DNA from: Polytrichum commune
Taxonomy: Eukaryota; Streptophyta; Polytrichopsida; Polytrichales; Polytrichaceae
Direction of reading: 5' to 3'
Assembly: GCA_950295325.1 (NCBI GenBank)
Contig: OX485806.1
Coordinates: 35,900,001 to 35,964,000 of the forward strand
Length of the DNA: 64,000 nt
The notes beneath the pieces were generated by a model. The model was not told where the DNA came from. It searched no databases and was given only the letters and a program-made list of their open reading frames with translations. The translations under genes were made by a program, and so were the position numbers. Positions 1 to 64,000 of the stretch are shown piece after piece. Each line of letters opens with the position of its first letter. The stretch's first letter is position 1.

Positions 1-2865
1 GACCAATGGGTGGATAACTACACACATGTTTACCATATTCCTATTTGCAACAACAGTGGATGCCGGAGTGTGGGAAGGAACTAAAATTGGCTAAGCTGGG
101 AGAAGATTTCGAGCATGGTCCATCCTAGGGGACCCCAATGAAAAGGGGTGCCCCCCCGGAAGTTCCATCATTTCCTCCACCACCAAAGAAGCCTTGTATG
201 AGTGCTTTCATGGTTATCCATTGGCTTAGCAAATTTTGGTTCACAGCTGCAAGTTCACGGCCGACCGGCACAGTCTCATGCTCAAGCTCGTCACCCTCCA
301 CTCCATACATTCCAAAGAGTGGAACAGAAACAATGGTTGGAGTGGGTTGCCAATTTTTTTGCTCTAGAAACCCAAAATTCAAGCATCTATGTCAATGGCT
401 AAGTTGAGAGCTTAGTTTAGATTGCATGCATATTTAGGTGCCACAATTATCGACTACGAGAATCGAGCATTCTCGGTTTTGTAACCGATCAAGTGGTTGA
501 AAATAGGGTAGCCTATATCATGAGTACATGTCGAAGAGAATATCCACATAAAAATTCACAATAATTAGGTTATTGCAAAAATCATTATAAAAAACTTGAA
601 TCTCTCCTTATTTCTATTTCTTTGCACGGGGAGTTTTTAAAAAAAAAATTTACCTTTGATCATACCGTAACTGCATATATGCTAAATTGCTTATCTTGTC
701 GGAAATGGATCGACCACCTCAATTGAACACCAAATCCTCCCCAATTCACCCGTTTCCTTTATGATTACCTCTAGTGGAAAAAACAAAACTAGTACGATGC
801 CCAAGACTAAAACCAACGATTGGCCCGTACCAATGACATATTTTCCACGTTCATGGGAGTTCTTGTCTTGTATGCATTGACGGAATTATAATACGTTACG
901 TCCAATGAGGCTATTGCGAGTGACAAAGAGAATCCTTATTGATAGCAATAAATTTCGGAATGAGACACACTTCCATTAACAAGAAAGACTCCTCCTACTG
1001 CCTAAGAATGAACGTGGGGCCCTAGTGTGGGGCATGCCATGCCCATGTTTCAAATGACCAAATATATATTGATATTCGGTGTGGTGACTGTGCCATGGTG
1101 AGGACAGGTCATGTCATGGCCGAAGAGGAAGCTACACCAGCAGCACCACCCCCACACCAACAACCTCACCGCTCCTCCAAAAGCTCACCACTAGAGGGCC
1201 CGATACCCAAAGGGCCAAAGGAATTCATATCAGTACCATGTTGACATCTTTTGGTTTTCTTTATACAATTGAGGGAATGTTAAGTAAAGTTGTGGTGTAC
1301 GTGAGATAGATCGATCATTTTCACGTACTCTTGAATTTGAACCAATTATTCAAAGGAACTCGACCACTTCATTTGTAACTATTTGTAGTCGTTGCTTCTT
1401 TCTATGCATTGGTAGGGTCTTGAAGAAGGGCAGGGCTAGACGCCCACCTCTGTGAGTTAGGTCCTTACCACTGCACCCTAAATTTTGTAACATCAACTTC
1501 CATAATGTCACTCACTCTCTAATATCGTGAAACCCTAGGGAAAGGATGTTTGTAGTTCAAATCTCACTCCTTACTGTCGCATTTCTCTCCCTTATATCAC
1601 GAATTTTGTCATTAATGCATACCACCAAAGAAAGTCAACCCAAACCCTCGCATTGCGCCATGTGTCAATATGTGGAGTGTCACCTTCTTCTTCTTCTTCT
1701 TCCTTCTTATGCCACTTGTTGAATGTTGGTGCGTGCATATGCCACATCGCCCCGGAAGGGTAAGTGGAGTGGACCACACCACACCATTAAAATGTTGCAC
1801 TTTGTGTTATTCCATAGTGTCACATGCTACACTAATTCTATAGTATCACGCATCCATGTTAACACTACAAAACTCCGTAATGTCACATGCACTTTGGTTG
1901 CCACATGTGTGATACTACGGAGTTTAGAGTGTATTACCTTAGATGATAACACAAGAAATTTATTGTAGCATGTAGATTCTTTTTTTTGGACAATTTAAGT
2001 TGAAATTAACATAAGAAATCATGAGTTAGTTTGAGGAGACCCACTTGAGAAAAAACATTACCACAAACTTATGGGGGTCATGTTTCTACTAAACCTCTTT
2101 CACCTTGGTAATAGTGATGGAGCCAGCTCAAAGAAGAAGCTTGAAGAGCACGTGAGCTATTAAAGGCCTTCCCATCCTTCCTATCCCTCCTGAATGACAA
2201 ATCCTGTCGTCCATCAGCCCACCAAGATTGCAACATTAGAGGTCGGGACATGCACTTAATCATGATTTAATTTAGATACGAGGGAGGATGTGCTTAATTA
2301 CACTTGTTTAGGCTTCAGCACACTTAATTAGGCTGAATGCACTTACTTGCACTTAATCAGGCATAATGAGTTCGAATGTGTATGAATACTTGTAGAAACC
2401 TAGGCCTTGCGCTGAATTACCTTCTAATACAGTTATTTAGACTTAATTACATGTAATCAAACTTAATTAGTTTGGGTGTGTATGAATACTTTGTGAAAGT
2501 AGAAGGTATTAACTAAAATATTATAAAATAAGCACACTGAAAATGAAACACTACTTTTAGTTTCATTTTAGAATGACAAAGTCCCTTTTAATGGGAAGTC
2601 ACAAAAATTATAACCTCAGTGTTGTTGAGGGTTTTGTGATGTTTTTGACCTCCAAGTTAACTACTTGCTTTATTGACGGTTTCACTTCGAAAAGGAAATC
2701 TCAATTAATTGCTTATTTACTCAATGGAAGTGAACATATATATTGGATTTTGGACTTTGAAAATGAAATACACTCAATATGGGTTATATGGACAAGCGAC
2801 CTTCAAAAAATACAAGGGTCATGCCTGGGTCAGGAGCGGAGGCTCTGGCTTTTCTGTGCTGCCCC
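1..2865. other. No supported gene; AT-rich repeat debris
   Basis: I see no gene here. Open frames at 125-407 lie on both strands over the same bases and match no family I know. At 1681-1706 there is a short CTT microsatellite. At 2270-2480 the words ACTTAATTA and CACTTAAT recur irregularly, as in a decayed minisatellite. Nothing resembles a promoter next to a coding exon. Confidence 0.5.
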
Positions 2866-2868
2866 TTA

Positions 2869-3346
2869 GGGCAAGCCCAATGGCCCTGCACCTGAATATG
2901 CATCTGCGCTTTTTCATTCGCGATGCGGATGCAAATGCAGGTTTAGGCCCCAGTGGTTTTGATTTCTACAAATCTGGGATGAGAATGAGTGCAGGGAGTG
3001 TTGATCTGCGTGCATAACTCAACATTATGCAGGGACCCTGCTATTCGAATAGGACAAGCCACTTTAAGTACACTTCCCAGATAAGACGAGGAAATGATGA
3101 CTTTGTAGTTAACTTCTTTTTAACATTGGGTAGATTAGGGAAGGGTTTGACGTTACTACTTATGAATGCTCTGATTTTCTCTAACTAAATTGAGTAAAGT
3201 GGAGCATAATTACAGTTTAGATAAAGTAATTTACATGGCGTGGTAAGGGTGATGAGTGGGTGGCTTCCCTGCATCTGCTCTTGCATCCCGGACGGAGGCC
3301 AATTTCTGTTTCCGGATGCGGATGCAGATAGTGACTGGGCTTGCTC
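2869..3346. mobile_element. PIF/Harbinger-type MITE, 478 bp, TTA target duplication
   Basis: Its ends form a short terminal inverted repeat: GGGCAAGCCCA on the left and the complement of GAGCAAGCCCA on the right. A TTA lies directly outside both ends (2866-2868 and 3347-3349). A three-base TTA duplication with ends of this type is the mark of the PIF/Harbinger superfamily. The inside carries GGATGCGGATGC-like words near both ends and no coding capacity, so it is a non-autonomous copy. Confidence 0.7.
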
Positions 3347-3588
3347 TTACGAGTGCAACGCTCGTCATGAGTATTTATCCAACCGGGGCCAATTTTTGGG
3401 TATGGTTTAGGGTGTCCTATGAACAGACACTTTATTCACTCCGGGCCGGAGTTCTTCTTCTTCTTCTTCTTCTTCTTCCAACCGGGGCCAACGCATCCCA
3501 ACCGGGGCCCACCCGACCGGCGCGTGCATGGCACCACGGACATAGTCCGGAAGGCCAGGTCGAATATGGCCCGGCCCGGCCCGGCCAT

Positions 3589-3595
3589 TATAAAA
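3589..3595 (+). promoter_or_regulatory. TATA box of a putative promoter
   Basis: TATAAAA follows a GC-rich stretch of repeated CCCGG words and precedes a region that looks like a leader (CT-rich, GC-rich, with CGG triplet runs). Transcription would be expected to start near 3620. The downstream product is not recognised, so the promoter is inferred from composition and the TATA match only. Confidence 0.45.
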
Positions 3596-3690
3596 CATCG
3601 GTATCTTGCGGCGTTGTGTAAGGTTAGTCGCTCGACGTCTTCTCTCACTCACAGTTTCCAGAAATTACAGCCTCCGAGTGAGTCACGTGC

Positions 3691-4277
3691 AATTACACAA
3701 GATTCCGAGCGTAAGAAGTAAGTGCTTCGAGCATACTGGTGTCTCCGCGCCGTTGTTTTGATGTGGAGGGGCCTTCATCAAGAGCGAGGCGGTGGCGGTG
3801 GCGGCATCGTGCTCATTCTCTTCTGTCAATTCTCGAGCGGCGTGGTTATTCGCTCGGCCGCTCTCCGTGGTGCTGTGACCTCGTAACCTACGCAAGCTTT
3901 TGATTTTACGCAAATTGTCGACTGTCTCTCTCAGCCTCGAGCTTCTTGCTTCGAGTCAAGGCAAGTATTGTTCGTTGGCGCATTAGGAATGTTGTCGTTG
4001 GTGGTGGTGTTGGTGGCGGCGGTGGCGGTGGCGGTGTTGTTGTTGTGTTGTTGTGTTGTTGAGTGAGGTGGAGCGGTGTTGTGTTCATTTTTTTCTTTCA
4101 ACTCGGAGAATTGTTGTTCATACCTACTCTGCACCCAGTGCCGCGTCTTCTCTTCTCTTCCTACCATGTGCAATTACACAAGATTCCGGGCCTAATAAGT
4201 AAGTGCTTCGAGCATATTGGTGTCTCCGCGCTGTTGTTCTGATGTGAGCGGGGCAATCATCAAGAGCGAGGCGGTGG
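3691..4277 (+). repeat. Tandem duplication of a leader-like segment, period about 481 bp
   Basis: About 105 bases starting at 3691 recur at 4172 with few changes. Both copies contain AATTACACAAGATTCC, GTGCTTCGAGCATA, GTGTCTCCGCG and GAGCGAGGCGGTG. Shorter matches continue after each copy (GTCGACTGTCTC near 3917 and 4347). The segment sits just downstream of the TATA box, so a transcript from that promoter would carry two leader copies. Confidence 0.65.
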
Positions 4278-6246
4278 GGGCCTGGATTCAGCTTTTCTTC
4301 GTAGATTCGCGTCCCATTGCACAGGATTTTGAGCGCCTAGAATTCGTCGACTGTCTCCGCTTCGAACTTCTTGATTCGAGTGTTACTGCCGGTGGTCGTA
4401 ATTAACGCATTATCGGTTTTGGTCGTGTGTCTGTGTGCTCCTGTTTCATCTTTCTCGCCTTAACTTCATCGGTCGACAATAGGTTTTTCCCCTGCCATTG
4501 TCGTTGTTGTCGTTGTTGTTGTAGGTTAAGTAGTCTTTGTTGAATTAGGCCTGCCTCGTATTACTGCGGGAGCTATTATTTTTTTGCTACTTGCTTACTT
4601 TTGCTATTTGTACATATTTGTTTCTATCTGCTTTCTTCTTTGCATTTCGTGTTAGCTTCTCTCTGCGGCTCTTGTATTTCGTAGGTGGAGGCGCTTAGTT
4701 AGCGCTTAGTTAGATTCGCGCTTGGTTAGCTTGAAGGAGGAGTTGTGAGGCTACCTTGAAATCGCGATCCGTCACCTGTATTTTCTTTTAGCTGCTTTCG
4801 CCATCGCTGCTTCTCCGTGCGAGTTTGTTGTATTAGGTCTTCGTCTCTGGTGTACTCTTGTTTCCTGGTATACATTTAAGCTTTGTCAACGGGGGTGAAA
4901 AGGTCTGGAGTATGTATTGGTTGTGTTGTAGCATGCTAGTGTTCCCCATCTTGTTATCTTAGTCATGCTAGCACTGTCCTGCCGACACACCGGTGCTTGT
5001 CGTGCTCGTCTTAGGCACGGTCCCAAGAAGAGAGTTCTTACCATTGAACACTGCAAAACCAGCACTTTAGTAGAAGCACATACCCTGGGCACTTTAATCA
5101 TATCTGCTGCAGCTCCTGTGTTGTACATGTTCTTTGATTCCTGGAAAGGATGAGGCTGAAATTGCTCGGAGTCTGTGCTCATGCGACTTGAAGTTTCTCT
5201 CTGCTAATACATTTTACCTGTAGCAGAATCTGTTCAACATACCTCTTCATGGTGTTTGGGTTTATGTGCTCACACGTCTAATGCTTTTTATCACAGGGTT
5301 TCTACGTATTATTGGTGGGTTTGGACGGGCAAGGAACCACAAAAGAGTCAAAATTTAACCTCGCGGACGGTGGCTTAGGTTCGGTGTTCTCCCATCAAGA
5401 AATACATTGCAACATTATAGCCAGTTACGCGTGGCAGATTTCTCAAGAAGTATTTTGAGACTGCGCAGCCCAGGTATGGCATCTGAAGTGATGATAGAAA
5501 TTCGTTGTTGTTCATGGTTCTTGACTTTGTGATACAGAGATGTGTGAGTAGGTCTTCCTTCGGGACGTACTCCTTTGGGGGTGTTCAATTTCTGACATGG
5601 TTTATGGGGTACAGAGCTGGAGGTGTAGGAAAGTAGGGGGATGGGGATGTCTTTGAGCTCTGAATCCGCCTCTTTGTTGGATGCTCAGGACTTGAGCATT
5701 AGCCTCTCCGGGACGTTTCACTGAACATGGGGTATGTCAAGCATTCTTGTCTTCAATTTTATCTCAGTTTCTCTAATAGTTGATCAAGAAAGCTCGTTTT
5801 TGGTACTTGGTGAATAGTTGTCTGCGCAAAGTCTCGCAAAGGCACATTGAAAGGAAGTAGTTAAAGCACACGTTTCTGTCCCTGGCAAAGGTGGCATAGT
5901 TCCAGTCAGTAGACATGTATTGTGGCTCTCCATGTGGGGGTAAGTATTAGTCACAAGGAGATGAGATGTTATTGATATTCTGATTAGGCAATGTCTGCAC
6001 CAATGTTTCTGTGACTAGCACTGCATGTCCTACGTAGCTGCTATCTGTAAAAAGGTCCATGGTATTTGTATTACATATATATAGGCATATTTTGGAAGGA
6101 TTGTATTTGCCACAGGTACCTGTTTCAAATTGCAGGGGTAGTTTGGGAAAACTATCAAGTAAGTTGAATTTAGAAAATTTCAGTATAGCTGCATTCCCTA
6201 CCAAAGAATTAGTTTGTTCAAGGTGTCGTGTTGAGTCTAATAGAGG

Positions 6247-6615
6247 ATGGGAATCGTTTGTTTGATCCTGTGTTTCTTATGTTTTGCAAGGGCTTTAAAT
6301 TCAAATTTTGAAAGTGCTTTGGCTAGTGCCAATGTAAGGGACATTCGCTTGTTTCCCCACCTCAGGGAGGACCACGAACTAAATTTTGTTGATCCTGGAG
6401 AGATCAACTGCATTATACCAGGGTATGGTGCCGACATTGCCAGTGACATCAATGCACAACTTTTAAACAATGACAATTCAATTCTGGAAGGTGAGCATGG
6501 TGAAATTTTGTTTTCAGGTATAAATTTTTCTACAGTTCATAGTTTCAGGTGTTGGAAAGGACTTCTTCCTGGGAAACTAAGGTGTACTTATGACAGTAAC
6601 ATAATGGAATCTTGA
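6247..6615 (+). CDS. Hypothetical open frame, 122 aa, unrecognised
   Basis: It starts with a hydrophobic stretch (residues 2-16) followed by an acidic, Asn-rich region, and matches no family I know. The first ATG is at 6247, but no splice logic ties it to the neighbouring frame at 6912. An antisense frame of 79 codons overlaps it, so coding potential is weak. It lies about 2.6 kb downstream of the TATA box at 3589 and could be part of that transcript or simply intronic sequence. Confidence 0.18.
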   Translation: MGIVCLILCFLCFARALNSNFESALASANVRDIRLFPHLREDHELNFVDPGEINCIIPGYGADIASDINAQLLNNDNSILEGEHGEILFSGINFSTVHSFRCWKGLLPGKLRCTYDSNIMES

Positions 6616-6911
6616 AATCATCCTGGCTGAATTTCTTTGGTCACTTGACATGTCTTGTCATCACATACAAAAGGTTCATATCCCGTTGCTAGATTGTAGT
6701 ATCTTTTTTTTTTGCAGTTCCTTTCTTGCTATTTGAGGCTTCACATTCTGTATTTGTTACACATCTAGTTGCCTTGGCTTGACATAGGAGACAGTAGTTG
6801 AGGATCTTGCCAATTGGGAGTGACATGTAGTAGCATACCTGGAACAATCTTTAAAATATTCAGACAAGTTCTAGGGTTGGTGAGTGGTAGATTATTATCC
6901 TAACAACTAGA

Positions 6912-7289
6912 ATGGGGTGGGCTGCAGCTGTTGGTATCATATTACCAAGGGCAGGTAATGTTGTCATTGCCATTACCTATATAAAGATCTTGATGCATTT
7001 GGAGAAGTTCATGTCCATGTGGGGGCTACACACGGTGAACCACAAGCAAGTGTATGCTCGGATTTTACTTCATCTGAAGGAAGCACTGGAGGTTTTGCCG
7101 ATTGAAAATCCTCATTGCACCGACAACTTTTTGGAACCTCTTCACTACGACGAGTGCATCCATGCATTAAAGAGAGACATGCTTAGGGGTCTCCACCGCT
7201 GTCGAAGTGATGCTGTGGTCTATGTCTGCAAGGATACTGGACCGTATAGGGATTTTCTGCAGAGTTTGGCTGACCATTTGATGCAATAG
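6912..7289 (+). CDS. Hypothetical open frame, 125 aa, unrecognised
   Basis: The second half (residues 47-125) has balanced amino-acid use with several His, Cys and charged residues (for example LKRDMLRGLHRCRSDAVVY), which looks more protein-like than the surrounding sequence. I recognise no domain. The stop codon TAG at 7287-7289 is followed at once by GTATGG, so a splice donor could overlap the stop. It may be a decayed or captured exon. Confidence that it is a real gene is low. Confidence 0.22.
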   Translation: MGWAAAVGIILPRAGNVVIAITYIKILMHLEKFMSMWGLHTVNHKQVYARILLHLKEALEVLPIENPHCTDNFLEPLHYDECIHALKRDMLRGLHRCRSDAVVYVCKDTGPYRDFLQSLADHLMQ

Positions 7290-8780
7290 GTATGGTTGAT
7301 TCCTACTGATAGACTAAGTTATTGGACCTCTTATTTATGTCAGCTGCAACCTGAAACTTAGATGTCAATTAGTATTCCAACTCTTCTACTTCTGGTTTTA
7401 GATAGACTACTCTGCATCTCAAAAGCTTCATAATATTTATTTGTCATCTTACTTGCATGATTCAAATTGGATTAGTGACTGACACTCACTCAACAATGGT
7501 TGGGTGTGCAGATCCATATACCGCATATCTCAAGTGTATATCCTGCAAAGAGATCTGGGATGGGGATTAATGAGGAGTTGCTTGTTTGGAAGGCTTATCT
7601 TGCAACAAGGAACCTTTCAGGCTGTCACTGTTAACATTGTACATGATTTTGTGCTTACTATACACTAGATTTCTCCAAATAAGAGTACATTTGTTTAGGG
7701 CAAGTTGAGTTGTAGACATAGTTGACCACTCAGAGCTTTAGAAAACCAAGATAAAAAATGGATGCCCTCTGAATGATTCCAATTCCTAGAAAAAGTAGAA
7801 AAGTTGTAGAGGATGGGAGATATAGAATAATTTTCCATCAGATCAAATGGGCACTGAAGATCATATGCCCTTATTGTGATTTTTGTACCCTTAGTGAGAA
7901 ACTTGCAGGTTGTTTGACATGAGCGAGGTGAAATTGAAAGAGGTTAAGAGCCGTGCAATTTTTTTGCACTACTTTGAGAAAGGAGTTGTATATATACGAT
8001 TTTGATGAGATTCAAAAAGCAAAGAGTTTATGAAGAATTCTTACTCCTGCAAGGAATGGGGTTTGTCTATATCCTGGCTGAAGTGCCTAAGTTATAAGAA
8101 ACAGCATCAATGTGTTGTTGAGTACTTTCACTTTCTGAGCTCTCTGAAAGGAACATGAGCAATTGTCATGATGGGGTAGGTCATGATCCACACCTCTAAA
8201 AGGTTTTTGAAGTATTCTTGTAGCAATTTATGATTGGCTTATGCTAGGTCAATATTTGGTTAGAATTTCACATTGGATGCAATCTTTAAATATCGCTTGA
8301 TGGAGTTTTAAGAGATCTGGTTGTAGGATCTGTGATGAACAGAAGGTTGCAGTCAACCTGTGTGTTTAACGTACTTGGAATATATTGATTGAGGTTATAA
8401 CACATATGTCTGTATACTGTCACAGAAAGTGTTTTATGTTTCCGACATTCCTGCAATTTTTTTGTAGAAAAGTCCCTGAACGAAACCCGGTATTGGTAAC
8501 CCATTTAAATGAGGTTTGATTAATTAGATTTGTCTTGCCTTTCCTTGTCAATAATTGTGATGAAAAGTTTGAGTGCTAAGCCAACCTTCAAATTATAGGC
8601 AGAGGAAGGGCGTGCCGACCTGTGATTCTAGGGTTGCAGATACAATATAGTATAATTCGTGAAAATGCACACGAAGCATCCGAAGAATGTGCTAACTTCC
8701 TCAGGGCGAGTCCGATGAAGAGGTTGATAACCCAGAAAATTGTGCAGAACAACGTTTATTTCAATGTCAAAATGTCGAGC
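7290..8780. other. No gene seen
   Basis: AT-rich sequence with no coding-like frame. It separates the unrecognised frames on the left from the leader exon of the TIM-barrel gene on the right and probably holds that gene's promoter, but I cannot point to a convincing TATA box. Confidence 0.4.
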
Positions 8781-8784
8781 ATTC

Positions 8785-8946
8785 GATGATGAAGGATGAC
8801 ATGTGATGAATGAGGTTCATCTTCGGCGACGTTCTCATCCATTTTCGTCTTCTCTTCTTTTGCAACGAAGCAATTTGTTGAATCTGCGACCGTCTTCGCC
8901 ATTCTTTGCATCTTCAAAATTTCAACAAGCTTGCCGTGAATTCAAG
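8785..8946 (+). other. Probable 5' leader exon of the TIM-barrel gene
   Basis: The segment is CT-rich and ends at a clear splice donor, TTCAAG/GTATGT, at 8946/8947. It contains an open frame rich in Ser, Arg and Phe that could pass for a transit peptide. However, the main exon at 10180 has its own ATG and its own transit-like sequence, so I read this as untranslated leader. It could instead supply an alternative amino terminus. The start is not defined. Confidence 0.4.
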
Positions 8947-9297
8947 GTATGTGAATGTTATTCACCTCTAACAGACTGTTCTTCACCTTTAAAAGAATGT
9001 TCTTCTTCTTCTTCTTCCTCGAAGTTAGCACATGTTAAGCTCTCTTGTATCTTCAATCTAGCTCGCAATTGCTTTGATAGCATTTGCCAACTACTGTCTA
9101 GGTTTACATTCCAACTTCGAATGCTTCTATTGAGGAATTTGATGCTGCTTATTAAGTTTTCATCATGTATCTTGATCCTGGAATTGTCTCTGTCTAAGTT
9201 ATCCCTATGCAACTTTTAGCTTCACTGCCTCTCGTGGAGTATGAAATTGGAGTCCTGTTCGATGATACTGCGCCGTGTCTGTTCTAAGTTACCCGAC

Positions 9298-10102
9298 CGT
9301 CTCTTAGTATTCTTGCCGCTTAGTTCATTGTGAGAGATCTTACGCATACTTCAATTCTCAGTTGCTTTTCTTGTATGTTTCACGAGGCAAACTTGAATGT
9401 TGCTGTGTGTCCAGAGGTTATTTGCCCTAGCATCTGTTTATGTCTTCAGTGATGTGGGTGAAGGGCCACTAATCAGGTCCAATGGCTTCTCCGGCAGATA
9501 AATAAGTTTACGAGCTGCGAATGTTGAATTTGAAGTACTTGTTCTTAGCTGTGATTGTGGCTTTCAATAGCCAGCCAATCAAGCATTCGGTTGCTGTTGT
9601 ATCCTAGGTTCTGTGTCTTGCAATTCCAGAGAGCCTAACAACGTTTTGAATCTTGTAGGAAAGGCTTCCTCAAGTCTCGTGGCTTGTAGAGCAATAATGT
9701 ACCTGACGTCTCTTAATATTCCTGCTGCTAAGTTCATTGCGAGATATTCTACACCTACTTCAATTCTCAGATGGTCTTTCTTATATGTGTCACGAGGCAA
9801 TCTTCAATGTTGTCGTGTCCAGAGGTAGTTTGTCCTAGGTGGCCCTAGCTTCTGTTTATGTCTTCAGTGATGGGGTGAAGGTAATTAGGTCCAGTGCCCT
9901 TCTCTGGGGTATAAGTAAGTTTGCAAGCTGGTAATGTTGAATTTGAAGTACTCATTCCTTGCCGTGATTTATGCTTTCAATGGCCAGCCAATCAAGCATC
10001 CCATTGCTGTTGTCTCGTAGGTTCTCTGTCTTGCAATTCCAGAGAGCCTAAGTGTGTTTTGAATCCTGTAGGAAAGGCTTTGTTAATTTTCGTGGCTTCA
10101 AC
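9298..10102 (+). repeat. Two tandem copies of a 409-bp unit in the leader intron
   Basis: Copy one is about 9298-9706 and copy two about 9707-10102. Matching landmarks keep the same order in both: CGTCTCTTA, TTCATTG, ACTTCAATTCTCAG, CACGAGGCAA, GTCCAGAGGT, TCTGTTTATGTCTTCAGTGA, ATGTTGAATTTGAAGTACT, CAGCCAATCAAGCAT, CTTGCAATTCCAGAGAGCC and GTAGGAAAGGCTT. The array stops about 80 bases before the start codon at 10180. The unit includes potential donor and acceptor words, so leader splicing could vary. Confidence 0.8.
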
Positions 10103-10179
10103 ATCGACAGAAGCCTGCACAGCTAAAGTTCAGAACAAGTGGTGAAATCTTGCCTTAGCAAAGCTCAGCGGCCTCAGCT

Positions 10180-13100
10180 ATGGTAGCGCTATTATGTACT
10201 ACCCCGGGGCGACCTTGGGGTTTGTCCTTGAATCCTCACTTTGCAAATCATGGTGAGGTAGTAAAGGAAACATGTCCAATCATCTATTGCTATACATCTG
10301 TAGCACAATGTAGGCATTCTTCCTCGAGGAAACAAATTCCGGGACTCCAGACTTCGTTTAGGGTTCACAGGGAACACGACAATTGCAAGAGTGGTTGTGG
10401 TTCTCTGCAGGTTTCATGTGCAGGTGAAGATGAAGGAAAGACACAGTCAAGCAAGTTAGGAAGTATCATAAAAACTAAGCAGAGGATCTTAATGTCACAA
10501 TTACAATCCATGTCAGAAGGAGAACTCGAATCGAAACTATCCGGGTTGCAGGCAGTTCCAAAACCTTATAATCTTCTTGACACGATAGCACAACAGATCG
10601 TGGAAGGGCGCACTACAATTGTTGTGGAAGTTGCTCGTCTCTCGCCAGCGGAAACGCCTGAAAGTCTTGCGGAGCGTTGTGTCAAGTACGTTGAATGGGG
10701 TAAGATTTCCTCTTGAACTACATAGCCCTTGAAAAGCAAATTTATTTATGATGGAATATTCTACAATGCCATGGGCTTTTTGTGGCATTTTGAGAACTGA
10801 AGTGTTTAAATGCTAATTTTTATAGTATTAGTATAACAAACCTGAAGCAAGGAATCTTCTGTGTTATACTAGCATTGAACAATTCTCAAGCCCCTGTACC
10901 TTATGTGCAGTGTTTTCTGGAAGTCTGTTCAAGGATGGATTGTCCACTGTAGTCACTTTTCTGCAAAAGTAATTCACTATTGTGTGTTTTCTTGTAAAAA
11001 GGGGCCACTGCTCTAGCATTATGTACAGACGAGGGGGCAAGTCCAAATGGTTTGGCTGACTTGACTGCAGTCTGTCAAGGTGCATTCTCTTTGTTCCCTT
11101 CAGCTTTTTGAAAGAACTCATTTACTTTTTTCAGCTTTTCTCTGCTCGTTGCATTGTATACTTTGTTATCTCTCTGGCTGGAGTAGATTCGATCTTAACA
11201 AGAATATGATTGAATCCATGTGGAACATTTCATATTGCAGCTGTTAATGTACCTGTTGTTCGGAGGGATTGGATAATTCATCCATTGCAGGTATATTTTG
11301 AGCATCTCCGACATTAGACTGTTCAGGTTATGATTGGGATGTCATTTGGCAAAGTTTTGTTTATTCTTGACAAGTTCCTTGAGGTTTATTTGTATAGAGG
11401 ATCAAGTGGCTCTTGTCAACTGGAACTTTATGTTGCTGTTGTTCAACAATTTTATTTTGACACCTTGAAATCCTCAAAACATTTTAACTAGCTTCGATCA
11501 GGCATTTTATCATGATGCAATGTTTAATTGGCGTGTCAATAGTTTAGGCTTGAGTTCATTAAGTTGATTCCTGGTCAATTTCATTGCAGATTGCAGAGAC
11601 CTGTGAGGCAGGTGCTGCTGCATTGACAGCAGTTTACGCTGTCCTTAGCAAAGGTGACAATCAAGACTTTTCAATACAACCTGTTTGATGTCAACAAGGA
11701 TTCTTTAAAGTGGTAAATGCCGAAGTCTAATAACTATAAATTTAGCTTGTAACTAACTAAGTATTGTCCATCGTGTCCTTGATGATCCTCTCAGCACACT
11801 TGCATTGCGTATGCCTGTCACTTGCTGTGTCAAGGCATGCAACATATTTGAAGGTTTTTAATGTAAGTGTATGATAAATATGCGTTTATTTGAAATTGAA
11901 CTTTGTTTTCTTCAGGATTACCAGCGATCTTGAATTATACCGTTTCATTAGGACTCGATGCTGTTGTGGAGGTCAGTAGTATTTCCTACCCATTGTGTTC
12001 AAAACATCTGTTTGTCCCAGGCTTATTGAGTCCACACAGTCCACAGGTTACTTGAGAATTTCCAATTTGTTTCCTATCTTATGACCAGTAGTCAATATTC
12101 TGCTTTCAATGTTCACAGATCTGTAGACTGTTTGGTCATGTTGCAGGTCATCAATATGAAGGAGCTTCAGGAAGTTGCAACTCTGGGAATACCAATATTT
12201 GGGATCAATCTCTCTGTTGGTCTTGCAGTAAGATTCGATTCTTTTCCTTGAGAGTAAAATAACAGGTGTACACATAATAAATGTGTTTGGATGATATATA
12301 TTTGTAAACAAGTGTAATGTTTGATGTTAGATTGTAAAAGTGGAAGAAATTGTTGTAATGTGGTGTTCCAAGGTGCCCACGTCTGCAGATTTATTCTGAT
12401 AACATCAAATTTTTCTGGGATCTTTTAATCTTTAGGTGTTAGTAATATTGCCATCCATATGATCATCATTACATTACTTTACTTGCTTTATTGCAGCTGT
12501 CAATGCCAGGGATAAGGCAAGACATTTCAAAGTCTCTCATTGGGGAGATCCCCTTTGGATCTTCATCCATGGTGGTATGTATTATCTTGTAGACTGTAAT
12601 CTCATAACATTAGTAAGCTTCCTAAGTGAGCAGTGGAACTGAGAAAAAGGTACTTTGATGCAGCATCAAAAGCCATGTAAAATAATTTTATGTACTTCAA
12701 ACCTTAATTTTAGAACGAAAAAGGCTTTAGTTCTTAAGGTAGGCTCATAATGAGGTGAGGACTGAAAGGAGCTTGTCACTTGACTATGCTTGGCATTCAT
12801 TCCTACAAATGAGAACCCTAATGTCTTGAAGATTTTGTTCCTTGAGTATCTAGATAGAACAGGAACGGACTCACAAGCCTCAATACTATTATGGAGGCTA
12901 GTCAAAAAAAAGAAAAAATCTTTCTATACAGAATTTTTGCAATCTCTCAATTGACAGGCTCAATAATAATATGGAGGCTAGTCAAAAAAAGAGAGAACCT
13001 TTCTATACAGAATTTTTGCAATCTCTCAAGTGACAGTGTTTTGAGGTTACTAAAAAGTATCTACAAAGATATAATAAGCTCATGGTTAAAAAAAATTCTT

Positions 13101-13272
13101 GGTTTGTTTCAACCAGGGCATATACTCCATTGATGAAGCGAGAACAATGAAGGCGGCGGGTGCTGATGCTGTATATGTGAGATGTGAAGTCCTACAGGGT
13201 CCCCAGTCCTTGGAGAAGAACCCAGAGGCATTTTTAGTGGATTTGGCCAACGCCATGAGTGGAGATGATTAA
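10180..13272 (+). CDS. Plastid-type IGPS-like TIM-barrel protein, 8 exons, 360 aa
   Basis: Exons 10180-10699, 11002-11079, 11241-11290, 11590-11653, 11916-11971, 12147-12227, 12497-12574 and 13117-13272 join in phase to 361 codons with a TAA stop. Residues 1-80 are Ser/Arg/Cys-rich and end in LQVSCAG, which resembles a chloroplast transit peptide and cleavage site. The rest follows the indole-3-glycerol-phosphate synthase (TrpC) barrel: EVARLSP (150-156), VVRRDWIIHPLQ (205-216), VVEV (254-257) and GIN (275-277). Family enzymes use Lys in E-x-K, Lys in RKDF, and a Glu-Ser pair near the end. Here these positions read Ala152, Arg208 and Met308-Val309, and the SPSKG loop is lost, while Glu256 and Asn277 remain. 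I infer a barrel that no longer makes indole-glycerol phosphate. It may bind a phosphate ligand or be regulatory. The product is unlikely to act in tryptophan synthesis as such. Confidence 0.85.
12882..13040 (+). repeat. 80-bp tandem duplication in the last intron of the TIM-barrel gene
   Basis: Two adjacent copies share ATATGGAGGCTAGTCAAAAA-like and ATACAGAATTTTTGCAATCT words, beginning near 12882 and 12962. The array lies 80-230 bases upstream of the last acceptor (13115-13116). It carries no coding signal. Confidence 0.7.
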
Positions 13273-14585
13273 TTAGCATTCCAACTCCTTGGATCATATT
13301 CACCATCAGCTTGTTGTTGCATAAATTTTTGTTGCATCATTTATGATATGAAGTATTTCTGCAATAGTTTGTTTGTCAAAAGAGAAAGATCAAGCTTTTG
13401 TTGCAAACTTCCAAATCAAGCAAGGAGGGTTTCATTTGAAAGACCTCCAACGATTTATCTCATGGTGATACTCGTGATGTTAAACATGTTGGCGAAGGTT
13501 TCAAATTTTATTCATCATCCACCAGGGTCTCCTGTCACATGGTTGGACCAGAAGCAAGTCAGGAGAGAATTGGCAATCCTGGAAATGAGCATAGTGAGGT
13601 AGAAGCACCTATGGTCCACTTTGAGCACTACAGTTCCTTATCTAACATGGGAAAAAATACCACAGTATTTGTTTAGCTATTACATTATGACCACAACAAC
13701 ATTGAGATCACATGAATCGGAGCATATCTTATTTATGTAGAAATGCTCGAAGTCACAAAATATCATGTGATCCCTAGTTTGATAGGGGATGCAAATTGGG
13801 ATGTGGTTTTGTTGTTTGGAGCTCATGTAATCAGGTGTGGTTATGCATCTGCATGCTCTTGAGAAATAGCCATGTGACCCCAAGTTTGCACACCCTCATC
13901 ACACTCACTTGAACTTAACGTGGTTATACATCTGCAATTGCTTGATTTGTTGATTGTGTGTGTGTGTGGGGGGATAAATATTTGTCAATAATCAAATGGT
14001 GCACAATTGGAAGTTGATGGAAGCTGCCCAACTATAACATGAAGCAGTTTGACTAAATGTGGGGCTTGCATAAGATTTTCTGTTGTCATAGTGGCTTGAA
14101 TATATCTTGGCTGAAGTTCTTGCCTTTTGATGATGGCCTTGTTAGACAATAGCTGGGTTATGAGTCTTTTGCTCATGGGGTTTTTTGTTGGCGCTTTCTA
14201 GGCAATGTGTAAAAAATCAAGTCAAAGTATGATTTTGTAACAATGGGGTTCATTCAAATTCAAATTCAAAAGACTCACATAATAACCCCCAATATATTGA
14301 CCCCTTTGCACATGCGTATGCGCTCAAATTATTCCTAATGAATAAGGTAGCCAAGACGAAGGTTGTGCATTGCGATCTCTTGCCCTCAAACATAGTTCTG
14401 CATGTTTAAACCGACAAAACTATCAACATGATTTGCAATTGGGAATCCACCACACGGATTATTTTGGGAGTCAAGATCCCTGTGGGGTTACTCATTCAAG
14501 GGTGGAAGGGAGTATACCAAAGCATGAGGTTGGTGGGTGCTGAAGTATTTTTTTTACATACGTGGAGAACTTTAGGCCTTGGAGG
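13273..14585. other. Intergenic, no gene seen
   Basis: This follows the stop codon of the TIM-barrel gene. It holds its 3' untranslated region and then AT-rich sequence, with a short TG run near 13957. The open frames here overlap on both strands and show no family match. Confidence 0.45.
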
Positions 14586-15135
14586 ACGGCACCCTGGGTG
14601 GTTCGCTTAGTGCATTTTAAAAACGATGGGTAGCACAATATACGGAGGATTGAATTCGTTTGACATAAAATTTATAAAAGAATTTCAAATAACGAAGGGT
14701 CCATTAAAAGTGGGCAGTCCCATTATAAGTAAGGTAGATAGGTTCCAAATGTGGGCCATTCCTTTTGTAAAACTAATATAAGGGCTGAAAATAAGGATCC
14801 TAGAATGTAAGATCAATTTTGTACGCATGCCACACGAGGGATGGATGAAAAATGGCTCATCATTTGCCCAAAAATGAATGAAAATCGCAATGCTTGTTAC
14901 TAGTCGTCTTCTTGCACTGCCATTTGTAAAAAACACCTAGGGTTTTGTTTCTTCCTAGAGTCCGATGTGTATTGGGCAACTATTTGTTGAAGTTCTTCCT
15001 TGTTGAACTTATGGTAACAAAGTCTAGCAAGTATGTCTTGTTGTAGTTGGTTTAGGATCTTCTTTGTAGAGCCTCCTTTGTAGTTGCTTTAGGATTAGGG
15101 GCGGCTGTGAAGTTCCATACAAGGTTTCAATTTTC

Positions 15136-15876
15136 ATGGTCTTTCAGTTATTTTGGAGGTGGTTTAGGGTTAAGAGTTTCCATGTGCAGCTTGTGATTGT
15201 TTGTTCTGCTTATGTTGGGGCGACCGTGTTGGTGTTTACAAATTTCAACTCAAGTGGAGATGTGGACTATGGAGGGCGATTTTGCAGTGCCATAATATTA
15301 CAACAAGTTGAAGGTTTTTGAGGAGGAAATGTACGCTTTGCTCGAGGTTTGTTTGGAAGAGAAATCGGCACTAGAGTGGCCGTTTGAGTTTTGAGACAAT
15401 GACGATAAATGTAGGATTCAACAGAAGATGGGGGGTTTGAACAACACAATTGGATCTTCAGCCATTGCCACACCCAACAACCTTGGGATTGCATGGACCT
15501 CACCAATGAGGAGTGTGCCTCCAATTTGAAGTTACTCCCGTGTTTGGCCGTCATCAATAACTGTGCGAAAGAATTTGTGGTCAACATGGTAGGCTCTGGT
15601 GCGTTTCTGCTCGCACAAGCCGATGTCGTTGTGTTTCCTCCACACTGGCGTGTATGTTGAGGGTTGGCAATCATCAATAGCTTCGACGGCCACATGGAGT
15701 TGTTGCGTAAGTCATGGATTTTGAACAACCCGATGCTTGACAGCCTTCGCACGAGGTTTTTTGCATGCCTTGACGTAATAGACCTCTATGCAATCTGTCT
15801 GCACCTCAAGTTAGGTTGGTTGCAAGAATACTTTGTCCGTCATGGTGATAGTTTGGTTGACAATGTGGGAGTCTAG
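15136..15876 (+). pseudogene. Decayed open-frame region inside the inverted repeats
   Basis: The plus-strand frames at 15136-15321 and 15664-15876 and a long antisense frame (15267-15752) cover the same stretch, which is GC-richer than its surroundings. The frame at 15664 has coding-like residue use (for example LDSLRTRFFACLDVIDLYAI) but I recognise no domain. Its position between inverted repeats suggests remains of a transposon gene. It could also be captured host sequence. Confidence 0.3.
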
Positions 15877-16025
15877 GTAACCCCTACTCTTAGATCTTGA
15901 TGTTTGTATGTTTTTGTTTTTGTTTTTTGTTTTTGTCGTAAATCATTTGTTTCTTTTCGTGCATGATTGGACACTAAGGTATGGGACACATAACATTAAG
16001 TAGCAAGCCCGAATTGACCTTCTTA

Positions 16026-16065
16026 AAAGAGCATCAAACCGGCGCGTGCCGGTTTGATGTTCTTT
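16026..16065. repeat. Near-perfect 18-bp hairpin with a 4-base loop
   Basis: The left arm 16026-16043 and the right arm 16048-16065 pair over 18 bases with one G-T mismatch around a GCGT loop. The core is CATCAAACCGGC and its complement. The GC content is far above the flanks. It could be two short transposon ends meeting head to head, or an RNA hairpin. Confidence 0.7.
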
Positions 16066-17543
16066 CAAGAGCAAAAGTAACACTAAGTTTGAGTTTTACT
16101 TAGGCTATTTTAGATCTATTTGGGTAGTTACTTTCAATGCTTAGTATTAATTATGTCGGTTTCTAGGACAAAACTAATGCCAAGTGGTGATAAAGGTTCT
16201 AATCTAGGCTAAATTACGATTTTAACAAATTTAAATAGCTATAAAGCAACGGGAAAGTTGGTTAGGTCAAAAAGGTCGTTGCACTTTTTGGAAAAGTCTC
16301 CCGACACCCGCATTGGAAACCTCTTTGATACCTTTTTGAAGCTTCTATATTTGATTAATTATCCATTCATTCACCCTTGCTTTGCAAACTTTTCCCTTCT
16401 TGTTGAGGTAAATTTGCGGGTACTCAAAGGGTACCCTCTTAGTATTGCTACTTAATGTTATGCAAGGCTACAAAGGTTTGTTTTATTTTGCATACCTTAA
16501 ATCCACTTGCACAGACTTGTAGAGAACCACAAGATTTTTGCATAGCTGCGATTGCAGTTTTTTTAAGTTTGGGTTAGACTTTTACAGAGTAGATGTTGTG
16601 CTTGTGAACACATGTTCACTCTTGTTGTGTTTCCGCCCTAACCCTCATTTTTTGATGCATGAAGGTGATGTTCTATGGGCTGTAAACTACAAATTTTAAC
16701 GCAAAATTCAAACTACAGTATGCTTGAATATCCTTATGTTCTTCATCACTTGCAATTATATGATATCATTTAGGTTATGATCTTATGTGATGTGATTAAT
16801 GATATACATATTTTGCACAACGTAAGATTTGTTTTGATAAGCACAAGTTTTTCACCTATATGACAAGTTTTTGCACTTAGTTTTTGCAATAGTATGTATG
16901 CTTTATGCCTTTTTGTTGCCATGCTTTACTTCCACCACTTTTGCATTGAATGTAATTTTAGATTAATTTTTTTAATAAAAAAGAATGTAGACTACAAATT
17001 TTTTTGCAATGACATGGGTAATATAAGTAATGATAGGGTGCAATAAAATAAGCCATTTTAGAGAATTAAGTAATTATAGGGAGCTTCTAATTCGTGACTT
17101 TGAGGTAAGTAGCCCTTAAACAATTACCCCTGTGCCACACATGGCACACACAAATCCTATAGAGTGCCCTACTCGAGGACGGCATTGCTCCCAAGGCTTC
17201 TTGGCACACTTTCTCATCTTATGTAATTTCGGTTGGCAAGCTTGCCTTGGCAAGATGAAGTAGATGTGAGAATGATAAGGATTATGTTTTTACACACGAT
17301 CTGCACCATTATGACACAGTGTTAGGGATGAGTTTAAAAAGCATGGCCCACACTAGTGCTAGGGTGTGCACAGCTGTTCTCAAGGTAGTGAACAAGATTG
17401 TGCAAACATATGTGACGGCCAACACATTTGGACGTGACACCCAAAGGACATTCCTTATGGTAACAACTTTATTTACTAGGTGGTGTACTTTCTACAACAT
17501 CACTAGAAAGTCAAATGTTGCAATAGTTACTATACCAACTGCA

Positions 17544-18698
17544 TACCGTACGTTAAGGGCAGCTTCGGCACAAAATAATTCTAAAAATAGACGCCGAAAA
17601 TTTTGGAAAATTATTGAGATTTTTTGCCGAATATAAAATTAATTAATTTTCAAAACTGCCGAAAAGTAAGAAATTTTAACTTCTCACTGGAATTTTACTT
17701 ACACTGGAAGCATATATGAAGGAGAGAAGGTGCTCCTTTTGTAATCAAGCTCACTTACATTAGTCCACAAAGAATATGGGTTAAGAAGTAGCAAGACTCT
17801 AAGTGAGGCTTTTCAAATGTGTTGTACACAATTTTTTGGAGCCCAATTGAGCATAGAAGATGAAGTTTTATAGAATTTTGTCCAACTAACAAAAGTTGAG
17901 AAATCAAGTAATCTTCCACCTCCAACAAGTTTTGTGTCAAAATAAGTCTTTATGCGAAAGATATGGACAAAACATTGCAGCCGTGTAAAGATCAAAAAAT
18001 TAAAATGCGTTCATAACAGTTTTTCAGAGCTCATTTGTGCATAGAAGATCAACATTTTTGGAATTTTGTTGCCCTAAGAAAAGTTTAGATTTCAAGTAAT
18101 CTTCCACCTCCAACAAGTTTTGTGTCAAAATAAGTCTTTATGCGAAAGATATGGACAAAACATTGCAGCCGTGTAAAGATCAAAAAATTAAAATACGTTC
18201 ATAACAGTTTTTCGGAGCTCATTTGTGCATAGAAGATCAACTTTTTTGGAATTTTGTTGCTCTAAGAAAAGTTTAGAAATCAAGTAATCTTTCACCTCCA
18301 ACAAATTTTATGTCATTTGAAGACTCTATGCAAAAGTTATGCGTGTTATAAAAATGAAGTCTAACTAGGTGCTTCACCTCAAACTTTACATATCCCATAT
18401 GCATTGTTGAACACAACTCCACTCTACTTGTATAAAGCACAGAGCATTCTCAACTCTTCACAAAATCGTGAAAGATTTATATCTTTTGTAAAACTCTTCA
18501 CACAAATTGTGAAATCGTGAATTAACATCCTTGTTTACTATTAGATAATAACTTCTTGGATGTATGCCGAAATTGCATTATTAAACTATTTAAAATGCCG
18601 AAATTTTTAGTAATTTTTTTTTTGCCGCCGAACACTGTTTTTTAACTTTTAATAATTATTCGGCAAGAGAGCGCCGAAGCTGCCCTTAACGTACGGTA
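17544..18698. mobile_element. Non-autonomous DNA element, 26-bp perfect inverted ends
   Basis: The left end TACCGTACGTTAAGGGCAGC is followed by TTCGGC, and the right end is its exact complement (26 of 26 bases). The next 100 bases on each side carry GCCGAA words and A/T runs. The inside holds a 188-bp tandem array and no coding frame. I found no convincing target duplication, so the superfamily is open. Confidence 0.65.
17870..18350. repeat. 188-bp tandem repeat, about 2.5 copies
   Basis: CAAGTAATCTTCCACCTCCA starts at 17905 and 18093 and, slightly changed, at 18281: an exact 188-base period. The first two units are nearly identical over 100 bases; the third diverges after 60. Internal arrays of this kind are common in non-autonomous transposons and can hold transposase binding sites, but no such site is shown here. 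Confidence 0.85.
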
Positions 18699-19600
18699 GT
18701 CTACAGTCGGCCTCCAGTCGACTGCTAATGGGAGCAATTGACTAATAGGCATGTTGCTCCCATTAGCAACCAACTTTATAGTTAATTGCACATGAGTAGT
18801 TAACTAGGAAGTCGATTGCTATTAAGAGCAGTTGATTTCTCATGTGAGCAATAGTCTCCTTAGTCGACTTCCATAGTAGCAGTCAATTGTGAGCCCAATA
18901 TGGTGCCCACATGTGTGTTTAGCTCTTAAAACTCATTTTTTAGCTCTTAAAACTCATATTGTGCAATTCCGACATGAGCCATAACAAAGCTCATGACAAC
19001 TTTACACTCTTCTTCTTGAACCTTGTAGCCACGGGTGGGTCACTCTAAGGCATTTTTGTGCACCACGTGCGGCTGGGGTTTTTTTTGTTTTGGGGCTATT
19101 TACCTTCAAGGGTTGAATTAAAGCCTCCCTATAATTACTTAAATTTCAAAAATGGCCCATTTGTTTGCACCCTTTCATTACTTATATTGTCCAAGTAACT
19201 GCAATTTTTTGTACTCTATATTCCTTTTAAGTAATAAAAGCTAATCTATTTCCTAACGCATTGACGAGTGTTAAGGGAAACCATGGAAACAAAGAAGGGT
19301 GCAAACAGTAATATCATTGCAAACAAAGTTATGAAGAAAACACATAGGAGACCATAGCAAACATACTAAACATACCTTCTAGGATCCTTATCTTCAACCC
19401 CTATATTAATTTTACAAAAAAATAATGGCCCACATTTTATGTCCATCTAACTTACTTATAATGGGACTGTCTACATTTAATGGCCCCTTCATTATTTGGA
19501 ATTCCTTTATAATTTTTATTTCAAATGATTTTAATCCTCTTTATATTATGCCGCACGTCGTTTTTAAAATGCACTAAGTGACCTACCCGTGCTTGTAGCC

Positions 19601-20830
19601 TAGTCCCACTATTGTTATTCAGTTAGACTCATGAATATGAGGCTACGAAAGGTCACCAAAGAATTCAAGAGCACAAAAGATTATATTCAAGTAATTTCTA
19701 AAGATTATTAAATAACTTGAATATGAAATTACATAAGGAAAATTTTAATTCAATATACTAAGCCCTAGTCTAAAAAATTTTGACCATCGGAAGAAACATG
19801 AAATGAGCAATTACTTGAGTATATAATATAGTTCAAATAAAAGGCATAAACTAAGAAATTAATTCCTAATTCATTGGCCATGTTGTGATTTGCCTTGTGT
19901 TTGCCAATGAAAATTAAACTGGCCAAGATCATGTAAAAGACCATTCTTTGACAATGTAATTAAAACCAATATTAATAAAAGAAATCTAAGAAATCTTGGA
20001 AGGATGACTACACAACAATTCCAAGTTACACAAAAAATGTTTAATTAACATGCGATTATTTACTACACCAAAGTGCCCTTCGCTTTGGTAAAGAGACTCG
20101 AATAGGATACTTTATGCAAGATTATTGTCAATGGTTGTGCCTATGCTTGTGCACCGCACTTGGTCCACTAAAAATACACTCATTACCAGATTATTGTCTA
20201 GAAAATAATGTGAGATCGAGTAACTATCACCATATGCTTGTATTGTGATTGAATGATTTTGGAATCTTTATGGTAAAAAAAATGAATTGCAACTCCAAAA
20301 CCCGAGGTTACTTGAAATAATCACGTGATTGTCCTAATAAAACTTACCTGAAGCATCTAGATGACCAAAAAATCACCTTTTAAGTCTTCCTTAAATGTTT
20401 CCTTGAATTATTGACATATCCAAAATCTTAACTACAGGTTGCCCACACCTAGTTGTAGATTGACCAAGCTCAACTTGCCTCCCTTCACTACGGACTTTGA
20501 CTCCATGCACAAGCTCAAACAAGTCATCACGCAAGATTCTTCTTTTTATGCTAATATTTTTGTTGTGTTGACTCCATTCGCTATTTATACAATAGCACCA
20601 ACACACACACACAATTACAATATTTTTTTTTCAGGTACATTTCAACCCTAAGCGTCCTCAGTGCTACTCATTCACCTCAGTTGTGCCTCGCTTCCCTCAT
20701 TTTTATACTTTTTCATTAGTATCTCTTCAATGGTGGGTGGGTATGAGCGTTATCATGAGGCAAATTCTTACATGATATGAAAAAATTATGATATTGTTAA
20801 TTTGTTTTGTTTTCATAGAATGGAATGTAA
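19601..20830. other. Intergenic, no gene seen
   Basis: AT-rich sequence with scattered stop codons in all frames. A CACACACA run lies near 20600. Confidence 0.45.
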
Positions 20831-20837
20831 TAGGAAA

Positions 20838-21104
20838 AGTTAGGAGTGATCACCTAGTTGTCTAGAGTTAATGATTGAGAATTAGAATGTCTGTTGTTTA
20901 AAGTTAGATAGTTGGCTAAAGATAGTGAGTTGTCTAGAGTTAATTGTTAAAAGTTAAAAAGTTAGTTGCTTAAGATTAAATATTTGGCGAAAGATAGTGA
21001 GTTGTCTAGAGTTAGTTGTTTACAGTTAGATAGTTGTCTAAAGATAGGAAGTTATCTAAAGTTAGCTATTTGGTTGTCTAAAGTGTGAATGAATATATAA
21101 AAGG
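20838..21104 (+). repeat. Degenerate minisatellite followed by a TATA-like box
   Basis: Units of roughly 20 bases built from GTTGTCTAAAGTTAGATA recur from 20838 to 21083, followed at 21094-21104 by TATATAAAAGG and a CT-rich stretch. Repeats ahead of a TATA box are typical of the U3 part of a long terminal repeat. No second repeat copy or retrotransposon gene is visible, so this is at most a solo or decayed LTR. Confidence 0.4.
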
Positions 21105-21435
21105 AGGGGGAGAAGTCTTCCTTTCCCAACGTATTTTGTCTCTCATTTTTCTCTCGTCTATGTTTCCTTCTTAAGTTTTGATTTCTCCTATCTTTGGCTT
21201 GTGCTAGTTGCAGCTAGGAACGCGGTGTTTTTCCTTAGCATACTTCTCTACACAATAGCCTCCCCCCCTCCCCCCCAATTGTTGCTTGAAGCAGCTAATA
21301 TGCAATTGTTTGGGCATGGTGTGAATTGTCCTAAAGCAATTTCACGGCTTTGTGTGATCAAAGTTCGCATTATTGAACCCTACCTCTCACTTTTGTATTT
21401 GTCCCTTGGGGAGGTCATTAGTGAAATCATAGAAA

Positions 21436-22026
21436 CAACGTGCGATAAAAATTAAGGTCTAATATATTCATTGTAGATTAATTTGAAAAAAACGTACATA
21501 TAATATAGGGGGTTTTAAAATAATGAAACATGTTTACATGTAGAGTACCATCACATATAATGGCCTCTTTTATCTAGTTACTACATGTAAAGGATTATGA
21601 AAAAATTTACTAGGGGTAGCGGGTCTAGGGTAGGGTCTGTGCTAGTGGATGAAAACAAGTATTTTTTTTTGTTGAAAAAGCTTGGATAGATGACTTCGCA
21701 AGCTAGTTGGCTTGAATGTTATTGAACCAACCTATCCAATGTGAAGTTTATGTTTTCTACCTACGTGTCGAAAGGAAAAATTTCAGTGTGTTGTTTGAAT
21801 TGCAATTTTCTTTCTAGTTTTCTTTCGCAGTTTAAGTAAAATAGGGTATTTTTGAAGGATTCCCCAAAAAATTTATAATTATTGATAGGGTGTATTAAAA
21901 CACAAGCATTTACCTTGATTTTGAAAAATATCATACCTTATAATATTTTTTGCAAGGTAAATAGCCCCCTGATAAATAAGTCATGAGCGCACGTGCATGC
22001 ATTAATATAAGAGGGAGTGACCTCCC
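21436..22026 (+). repeat. Dispersed repeat, copy 1 (copy 2 at 36991-37552)
   Basis: Starting at AACAACGTGCGATAAAA and ending at TAAGAGGGAGTGACC, this segment matches 36991-37552 in the same orientation over about 570 bases at high identity. Shared landmarks include GGGGGTTTTAAAATAATGAA, AATGGCCTCTTTTATCTA and GCAAGGTAAATAGCCCCC. It has no coding frame. It is probably a non-autonomous transposon whose family is unknown. Confidence 0.7.
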
Positions 22027-22230
22027 CAAGATTTGTCCGCTACCCTCTTTTCCAATCCCATCAAGTCCACACATGACCTCTATGGATGGGATGTCCTACA
22101 ACATGTAGTTTGATCCAGACCACCTTGGATGGTGCACTACATTGGACATTTGGTTCATTATGGTCCAATCTAGTCCACCCTAGATTGGGCATTACGATAG
22201 ATGTCCGGTCCATTTCAGTCCAATTCAATC

Positions 22231-22353
22231 CCCCCCCCCCCCCTAGATTGAGTATTGTACTAGTCGTACAGTCCACTATGGTCTTATTTTATTGAACCTT
22301 GAACAAGTCCAAAGTGGGAGGGATAAGAAAATTATATATATATATATATATAT
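22231..22353. repeat. Poly-C tract and TA microsatellite
   Basis: A run of C at about 22231-22242 is followed by a perfect TA dinucleotide repeat at about 22334-22354. Similar poly-C or poly-G runs occur at 27290, 36731 and 37552. All are prone to slippage and to sequencing error. Confidence 0.7.
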
Positions 22354-23215
22354 AAAGAAAACCATTGCCGCAATTTTAATTGTGTTGCATAGGTGAACAA
22401 CCATCATGGAATCCATATGCTCTTTGATAAGGGATTTTATCTAGAAATGAACTTACAAGATATTTGTGGTTTAACCCAAGGTCAAGGAAATACTCTTCCA
22501 AGAGTAAACATTGCTTGTGGGAAATGTAACAATCCCAACATGGAAATACAACAACACAAATGATACCTATGCACAAGAGGGACGTGATCATGTCCTGAGG
22601 GTGCATTGGAATTCTGTGCTTGTAACATGAGGGTGTACAAAAGGGTGTTAATTATGACCGTGGTTTACAAAATATACATAGGGTTAGGATTTATTTATTT
22701 ATTGGCAATATAGATTTATTTTGGGTATTTTATGGCCTATGGCACATTAGACTTAAACGTACATTGACAACAAAGGCGACTAAGAAATCATGATACTTGA
22801 GCATTCATATCTATGGAGAAATTTTCATTCAATTTCATCTCCAATCAATGAGAAAGCCAATTTGAGAGACACACCGGTTTAAAACTTGGCAGACCCTTGT
22901 CTAATGCTCTACAGAAGTAGACGTCCTTACAAAATTCTAAAAACGTTAGACCACCATGGCTCCAAGCCTAGTTTCCCCTGCCCCACTACTCCATTTATAG
23001 TATTTAGTGTCACATGCGTAATAATTTCACTTACATTATTTTGAGGCATATGCTAGGTTACATTGATGATTAACAATTTCACCATAAGTGTCACCTCATG
23101 ATAACTGGCATTCAAGTGTGCTTACTTATGTCTTGGCATGAGTATGTTTTATAATGTTATGAGGTGCATGCCTATGTTACACACTGGTCTACAAGTTGAC
23201 CAAAGTGTGCACAAA

Positions 23216-23337
23216 TGACACTTGCCATTAGTATGCTCAAGAATATCTTCCTCTTGTATACTAAAATGTAAACACGTGACACTTGCCATTAGTAAGCTTA
23301 AAAATATCTTCCCTTGCATACTAAAACGCAAGACTAT
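23216..23337. repeat. 61-bp tandem repeat, two copies
   Basis: TGACACTTGCCATTAGTA begins at 23216 and 23277. The copies share AATATCTTCC and ATACTAAAA and differ at a few bases. The surrounding 22.6-24.8 kb shows no gene. Words such as TTTAGTGTC and ACACTAAATG recur there, as they do in the repeat debris at 46.1-46.4 kb. Confidence 0.7.
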
Positions 23338-23816
23338 CATCTAAAATGTCCCAATGTGCTACTCTAAATGTCATAATGTAGATATTTTTCCACTTAAAGA
23401 AGTTACTTGTGTTGGCGAATGGAATCATATTGGCAATCAATATTTGGCGCTAAATACCATAAATACACTCAACGGTGTATTGGAGCTCTCCCGTCCCTGA
23501 ACATAGTTCTCGCTCTTAAGTTAGCGTGTGCTCATTGCTCTCCCAGACGCTCCGTGCTCTCTTTTGGTGGTGAATGCTACACTAAATATGATATTTAGTG
23601 CCACCAATTTTATTGCTCAATACTAATTGTAAATTGCGGTGTAGTGTCACCAACACTAAATGTTAACCTAACATTATTTGTCATTCCTTGTAATTTTTTT
23701 CTTCGGGATTATACATTTACAGTATTGCAGTTGCTGTCACTTACCAAGTGATTTTTTTCCAATTTTCAATCATCTATGAGAATATCGATCACAAGTTGCT
23801 GACAAGAGAAGGTAGT

Positions 23817-23912
23817 TTTGGCCAATGGATGAACTCATCCATCATCCATGACAATACTTTTTCACTTATTCATAAGAAGTGTCATCCAAAAAGTTACCAT
23901 AGTGACATTAAA
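23817..23912 (+). repeat. Dispersed 90-bp repeat (second copy at 40803-40893)
   Basis: GGCCAATGGATGAACTCATC and the following 70 bases recur at 40803 in the same orientation, including CATCCATGACAATA and CATAAGAAGTGTCAT. No coding function is visible. It is probably part of a transposon family with larger, diverged ends. Confidence 0.6.
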
Positions 23913-24828
23913 TACCATATGACACTAACTAACATATTTAGTGTAGTGTTTTGTCTTCAAACCTTTGTTTGTGAGGTGGGAGGCATCAATGTGTCTTGCA
24001 TAGTCCTTTCTCCATGGCTTTGGCTTTGGCTTAATATGTGCCTCGTCTCTTTCGCTCGCATGCTTGAAACACTAGGGCTAGGCCTTCTATGAAAAAACTT
24101 TAAACCCGAGTTGTAGGAGAGACTGAAAGTTGGGTTGGGTTTGAGGCAAGCAAGGTTATGAGAGTGGTATTGTGTGAGCCATATCATCATCGACTTGCTC
24201 TTTCTTGTGAAGTTCTATAGAGTACACTCATCGTCGAGTCGGGCAGTTGTGACGGGTGGAAGGGTGAATGTGTGAGGGACAGAGTTCAGACTATCTAAGT
24301 GATCTGCATTTTAGTGAAATGCGCTCAAAAGGAGTATTATTCAGTAGATGGAATGCTTAATGCCTTATAATATAGTATGCTTCCTTAGTAAGCAGATGTT
24401 GGAAATAAGAAAATGTTGTTTTGCTAGTCATTTTGAAGTGTTGCTTGCACACTTCACAACACTCTTCCTACATGTTAGAGATCGTCGTTGTTGTTAGATA
24501 TTTGTTGTGTGTGGCATCGTTGCATATGCCTGCTTGTGGATAATTTGGTTCAGGGGAGGGAGGAAGGAGCGGAGGAGTATGTGGCTACAACCTCCGTACC
24601 TTTCAAGCATCTAAAGTCAAGCAATTCAAATCCTCCATAGAACATTCAACCATCACTCACCTTGTTCCGACACAATCTCGAAGATCTAAATGACCTGAAA
24701 CTCCTCCTACCAAATCACCTTTTCCAATCTCAAATTTCCTTACGAAGCTGCAACAAATCTATCCACAACACCAACTATGACAGCTAACTTGGGAAAAAGC
24801 GCTATTTAAGAAGCTATATGCCTTGCAG

Positions 24829-25049
24829 CACTGAGCGGGGAGATTTTTGGGCATAATCGGTTGAGAGTCTGAAGATTGCAAGTCCAACCGGTTACATGTT
24901 GACAGCCTTCGGTTTTATTAAATTGGGGTATATTCTATAAATTCCTCTAAAATGATCGGTAATTTTCCTGCAGTCTTGAACTTCAACCGGTTATTTCTCA
25001 AACTCAACCGGTTCATCTGTAACTGACTGCCGGTTCTCCCCGATCATAG
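24829..25049. mobile_element. hAT-type MITE, copy A, 221 bp, 8-bp target duplication
   Basis: CCTTGCAG lies at 24821-24828 and again at 25050-25057: a perfect eight-base duplication. The ends are CACTGAGCGGGGAGA and the complement of CTATGATCGGGGAGA. CCGGTT words recur through the element. An eight-base duplication with a CA...TG end indicates the hAT superfamily. It belongs to the same family as the copy at 46492-46707, in the opposite orientation. Confidence 0.9.
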
Positions 25050-25069
25050 CCTTGCAGAGACAAAAAAAC

Positions 25070-25195
25070 TCTTGTCAATCAACGTATGAAAAGGGCCAGA
25101 ATCTTTGCCAAACTTGTGAGTCTAACCATGAATGCTCTTCAATTGACCTATGAAAAGAGCCAGAATCTTTGCCAATCTGCGAGTCTTAAGAAATG
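25070..25195. repeat. Short tandem duplication, about 65 bp
   Basis: The words ATGAAAAGGGCCAGAATC and TTTGCCAA occur at about 25086 and, with one change, at about 25151. The array lies directly beside the hAT-type MITE. Confidence 0.55.
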
Positions 25196-25439
25196 TTGTG
25201 ATGCTTAAGCTCCTACCTAAGTCAAAGCATCACCACATTTCATAAAACCAGCCTCGCCACCTCTACACACTGAAGTAGGATATTAAACACACCATTATCT
25301 TAGTGCAAGTCTCAAGATGATTGATAAATCCAAATCCTGGCAGTAGCCATTTTCTTCATAATTGTCGGAGCTCATATGAACATCTTGTTCATTATCAAAA
25401 ATGAATATTAGCAAGCTCATTAAATGGTCATTAAAGACA

Positions 25440-25610
25440 AGGAATAATTTCTACTTGATCAGTACTTTTCTGAATATTACAAACTGTCTGCAATTCATGA
25501 TTGTACAGATGCGAAAAGACCAGGCTTTCTGGGAGCTAATCTCCAAATCCTGGTGATGCTCAAACATATGTGCAAAGAGAGGTGCAAAAAGATGAAAGGC
25601 TAAGGTGAGT
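25440..25610 (-). pseudogene. Duplicated copy of the end of the patatin-like gene's last exon
   Basis: About 160 bases here match 25680-25860, the end of the lipase gene. On the minus strand the copy encodes LFAHMFEHHQDLEISSQKAW against LFAHMFEHHQDLEFSSKKAR in the gene. It lies downstream of the gene's stop codon. It could be a dead partial duplication or an alternative last exon with a different carboxyl end; a possible acceptor (TTAG) lies near 25600. Confidence 0.6.
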
Positions 25611-25773
25611 CACCCTTGAGATTGGGTGCTTGAATTTACTATAAACAGTGAACAATGTAAATCTTCTATTGCAGATTAAGTTGAAGTGCAAGGAATCATT
25701 TCTACTTTCAATGCTTTTCTCAATACAAACAAAGTGTTTGCAGCTTTAAAAAAATCATATTGTACAATTGAGG

Positions 25774-28700
25774 TCAGAATCGAAATGACCGCGCTTTCTT
25801 GGAGCTAAACTCTAAATCCTGGTGATGCTCGAACATGTGTGCAAAGAGAGGGGACACCATTTGCCCTTGCGGGCCGAGGCCCTCTTGCTTGTATGCCGGC
25901 AAAGCATGGTCAGAGAACGATGGGTCTTTCGGGGGATCTTCTCGCAGTTTTTTCTGAAGTATGAGTTGGTCCGCAAACCATGACAAACGCTCATCGAAGG
26001 TCTCCTCGAGAGTTATTCTATCACCATGCTCATTCCGGATAACCGCTTTGCGTTGCAATAACTCGTCCGTGCATGTAATTAGGTCTTTAATATTTTGTTG
26101 CGTAGCGCAGTCCATGATGGCCGTCTTGTTCGGAAGGCCTGAAAGCTGTCAAAAAAAAGTTGAAGTATTCCACAGGGTGTGTAAGTAAGGTAGACATGTC
26201 TTTTTCAAACACCACGCTTATTCAAACAACTACTTTTGGGTATCAGGTAGATGGATCTCTAATGGTTACTTTTGTCTGACTAGCCCACTTCTCCTAGGAT
26301 ATGAAATACACAAGTAGTAGGAGATAGTTAGCAAGTCCAAATGGAGGCCATAGCCACGTTCCTCATAATTTATGGAGCTCATATGGATATCTTATTCATT
26401 ACCAAACTGAAAATTCTCGTGCTCAATAAGTGGTCATTTAGGTTCCCCCACTTATGTTGACTATTGAACCTAGAATAGTTATTATATTTTGAGCATGTAG
26501 TCCAATCTCTTTTAAACACGTCTTTTTGGTCTCCATTCTTGGAGCTACACCTAACCACATACCACTCAAATAAAGGAGTCCAATTAAAATAAGTAATTGA
26601 ATTAGGTATGTCTACCTTAAAATGCTTTGCCATTCTCCTATAACAAACCCTTCTAGTATTATTCTAAGGATCAATACGATGGCACATTGGTCTGTATAGC
26701 CAAAAATCCATGCTATTCAACCACCCAACACTACCCACTTTGTGCACAGCTATATAACCATTTCAGAAGGCCGCATATCTGCTCTTTGGAAATTCATTGC
26801 ACATTGACATTTTATCACCTTGTTCTCACCCTTCTGGCATTAGACTCGTACAAGATCTGCTTAATCGATTGCATGTTTGTCCAGATTTTATTGCATATCA
26901 GACAAGGCCTGACCTCCTGAAAGTAACCATAGTAGACTTGTCTACCTCAGGTCACCTATGGGTACAACTCCACATTCACATGTTGAGGCCAAGATTTACA
27001 ACGGCCACAACCAAAGGAAAGTTCCCCAAACCAACAGAACCCCAGGTGGGTCTTAAGAGATATGAACCACTTAAGATAAAGAGTCTTTTCAAGGTGGCTA
27101 TGAAGGAATGCTCATATTTATGGGATATGTTGTATATTTGATGACCATCCTTGGACTGTACCTTAGGTCATTCTCAAAGCAAATTCAGAAGACCCTAAAT
27201 GTTTCAAATATTATTATAACTTTTACTTTGAAACATTAAATTGGACCCTATCTCTTATCACACATTGCTTAACATATGCGGAGAGTGACACCCCCCCCCC
27301 ACCCCCCCCTCCTTCTCCACCCACCAGAACACCCAAAAATGAAATTCGTACTAGTCCAAAATTGGCAGATTGGTGGTAGCACCAACACAAGAGAGATTGA
27401 ATGGTGGTGAATTCAATAGATGAAGGTTATGGTTTGCACCTGAATGCGGAGATAATTTTCAGCACAATTATGACCGGCATAGGCAGCAGCCAGCTGATAA
27501 TCTACAGTATCTGCAAGATCAGGTGCAAAACTTGTTACCCCCATGCTTTTCAATTCTTTACAACATTTACACCCTCAATGTAGATCATTTCCAAATTGAT
27601 GATTGAGTTTCAGGTTTCTAAAGGAAAATAGTGATCTCAGTTGGAGTGTAACTACCAGCAGTGCCGTCCATCATGATGTTCATGAGAGGTCGCACCCAGC
27701 CCGTCATTCCCCATTTTTTTGCCTTTGAGAGTTCGTGCCTTTCGTCTAATTGTCCAGCCCCTAATGACAATACCTGCCTCACAAGGAAATTACATACATA
27801 AACCTCACAATCTTCAACTAGTTGCTGCCAGATTCTGGAGTATTCAGTCAGTTGAAGATATTACTGGTAATGAATCAAATCCCCAAGTTGATTGCTATAG
27901 ACTTAGTAAAGCAGATGATCAAAAGCAATGTCAATGATCAAGTCACTGTATTCTCGATTGACACTGTTTTATTTTGTTCTCGATCATCCAATTCATATTC
28001 ACCCAATTCATATAATCACAAAATCAATATTAGCAATATATATCAAATATACGACACCAGAGATTTCGAGCCTTTGTGGGCTCAACACTATTATAGCTAC
28101 AGGATTGGAATTTGCAAAGTGCCAAAATTAAGTACAGACCGAGAGTGCATACCAGAATGTCTCTTAAACTTGTAGCATAAGGGAAGTCGTCAGCGTTACT
28201 CAATCCATGCGTTGTCGCTACCAATGCCTGAACCATCAAGCTCAACAGATTTGGTCAATAACAAGATTTTTGCACCAGATTATTGGGCATCTGCCACAAT
28301 GTTTTGATTGGACCAAATTTTGCTGCTGCACTAAAATCACGAGACATTTCAGACCATGGTGGTGCATGGTACCACTTATTGTTGGCAGGTACAATGACAT
28401 CACCTACAGTATCATTATTCCAGTACTCTTGCTAAAACACAACAAGGTAGAGGGGTCCTAAATGGTTACTTTTTTGCGACTAGCCCACTTCTCCTAGGAT
28501 ACGAAACATGTGATTAATATGAAATGGCTAGCAAAATCCAATCAAGGCCATAGCCACTTCCTCAGAATATTTAGATCTCATATAATATCTTATTCATTAT
28601 TAAAGTGAAGATTCTCGTGCTCATTAAATGGTCATATACGTCCCCCATATTATGTTGATTGTTGAGCCTAAAATGATTATCGTATTTTGAATGCGTAGTC

Positions 28701-31700
28701 AAGTCTCTTTTAAACATGTCTTTTTAGTATCCGTTCTTGGAGTCACACTAACCACATACCACTCAAATATATGTCTGATTGAGATAAGTAACCAATTTAA
28801 GCAAGTGTTTAACTTAATATACAGTCTCAAATTGTTGGCCTTTTTTCTATCTCATTTTACAAGAAAAGCAATTGGAAAAATAGGTGAAGTATTAGCCTTG
28901 TATTCGAGTCCTGGCTCTTTCTGTGATGAATCACCAGTGCCAATAGAGTCTTTTGTATGTGATTTGATTGGCATACTGGCAAATGTATTGTGCTATTTCT
29001 GGATGTTGTCCTTGTTATACAATATCGGTGTGGTTGAATTGGGTGCATGATGATATTTTTTCTTTTTTTCTTCCAAAAAACTCCAAGCTGAACTTCAAGA
29101 TGTCATCAGTGGATCAAGAAGCAGTCTGAATTTGGAATGAGCCATGGTAAACTCACCGGATTGTTTTGAATGGCACCTCCATCGATCATCGTACCCTGAA
29201 ACTTTCCATCCACAGATGTCACAAATGCAGGCGGGAAGTAGGTGGGTGCTGCAGCTGTTGCACGACATACCTCCCACAGACTGCAAAGAACATCAATAAA
29301 CTGTGAGAATCTATACCTTAAGAAAGAATGAAAGAAAGAAAGACAACTCCAATGTTGCCATCATTGTGATTTATGGTGTTGCTTCATTTTCGAGTTGGTT
29401 TAAGTCTATATGTAATCCCGGATCATAGGTGCACCAAAAATCAAGTGCTAGGAAGGTCACCCATCCATGGCTAAGGCGGCTTGATTAACCTCAGAGTTCC
29501 TATGGGTTTAGGCCATCCTGGAATCTATACCTTAAACCTTAAGGTATGTGGGTATTATTTGGTTACTTTTCTTAATTGGACACTTAAATTTGATTGTTGT
29601 GTGGTTAGGTGAGGATCAAAGACCAAACGCCATAAACACACATGTATAAAAGAGATTGGACTACATCTTCAAATTTTATTCAGTACTCCACACTCAATAG
29701 TGAACACAATTGGGAGGACCTATGTATCCAGGTAATGCGCTTCCAATAACCACAACTAAATTAGGGAAGGCCCATTACAATCCAATTTTTCCTGATACTT
29801 CATTGTAGATTTGCTAATGCAACGTAAGTTTCTTCATGTGAATCCAATCGTCAGAAGTTGGAGAACATGAAAAACAAACCAAATAACACCCACATACTTT
29901 AATTGGTCGTGTTTCATAGGCATAAATAGAATGATAATTACCTGAAGTTGCGACTGTCGCCATGTTCCGCAGCCTGCCGGACAAAGAAAAAGGGCGTAGC
30001 TCTTGAAATGTCGAAGGAGGTGACGAGAAGTGGTTTCAAGGTATCGAGCAACGTGAGTACTTTGCCGTTCTTCCGAACCGTATATTCTTTCAACAAATTC
30101 TCGAACCTCCGGGGCGAGTACTTGGGTCGATAGAATTGGCGCACGGAGCCGTGGAATGGATCGTACCACCGTGGCCGGAAAATGTACTCGCCGTGCTTCG
30201 AGTAGAATTCGCAGCAGCCCTTTGCGGTGAAGAGCGGGCGGCCTTGTTCGTCGGGCGTCACGAGCATTGTGGAAAGAATTGCTCCCGTGCTCGACCCTGC
30301 GAACAAGTCGAAGTAGTCGCTCAGGTGCACTTGTTCGTCTTTGTTGCCTTCTTTCTCCTGTTCACAACAAAAAGGTGGCCCTAAAATTAAATATCAACTA
30401 AACGTGGAAGCCTTGTTCTTCAATATGTGGTCTTCGATGTGCGCATATTCCTTGGGACAACACATGATTGTTTGAATCTAAATTGTTGGATGCATCCGAC
30501 AATCTATCAAGGCCGTCAATGCAGTGTTTCTTGTATAAACTACTAGCTGGATGTCTTTTATTTTCCTTGAAAAACATAGTCATGATCTTGGAACTTACTC
30601 AGGGTTCAATGAACACATTGTACATTAGGGCAAGTGAAGACAGAAAGAAGTGCACGAGGTGGAATGAAGGAAGATTTTACTTGGTTTTGTTAGACTACAT
30701 GTAGTCATCTTTGCAATGATGTCACAAAATCACTTCTTATAAATTCATATGGGATATTGTTAAGGTGGTCCACTGTTGGAAGTAGAGGTGAGAAATTAAG
30801 CAGAAACTGCACGAACACTTGAATGCACTGAGGCAGCAAGCAAGCTATCCTGAAAGCAACAACAAAAAGGCTGTAAAAGATTTGTAAGAAGCTTTCGAGA
30901 CGAGTAAGAATTCAGAAGTCCTTCACTTCAATATGTGTAGAACATACTAGACCTTTAATATACACAATGTATATGAGGGCGAGGGAAGATCTAAGAAATT
31001 CATGAGGTAGGAAGCAAGGTACAGAAGAATCGAGATTTACAAGGAAGGAGAGAAAAGGAGGACAGATAAGCAGGAGAAAGGGAAAGTAGATTTTGTTTAA
31101 TTTTGTTAGAAAATACAGTCATCTTTCAAATGATATGTTACCTCTCCAGAAATCTCTGCCTCTTAATTTTTTAGGAAATTCTTGAGAGGAGGTCTACTAT
31201 TAAAGTAGAGATGAGAAATTAAGAAAAAACTGCACACCCACTTGAATGCTCTGAGCACCAAATGTCTCGAAAGCAACACCAAATGGTTGTAGAAGATTTG
31301 TAAGAGAATTTCAAGACGAGTACATATTCTAAAGAGAATTTTGAGTGCCTGTAAGCATAACATTCTTAAAGTAGCTTATTATGGTTCCAATGCAAGTGAA
31401 ATGTCTCTTAGGTAATCCAGATATGTTTCCACTGGGGAAGCACCTCTTCACTTGAATCTTAGTGTATGGAAGACTCGGGCTTTAGTCCGAAGATAGGCAA
31501 CAATGAAGTGTCGAGTAATGAGAGCTAGCCACTTGACTATCCTAGGCACTCATGGATATACTCAAGGACCTTGATTCCTGATGACTAATTCTTGAAGCTA
31601 GAATAGATAGAGAACGGAACACATGCTTAAAGAATGCTATGTATAAATTTCAGAACCAGGGAAATTTTGTAAGAGAAGTTTGTAAGAGAACTTCGAGAGT

Positions 31701-33685
31701 ACCTGTAAGAGAATTTCACTGGAAGTTGATATTGAATGGATGAGAGAGGGAGGGAAGGTAGATTATGCTTGGTTTTGATTACACTAGAAATTAGATTTAG
31801 TGTGGCCCACGATATTCGTCATTGACTCACATTAATTGACTGTCTTGCAATCACTGGGCGGCATATGAGAGGGTGTCAAATGACACTCGGTACTCCACCT
31901 CGAAGTCATGAAGACCACTCTAATTAACATGGCACACCAGTTTTGATGCCACATTAAATCAGATGTTAGTCTACAACAGAATGTTATCAGAGGATTTTGA
32001 GACGAGTGCGGATTTGCAACAGAATCTTGTAAAACAAGATGTCACAAAATTTGTAAGAGAATCTTGTGTATGATACCTGTATGAGAATTTCGAGACGAGT
32101 GAGTATTCGAGCAGCGATCAATCCTCGCATGCCACCACCATCCAAGCTCAAGATACACAACTTTCGTTTACCCGCAGGGCCACCTTCCCCAATGGGGAGA
32201 TCCAACAAATCACTATCCCAACCTTGCAACCCCGACTTCCCTCCTCCGATGGGTCCACGTTGAATCTGTGCATTTGCATCTGCTTCCATTGGCCGAGACG
32301 GGTAACTGTCCAAAAATGACCGAATCCCTGCCATCGTAACACTCGACATCCGCCCCAACCCCCCATCAAGATCCCTATTGGTTTCTCCCATTGTTCTCTG
32401 GCCACCAAGATGATGGAAGTCGTTGTGAAATTCTTTATTTTCTTCAATTGAGACTGCGTGGTACAGTCTCTTGGGAGGTGGTCCACTGTCTCTTCTCATT
32501 TGTGGGAACCTCGTGTGCGGTGCACCAATTCCAGTTGATTCTGCAATTTCAACCCAAAAACACAATTTTTTATGTTTCAATGTTAGTAAAATGCACAGAA
32601 ACCACTGAAGAAGGTAGTCAACCTGCACTTTGAGAGGTTTAAAGTAGGGTTTTCCAAAAATAGTCTCAAGAAGAAGAAGAAGAAGAAGAAGAAAATGGAG
32701 TAATATGCCATTCTTGACACTTGAATGCTCCCTACTCAACCATTGTCGACGTTGATCAGTATTTCCTGCAACACTATACATCCAAATTGACGACGAGGAT
32801 TTAGATAGTTGGTTAAAATTTACAGGTGACGAGGTCTTGTGTCGATTGTAGAAGAGCTTGTTTGAGCTTCACTGCAAGGTCCTGAGAAAGAGGACACACC
32901 TGTCATCGTACATGTTTAGCTTCAACTTTAGAAATTATCAACCCAAAATCTCAAATTTGCTCCAGTTTTACTAAATCCACAGAACTACTCCAGGGATAGT
33001 CAACCTCCACATGAGAGATAGGGTTTTGTCCCACAAATGGTGTCATAGAAACCAAATGCCAGAGTTGGAAATAACCTTCACACGACATCGACAGTGCAAT
33101 TTGTAGTATGGATTGGAAAGTCCAAATTTTGCAAGAAATGCTTGAGGGACTTCACCCAAACCACCGCTATGATCTGCACTAGGGATACCATCTGAGAAAT
33201 ACCCCTGGTGCATAACACTACGTCCAACAAGCCTTGACAATTTGACCTTTCTTGAATGAATCAGCATTTTCTTCAAGAACACTACATTTTGAAAACTTCA
33301 TTTAGCTTCAACTTCAGAGAATACAGAATTTTTGGTTCTTGTTCTTGAAATTTCAACAGCCCTTACAGGCACTAAGGGGTTCCACCAGCAACCCTCACAC
33401 ACGTAATAGATAAGCCTCCGGACATCACCGGAATCAAATGAAACAAAAGAATCCCAATGGCATGGTATCTGTGGGTTAAACCTCGAATCATGACAACATG
33501 ATAAGACTGTTTCGGCGATTCCATCAGCATGGCGGCGGTAGAAATCTTGCTCACAGAAATGGCAGAAAACCTTATAACTTACCTAATTTCAATTCTGATT
33601 TCAATTCTTGAGGGGTTTCGAACCGCACGGCATCATACTTCACGGGCACCGTGGGTGGCGTCCTCACACCACCACCTTCCTCCAT
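25774..33685 (-). CDS. Patatin-like phospholipase, 8 exons, 580 aa
   Basis: Minus-strand exons 33685-33583, 32540-32077, 30357-29942, 29280-29157, 28227-28153, 27773-27656, 27510-27440 and 26145-25774 join in phase to 581 codons. Patatin lipases release fatty acids from membrane glycerolipids with a Ser-Asp dyad. All three motifs are present: oxyanion loop DGGGMRG (168-174), nucleophile elbow GSSTG (210-214, Ser212) and MIDGG (359-363, Asp361). Further family stretches are AAPTYFPPAF (338-347), LSLGAGQ (396-402) and DTVDYQLAAAYAG (434-446). Residues 1-160 are a polar extension without a clear signal peptide. Start choice: this ATG opens an exon whose one-base overhang matches the next exon. 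The introns hold MITEs and copies of an exon end. The reading frame is intact, so I expect a working enzyme; the exact lipid substrate is not visible. Confidence 0.93.
26243..26619. mobile_element. MITE family M2, copy 1, at the gene's 3' side
   Basis: It matches 28444-28810 and 58945-59318 over about 370 bases. Shared words include CTAGCCCACTTCTCCTAGGA, GGAGCTCATATG, TCTCGTGCTCA, TATATTTTGAGCA and ACCACATACCACTCAA. The right end TCTACCTTA mirrors the left AGGTAGA, giving short inverted ends. It lies in the intron between the last two exons of the lipase gene. A weaker, partial copy lies at about 25335-25440. Confidence 0.65.
28444..28810. mobile_element. MITE family M2, copy 2, in a lipase intron
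   Basis: Same family and orientation as 26243-26619. The left end AAGGTAG is kept; the right inverted end has decayed. It lies in the intron between lipase exons four and five (29157 to 28227). Confidence 0.6.
30872..32110 (-). repeat. Repeated copies of an exon end inside the lipase's second intron
   Basis: Exon two ends on the minus strand with codons for TRLEILIQ. The intron after it contains at least four degenerate copies of the same 25-35 bases (around 30872-30912, 31283-31325, 31666-31740 and 31990-32060). One of them encodes ICTRLEILLQ. Several copies keep a CTTACA or CTTACAG word where the true donor has ATACAG/GTAT. Local tandem duplication of the junction is the simplest reading. 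The copies might offer alternative donors. Confidence 0.6.
32667..32694. repeat. AAG microsatellite
   Basis: A pure GAA/AAG run of nine to ten units lies in the lipase's first intron. Similar triplet runs occur at 1681, 3452 and 9000. Confidence 0.85.
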
Positions 33686-34489
33686 GTCCAAATCTCAAAT
33701 TCCTCCAACTCTCTCCTCCCAATCTCAAAGCTCTCACCTCACCTCACCTCACCATAGCCACTCTTCCTCCGTCACCTTCTTCGACTAGTACTCCCAACAA
33801 GGGGGAACTTCACACATGCTAACCTTTCCCTTATCATGGCCATCATCATGGAACCACATGTATGACCCAAGAAACCTGGACCCAAAAACAAAAATAAATC
33901 TACAAGGAGAGCAAGAAGCAAAAAAGGAAGAAATGTTCTACTACCTCATAATGGAATTAATAAAACCAAAAAAAAAAAAAAAAAAAAATCCCAGGCTACG
34001 GTTGAGTCAAGAAACAAATCTGCTTTTGTCGTTGTCCTAACCCAAGGTCATCAGAGCATGTGTGTATCACAGGAACCTGAACGCAACCAGATTGTTCTAC
34101 TTACAAGAAAAATCCGCAAGGAGAGAGGAAAAGGAAAGAAAGAAAGAAAGAAATCTACTACCTCATATTGGAACCCCTCAAAAAATGAATCCAGGCTACG
34201 GTTGAGTCGAGAACCAAATCTGCTCTCCTGATAGCCTAACCCACAACTGAACTTAAACTTCCTTCCAGCTTCTACTGTCCTGCTCACAGGGATGAATCTC
34301 CTTAAAACTGGAGATTCTATCCCTGGATCTCAATGAAAACAGTAGAAAATTATGTCAAGAATCAAAGGAACTAAGTCGGATTCATCAACATCCTCAGAGG
34401 ATATGCTGGAAGCTCAAAAAGACCACTTGAACTCAAAAAGTCTGCCAATCTGGTCTCCAAAGATTGAAAGCTATGAAGAAGCCGTACCT

Positions 34490-34650
34490 GACACGAGATT
34501 TAGAAGAAAGATTTTAAGTAAAGTGATCACCGAATGGTTGAAAATGTGATGAGCTAATTCAGACACAAAATTGAGAGGGAATGCGACGAGAGAGTGTGGT
34601 GGATGCGACAGACTATTCCCTTTGACTGGCCCACACGAGATCCCCGCCGT
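34490..34650 (-). promoter_or_regulatory. Possible leader exon and promoter side of the lipase gene
   Basis: On the minus strand a CT-rich stretch is followed by TCGTGTCAG/GTACGG, a good splice donor at about 34493. It lies 0.8 kb upstream of the start codon at 33685 and could be an untranslated first exon. No clear TATA box was found, so the assignment is tentative. Confidence 0.3.
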
Positions 34651-34952
34651 CGGTGGTAACATCGGACGGCGGGGAGATGACGGCTAGTAATCCCTTCCCA
34701 GGTTTAAGGGCGCTTTTCGAAGGAACTGGGTTCTATGACACGTGGTCTTCTGTGCGGTCGCCAAGTGGTACAGGTGGATCTCGGGTAGGGTCATTTGCCA
34801 CGGTGTCAATTCTTAGCTGGATTCGGAGGGCTGATGCCATTGCAGTTACAGTTTGTGAAGTCCTTTTCTCACACACAAATTGTGGCCCTTGGGTTCTCAA
34901 GGTGGGTTTAATTGCGCTTGGGTCCAAGACAAAAGAAAACCCAGTTCCTTTA

Positions 34953-35699
34953 GGGCATGTTTACATCAAAGGCATTAATTAGGCCATGGCTCTTTAATGA
35001 CCATGATGCCCCGCTTTTTGGATGAGAGAATAGAAAAGTCCGTGGACCCTTTGGAGATCACTACCCTTTAGTGTAAACCCAAATGGAATCGTAAAAAAAA
35101 GACCTCTCAATATTTTGATTAAACATGAAAATGCATCATGAAGGAGAGAAGAAAGAAAGTGTTCATCGCTTTCTTTATGTACCGGTGGTTCACATATGTT
35201 AATCCAACGAGTTATGAGTATTCAGGCTTTATTTATAATGTATGAATTAGAAAAATGAGCTTTGTTTGCTATATAGAAGAAAATTTACTTCATAATAGTA
35301 GGAAAAAAGAAAAAAAATCTACTGCTACTACTACTATTGCACAATAGTTACACATAAAGGAGCATTCTACACTAGCTCCAACAATCACATTATGAATTAA
35401 ACATGAATAGTATTTTTAACAAGTTCTCATGGGTTGTTCCCTTGGGGCCGCCGCACATTCCACTCGGCCTAGTACATTCAAAAGTTGTCCCGAAAAATTC
35501 CCTATAATCCTAGCCAAGATAATTTATACTTTGTCATGTGGGATTCCATGTAGATATTTCATCCACTGAAATGGTTATGGGTTGTAGTCCAAAGTCACCC
35601 TCATGTAAACCCAAAGCAAGGACTCATGGCACTCTCAACCAATGAGAATTCAAGGATTCTCAAGAGCCATGGCCTAATGATGTTTGTGTAAACATGTTT
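34953..35699. mobile_element. PIF/Harbinger-like MITE, 747 bp, TTA target duplication
   Basis: The left end GGGCATGTTTACA and the complement of the right end AAACATGTTTACA begin an inverted repeat of about 45 bases that includes TTAGGCCATGGCTCTT. TTA lies outside both ends (34950-34952 and 35700-35702). No coding frame is present. Confidence 0.6.
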
Positions 35700-35705
35700 T
35701 TATTG

Positions 35706-36250
35706 GTTGAGAGCAAACTTTTGGACCCGAGGAGGTTAAACTAGGGGTGCATTAAGTTAGGGTGGGTTTACATTGATGTTAGACCTGTATATAGGTGAAT
35801 GCATGGGTGTCAATAATCAACATCAATGTTGGTATCAATAATGGTATCAAAGAATATATCATGGGTATTAAAATTGTAATTCCAATAAAGTATTGGCATT
35901 TGGTGCCTATGTCAATGTAAAAGAATCTATGTTTGCATGAGTCATTATTTGGGTCAATACTATTCTAAACCATATTGACATTAGGATAGTTTTTCTTAGA
36001 AATGAAAAGTCTTGCATGGCATATAGACCTAAATGGTATTAACAACACAAATATGGTCAAATACACATACCCTAATTGCATTAAAAAAATGTGAAGCCCT
36101 CATTATAGATACTTGAATGGTTTCCAAGAAAGACAATACTAGTTCATCGTTGGTGGACACTTGGTCCAGGAACATAGAAACTTCAAAATTGAGCAATTCT
36201 ATTGGTCAAGAGCAAACAAATTGGACCCTAGGAGGGTACACTAGGGTTGG
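35706..36250. repeat. Direct repeat pair, about 45 bp, 500 bp apart
   Basis: TATTGGTTGAGAGCAAAC with the following GGACCC and CTAGGG words at 35700-35750 recurs at about 36201-36250. The interval is AT-rich and shows no gene. It may be an element flanked by duplicated sequence. Confidence 0.4.
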
Positions 36251-36990
36251 GTCCATGGTATGGAAAATCTAAGTGGCGCTAATTTGGCATCACATTCCCA
36301 CCAAATAGTCCTCCTAGTATAAGAAACCAATCTTCAAGCTTGGACCTAAAACTAGTGAATTTGAGGATGGGTTTGCATTAGGGTCCGGGTCCAAGATACT
36401 CAAGAACCGGGGCCCAAGACACCCCTTAACCTCCAAGTGTCTAAGAGGCCCAATCAGGGCCTTTTTATGGGGAAAAATATATTTGAGCCACAAATTTTCA
36501 TTTTTAGTCAATTATGTTAGACAAGACCTTATCTAAAATTAACTCCTTCTAGTGCAATTATCAAATTGGATGACTACTTTAATGTTATTGAACAAAATTT
36601 GAGCTAAGTTTACAAAGCTTGGGTGCCCTTGTAAGCAAATACATACTTATTATCAATGAACTATCATTGATGTTATCATGAGTATATATGTTTTTATCTT
36701 GGACATAAGATGTTGTGCATATTTGTGTTGGGGGGGGGGGGGCACGAGAATCTTCACTTTGATAATTAACAAGGTATTTGTATGAGCACCAGAAATTATG
36801 AGGCAAATGACTATGAACACGATTTGGATTTGTTGATCATCTTGCATTAATTGCACCTAGTAGTGACAAGCTACTAGGGTGAAGTGGCCTAGTGCACCAA
36901 CCACAACCCGACTTATTGTACTATTAAAAATCACCTAAAATTTCCTCATGGTTTCTTGAGACATGCCTTGGGGTCACTAGCCAAAATCGT

Positions 36991-37552
36991 AGGAACAACG
37001 TGCGATAAAAAATAAGGTCTAATATATTCATTGTAGATAAATTTTACAAAAAGGTACATATAATATAGGGGGTTTTAAAATAATGAAACATGTTTACATG
37101 TAAAATACCATCACATAAAATGGCCTCTTTTATCTAATCAGTACATGTAAAATAGCATGTAAACAACTAGTAGGGGTAGTGGGTCTAGATGTAATTTTAT
37201 GTTGAAAAAGCTTGGATGGATGACTTTGTAGGCTAGTTGGCTTGAACGTTATTGAATCAACGTATCTAATGTGGAGTTAATGTTCTCTACCGACATGCCA
37301 TGAGGGAAAATTTCAGCGCGTTGTTCGAATTGCAATCTTCTTTCCAATTTTCTTTGGCAGTATAAGTAAAATAAAGTATTTTTAAATGATTCCCCAATTT
37401 TTTTTATAATTACTGATAAGGTGTAATAAAATACAAGCATTTACCTTTATTTTGAAAAATACCATACCTTATAATCTTTTTTGCAAGGTAAATAGCCCCC
37501 CGATTAATAAGTCTTGAGCACACGTTTATGCATTAATATAAGAGGGAGTGAC
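36991..37552 (+). repeat. Dispersed repeat, copy 2 (copy 1 at 21436-22026)
   Basis: Same family and orientation as 21436-22026, ending at GAGGGAGTGACC and a poly-C run. The two copies differ by scattered substitutions and small deletions. Confidence 0.7.
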
Positions 37553-37822
37553 CCCCCCCCCCCTGAGAGACATATACAATGTAACTTAACCCTTAAATGT
37601 CCAAGAGGCCCATATTGGACCTCTCCATGCACACAAATGTGTAAATAATGACCATGTATTAAATTAATTTATTCGTCAAATCATTTGGATGCCTTAATGT
37701 TATTAAAAAACTTTAGTCCAAATACGCAACCTAGGCGCCTTTGGATGCAAATACACACATTATGTTATGATCACCAATATCAAATATATAGAGTATATTT
37801 TGTTTTCTCCTTGACATAAGAC

Positions 37823-38817
37823 CTCGGGGAGTTCACTAGACATGTATATATGTATACACATGCGTGACAAGGGTATTTATTCAAGGGGTATTTAATTGTC
37901 CATCCTTAATTTTCTGTACCGTATTATTATATAATTTGCTAGTTTCTTGTTTTTTAAATGATCCTATAATTACTTTTAAATTTGATGAAGCTCTAATTTT
38001 AAGCTAGGTATGTTCATTATAATTATTTGATTTTGCTCCAAAGGTTTTAAGAGCATTCAAAGTACTAAGTCACCAGACTCCAACGCACAACAAGGTTTTA
38101 CATTAAGAGTGTTCATAAACAGTTTCAAACAACAAAATCAGCCCATGTTCCTCAATCAAGTTACACGCACAATTAAACACAGCGATACTAAGTGTAAAAA
38201 AAACAATTAAAACACCAACAACAAAGCAAGCAAAAATAGGGTCCATGCAATAATGTAGAAGGGTATAGAGTTAATACTACAACATCCTGCTTGAAGCAGA
38301 CAGACACAAGACCAACCAAAACTCCTCTAATTTATCTTGAGAAATTGTTTCTAGCATTTAAAAACACTAGCAAAACTGTTCATAGCAAATGAAAGATGTC
38401 ATGTTCATCTTGCAAAACAATTCCTAGCTTTTAAGAACACTAGTATATAATCAACAAATAATGCATGCCTTTAATCCTAAACCCAGGAATTCGTCATCCG
38501 CCCTCATCAACCTTTCATCCCATTTTTACAACTGAATCGACGTAGTTTTTCATCCAAAATCTTCCTGCCTCTAAACACAAAGGACACCCTATTTCAAAAA
38601 AACCTAGGATCCTTAAATCCTACGGTATATTTTTACAAATATTTTAAAAATATGCGTTATTTGTATCAAGCCTATATTATTTATAATACAAATTTTATCA
38701 TACATAATCACCTATATTACTTCTAAGAAAATTCTAAGTTTTTCCTTTTGTGAATATAAATTACCCTATATTTTCCCGCACGTTGTTTTCTAATATTATC
38801 GCAGTGAACTCCCCGAG
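37823..38817. mobile_element. Non-autonomous DNA transposon, 995 bp, 8-bp target duplication
   Basis: CATAAGAC flanks both sides (37815-37822 and 38818-38825), a perfect eight-base duplication. The ends are CTCGGGGAGTTCACT and its exact complement, 15 of 15 bases. Eight-base duplications are usual for hAT elements, although this end does not begin with the common CA. The inside is AT-rich with no open frame of note. Confidence 0.88.
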
Positions 38818-39431
38818 CATAAGACAATGTATAAAATAAGGCTTAAAACCCACAGGTATATAATTTTGAATTTGAACTTGGTGATGACAGTATAAATTGT
38901 GTGCATATGGTTGTATATTAATATCCTACGTCCTTTAAGAGTTAATTGAAGCTAGAAATGGAATGTAATTCATAGGGTTGGGGGCACAGCATGAGAGAAA
39001 CAATGTAAGGAGGGAAAGACGATAAATTTGTCTCTCTTCAAAGACATATGGTATAGTAGAGGCGCCTATTCGTGATCAAGACTCCATCGGCAATCTATAG
39101 GGTACCGGAGTTTTGATTAGGTTGGGATTGAATTCCGATAAGGATGGGACTAGATTTTGATTAGGCTGGAACCAATAGTGTCATGACACATGTCATGGTT
39201 TTACAAGTTAAAGTGAGAAGGAAGGAGTAATTAAAACAAGTAGTTATGGCAAACTCTACACATTGGTAATATGTTCAGGCCAACTTTTGCCTTCAAAAAT
39301 TCACAAAAATTTCAATTTAAGGAATAAAATTACCGAAAAAATCGCAAGCCTTCTGATTTCTATCTTCCTACATAGGAAAAACTTCATTGCCTTATACTTC
39401 TCTAGATATGGCGCATAATCTCCTAAATGAT

Positions 39432-40594
39432 TGGTTACGGGCCCGGGTACGCAACTCCCATATTATACGCAGGGGGCATCGTATTAAAAACGGCTTAGAG
39501 GACGGCTTTTGTAAAGATTATATCAAATTATATCAAATTGAAATGATCAAAAAGTTGGGTGAAGACCAAATTAAATAAATGAGATGAAAAAAAGTTGGGT
39601 TGCATATTTATTAAAAAAAAAACTCCAACATATATAAACAATTGAAACACCTAGTTTTTTAACCTTGTAGAGCGTCTAAGAGGGGTATTCAATGTAGATG
39701 TCGGATTAGTATTCACAAATGTTAGAGGGTCCTTTTGAGGTCTCCCTCTTTTGGAAGGAGTTGTGGCAATTACAGGTGTAACATATTCCTTCTCCCTATC
39801 TCTACCTCCACTACATGAGCCTCTACGCTTCATCTCACAATCCATGTGTTTGTTTAAGCCAAGGATGACCCTCCCAAATGAGCACAAGCACACTCCAAAG
39901 CGACGACACAAAGGCTCCAAAACCGAACACAAAAGCTTCAAAGCGAATATATAGAAGCCTCAAACCCTAAGCCCTAACCCTAAACCGGGAACCCATGATA
40001 TTTTGAAATACCCCATGATACCCTTGAGTAGTTGGGGCACCATATGATGTATATGGTCTTAAAAATACATACCTCAACTGTATCCTAACACAAATCATTA
40101 GTTTTCTATCCCAACAGTTAGACCAGTAAGTTGCCTATACATAATTTTAAAAAATCCACACGAATATTTGCCTCCAATTAGAATTATAAGCCACAAATAG
40201 TTGCCTCCCATTAAAATTATAAGTCATTAAAAATGTCAAAATTTTGTTTAAAAGTCCAAAAAGTTGGGTAGTTTGACCTATGGTACATGTATTAAAAAAA
40301 TCATATAATTAGGTATTTAATGCAATTATATGCTTCAAAATATATTCATTTCATGTATGTAATTACATTTTTGGATTCCTTGTTAGAAGGGCTACAAGGG
40401 TTTCCTACATTAAAACAAATTGTATCACACAATATTGGACTAAAACGCATTATAAGTGATTATAATCAGGACCATATAGTACGGGAGTTGCGTACCCGGG
40501 GTTACGGGCACCTCTACTCTAAATTGGAATGATATAGAAAAGATTAGCATGACCCATGCACAAGAATGACACGCACAAATTGAGAAATGGTCCA
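39432..40594 (+). pseudogene. U6 snRNA pseudogene split by a transposon
   Basis: From 40510 to 40594 the sequence follows plant U6 snRNA. AAATTGGAATGATATAGAAA, AGATTAGCATGACCC, GACACGCACAAATTGAGAAA and TGGTCC precede a T run (40595-40605) that would end Pol III transcription. The 5' stem-loop is cut by the element at 39443-40499; the target duplication GGTTACGGGC falls in it. Compared with the conserved U6 body as I remember it, nearly all changes are C-to-T or G-to-A, as expected of a methylated, inactive copy. It has no spliceosomal role now. Confidence 0.85.
39443..40499. mobile_element. Mutator-like element, 1057 bp, 10-bp target duplication, inside a U6 relic
   Basis: GGTTACGGGC lies at 39433-39442 and again at 40500-40509, a perfect ten-base duplication. 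The ends are CCGGGTACGCAACTCCC and its exact complement (17 bases), with further partial pairing to about 25. A 9-11 base duplication fits Mutator-like elements. A minus-strand frame (39941-39651) ends in KRGRPQKDP, an AT-hook-like basic motif, then RRSTRLKN. It may be a scrap of a transposon or captured gene. Confidence 0.85.
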
Positions 40595-40867
40595 TTTTTT
40601 TTTTTGCCTTTCTTGCAGCTTTTTCTTGAACCAGCTTTCATGTAGAGTTTGAGAGGTATGCAGGCATAGCATCACTTGTCTGGAGCCCTTTATCCTCATC
40701 ATTAAGTTTATTCTTCAAACTCCTCTATCTAATTCTCTCCCTGCACTTTTGGTTTCTATGAGTCCTTTCATAGAGAACTACATCTTTGAGTGATATAGGG
40801 TTTTGGCCAATGGATGAACTCATCCATCATCCATGACAATATTTGTTCACTCGCTTCATAAGAAGTG

Positions 40868-41194
40868 TCATTCGAAAAATAACCATAGTGCGATTGTGTT
40901 CCCCAGAGTTCCAAGGGCATTGCAAGCTTGATCCGAGAAACTGTTAGATAATTGTTGCGAATAATTGAGGATGTTCAAATTCCATTGATTGCAGGAACCT
41001 CCAGAAACTGTTTGGCAATTTGGGTTGCAATGTTCACATTTTGAAAAACCTTTGAGCATTGGTATAGATGATAAAGTACGTTTGTGATGGGCTTGCGTTT
41101 GTCTTTGTGTTGGGAGGACATTGACATCTTTGATGTTGCAAATGGACCTGTATTTGAGAAATCCAAGAAATCCTTGAAATAGTGGCAAAAACAT
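40868..41194 (-). pseudogene. Possible leucine-rich-repeat gene remnant
   Basis: On the minus strand, pieces in different frames resemble plant leucine-rich repeats: FLDFSNTGP, IRNNYLT and LELWGT. A stop codon and frame changes separate them. The match is short and I give it low weight. It may be unrelated. Confidence 0.25.
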
Positions 41195-41390
41195 CGGACG
41201 TCACAAATTTGTTCATGTTCATTTGCTATGAATCTAGAGTGCAGGACAGTGTTCCTGTCCAGTTTTCACGTGTAGAATCGCCATGCAGTATAAATTTTTC
41301 TGGCAGTCAGGATCAAGTGCATCTATCTACCAGCATTGTACACTTTCGATTGCATCTTGGGCTTAGGTTTGAGAAAGAATGAAGTTCCTG
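41195..41390 (+). repeat. Diverged direct repeat (second copy at 44070-44240)
   Basis: TTTGTTCATGTTCA, TCTGGCAGTC, ATCAAGTG, CTACCAGCAT and GATTGCATCT keep the same order in both copies, at roughly two-thirds identity. They enclose 2.7 kb without a gene. The second copy ends about 120 bases before the first visible AWPM-19 exon. It may be a decayed LTR pair or a local duplication of AWPM-19 intron sequence. Confidence 0.5.
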
Positions 41391-41399
41391 GGTTTGTTA

Positions 41400-44070
41400 G
41401 CTGATATCAGCCCTTGTGACAGATTTTCAACCAAAGCCTTTATGGTTGAGAGGACAACATGTTTGTTGTGAATTGTGGTACCATTTTTTGGTCTGAATGC
41501 TTAAGTTTTAGTTTTGAGATGTAAATGAATGTCAAATTTTACTCAAGACTAGTGAAATAGTGAAGTATTAGACACTTAGTCACTCCGAAATGGAAACAGG
41601 CTAGGAAAGAGGAATTTCCTTTGCTGCCCAGAGTTTAGAAGGATATGAGGGGGCATGGAATTCACATGTGACAATTAGAAGTAGCACTTGGAATCCTAGC
41701 TGCAGACAGTCACCACCTTTTGAGGATAGAAGGATAAGAAGAAGGAAGGAGAAGACAAGAGGGGCATTGTAATTTTGATCTTCCTCTCGTGAAGAGAGTG
41801 AATTTCTCAACTCCCAGGGTGTGAAGCCCTTAATTTTATGTGTACAGTCTCTTTTTATATCAATACAAAGTTCCATTATTAAATCCTTCTTTAAGTTGTG
41901 AATGTGAAATTGAAAGTCTTGTGATTGGATCGGTGTGTGGATGTCCTAGAGTTGTTACCACTGTGGAAGTGGGAAGTGGGAGTGTTGTTGTTAATGTGGA
42001 GTTGCGATTCAGGAGTGTGAAACTCTTGAATTGAATCACATGTGTTCTATGCGTGGATTGTGAACAGTCTTATATGGAGTTATATGGACAGTGTCTTAAG
42101 GTTCTAAGAGAAGCTACAGTTGATATGGAGACAGTGAATGTCCCTGATTCGGAGAAAGTCAAGAGGAAATATATTTTATCCTACTCTTGTGAAGGGAGTA
42201 AAGTTTAGTTGTGCAACTTCAAACTCTTGTAAAGGAACCAGTGACAGAGAAGAGAGTGAGAAACTCTCAGTCGCATGATAAGTCTCTAAGAAATTATACT
42301 CTCGCACCAATCCATGAAATCCCCATTCCTTGGGTGTGTCTTACTGCTTTAAATATGTGAGCAGAGTGGAATTGAAGGGAACAGACAACGGATCTCAAAT
42401 CCGATATTATTATATTTGTGATTATACCTCACCAATGGAATGTGGAACTCCACTGTGAGTAATTACATAATTTACTCTTGAGAATTCTATAAGACGGGTC
42501 TTCATGATCCCCTCTAGAAGAGAGAAAGATTCACTTACATATTGGATGGGTCTCATAGCAACTTTATGAGAAAACGAGAGGTGCAGGATGCCAACATTTG
42601 AGTGAGATTGAATGTGTGTGACAAGGGTGTAACTGTGAGAAGCAGTTACCTTGTCTCACCCTTAACATTATTATTCACAGATAAAATTTATGAGTGGAAT
42701 GTGAAATTCCACCGTGACTAAGTACCTAATCCAATATTGGTGATTCCGTGATCAGAACCTGAGTGATCCTCGGAGTCAAATTGGTTGAATACTTGTTATC
42801 TTCGAATTCGTGATGTGAGGACCAAAATTATCGGCCCAGAATTTAACACACAGTCGTAGAAGCGCTATGTTTATTCCCTGTGTCACTTCAAGAGGAATGA
42901 TACAGTCTTGAGGGAAAGACTGATAGTTCCCGACTTAAGTGTGGAAGAAAGAGTCTTCGACTCACATCCCAAAAAGAGGGGTAACAGTTTGTTGTTGAAG
43001 GGGCATAATTACTACCTGGTTACCCCCATGATAATCGATTGCTGCGGGTGAGAAATCCGGGAGCTTCGGAAAGAGGTTCGAGAATAAGCCTAGAACAGGA
43101 TTAAAGTTTCCACTTGTAGATAGTTTGTGGGAACCAGGAACCTTAGCAATATTTTCCTCGTGAATGTATTGTGTGTGCGTGTGTCGAGTTTCACGATTGA
43201 GGTGTGCGACCGAACAAATGTTTAGCAACTTGGCTAGGACAGTTATTCACTTCCTTTTCCGGAATCAAGATCGTAGCATCTGCACTATCTTTGGTGGAGT
43301 GAAGTTGAATCCAGTGTAGAAGTTTTTTCGCGAGTAAGAAGAATCGAGAGAGTTGATTATTGCAGGTGCACTCGCTGTGATTAGAGTCTCCCACAGATGC
43401 TAAGAAGGAGAGAAGATGGTGTGCTTCATGGAGCAAGGTGAGTCGCAGAGAAGGAAGAAGTACCAAAGGAAGGAGCTGTGAAGAGAAGAGGGCGCGCTTT
43501 TACCCCATATCGGTTGGGAGTTCCAGAAAAGGCAGGTATATAGCCTATTCCTCCTTGGTGGCTAATGTGTCTAGACGCTTCTCACGACACAAGACTGTCT
43601 ACTGGTTACTGGTTACTAGACTATCTACTTGGCACTGGTGACTAGATTGTCTAATTGAGACTCTGGTTCTTGGCACTAGACTCGTGACACTGACTCAGGA
43701 CCATTAAGACGCTTAGGACTCGTTTGCTTAGACTCTGTCCCGGTTACTCGTTACTAGACTTTTGGTGAGTAAAACAAGATGATAATTTATTTTATGAATA
43801 CTTAGACTCTTTATAAGTTAAGTAACCCCTACCAGTGGTCACTAAGTATAAATGAGAAAGTGAAACCTAGGTTAATTGACTGTCAAAAGCATTTCATAAT
43901 CATTTCAACCTATCAATTAATCTTATTATGACACACTAAAGTTACACCTGACACTTATTTGGTCTTCCCTGGGGTTTTTTGAGAGTATGAACCCAAACCT
44001 AAAAACCTAACTACATGAATGAAACCAAAAATTACTCTTGAATCCGTTGCAAAAATATCAAAATAATAAT
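41400..44070. other. No gene seen between the direct repeats
   Basis: The first coding exon expected for the AWPM-19 gene was looked for here and not found. At 43560-43760 the words ACTAGACT and GTTACT recur irregularly. The open frames match no family. Confidence 0.45.
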
Positions 44071-44501
44071 TTGTTCATGTTCAGTTGGTATGAGCCAAAA
44101 GTGTAGTAGTGGTGTCCATCTATAGTTTTCAACGTGGGTAAAACCGCCATAATTCATTTCTCTGGCAGTCGAGATCAAGTGAGTCTACCAGCATGCACTC
44201 TGGATTGCATCTCCTGCTTAATTTTGACAAAGATGAGATTATGAAGTTTCTGTAGACTTATAAGAACTTGCTGGTTGATCAGGAGCAACACTTTACAATA
44301 CGTTTACAACTGATGAGTGGGAAGTGACTTGGATATAAATTTTATTTTATCCATCACAGGAACATTTCTGCCGTTGGCACTCATAGCTTGCATGGTGGGC
44401 TTGCTGGAAACTCACCATATCCGAGTGTGGAGAGGAGACAGCCTTGCAGCTGCAGCTGCCACTTCTCTCATCGCCTGGCTCCTCACTCTCCTCACTCTCA
44501 A

Positions 44502-45375
44502 GTATTTTTAACATCAAATTCAGCGATCCACAATTCTAGTAAATAATAGAACGATCTTAGGGAACACTTGTGACTTGCTGCTTGACTTTGGTGTTGTTTT
44601 TGATAAACTGATTCCTACCAAATCCTTAATGTGAATTAGCTGTATCACAGACCCTCAACAATAAGAAATGCAAGTTTGTAGCGCTCACCATCTCAGGTCT
44701 CGCTGCCGCGTCGTATCTTCATTGGACACGAGCACGGTGATTGTAAACTTGTAGCAAGTGGTGCTCGCAACATGGTGAACACTGCGTTTGATATCTAAAC
44801 ATGTTGTTTTACTATGGGTTTTAGTAGGGCTCCTTGTGTACTTACCTTGTCAGTCATTCTTGCGACTCAATAGGTTTCTCACAAGGACGCCTTCCCATAA
44901 CCCGTGGTCTTGTAGCAGGACTCCTCGCATACAATATCTAGTACATAACGACATAATTCTTTGAATGGTTCAATTGTAGTGGTCATTGCAAATTGGGTAC
45001 GAGGAGGTATATTATGACCCCACCCATAATTGATGACCCCACCATGACATGATGTACCACTATGTCCAACGGTCATGGACGCATGAGTTGCACAATAAGC
45101 AACAACCAATACCTACCTCGTCACTACTGCGGCTCGGTAGGTTCAATGCTTGCTACATTATGTAGCAACACTATGTCAAATGATGTTGGACACATTGGTT
45201 GCATAGTAAACACTGGCTAGTGCCTACCTTGTCTCTACCACAACTCGGTAGGTTGGGTGCTTGCTACAGCCTATGACATGGCTCCTCGCATCCATTACCT
45301 AGTTCATAAGGTTCCTCGTGTCCAAATATTAGCATCCTCATAAACACATCTTCTAATTTGTGTTCATGTGTACAG
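44502..45375 (+). repeat. AWPM-19 intron with degenerate internal repeats
   Basis: Segments with CTACCTCGTC or CTACCTTGTC, CTCGGTAGGTT, GCTTGCTAC and CTCCTCGCAT recur at about 44830-44950, 45110-45170 and 45225-45300. No gene is present. The acceptor at its right end, GTGTACAG/A, starts the exon that the CACTA element splits. Confidence 0.5.
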
Positions 45376-46089
45376 ACTTGTAGCGAAGCAGATTCACACC
45401 AGTGGTCACTACTAGAAAGTTCAAGGGTTAATGTCTCAAATAATGTCTCAAACAATGTCTCCGCATTGTGCCTCCATAAATGTCTTGGGAGGAGTCAAAA
45501 AGCGGTTCATTCCATGCTTTGGTGGTTTACTAGTGGGGACAAAAAGCAAATTGAGGACGATGTGGAAGGGCCCACCCAATCTTCCACCCTATCTCCCTCC
45601 TTTTAATCTTTAGAAGCACCTCCAATTTAATTTCACTTTTTTCTACCTAGACCTTTCCCTACCTTTTTGCAATTTACTCATTTGTCCATTGTGGCACATT
45701 TGATAAGTCATGGGCCTTTAACTTCATTTACCAAACAACTCACCGAGCATATCAAAGCAACCAATCGGCTTGTGGATGCCTACAACCGGCTTCAAACTCA
45801 TCTCCCTTTGTTAGCGGTTGTGGATGATTATTGCATATCGAAATCATCCATCCATCCCCATGTTAACCCTACACATTGAACACACACCCATCTTGTTTTA
45901 CTCCTTCACATCCAATTAAATAACGCCCATGTTAATGACATGTAAGGATTCATCTACAAAGTAAATGGGATTGTTTTGCCTATTTTTAGTCTTGAAGAAA
46001 ATAGACCGGTAAACATGATTTGGATTCAAGAAGGTAAACAAGCTTGGATTCGATATTCATATATGTAGAAGCGGATTAAAACTTAGGGG

Positions 46090-46400
46090 TGAATGGATAT
46101 TCGTCTACACTAAATACGTGTATTAGTGTTGGAAACACTAATAGTCGACGGAAACGCTAAATGTGAATTGTCTTCATAGTGTTAGAACACTATGAAACAA
46201 CTCTAACACTATTTGTACCAATAGGTAACTTTGAATATTTACAAAAGCGCATTTAGTGTTAGATGACATTTTTTGTAGATCTTCAAATGAAGAATTGGTA
46301 CAAATAGTGTTAGAGTTGACATTTAGTGTTCTAACATTATGAGTACTTTCAAGTGACATTTAGTGTTTTGGGTAACTATTGGCTCTAACACTAATCTTCA
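46090..46400. repeat. Inverted-repeat debris rich in TTAGTGTTAG words
   Basis: GTGTTAGAACACTAT, ACTCTAACACTATTTGTACC and its complement near 46292-46315, and several TTTAGTGTT words form overlapping inverted repeats. It is probably a small decayed element inside the CACTA transposon. Confidence 0.45.
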
Positions 46401-46491
46401 TCTAACACTAATCTACCTATTTAGTTTAGTTACGATTTTAAGAAGTAAATATTAGGAACCCAAGGTCTGCGTACATATATATTGCGTGTGT

Positions 46492-46707
46492 CAATGATCG
46501 GGGAGAACCGGCAGTTAGATACAAATGAACCGCTGGAGTTTGAGAAATAACCGGTACATGGCCAAGATTGCAAGAAAATTACCAATCATTTTATAGAATG
46601 AACCCCAATTTAATAAAAGAAAACCGGAGGATGTCGACATGTAACCGGTTGGATTTGCAAACACTGGGATCTCGACCGATTATGTCCAAAAATCTCCCCG
46701 ATCACTG
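46492..46707. mobile_element. hAT-type MITE, copy B, 216 bp, nested in the CACTA element
   Basis: GCGTGTGT lies at 46484-46491 and 46708-46715, a perfect eight-base duplication. The ends are CAATGATCGGGGAGA and the complement of CAGTGATCGGGGAGA. It is about the same length as copy A at 24829-25049 and shares its CCGGTT words. Being inside the transposon, it jumped in after or was carried with it. Confidence 0.9.
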
Positions 46708-47131
46708 GCGTGTGTAGGGTAATAATGGAAAATCGGATGCAAATGAAACCAGTAGAAAACGAGACACCTAGGTTTTTATCTGGTCTCTCAATAAAGTGGA
46801 TGGGTTTGAAATTCTGCCGTGACTAGAAATAGGCAAAATGTTTTTGGAAAGTGTGTTGAACCTTCCTCTCCTCAAATTCAAAGGTCGATTTGAATTTGAT
46901 GAAAGGAAGGTTCTGCACACTTTCAAATAACATTCTGTTACCCTACATGTTACATTTCGAGTCACTTGACAGTCAGACAGAAGTATAGACATTTACCGTA
47001 GGTTACTAGTTGCTTAGGCATAAAATAATACATAACAAATATGACTAAAAATTCTGGAAATTCTTGACTTTGTTTGCCTAAAATAAATAAAATTAAAATT
47101 GGGTTGCCCAATATGAGATATAGATGACCTA

Positions 47132-50100
47132 TTAGTTGCTTATGTCAGAATCCTCTCGTTCAATGGAATCACCATCGCTCCTCTCTGAATTGTCGCTACT
47201 GGCCGCCTCCAATTCCCTCATAGTGTCTGCCAAATTCTCCTCCAAAAATGCCTCGTTCACAATAATTGCTACCACCACTTCATCTGGAACCGGTTCTGTA
47301 GGTGAATTCCTCATAGCATGAATTAGGGGTTCGGAATTTGAACCTCCCGCCAACTCCCTTATTTGGCTTTCCACTAATGGTTCATTTAGAACCAAACCAG
47401 GAATCGTTGTTGCCTCCATGTAGCCTCGTCCTTCCACATCAACAACATAGCTCCAATCCTCATCCTCACTATCTTGGTGGTAAAACACTTGTGTGATTGT
47501 ATCTGCGCTAACCCAAGGCTCCCGATTACCTAAATTTAACCGAGTTTTGATTTTCATGAACCCACATTCATCCTCTTTTTGGGTAACACGGTTATGTGAT
47601 CCAACAATAGTATTGTACCACTTCCCCCTAAACAAAACTTCTTTCCGTTGAGATGACAATTGAACCTCCACTATTTCTTCCAAAACTCCATAGTATTGGA
47701 GTTTAGCTCGTTGGCTACGGGGATCATTTTTCCTAGATACACAATCTATGTAGTTAGGAGTAGCAATGCCTGAATCTGTTGTAACGGGCGCATTTTCATC
47801 TGCCGAATCTATTCTGTAATGTCGTCCATTGATTGTGCAAGATTTATAGTAGTATGCGGCTTGGCTAGGGCCGTTCACTATTTCTTGTACTTCAGAAGAC
47901 AATGGTTCATTTCCAACTAACCCCAAAAATACTTGTTCTTGAACCCATTCCAAAAATGATTTCAACGGTTTCACCTTTTCCCTTGCCCATCTTGCTCTCT
48001 CCTTTCGGTATTTAATCTCCCATACACCCATGCAGGGCTCATTAAACAAAAGATACTCATGAATCTGCATTTCCATAATGTATCCATATCAAACAATCAT
48101 AATCTGAAGTCATATTGCGATTGGGTACAAATGCATAAGCTATGAAGTATGTTACATATAAATATACTAAAACATTGGCAACTACATTAACAAAGTTTTT
48201 GGAAGTGTTTGTTTACCTGTTTGTGAGTGTCGTTATCCAACTTTTTCTTTGTGCGTGTTTTGGGCAAAATCACTTTTCTCCAAAATAAAACAATGACTTT
48301 TGGGCCAAGTATCCTTCACTCATGCTACCCTCAGGATGGTTTTTTTGCCGGACCATTGATTTTAAAGTTTTCATATACCTCTCGAGGAAATACAACCATC
48401 TGCTATGCACTGGACCTCCTAGCTCCACCTCTTCAGGAAGATGTACCAACAAGTGAGGCATAATATCGAAAAAATGCGGTGGCATACATGTCTCAAACAA
48501 AAACATGATCTCTGCAATCTCTACCTTCCAAAATGGAATCTCCTCGGTAACTATACTTTTTCCACAAATCCATCTAAAAAATGTAGCAAGCCTGTAGATG
48601 CCTTCTCTGATTTCCCTAGACAACGTACCCCGAATGGCAATAGGTAAAATGAATTGTAGAAGGACATGATAGTCGTGAGACTTCATGCTAGATAACTTGT
48701 AATCCGAAGTCACTCTGTTAGCAAGATTTGAAACAAAACATGTGGGTGTTTTAATCGAGGATATTCGATTAAAAACTTTTTCCATGTCCTCACGGCTCCA
48801 TACCCAATACGCTCTATGGAATGACCCATCATTTCGGGGATGGTAATTCACTAACTTATTTTCAGCTTGTAATTCTTTTCTTACTGCCAATCGATCAGCC
48901 CTTGTCCCCTTTGCGTTGGAAAAAATCTTCATCATTGTTTCCACAACATTTTTTTCTATGTGCATGCAATCATGCAAGTGGCGTATGAGAAGATCCTGCA
49001 CATTTACCCACAAACTTAAGACTCAATATAATTGAAAATATCAAAAGGTTGAAGGGAATATAAATAGTTGATAAATATATTTCTATGTACAATTTTCATA
49101 GCTTTTGGGTGCTTGATCTAGATAAATACCTTCCAATAAGGTAGAGTGAACAAGGCCGACAATCTTTTCATCCCTCTTCTATCTTTTGGCATGTTTGTTT
49201 CTCGAATTTGTCTCCAACGCCGTATCCAATAACGTCCATCAGGTCTCACAGGAATTGGATTGTTATTTAAATGACCTCCGAACTTCCTCTTAAAGTATGG
49301 TTTCCTCCATTTGTGTGCAAGTGGCAAGAATTGTCTAAATGATGGATAAATAGTTTTTTTCAAATGCGGACTCACTATAAAGGTTAGATTGTCCGCACAC
49401 ACATTGCATGCTCTTTTACCCCGAGTAACCAAACCAGACACGACACCCAAACCTGCACTTCACCAACTATGACTTAGATGATTTAAAATTTAAAATATAA
49501 AAGCAAATACAAAGCCTGAAATTAGGAACACTTAATTCAATCACAGTGCACATCAGATTTATTTGTTATTCGCAGAAGCTTGTGTTTGTTTGGCGCAACA
49601 TAAATTTACACTATCAAGCCTTGCTAGATTATGAAGTCTGTTAATCTTGCCAACTAAAGGCATGATGAAATGATCCCCTGTTTTGTGAATCATGAAGATT
49701 TTCAGAGCAAAATACAGAATTGGAATGGAGACCTATGTATGGGAAGAACCAACAGTTAGTTGCATATGAACCGGTTGATGTTCAGGACTTCGGGAGAATT
49801 ACCAGGATCTTTAGAGAAATCTATGGTATATATCTCAAGGTTAAAATAGTAAAACAGGATTATTAGAACAAGTGACTGGTTTAGGATTTAGATTCACTAG
49901 GATCTCAATCGACTATGCTCAAAAACTGGGTGGGGACTGATTGAGACTGGACTTTTTCTTAGGACAAATACGAACGTCCCAGATTCATACCGAATTCATC
50001 CATCTATCCATGGAATAGAGACCTATGTACTGATTGAAACTTCCGGTGCACTGATTGAGACTGGACGTTTTCTTAGGACAAATACGAACGTCCCAGACTT

Positions 50101-52647
50101 GCACCGAATTCATCCATCCATCCAGGGAATGGAGACCTATCTATTGGAAGAACCAGCGGTTAGTTGCATATGAACCGGTTGATGTTCACGACTTCGGGAG
50201 AATTACCAAGAACTTTAGAGAAATTTATGGTATATATCTCAAACTAATATAGTAAAACAGGAATATTTGAACATGTAACTGGTTTAGGTCAGAATCACTA
50301 GGATCTCAATCGACTATGCTCAAAAACTTCCTGGGCACTGATTGAGACTGGACTTTTTCCTGGGACAAATACGAACGTCCCATATTCATATCGAATTTAT
50401 CCATCTATCTCCCTGTAAATTCATTGTGTTTTACTCCTTCACATCCAATTAACTAACGCCCATGTTCATTGGATGTAATGATTCATCCACGAAGTAGATG
50501 AGATTTTGCCTATTTTTAGTACTCTTGAAAATAGACCGCAATCGAATCCTTCCATATTATTGATAGATCAAATTAATACCTAGTTGTCTCTGGTCCATTT
50601 GCATCCGACGACTATCATTACCCTACACACTAAATATATCTATATACAAACTTTTTCATAATATTAGTTGAGGTATACAGGTTTTAAGCCACCATTTCCT
50701 AATTGTGCATATTGGAATAGTCAAAGAAAAGTAAATCAATAAATAACATACCTGGAAAATCCGTCATAGTCCACAACAAAATTGCCTTCAAATTGAATAG
50801 CTCTTTGCGGTGTGCGTCATAAGTGTTGGGAGCTCCATTCCACAATAACTTGAGTTCATCAATTAAGGGGCCCATGAAAACGTCAATATTTTTCACTTGT
50901 TTTGGACCTGCGCATTCAATTCCCAAATTTAACTCACAATTACACTTAATTAAAAAGAAGTCTTAATGTAAGGCAACGCCATCAATAAGTGTGTGAGTTA
51001 ATGTGTGTTCGTGCGCGTGCGCAATACCTGGTACTATTGTTGACAATAAAATGAAAGAAGTCCTTATAGCAAGAAATGGTGGCAGGTTGTACAACACAAG
51101 GGTGATTGGCCATGTTGAATGGTTAGTTCGTTGTTGCCCGAAAGGATTCACCCCATCTGTTGACAAACCAAGCCTTACATTTCTTGGGGACGAACCAAAC
51201 TCTGGCCATGTTGTGTCAACATGCCTCCAAGCACGTCCATCTTGAGGTCCGTTCATTATCCCTGTTTTGCTTTTATTTGCAGCGTGCCACACCATAAGTT
51301 TGGAAAGTGTGGGACTACGGAATATGGCTTGAAGGCGTGGTATCAAAGGGAAATAAATCATTTTCTGCAACAACAAATATAATTATTTAGCAGTTGTGGG
51401 TTTATCATGACATTTGCACATCACATTTAATAAGTAAATTGAGAACTGTAATATTATTGGTAAATGAAGAAATGAATTACTATAAACAAATGAAGAAATG
51501 AAATTACATACGATTGTTGGTCTATTGGGGTCGGTGACTTACTTTCCCGGGCACTTGAACTCCTTTTGTGTCTTGTCTATATCTCCTTTCTTTGCATATT
51601 GGGCAATGATCCCGCATCTTGTATTTACCGTAGTAAAGAATACAATCTCTAGGGCAACAATGAATGTGAGTAAAGCCCAAACCCACTGCCCTCATGAATT
51701 TCCTTAATTCAGCGTGACTTTTAGGCAATATGGGGTTAAGATGCTTAGGTAAGAAAAAATTGGATATCATTGACAGCATTGATGAGATGGCAACATTGGA
51801 TATATTGAAGTTCACTTGAAATTGTAGAATCAAGACAAGAGCTTTCAACATGCAAGTCGGGGAACCATCATAAATTGGCACTTGGGATTGCTCATGTAGA
51901 AAACGGTCACCTTCAGTAGGGGGGGTGGCTATAGGGTCGGCACCAATATTGTTGCCACCGGTTGTTGTGGTGTGGTCAGGAATATTGGTTTCTATAAAAT
52001 CTTCCAAGATTTGAGGAAGAGGATCATCATCGTCATATTGCCCATTAAGGACATCGTCTATTGAGTGACCTTCCTCGTCTGAGAACATCGAATTCATAAA
52101 AACTCCGGCTGATTCATTTGGGCGAGCACCCGTAAGTTCTTCAAGATATCCCGGAAGACCATCCGGGAATGCATCAGGATTCTACACAGAAAATGAACAC
52201 TTCATGTAGTAAATTTTAAGTCTAACAAATACATTTTTCAATCTAAAAATGTAAATTTTATAATGTAAAGAATTTAATGACATCATTCAATAATTGCATT
52301 AAACCGGGTTTGAAATTGCATACCAATTGGGCTGGAGCCATCCCATGGTTGGAGAGATGATCTTCTAACTCTTGCAAAGTCAAATATGATGGCATACCAA
52401 CAGTAGATGCACACAACCTGCATGGACACAAATAGGTCCGATCTCTTGATGGGGGAGAAGGCATGGAATCCACAAGTTGGGGGTCATTACTTGCAGATGT
52501 TCCACCCACATCATGCCCAATGTGCACTGGAGCACGACGCTTGCGACGGTGTTGTCTAGAGGAGCCAACTTCATCACCTGGAACCCCCACATAATATGGG
52601 TCCTCATCTTGTTGCTCCAAGTGCAAACTGAGTAATTTCCGAGACAT
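47132..52647 (-). CDS. TNP2-type CACTA transposase
   Basis: It cuts and moves CACTA elements. Reading right to left, the exons are about 52647-52325, 52181-51543, 51364-51028, 50907-50752, 49452-49140, 48995-48270 and 48076-47132. Family stretches: CPCRLC zinc-like start, HIHCCPRDCILYYGKY, RDHCPIC, GRAWRHVD, LGLSTDGVNPFG, KKTIYPSFRQFLP, then a DUF4218 region (HDYHVLLQFILPIAIRGTL, IMPHLLVHLPEEVELGGPVH, GSMSEGYLAQ) and a DUF4216 region (VLFRGKWYN, DPRSQRAKLQYYGVLEEIVE). The last exon ends in an acidic tail. The join between the two last exons is not solved: a TGA follows YFGEK at 48270, so either a donor precedes it or the gene is truncated there. The rest is open. The symbol tnp2 is used for the maize/snapdragon relatives. 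Confidence 0.85.
49731..50400. repeat. Duplicated, decayed hAT-MITE relatives with a 75-bp repeat
   Basis: Two copies of a segment related to the hAT-type MITE (about 49731-49945 and 50127-50345) share AGAACCA, GTTGCATATGAACCGGTTGA, CTTCGGGAGAATTACCA and TAGGATCTCAATCGACTATG. A 75-base unit containing GACAAATACGAACGTCCCA follows at 49940, 50058 and 50340. It lies in an intron of the transposase gene, between 49453 and 50751. Confidence 0.7.
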
Positions 52648-53260
52648 CCCAGCAATTTGTTATCTACATACAAAACAATAATAACAACAATACACACACC
52701 CATTTTATAAATTGATACCCTAAAACCTCAATTTTATATATTGGCTTATTGGTTGGCATACTGTAATACCATAGCTGCTTTATGTATAAATAATTCCAAA
52801 AAACCCATAAAAAATAGAGATTATGAGCTACTCAAAGGAACAAATTACAAATTATTGGAAAAGAAATGAATCGACGGAAAAGTTGGACTTTTCTCAATTG
52901 GACCTTACTAGTTGGGCTAGAGAAAGGGTTTAGGGTTTAGGTCGCCTTACTGATCAGCGAGACGGGTGCTTGGCAGTGGGGAAGAAGCTCACACGTGGAG
53001 CCTGCTGATTGCAAGGTGGGAGAAGAAGCTGTTGGGCCGGTTGTGTCACACCTCTTCGGGTAGCAAGGTGTGAGTATAGGAACAGTACCGTTGCGATTCT
53101 TTGGTCTTCCTTTGCTTGAGCGGAGCAACCCTACACCAGGTGAGATCCGGTTTTCAAGGGAAGAGTACAAGATTTGAGATTTCTTGTAGATAGAGTATGA
53201 TAATGCTTCGAGGAACTCACAGGAAGGTGACTAAAGTCCTTGCGATTCTTGCAGCTTTCC

Positions 53261-54046
53261 CAACTGTCTCTCGAATGTGAATCCTGAACACCAAACACAG
53301 AGAATCTTATAGAAGCAACTCCACCCAGTAAGCTTCCCTCCACATCATGATGTTTATGTCTTTTGAAACTAAGCTTTCCTATGCTTCCAGGCCACAATTG
53401 CATGTTTTGTAATGTGAAACAGTTGAGTAGCTTCCTTCATAGAGTGGTGAAGATGTTGCTGGAGGATAGGTTAACAATCACATGTGTTTTCATGTGGCTC
53501 ATTTGGGATAGATTTTAAAACAACTAGGTCAAGAAGTCATGGTAGATGACGGTAGAAGTCAGGGTCAGGCTTGGACCCTAAACCAGATGCTACATAGCAA
53601 AATGAAATGATGAATTTCACACTGTTTCAATGCTCCAATAAGTTGTATGCATCAATTTCATAGCATTGCCCAAACCTGGATTGCTCTTCTGGAGGTGGTC
53701 AAAATTTTGGTACCTGGTGTCTTGTAATTGTAATTGTGGATCATGCAGAGGTTGCTGGCATGTCCTTCCAACTGTCTCTTGAATGTGAATCCTGAACACC
53801 AAACACAGAGAATCTTATAGAAGCAACTCCACCCAGTAAGCTTCCCACCTCATCATGATGTTTATGTCTTTTGAAACTAAGCTTTCCTATGCTTCCAGGC
53901 CACAATTGCATGTTTTGTCATGTGAATCAGTTGAGTAGCTTCCTTCATGGAGTGGTGAAGATGTTGTTGGAGGATAGGTTAACAATCGCATGTGTTTTCA
54001 TGTGGCTCATTTGGGACAGATTTTAAAACAACCAGGTTAAGAAGTC
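53261..54046. repeat. 278-bp direct repeat pair, 508 bp apart
   Basis: 53261-53538 and 53769-54046 are almost identical, sharing AATGTGAATCCTGAACACCA, GAGAATCTTATAGAAGCAAC, TTATGTCTTTTGAAACTAAG and GTTAACAATC. They lie upstream of the transposase start, between the element's two genes. The copies do not encode a recognisable protein. They may be promoter or captured sequence. Confidence 0.85.
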
Positions 54047-54959
54047 TAAGGTTATGACATTTACTGACTACTAGCAATATTTAGTGTCATATGACATGTA
54101 ATGTCGCTGGGGTGAAGGGAAGATATTGATATAGGAGAATGTTGTATGTTGACTATTGAACCCAAAATACTTCAATTATAACGAAGGTTAGGCATGTGTG
54201 TCATGCTTATTGTGCCAACAATTTCTTCAGTGCTTGCCAGGTACATGACTTCTAGCAGGTGTAAGGAAAGATCGCCACGTGCAAAAATCAATGTTGTGCC
54301 GATATATAGGCAAATCAATACACAATCTCAATAGTGGAATTTGGAAGAACTGACTCAGAATTAGAAATCGATACTTGGTGGTAACATAAGATGTAACCTA
54401 TTCTATTACCCGAGTCAATACCACATTTATATTAGGATACTTGCACATGACTACAAAATCTACTTGGATGGTATCAAAAATCAATCACAAGACATTTAAA
54501 TTTCCTACTGGTACAAAAAACCCGTAAACCCATAAACCTCTATGAATTCGTGCACAAACTCTGTCATCCCAACTTGAAGTTTATCCAACTTTTTTCTGCA
54601 AGGAATGACAAATACTGCTAGGTTAACATTTTGTGTTGGTGACAGAGGGGGGTCATAAAGGTTCTGAAGGAGGTTCATTTACTGATCGGGAGAGACGGAT
54701 GTCAGGGTGATGGGTAGAAGCACACACATGTTTGGTGCTGGAGCTTGTTAATTGAAGGTTGGAGATCCAAAAACGGCCGGCCCGGTTGCGTCCCACCTTT
54801 TCGGGGGTTATGTTGTGACTACAGGTACAATACTGTTGCATGTTCAAAGAAAATCAATTCAATCTCTTGTAAGCTCTTAGGAATCCAACTAGGGTGATCA
54901 ATTCTGATTGTACAGTTCATGCATGTATGTAATTCACCCTTCACAGCATAGTACTGGGA

Positions 54960-55016
54960 TCCCAACAAAATCAACCGGTTCATCTGTAACTAACTAGCAG
55001 TTCTCCTCAATCATAG
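54960..55016. mobile_element. Fragment of the hAT-type MITE
   Basis: AATCAACCGGTTCATCTGTA and AGTTCTCCTCAATCATAG match the right end of copy A (about 25000-25049). Only this end is present. It sits about 70 bases before the TNPA-like gene's start codon, in its promoter or leader. Confidence 0.65.
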
Positions 55017-55085
55017 GTAAGAGGATACCATCTGTTGACAAATTCCAGAATCCTACTGCAACCAAGTCGATTTCAACACATTATT

Positions 55086-56798
55086 ATGATGTCCAATGAC
55101 GACGAGAGGGTACTAGTGCAAGAGGTAAGTGTAGGAAATCATGCCGTTATTGATAAGGCAAACCCTAGCACAGATGAGGCCGTAGAAATAATTGCCATGC
55201 GTGCAGCAGAAAGACGCTACCGGCCCGCATATAGTGGCCCAATACTAACAAATGGTGAAGGGGATGAGGAAAGGAAGACCTGGGCAGCAATGCGCAAGTG
55301 GATGTATGATGTAGGTATTAGGACATTTCCGTGGCATCTGACGTGGAAGAAGCAACCAGAGAAATTAAAAGTGGAATTTTGGAGGCAATTGCGAAAGGAA
55401 TTTCCACATCATTGGTCGGAGAGCAATGTTGATAATTATGTGAGCATTTTTGAAAAATTCTTGAATTATTTTTGTGGATGTAGTTGTGAATTAATGCAAT
55501 ATTTCATATTTCCAACAGGTAGAAAGTTGCAAAACTTACATGCAATTGGGCTGCAGATGGGAAGTATTCTCCGATCAGCAAAGTACCGAGCTAGAAAAGT
55601 TTTAAGATCGAGAGAGGGGAGGAAAAAATTGTTGTACGGGGAGAGGCGTTTTGCTCGAGACGAATTAGAGCGACAAGAGAAGGAACCCAAACATGTGAAG
55701 GCATTCGAGAAAGCAAGGACTGCTGCATTGGCAAGGAAGAGACATCAGAAGTTTGGGAGAGGAGGACTTGCTGCATTTCAAAGGAGATTCGTAAGTTAAT
55801 CTTGAACTTGACTTCCCTTGGATCAAGTCTTATGTAATTTTCCTCTATGAGTTTTCTTAGAGTTGAACTAAAGTTTAAAAGTCAGTTTACTTGTAGATAG
55901 GATGTAGGCATGTGTTGTGTGCATGGATCTCGCAGGTGGTTACATGTGATTGGCTTTGAAGATGCTATGAATGTGGATAAGGAGGGCGGGTGCTTCAGAA
56001 ACAACATCTGAGGATCAGATGGATGGTAGCAACAAGGATTCTGATTACTGGCAGCTTGGGCTTCCACGAGAACGCATTCTTTTTGTTGACTCCAGGGATT
56101 CGGAAGAATTCAATATCCTCCTTGTAGCCCTAGATGGGGCTAAGGTTGTGGCCATGGATGCAGAGTGGAAGCCTGTGCGCAAGGCTGGCAGTGTGCCTAG
56201 GGTTTCCATCCTCCAGCTCTCCTGCCGCATGGATAATATGTCCATGTCATGGGCCAGCATTGACTCATTTCGGGCACAAGAAAGGTTTGTTTTATATGAC
56301 TTTTCTTACCCATTTATAATCTGTAAGACTAAAATTGCAACTATATTGCTCCTCAAAATATAGCATGAAGTATATTAGCTAGCATACAAAGATTGAAGTT
56401 GTAATAATATTTGGAATAGTCATGTTGCAGGAAACTATGGAAATCATCCAGCCGCCAATGAGCCCCGGGTGTTGCACGAATTTTTCCTCCACACTCCTTA
56501 TCTAAGTTTATGTGATGGCACTTCATGAGAGAGAGACTAAAATGGCAATTTTGGCGAATGTTTTTTGCAGTACAAAGATTTCAACACCGAGCCATCCGAA
56601 GAGGAGACCGAGTATGCTAAGTGGGAGGGTTACAAGGCACTAGTTTTGAAGATGCGCAGTCAGGTAGCAGCATTTGCCGACGTAGATGGTGCAGAGGTGG
56701 GAGACGATGTAGAGTCTGATGATGCAGAGGTGGGAGATGCAGAGGATGTGCCGGTGCCAATATTTCAGGAGATTTTAAACACCATTTGGAATAGTTGA
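55086..56798 (+). CDS. TNPA-like second gene of the CACTA element, 2 exons
   Basis: CACTA elements often carry a second protein that binds the subterminal repeats and pairs the ends. Exon one, 55086-55790, ends at TTC/GTAAGT; exon two, 56571-56798, begins after TTTTTTGCAG; both junctions are phase 0. It opens 17 codons into a longer frame, at the first ATG. Seen: a central block (WAAMRKWMYDVGIRTFPWHL, EFWRQLRKEFPHHWSESNVD), a basic helix region (RSAKYRARKVLRSREGRKKL), Arg/Lys/Glu-rich residues up to FQRRF, and an acidic tail with repeated EVGD and DAEVGD. This layout resembles plant Ptta/En/Spm accessory proteins. No enzyme motif is visible. The 780-base intron contains a captured exonuclease fragment. 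Confidence 0.7.
55971..56284 (+). pseudogene. Captured fragment of a Mut7/RNase D-type 3'-5' exonuclease
   Basis: The open frame from 55971 contains the start of a DEDD-type exonuclease domain: ILFVDSRDSEEFNILLVALD, then VVAMDAEWKPVRKAGSVPRV and SILQLSC. DAEW supplies the first Asp and Glu of metal-ion motif I. It ends at AAAG/GTTTG, a plausible splice donor at 56284; motifs II and III and the rest of the enzyme are absent. A TGA lies directly upstream of the first ATG. The fragment lies wholly inside the intron of the TNPA-like gene, so the CACTA element appears to have picked up one host exon with its flanks. It cannot work as a nuclease alone. Confidence 0.75.
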
Positions 56799-57295
56799 GT
56801 TTGCATAGCTCATAGAGTGTGACATGATGTCCTTGTCCTTGAATTAAATGCGATTCTTCAATGAAGTGTACACCATTTTTCATTTTGACAATACATTGTG
56901 CATTTGGGAATTAATTGATTTTGTGCAAAAGATTCATATCTTTGATTGGGTTTTGCTTAACCTGAACCGGTCCATTCGGATGTAACCACCGTGATTTCTG
57001 AGAAAAAGCACACAGCAAAGCTACATTAAATTAAACTAACCTAATTTAAACATTCAAAAAGTAGCCAATATTGGCCGCACACGTCTTTGCAAAATGGACG
57101 AATGTGGACACGACAAGTGGCGATCTTACGTCACTAGTAAAAAACCAATCTCAACAACTAGTGCGGCACCGTAAAACATGACGCAAAAAAAAACTTTTGT
57201 GGTAATTATAGAAAAGTTAACCGCGAAATCCGAGTGAATAGTAAATGTGCAATAGTTAATGTGTAAATATGTGGTTGAGCATGGTAATACACGAT

Positions 57296-57370
57296 AATGT
57301 CCCATTCTAGACATTCTTATAATGTCCCACTCTAGACATTCTTATAATGTCCCATTCTAGACATTCTTAT
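57296..57370. repeat. Subterminal 25-bp tandem repeat of the CACTA element
   Basis: AATGTCCCATTCTAGACATT followed by CTTAT is repeated three times without a gap, with one C/T change. Each unit pairs AATGTC with GACATT. Single AATGTCTCAA words follow up to the terminus. Such subterminal arrays are where the element's own DNA-binding protein is expected to act. Confidence 0.85.
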
Positions 57371-57848
57371 AATGAATGTCTCAAGAATGTCTCAAAGTAG
57401 ACATTAAACAATTCTCTTGTATAAACTCCGGCCAATGCAACTAATGTCTCAAATTGAGACATTAACCCTCAAAAAACTTAGTAGTGGGTGGATTCCGCCC
57501 CTAAAGGATGGTAATTATAAGCGCTCTATCTGATTTCAAAATTGCTGCTCCTTTCATTTCTGGTAGACTACATGATCATGATGTTGGTTAAGCTGCTTAC
57601 CGTTTAGTATTTATGTCTTGTAGGCCTTATATACGATTGATCTTAAGTTGATTCTGTTACTGATATGCTTATTTTGTGGATTGTTACAGAAAGTGTTGGA
57701 GGCTTTCATCATCATTCTGTCTCTATTTGAGATTCTCTACATGTTGTCGCTACACGTTGGCTTCATGTCGAGTGGCGATGCTGCCACCGTTGATCATGAT
57801 AACTATGGGCAACACACAGACAGGAAGATTCCTGTGGGCAGAGTGTAA

Positions 57849-58640
57849 ATCATTGAAGAATGTACAAGGAATGTCTAGAGTTTGGATGAAACTGCAAACC
57901 TCTGCCAGAAGTTTTTGTACATAACAAGATTCTATATTTTGGTATATAAAGAGCTCCAATTCCTTGACATTCTAAACAACCTCGCTCTCTTGTTGTATGT
58001 GAACAATCATTAATTTACGAGAAGAATTTCCAACTGGTTGCATTTGAACCAATTCAAAATGCAAAAGGACACTATAAAATCTTAGAGCTACTCTTATGGT
58101 CTTTGTAAAATCATTCTTTCTTGAATCGGCTCCCCTAGTTTTTTGTCATCCCACCCATAAAGTACATATGTATCATAAATCTTCTTTAGCACTATTGAGA
58201 GTGAAACGATCCTTAGGTTTAAAGAGTTCCCACTCTCCTGATGATCGGTGGGCAATAAAGATTTAGACAATGTTGTGGGTGGGAAAAGTATGCAACTTTG
58301 CTCCAAAGAAACTTAGAAAGCCAATATTTGAGAGAATTGTTTTGCAGTGATTGTTGAAGAAGCTCTCAGCAATGTACATAATTTTAAGATAAGTAATAAC
58401 AACCATCTTCAAATCAGCAATAACTGCAAAAACAAATTTGAGACAAAAACAGCACATAGCAGAGAGCCCAATGTCATCTTTCAAGTAGACAGATTATACA
58501 GACAGGATGATGTCCATGGCCAGATTTCACCAACATCGTAATGTACAGATCATCCTAATATTTTGAGCTAATTAATCATACACTGAGACAATATTTGTAC
58601 AAGTCATCTGCACAAAGCATTTTCTCCAACTTCAGGATCA
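57849..58640. other. Intergenic between the AWPM-19 relic and the cyclase-like gene
   Basis: It holds the probable 3' untranslated regions of two convergent genes. A TATATAAAG word near 57942 has no gene behind it. No coding frame is supported. Confidence 0.45.
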
Positions 58641-58646
58641 ACAATC

Positions 58647-61600
58647 TCAACTTTCACCTTCGGACTCTTTGGATGCTCCCTCGAGCAAATCTTCACCAAA
58701 TTCAAGAGCCGCAAACTTGAAGGTTTGAGTGTCCACGAGCTTGGTAGTGCCTGGTATTCCCCATGCCAGGTGCTCATAAACTTTGATTTCTGCCGTAGCC
58801 ACATAAGATTCTCTGCACGCTGGTTCCCAGTCCACTTTGGTAACAGGTGCCAGGATTGGGTCTGAGAAGGTGTCATATGGCGCATACGCTGATACCTGTG
58901 TTTCAAGTTGAATATAATAAATAAAACATCCATACCAACATCAATAAGGTAGATGAGTCTTAAATGGTTGCTTATTCTGACTAACACACTTCTCCTAGGA
59001 TATGAAACATGTGATTTGAGATGGTTAGCAAATCCATATCGAGGACGTAGCCACCTTCCTCATATGGTTTGGAGCTCATATGAATATCATATTCATTGTC
59101 AAAGTGAAGATTCTTGTGCTCATTAAATGGTCATATAGGTCCCTCCAATTATGTTGATTAGTAAGCTTAGAATGGTTATTATATTTTGAGCACGTAGTCC
59201 AACCGCTTTAAAACACATGTCTTTTTGGTATCCATTCTTGGAGCCACACATAACTACATACCACTCAATTATAGGTGTCCAATTCAGATAAATAATCAAA
59301 TTGAGTGCGTCTACCTTAAAATAATGATTATTGTAGTGCCAAGTTAGTAGAAAGCGTTGGACAAGTCCCAACATACATTGAAGAATGAGCTATTTAATAT
59401 AACCGATGCTAAATTGGTATGCATTGTTTGAGAAAAACTTAGTTGAAAAGGCAAGTTATTACCTCCACAGTATGCCATGGGCCGACTGCAGTAATGGAGA
59501 ATCGACTTTCAAGAGGTGCAAAGTGGATGTCCTTGAACACGATGCCTAAGTCGTTGGTGCGAAAATCGAGCTGCAACTTTGGGGTACGGTAACCAAGAAC
59601 AAAAATGTGTGGTGAACTCAATTTCCCATTTGGAGTTTTAAAGTAAGCTCCTGCACAGCAAACCTGCAAACCCAACCCCCACGCTAAGTACAAAAGTTCC
59701 ACCGGTACAAGGTCATTTTTGGATGAAATATAATTTTAGAATCCCCCAAGAGACAAAGTTTTCTAATTCATGATAACACCAGCTTAGGTTTAGTGGTACA
59801 ATATCACCTTGCCCTAAGACCCTGTCGCTATTTAAAAAAAAAATTGGTTCTCCCGAAAATTTAACAAGATATTTATTTTCTTGCAACCGTCTCTTGACCA
59901 AAAGTCAAACAATCTCTGCTTCAATTCACCAAAATTGGGGTCCCAACACCAATTGAATCTCATCAAAACAATATAAGTTATCAAGAGTTGGGCGAAACTC
60001 CCTACCAAACATGAATTTTTGAAAGACTTCAAGGATAACTCTAATTAGCAAAAACAAAGGGCCTCTCTATTTATCAAAGATGTGCCCAATTTTTTTGACA
60101 GTTAATTATATATGACACAGAAGCTGCTGCATATAATTAACTGTCAAAAAATTTAGTAAAGAATATACCTGTGAAGTGTTGTCAGCAGAGAATGCTTGCA
60201 ACCACACATGACCAGCAGGAAATGTTTGGCCCCAGTTCTTCTCCACATGCCCATACCCAGTTCCTTCAGTTTTGATATTCTTCTCTGTGTTTGAGAAACT
60301 GTAGTCCACAGTCGACCCCAAACTGTACACATACCAGTGGGTTGGAATGATTGACACATACTGTGCCCAGCCTTCAGGTCCCTTTTCAGATTTGTGAGCA
60401 TCCCATAACAACTGCAACGATCAACAGACAAGAAAATCACATCCAAAAAGCTTACAACACTGGAAGGCAAATCACTTGATGTGCGAGATTTAAGGTGTCC
60501 AATAACTACTTACAGCATGTTCTTCTTATCACTAGCATTAGAAAATTAAACCAGAACAACTTTCGGAAGGGACAACTCTCGAAATCAATGACTACTCTCA
60601 AAATTAAGCTTAAGTTTGCAAGTTTGGTGGGCAAAGGTGACCTTAAGACAAAGCTCCACCATCTGAGGCACAAGTAAGGGCTCAATAAACTTTACCTTGG
60701 CTCACCAAACTTGCAAACTTGGCTATGGCGACAATGAAGAAAGCAGCGTATATCAAATTTTGCAAATTCCACCAATCATCAAATCTTTCAATATGAGTTG
60801 CGCCCAAAGCTCATTGATGTATGACCAACGAGACTTGAAAAAGAATTATGAGTGAATAGAGTTGCACTCCAATTGAGGGTCAAGATTAGAATTTAGGACC
60901 TCTTTGGTCAAATGGGCTTTGAAGGTGTAACCTTCGACAGTGAAGTCCAAATCAGTGGTGTGCGGTGTGACAATGATTTTCCCTATGCCATTAGCCTCCC
61001 ATTCAAAGCCTTCGGGCTCTTCGCCCCGGTTCTCTCCCCACTCTTGATCATTCTCCTTCTCACTGAACTTGGCATCCTGCGGATCCAAAGCGTGAGAATC
61101 GCATTTCGTAAAATTAGGAAAAGCCATCTCATTCGATAGATATGGGTTTTCAGCTTCCTCACAAACCTCTAATTCTACATGTCAACACTAATTTCAAATC
61201 AAACACCAGCAACATTGAATCAATGCCTACCAAACATAGGGTTGCAATTTCAATCTTTCAATTCAATACTTTGATATTTGTAAGACCTAAAAGCTTGATT
61301 TATGAGTTGAATCATTCTTGGTTGAATCATTAGCCAAATGCTGAGTTACCGCCAAAAAGGAACTAAACCCTCAACATTAAACGCTGGAGGAAGAGGAGTA
61401 GGGTTTATCAAAGACATAATTGCAGTATCAGAAAAGCTACAACAATTCTGATAAAATTGGGGAAAAGGCATTATCACATTCTAATCTACATTCTTATGAT
61501 CACCAAAATTTGTTGAACTCTGCTGGATCCTTTGTGCCACATCCTTGGAAAAATAAATCCCGAGTACTCTATTTACTGTGTAAACTGGAGGAGCACTAAG

Positions 61601-62473
61601 GTTTATCAAATACATCATTGCAGTATCGGAATGCTATAGCAAAGATTCAACTCACAACTCAACTTTTAGGTCTTGCAACTATCAAAGTGTAGAAACAACA
61701 GAATGAAATTGCAACCCTATGTTTGGTAGGTATTGTACAATGTTGATGTTGTTTGATGTGATTGGAATTGATCCTGTTCATCATGAAATCATTAGGTAAC
61801 TCATGTCACATTCTACTTCACATTCTTGTGATAATCAAACTATGTTAAACTCTGATTTGGAAGGAAAAAACCCAACCCAAGGACTCATGAATAAAAATAC
61901 CTTGGATTTGACGGCCACCGCATAAGTAAACCCAAATCTGACACTGTCTCTGTCACCTTCGGGTTTAATCTCACCGTTCTTCCCTCTGTCGGAGTCCTTT
62001 CCAGGAGCAAAGAGTAGAGTCACCTGGCTCTCATCAGTTGCATAATTCGTAGCCAGGATCACAGCAGCACTAAATTCCATTTTGGGATCCCACAATCTAA
62101 TAAACCAACCCTCAAAGGATGGATATGGCCGAAGAGCCTCAGGCAGAAGCTCACTGAAATTAGGTTTGTGGGGGTCCAATGGATGTCTTTGAGCAATCTC
62201 AGTTTCGTCAGGCAATGTAGGCACATTCTCCCAATCAATCTCTTGCTCCTTTGATTTCGTGCTTTTCCCATCCGTGGAGCTTTTTCCGTTGGTGGATATT
62301 TTCTCCTTTGAATCACTTGAGATTTCTTCCTCCTCCTGCTTCGACTCATACTCTTCTAATATGTTGTTGGCCGCAGCTTCGAAAACCTCTTTCCTCGAGT
62401 TGTCTGGGTCTAATTTCTCCGTGATGCCTGTAGTAGTGGAGGTAGAGTCTTGGGATTGAGCTCGAGGCACCAT
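58647..62473 (-). CDS. Tocopherol-cyclase-like protein, 5 exons, 480 aa
   Basis: Minus-strand exons 62473-61901, 61076-60900, 60411-60169, 59663-59463 and 58895-58647 are all phase 0 and join to 481 codons. Tocopherol cyclases close the chromanol ring of vitamin E in plastids; this family also has other members of unknown role. Seen: a charged, Ser-rich amino end (20-78), PSFEGWFIRLWDP (118-130, compare FEGWY of the cyclases), HVEKNWGQTFPAGHVWLQAF (305-324), a strong family signature, and FAALEFG near the carboxyl end. The length is close to that of plant VTE1, but the amino end does not look like a clear transit peptide and the front half is divergent. I infer a paralogue rather than VTE1 itself. 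The ATG follows a splice acceptor (TTGTGCAG/ATG), so an upstream leader or coding exon is possible. Donor two (GAG/GTCCTA) is weak. Confidence 0.75.
58945..59318. mobile_element. MITE family M2, copy 3, in the cyclase-like gene
   Basis: It has TAAGGTAGA at the left end and the complement TCTACCTTA at the right end, the best-kept inverted ends of the family (other copies at 26243-26619 and 28444-28810). It lies in the intron between exons four and five. No clear target duplication was found. Confidence 0.7.
60091..60151. repeat. 21-bp perfect hairpin next to a splice donor
   Basis: 60091-60111 and 60131-60151 are exact complements over 21 bases around a 19-base loop; the core is GACAGTTAATTATAT. 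On the minus strand it begins 17 bases inside the intron after the exon-three donor at 60167-60168. It may be a MITE scrap. In RNA it would form a stable stem beside the donor. Confidence 0.8.
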
Positions 62474-64000
62474 CTGCACAACGACAGTGCAGGCATGAAT
62501 ACATTATTTGAGTGCAGAAATTTCTTAATCCTGAATTCACTTACAGGAGTTTTTGTAGGCATGTCACTTACAGGAGTTTTTGAGTGAGCAATTCACAAGT
62601 CTCTGCATGAGAACAACAAAGAAGAGAAAGGGGTTTCGATGTAAATGTTATTTTGCCAATATTATTCACATCAATGAGAACTTCAAACAGAAAGGTACGT
62701 GAATGTAAATCAACATCGTCACTTCGTGATGTTCTCGTGGCATTCATAAGAACATCACACGCAAGAATCCTCTAAACTTGAAATAAATCTTTTTGGGTGA
62801 AGGTGATGACTAACTCGCAGATTTGTATGAAGCCTCAGAACCGCTGGAGAGTGAGCCTTAAGTGCCCGACTTCCAGGTGCAGCTTGCGACACTTGTTTGA
62901 TGGAATTTTTGAAGCTATGGCTAATGGATTGCGAGCGTCCCCGTAGGTCACAGATTGCCGAACTTCCAAGAATGGCTTGAGATGTCGTCATCCCAAGTGC
63001 AAACAATTGAAGTCGAACTACAATTGTCTCCGAAGACTGAGAAATGATACAATATCTACAAGAATTTTCAAACTCCAAGTTCCACCAAAAAAGTGATGGT
63101 AACGAGCAACTTAACTGTATGTTCGGTGCAGAGTCCAGTTGAAGATGGGTGACGTTGCAAATCGAATTGTGAACAAGTGGCATAACTTAGTGCTTTTTAC
63201 ATGCAAAAGTGCAGACAGAAAAGCCTCCCTCTCACGATTCGCCACAAATTGGGGTTACCATATGATGGCAGAAGCTAGCCTACCAACTATTTGTGCACCA
63301 AGTGGCATTCAATGTCTGGATGACTCCTGGCCTCCTCTTTCTTTCCTAGATGTTTATCATCCAACCGTCTGTCCGGTCCTCACCGGATGCAGTGTGATGC
63401 ATTAATGCGTTATGTAATACCCAACTCCATCGTTCCATAGTATTGAGGTTTCATTTTCTGTGTGAGGAATTATCAACGAAGATTCTTTTGCTTCACTCTG
63501 CAGCAGCATCATTTTTCTCACATTCAATCTTGGCTAAATGGCAGCAGACTAGATGGCCATGTCCGGATGACTCCTGCCTCCTTTCTTTCTTTTATCATCT
63601 CTCTCCGCATGATGCACATATGGGAGTTGTGATGCACTGCTAAAGTTATGTAACTAAACCCCATCATTTGATGCTTTGATGTTTCAAAAAGATTCTGATT
63701 CATCTCTACATCATCATTCTCGCATGCAGTCTTGGCTGTGGCAGCATACCGAAAGCAGCAAAGCTGTGAGCTGTCCACAGACACAAGATACTTGAAATGC
63801 ATCGTAGGTTAGGTAATGTTTTTGTGGTGAAGAAAAGAGACAGATCAGCAATCTGCACACACCTCTGTTGATAGTATGTGCAGAACCTCCTCAAACTTCA
63901 AATTGCATCATTCTTTTGAGTCATTCATCCGCTTCCTATGGTAGTCTTGTGCTTTGTTTCAGTGTCTGTTGGCTCTGCCCTGGAGCATTCGGGGGCGTGT
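62474..64000. other. Upstream side of the cyclase-like gene; no further gene
   Basis: On the minus strand this should hold the leader exon and promoter of the cyclase-like gene. The acceptor at 62474-62475 shows that an exon lies upstream, but I could not choose it. Direct repeats occur at 62540-62585 (TTACAGGAGTTTTTG twice) and between 63330-63400 and 63560-63660 (TGGATGACTCCTG words). No other coding frame is supported. Confidence 0.4.

Follow-up and report, generated by a model that had tools for sequence, protein, structure and literature searches.

A CACTA transposon within the third exon of a probable PM19 pseudogene in Polytrichum commune

Among described systems, those closest to the locus reported here are the plant CACTA (En/Spm-type) DNA transposons, such as Tgmt* in the soybean F3'H gene (PMC2613891). 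As far as the available part of that report describes it, Tgmt* resembles our element in its CACTA inverted termini and 3-bp target duplication, and also in its asymmetric subterminal repeats, its tnp2 transposase and its insertion within a gene. The host copy belongs to the PM19/AWPM-19 family of membrane proteins (PF05512), of which rice OsPM1 is, according to the available part of a review (PMC9919377), an importer of ABA.

We analysed a stretch of 64,000 nucleotides (hereafter the window), corresponding to C4:35900001–35964000 of a 407.8-Mb assembly in 64 contigs. We are highly confident that the locus consists of a PM19 (AWPM-19) pseudogene, derived from tandem duplication, whose third exon contains a CACTA transposon; this confidence concerns the structure only, and the order of events is graded separately below. 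Most likely, the transposon inserted into a tandem duplicate that was already decaying.

Table 1. Features of the interrupted PM19 copy and of the CACTA element, in window coordinates
Feature	Position	Strand	Evidence or remarks
PM19 exon 2 remnant	44360–44501	+	Pfam PF05512 2.7e-11 on 44362–44496; blastn 79–80% to L005–L007; exon starts; block alignment
Intron 2, phase 2, GT...AG	44502–45375	+	Position as in intron-bearing paralogues
PM19 exon 3, left half	45376–45406	+	Ends in GGT 45404–45406
CACTA element, 12,080 bp	45407–57486	minus (transposase-type frames)	Termini, target-site duplication, Pfam, other copies
Left terminal inverted repeat	45407–45439	+	33 nt, 79% complementary to right, first 8 nt identical
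Left subterminal 12-bp repeats, AATGTCTCAAA-type	45429–45461	+	Tandem repeats, motif count
DUF4216 frame of CACTA transposase region	47135–48088	-	Pfam 1e-9
DUF4218 frame of CACTA transposase region	48273–49022	-	Pfam 4.1e-27
Transposase_21 fragment, profile 133–199	49121–49459	-	Pfam 1.5e-8
Transposase_21 (tnp2, PF02992) fragment, profile 2–82	50966–51382	-	Pfam 6.2e-28
Two open frames, 55017–55796 and 55971–56360	55017–56360	+	No Pfam match at E 0.01
Right subterminal repeats, 25-bp unit x 3.2	57294–57374	+	Tandem repeats, motif count
Right terminal inverted repeat	57454–57486	-	Pairs with left 33-nt terminus
PM19 exon 3, right half	57490–57510	+	In-frame TAA 57502–57504, then GT donor
PM19 exon 4 with stop codon	57690–57848	+	tblastn 2.5e-8, translation

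The CACTA element and its other copies

The element begins with CACTACTA and finishes with TAGTAGTG, and a GGT/GGT target-site duplication (45404–45406 on the left, 57487–57489 on the right) flanks it; the length proposed in the initial annotation is exact to the base. Counted on either strand, AATGTC is found 15 times in the outermost 500 nt of the element, compared with a mean of 0.35 and a maximum of 4 in 2,000 single-base shuffles. A Pfam scan that took in 10 of the 16 element-overlapping stop-to-stop frames of at least 90 codons placed Transposase_21, DUF4218 and DUF4216 in separate minus-strand frames. The sequence hallmarks of a CACTA element were found, namely inverted termini starting with CACTA, a 3-bp duplication, a repeated subterminal motif and tnp2-type transposase matches accompanied by DUF4216 and DUF4218. 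The two plus-strand frames in the right part of the element represent a candidate second CACTA gene, on the strand opposite to the transposase. Integration would have occurred through a staggered cut made at GGT by the CACTA transposase.

End searches detected three further copies whose left and right ends could be matched up by position, at C3:38.27, C3:20.16 and C3:47.25 Mb. Matching 3-bp flanks were present in all four end-paired copies, window included (GGT, AGA, CCG and GGC). Compared over all 12,080 bases of the window copy, the sister at C3:38.27 Mb shows 91 substitutions (K2P 0.0076) along with a few single-base indels; it also has about 66 bp of additional sequence. So few substitutions argue for recent movement of the family, whose mobility we infer from this closely similar C3 copy. 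The divergence between the two copies sets no strict bound on the date of the insertion, since the window copy could itself be the source. The copy at C3:20.16 Mb is 98% identical to the window copy at its left end and 73% at its right end. In a genome search with DUF4218, in which 150 of 703 candidates were scored, at least seven matches (window included) were at least 87% identical, and the others listed reached at most 62%. Together with the close copies, this split points to a small subfamily with recent movement, embedded in a large CACTA population.

Two internal features of the element were also observed. A direct duplication occupies 53260–54046 (279 nt, 96% identical, spacing 508), and a MITE-like small inverted-repeat element is nested at 46105–46429. 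At least 35 further places in the genome resemble about 46105–46298 of the latter at 93–94% (40 of 415 candidates scored). Its first 196 bases are covered by the matches at C3:38.28, C3:20.16 and C3:47.25 Mb, and the match at C1:74.15 Mb ends where it starts; this pattern of matches spanning it or stopping at it suggests that the MITE-like element may have joined the CACTA family before its last spread.

The interrupted PM19 copy and its paralogues

After removal of the element and one GGT, exon 3 aligned without gaps at the DNA level to the intron-bearing paralogues L010 and L014, with the two halves next to each other. The element termini, the GGT/GGT duplication and this gapless rejoined exon all agree with the earlier proposal that a CACTA transposon lies exactly inside an AWPM-19/PM19 exon. 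The proposal that the rejoined exons follow the order of the family was likewise borne out. Against the AWPM-19 profile (PF05512, cut-off 27), exon 2 alone scored 44.2 bits, whereas exons 2–4 rejoined, with X at the stop, scored 93 bits and corresponded to profile positions 53–142; exon 4 alone gave no Pfam match at 0.01. In the case of the claim that the exon halves rejoin in frame, the phase is indeed kept, but the frame is not open. The rejoined exon reads LVAKQIHTSGGFRP, then a stop, then RM, and the TAA responsible, which had been overlooked, lies outside the element.

This stop is the only one in the remaining exons, exons 2 and 4 being open. Exon 2 of the window copy has a 12-nt in-frame deletion near 44403/44404, a position at which 16 of 16 paralogues are gapless, and its homology to them begins at about 44352, with the first codons of the paralogues missing. 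Scraps of dispersed repeats were found in intron 2 by a genome search of 44498–45375.

Exon 1 was not found in window 1–45406 on either strand by tblastn or by profile search (best profile score 6.6 bits), and an additional tblastn of window 30000–44400 revealed nothing belonging to the window copy. In a leave-one-out control, the exon-1 profile recovered 10 of the 10 paralogues tried, drawn from 16, with 60.5–90.0 bits. A search of the whole genome returned 16 exon-1 matches, one for each PM19 locus with the exception of the window copy, for which no complete reading frame including exon 1 was found. The missing exon could sit upstream of the window, too diverged for detection. A dispersed repeat occupies window 42600–44015 and ends sharply at about 44015, its portion 42600–43716 being 95% identical to C4:36657601–36658721; a rearrangement at this point may have removed exon 1. 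Farther upstream, we noted a U6 spliceosomal RNA gene or copy (window 40492–40601; full-length Rfam match, 78 bits) and a patatin-like phospholipase fragment (window 29941–30393, minus strand), which at 25.2 bits falls just below the Pfam cut-off of 27.7.

A genome search with PF05512 gave 22 rows that resolve into 17 loci, i.e. 16 PM19 loci besides the window copy. The latter is the first of six copies clustered at C4:35.944–36.008 Mb, the other five following downstream on that contig within some 64 kb. All nine three-exon PM19 loci tested, a check confined to three-exon loci, yield complete reading frames and GT/AG splice sites, although for one of them (L002) the exon 1 picked by the script is longer than that of its relatives. 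PM19 copies with complete frames are present elsewhere in the genome; the initial annotation had proposed a search for a second intact one. Whichever event came first, we do not expect the window copy to produce a PM19 protein today; the paralogues remain. An empty site had no match in the searchable part of the assembly when sought as a 36-nt pattern with up to 3 mismatches, and the right flank had no second full-length match in the genome.

PM19 loci with the intron (L010, L011, L013–L015, the window copy and probably L012 and L016) and loci lacking it (L001–L009) differ at the same phase-2 position. The intron-bearing window copy adjoins intron-less neighbours and is most similar to them in exon 2, which suggests precise loss (or gain) of the intron within the array. 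The evidence for this kinship is the intron, the length of exon 3 and identity, rather than the protein tree, in which the window copy was not placed with support and 10 of 13 inner branches were open.

Order of events and alternative readings

It is likely, in our judgement, that decay of the host copy came first and the CACTA insertion later. Selection and relative rates were analysed over 77 codon columns, with the variable C-terminal tail left out. Between the window copy and its tandem neighbours L005–L007, dN was 0.106–0.109 and dS about 1.3 (near saturation), a ratio of about 0.08 that argues for constraint on the window-copy lineage for most of its history. At codon positions 1+2, Tajima relative-rate tests counted 13–15 private changes in the window copy versus 2–5 in the neighbour. 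The difference was significant (p<0.05) in 12 of 15 comparisons, which share data and are not independent, and not significant in the three with L010 as outgroup (p=0.096); third codon positions showed a significant difference in one of 15. Two of the changed codons adjoin the 12-nt deletion and depend on the alignment. The excess at positions 1+2 amounts to roughly ten changes per about 146 sites. This is far above the roughly 0.4% per copy expected had the element arrived at about the time of its split from the C3 copy, and it speaks for insertion into a copy whose constraint was already relaxed, bearing in mind that this split gives no strict date for the insertion. Alternatively, the extra amino-acid changes could mean functional divergence.

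The initial annotation had read the locus as a gene disruption in a family tied to ABA and to seed or desiccation responses. With exon 1 not found, a stop outside the element, a 12-nt deletion and faster change at positions 1+2, it is unlikely that a working gene was broken. A related reading, in which the PM19 copy still worked until the insertion disabled it, and lost exon 1 and acquired the stop only afterwards, is doubtful but deserves some weight: purifying selection was strong in the past, and a single stop interrupts exons that are otherwise open. If the insertion were as young as the C3 split, however, it would leave room for only a small part of the excess at positions 1+2. Our preferred order, decay before insertion, would have the element arriving, probably recently, at a PM19 copy that was already losing function. 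Improbable, in our view, is a young insertion, still segregating in the species, that was itself what first inactivated a diverged PM19 copy with its own role; if it were true, occupied and empty alleles would allow the role of this copy to be tested.

The exon halves at 45376–45406 and 57490–57510 correspond by homology to neighbouring segments of a single PM19 exon. Chance matches flanking an element in intergenic DNA are extremely improbable. With 21 nt the right half is short, and neither half alone reaches significance in tblastn (E 3.6 and 6.3), but the rejoined peptide, with X in place of the stop, scored 65 against L014, a value reached by 0 of 20,000 shuffles. Of the six paralogues tried, five gave 0 of 20,000 for the rejoined exon and L013 gave 5 of 20,000; taken singly against L014, the score of the left half was reached by 0 and that of the right half by 20 of 20,000 shuffles. 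Moreover, the splice sites of the window copy coincide with those of the paralogues. We attach equally negligible weight to an artefactual linkage of element and exon: it is known from assembled sequence rather than from reads, but both junctions fall at the exact element ends with matching GGT, the exon halves lead on to the exons expected next to them, in the right order, and the left junction pattern occurs only once in the genome.

Comparison with known systems

Insertion of a transposon into a decayed duplicate, here one from a stress-related family, is an ordinary event of a type already known, and our literature search found nothing joining a CACTA exon insertion with PM19. In two rice species, the available part of a comparison counts one gene disruption among 487 DNA-transposon polymorphisms (PMC4423477), a rarity that fits an exon insertion tolerated in an already dispensable copy. 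The window locus illustrates cleanly, and to the base, how a transposon can interrupt a plant gene copy. It is also a caution, as a perfect signature of exon insertion does not prove that a working gene was broken.

Compared with PM19 proteins such as OsPM1, the window copy matches PF05512 in exons 2–4, but exon 1 was not found and the copy carries an in-frame stop, a 12-nt deletion and a 12-kb insertion. Relative to Tgmt*, as portrayed in the available part of its description (PMC2613891), the window element is smaller (12.1 kb versus 20.5 kb) and, unlike Tgmt*, appears to have its candidate second gene on the opposite strand. The sites differ as well: Tgmt* lies in an intron of a single-copy gene, whereas the window element interrupts an exon, and the copy that contains it is a decayed duplicate.
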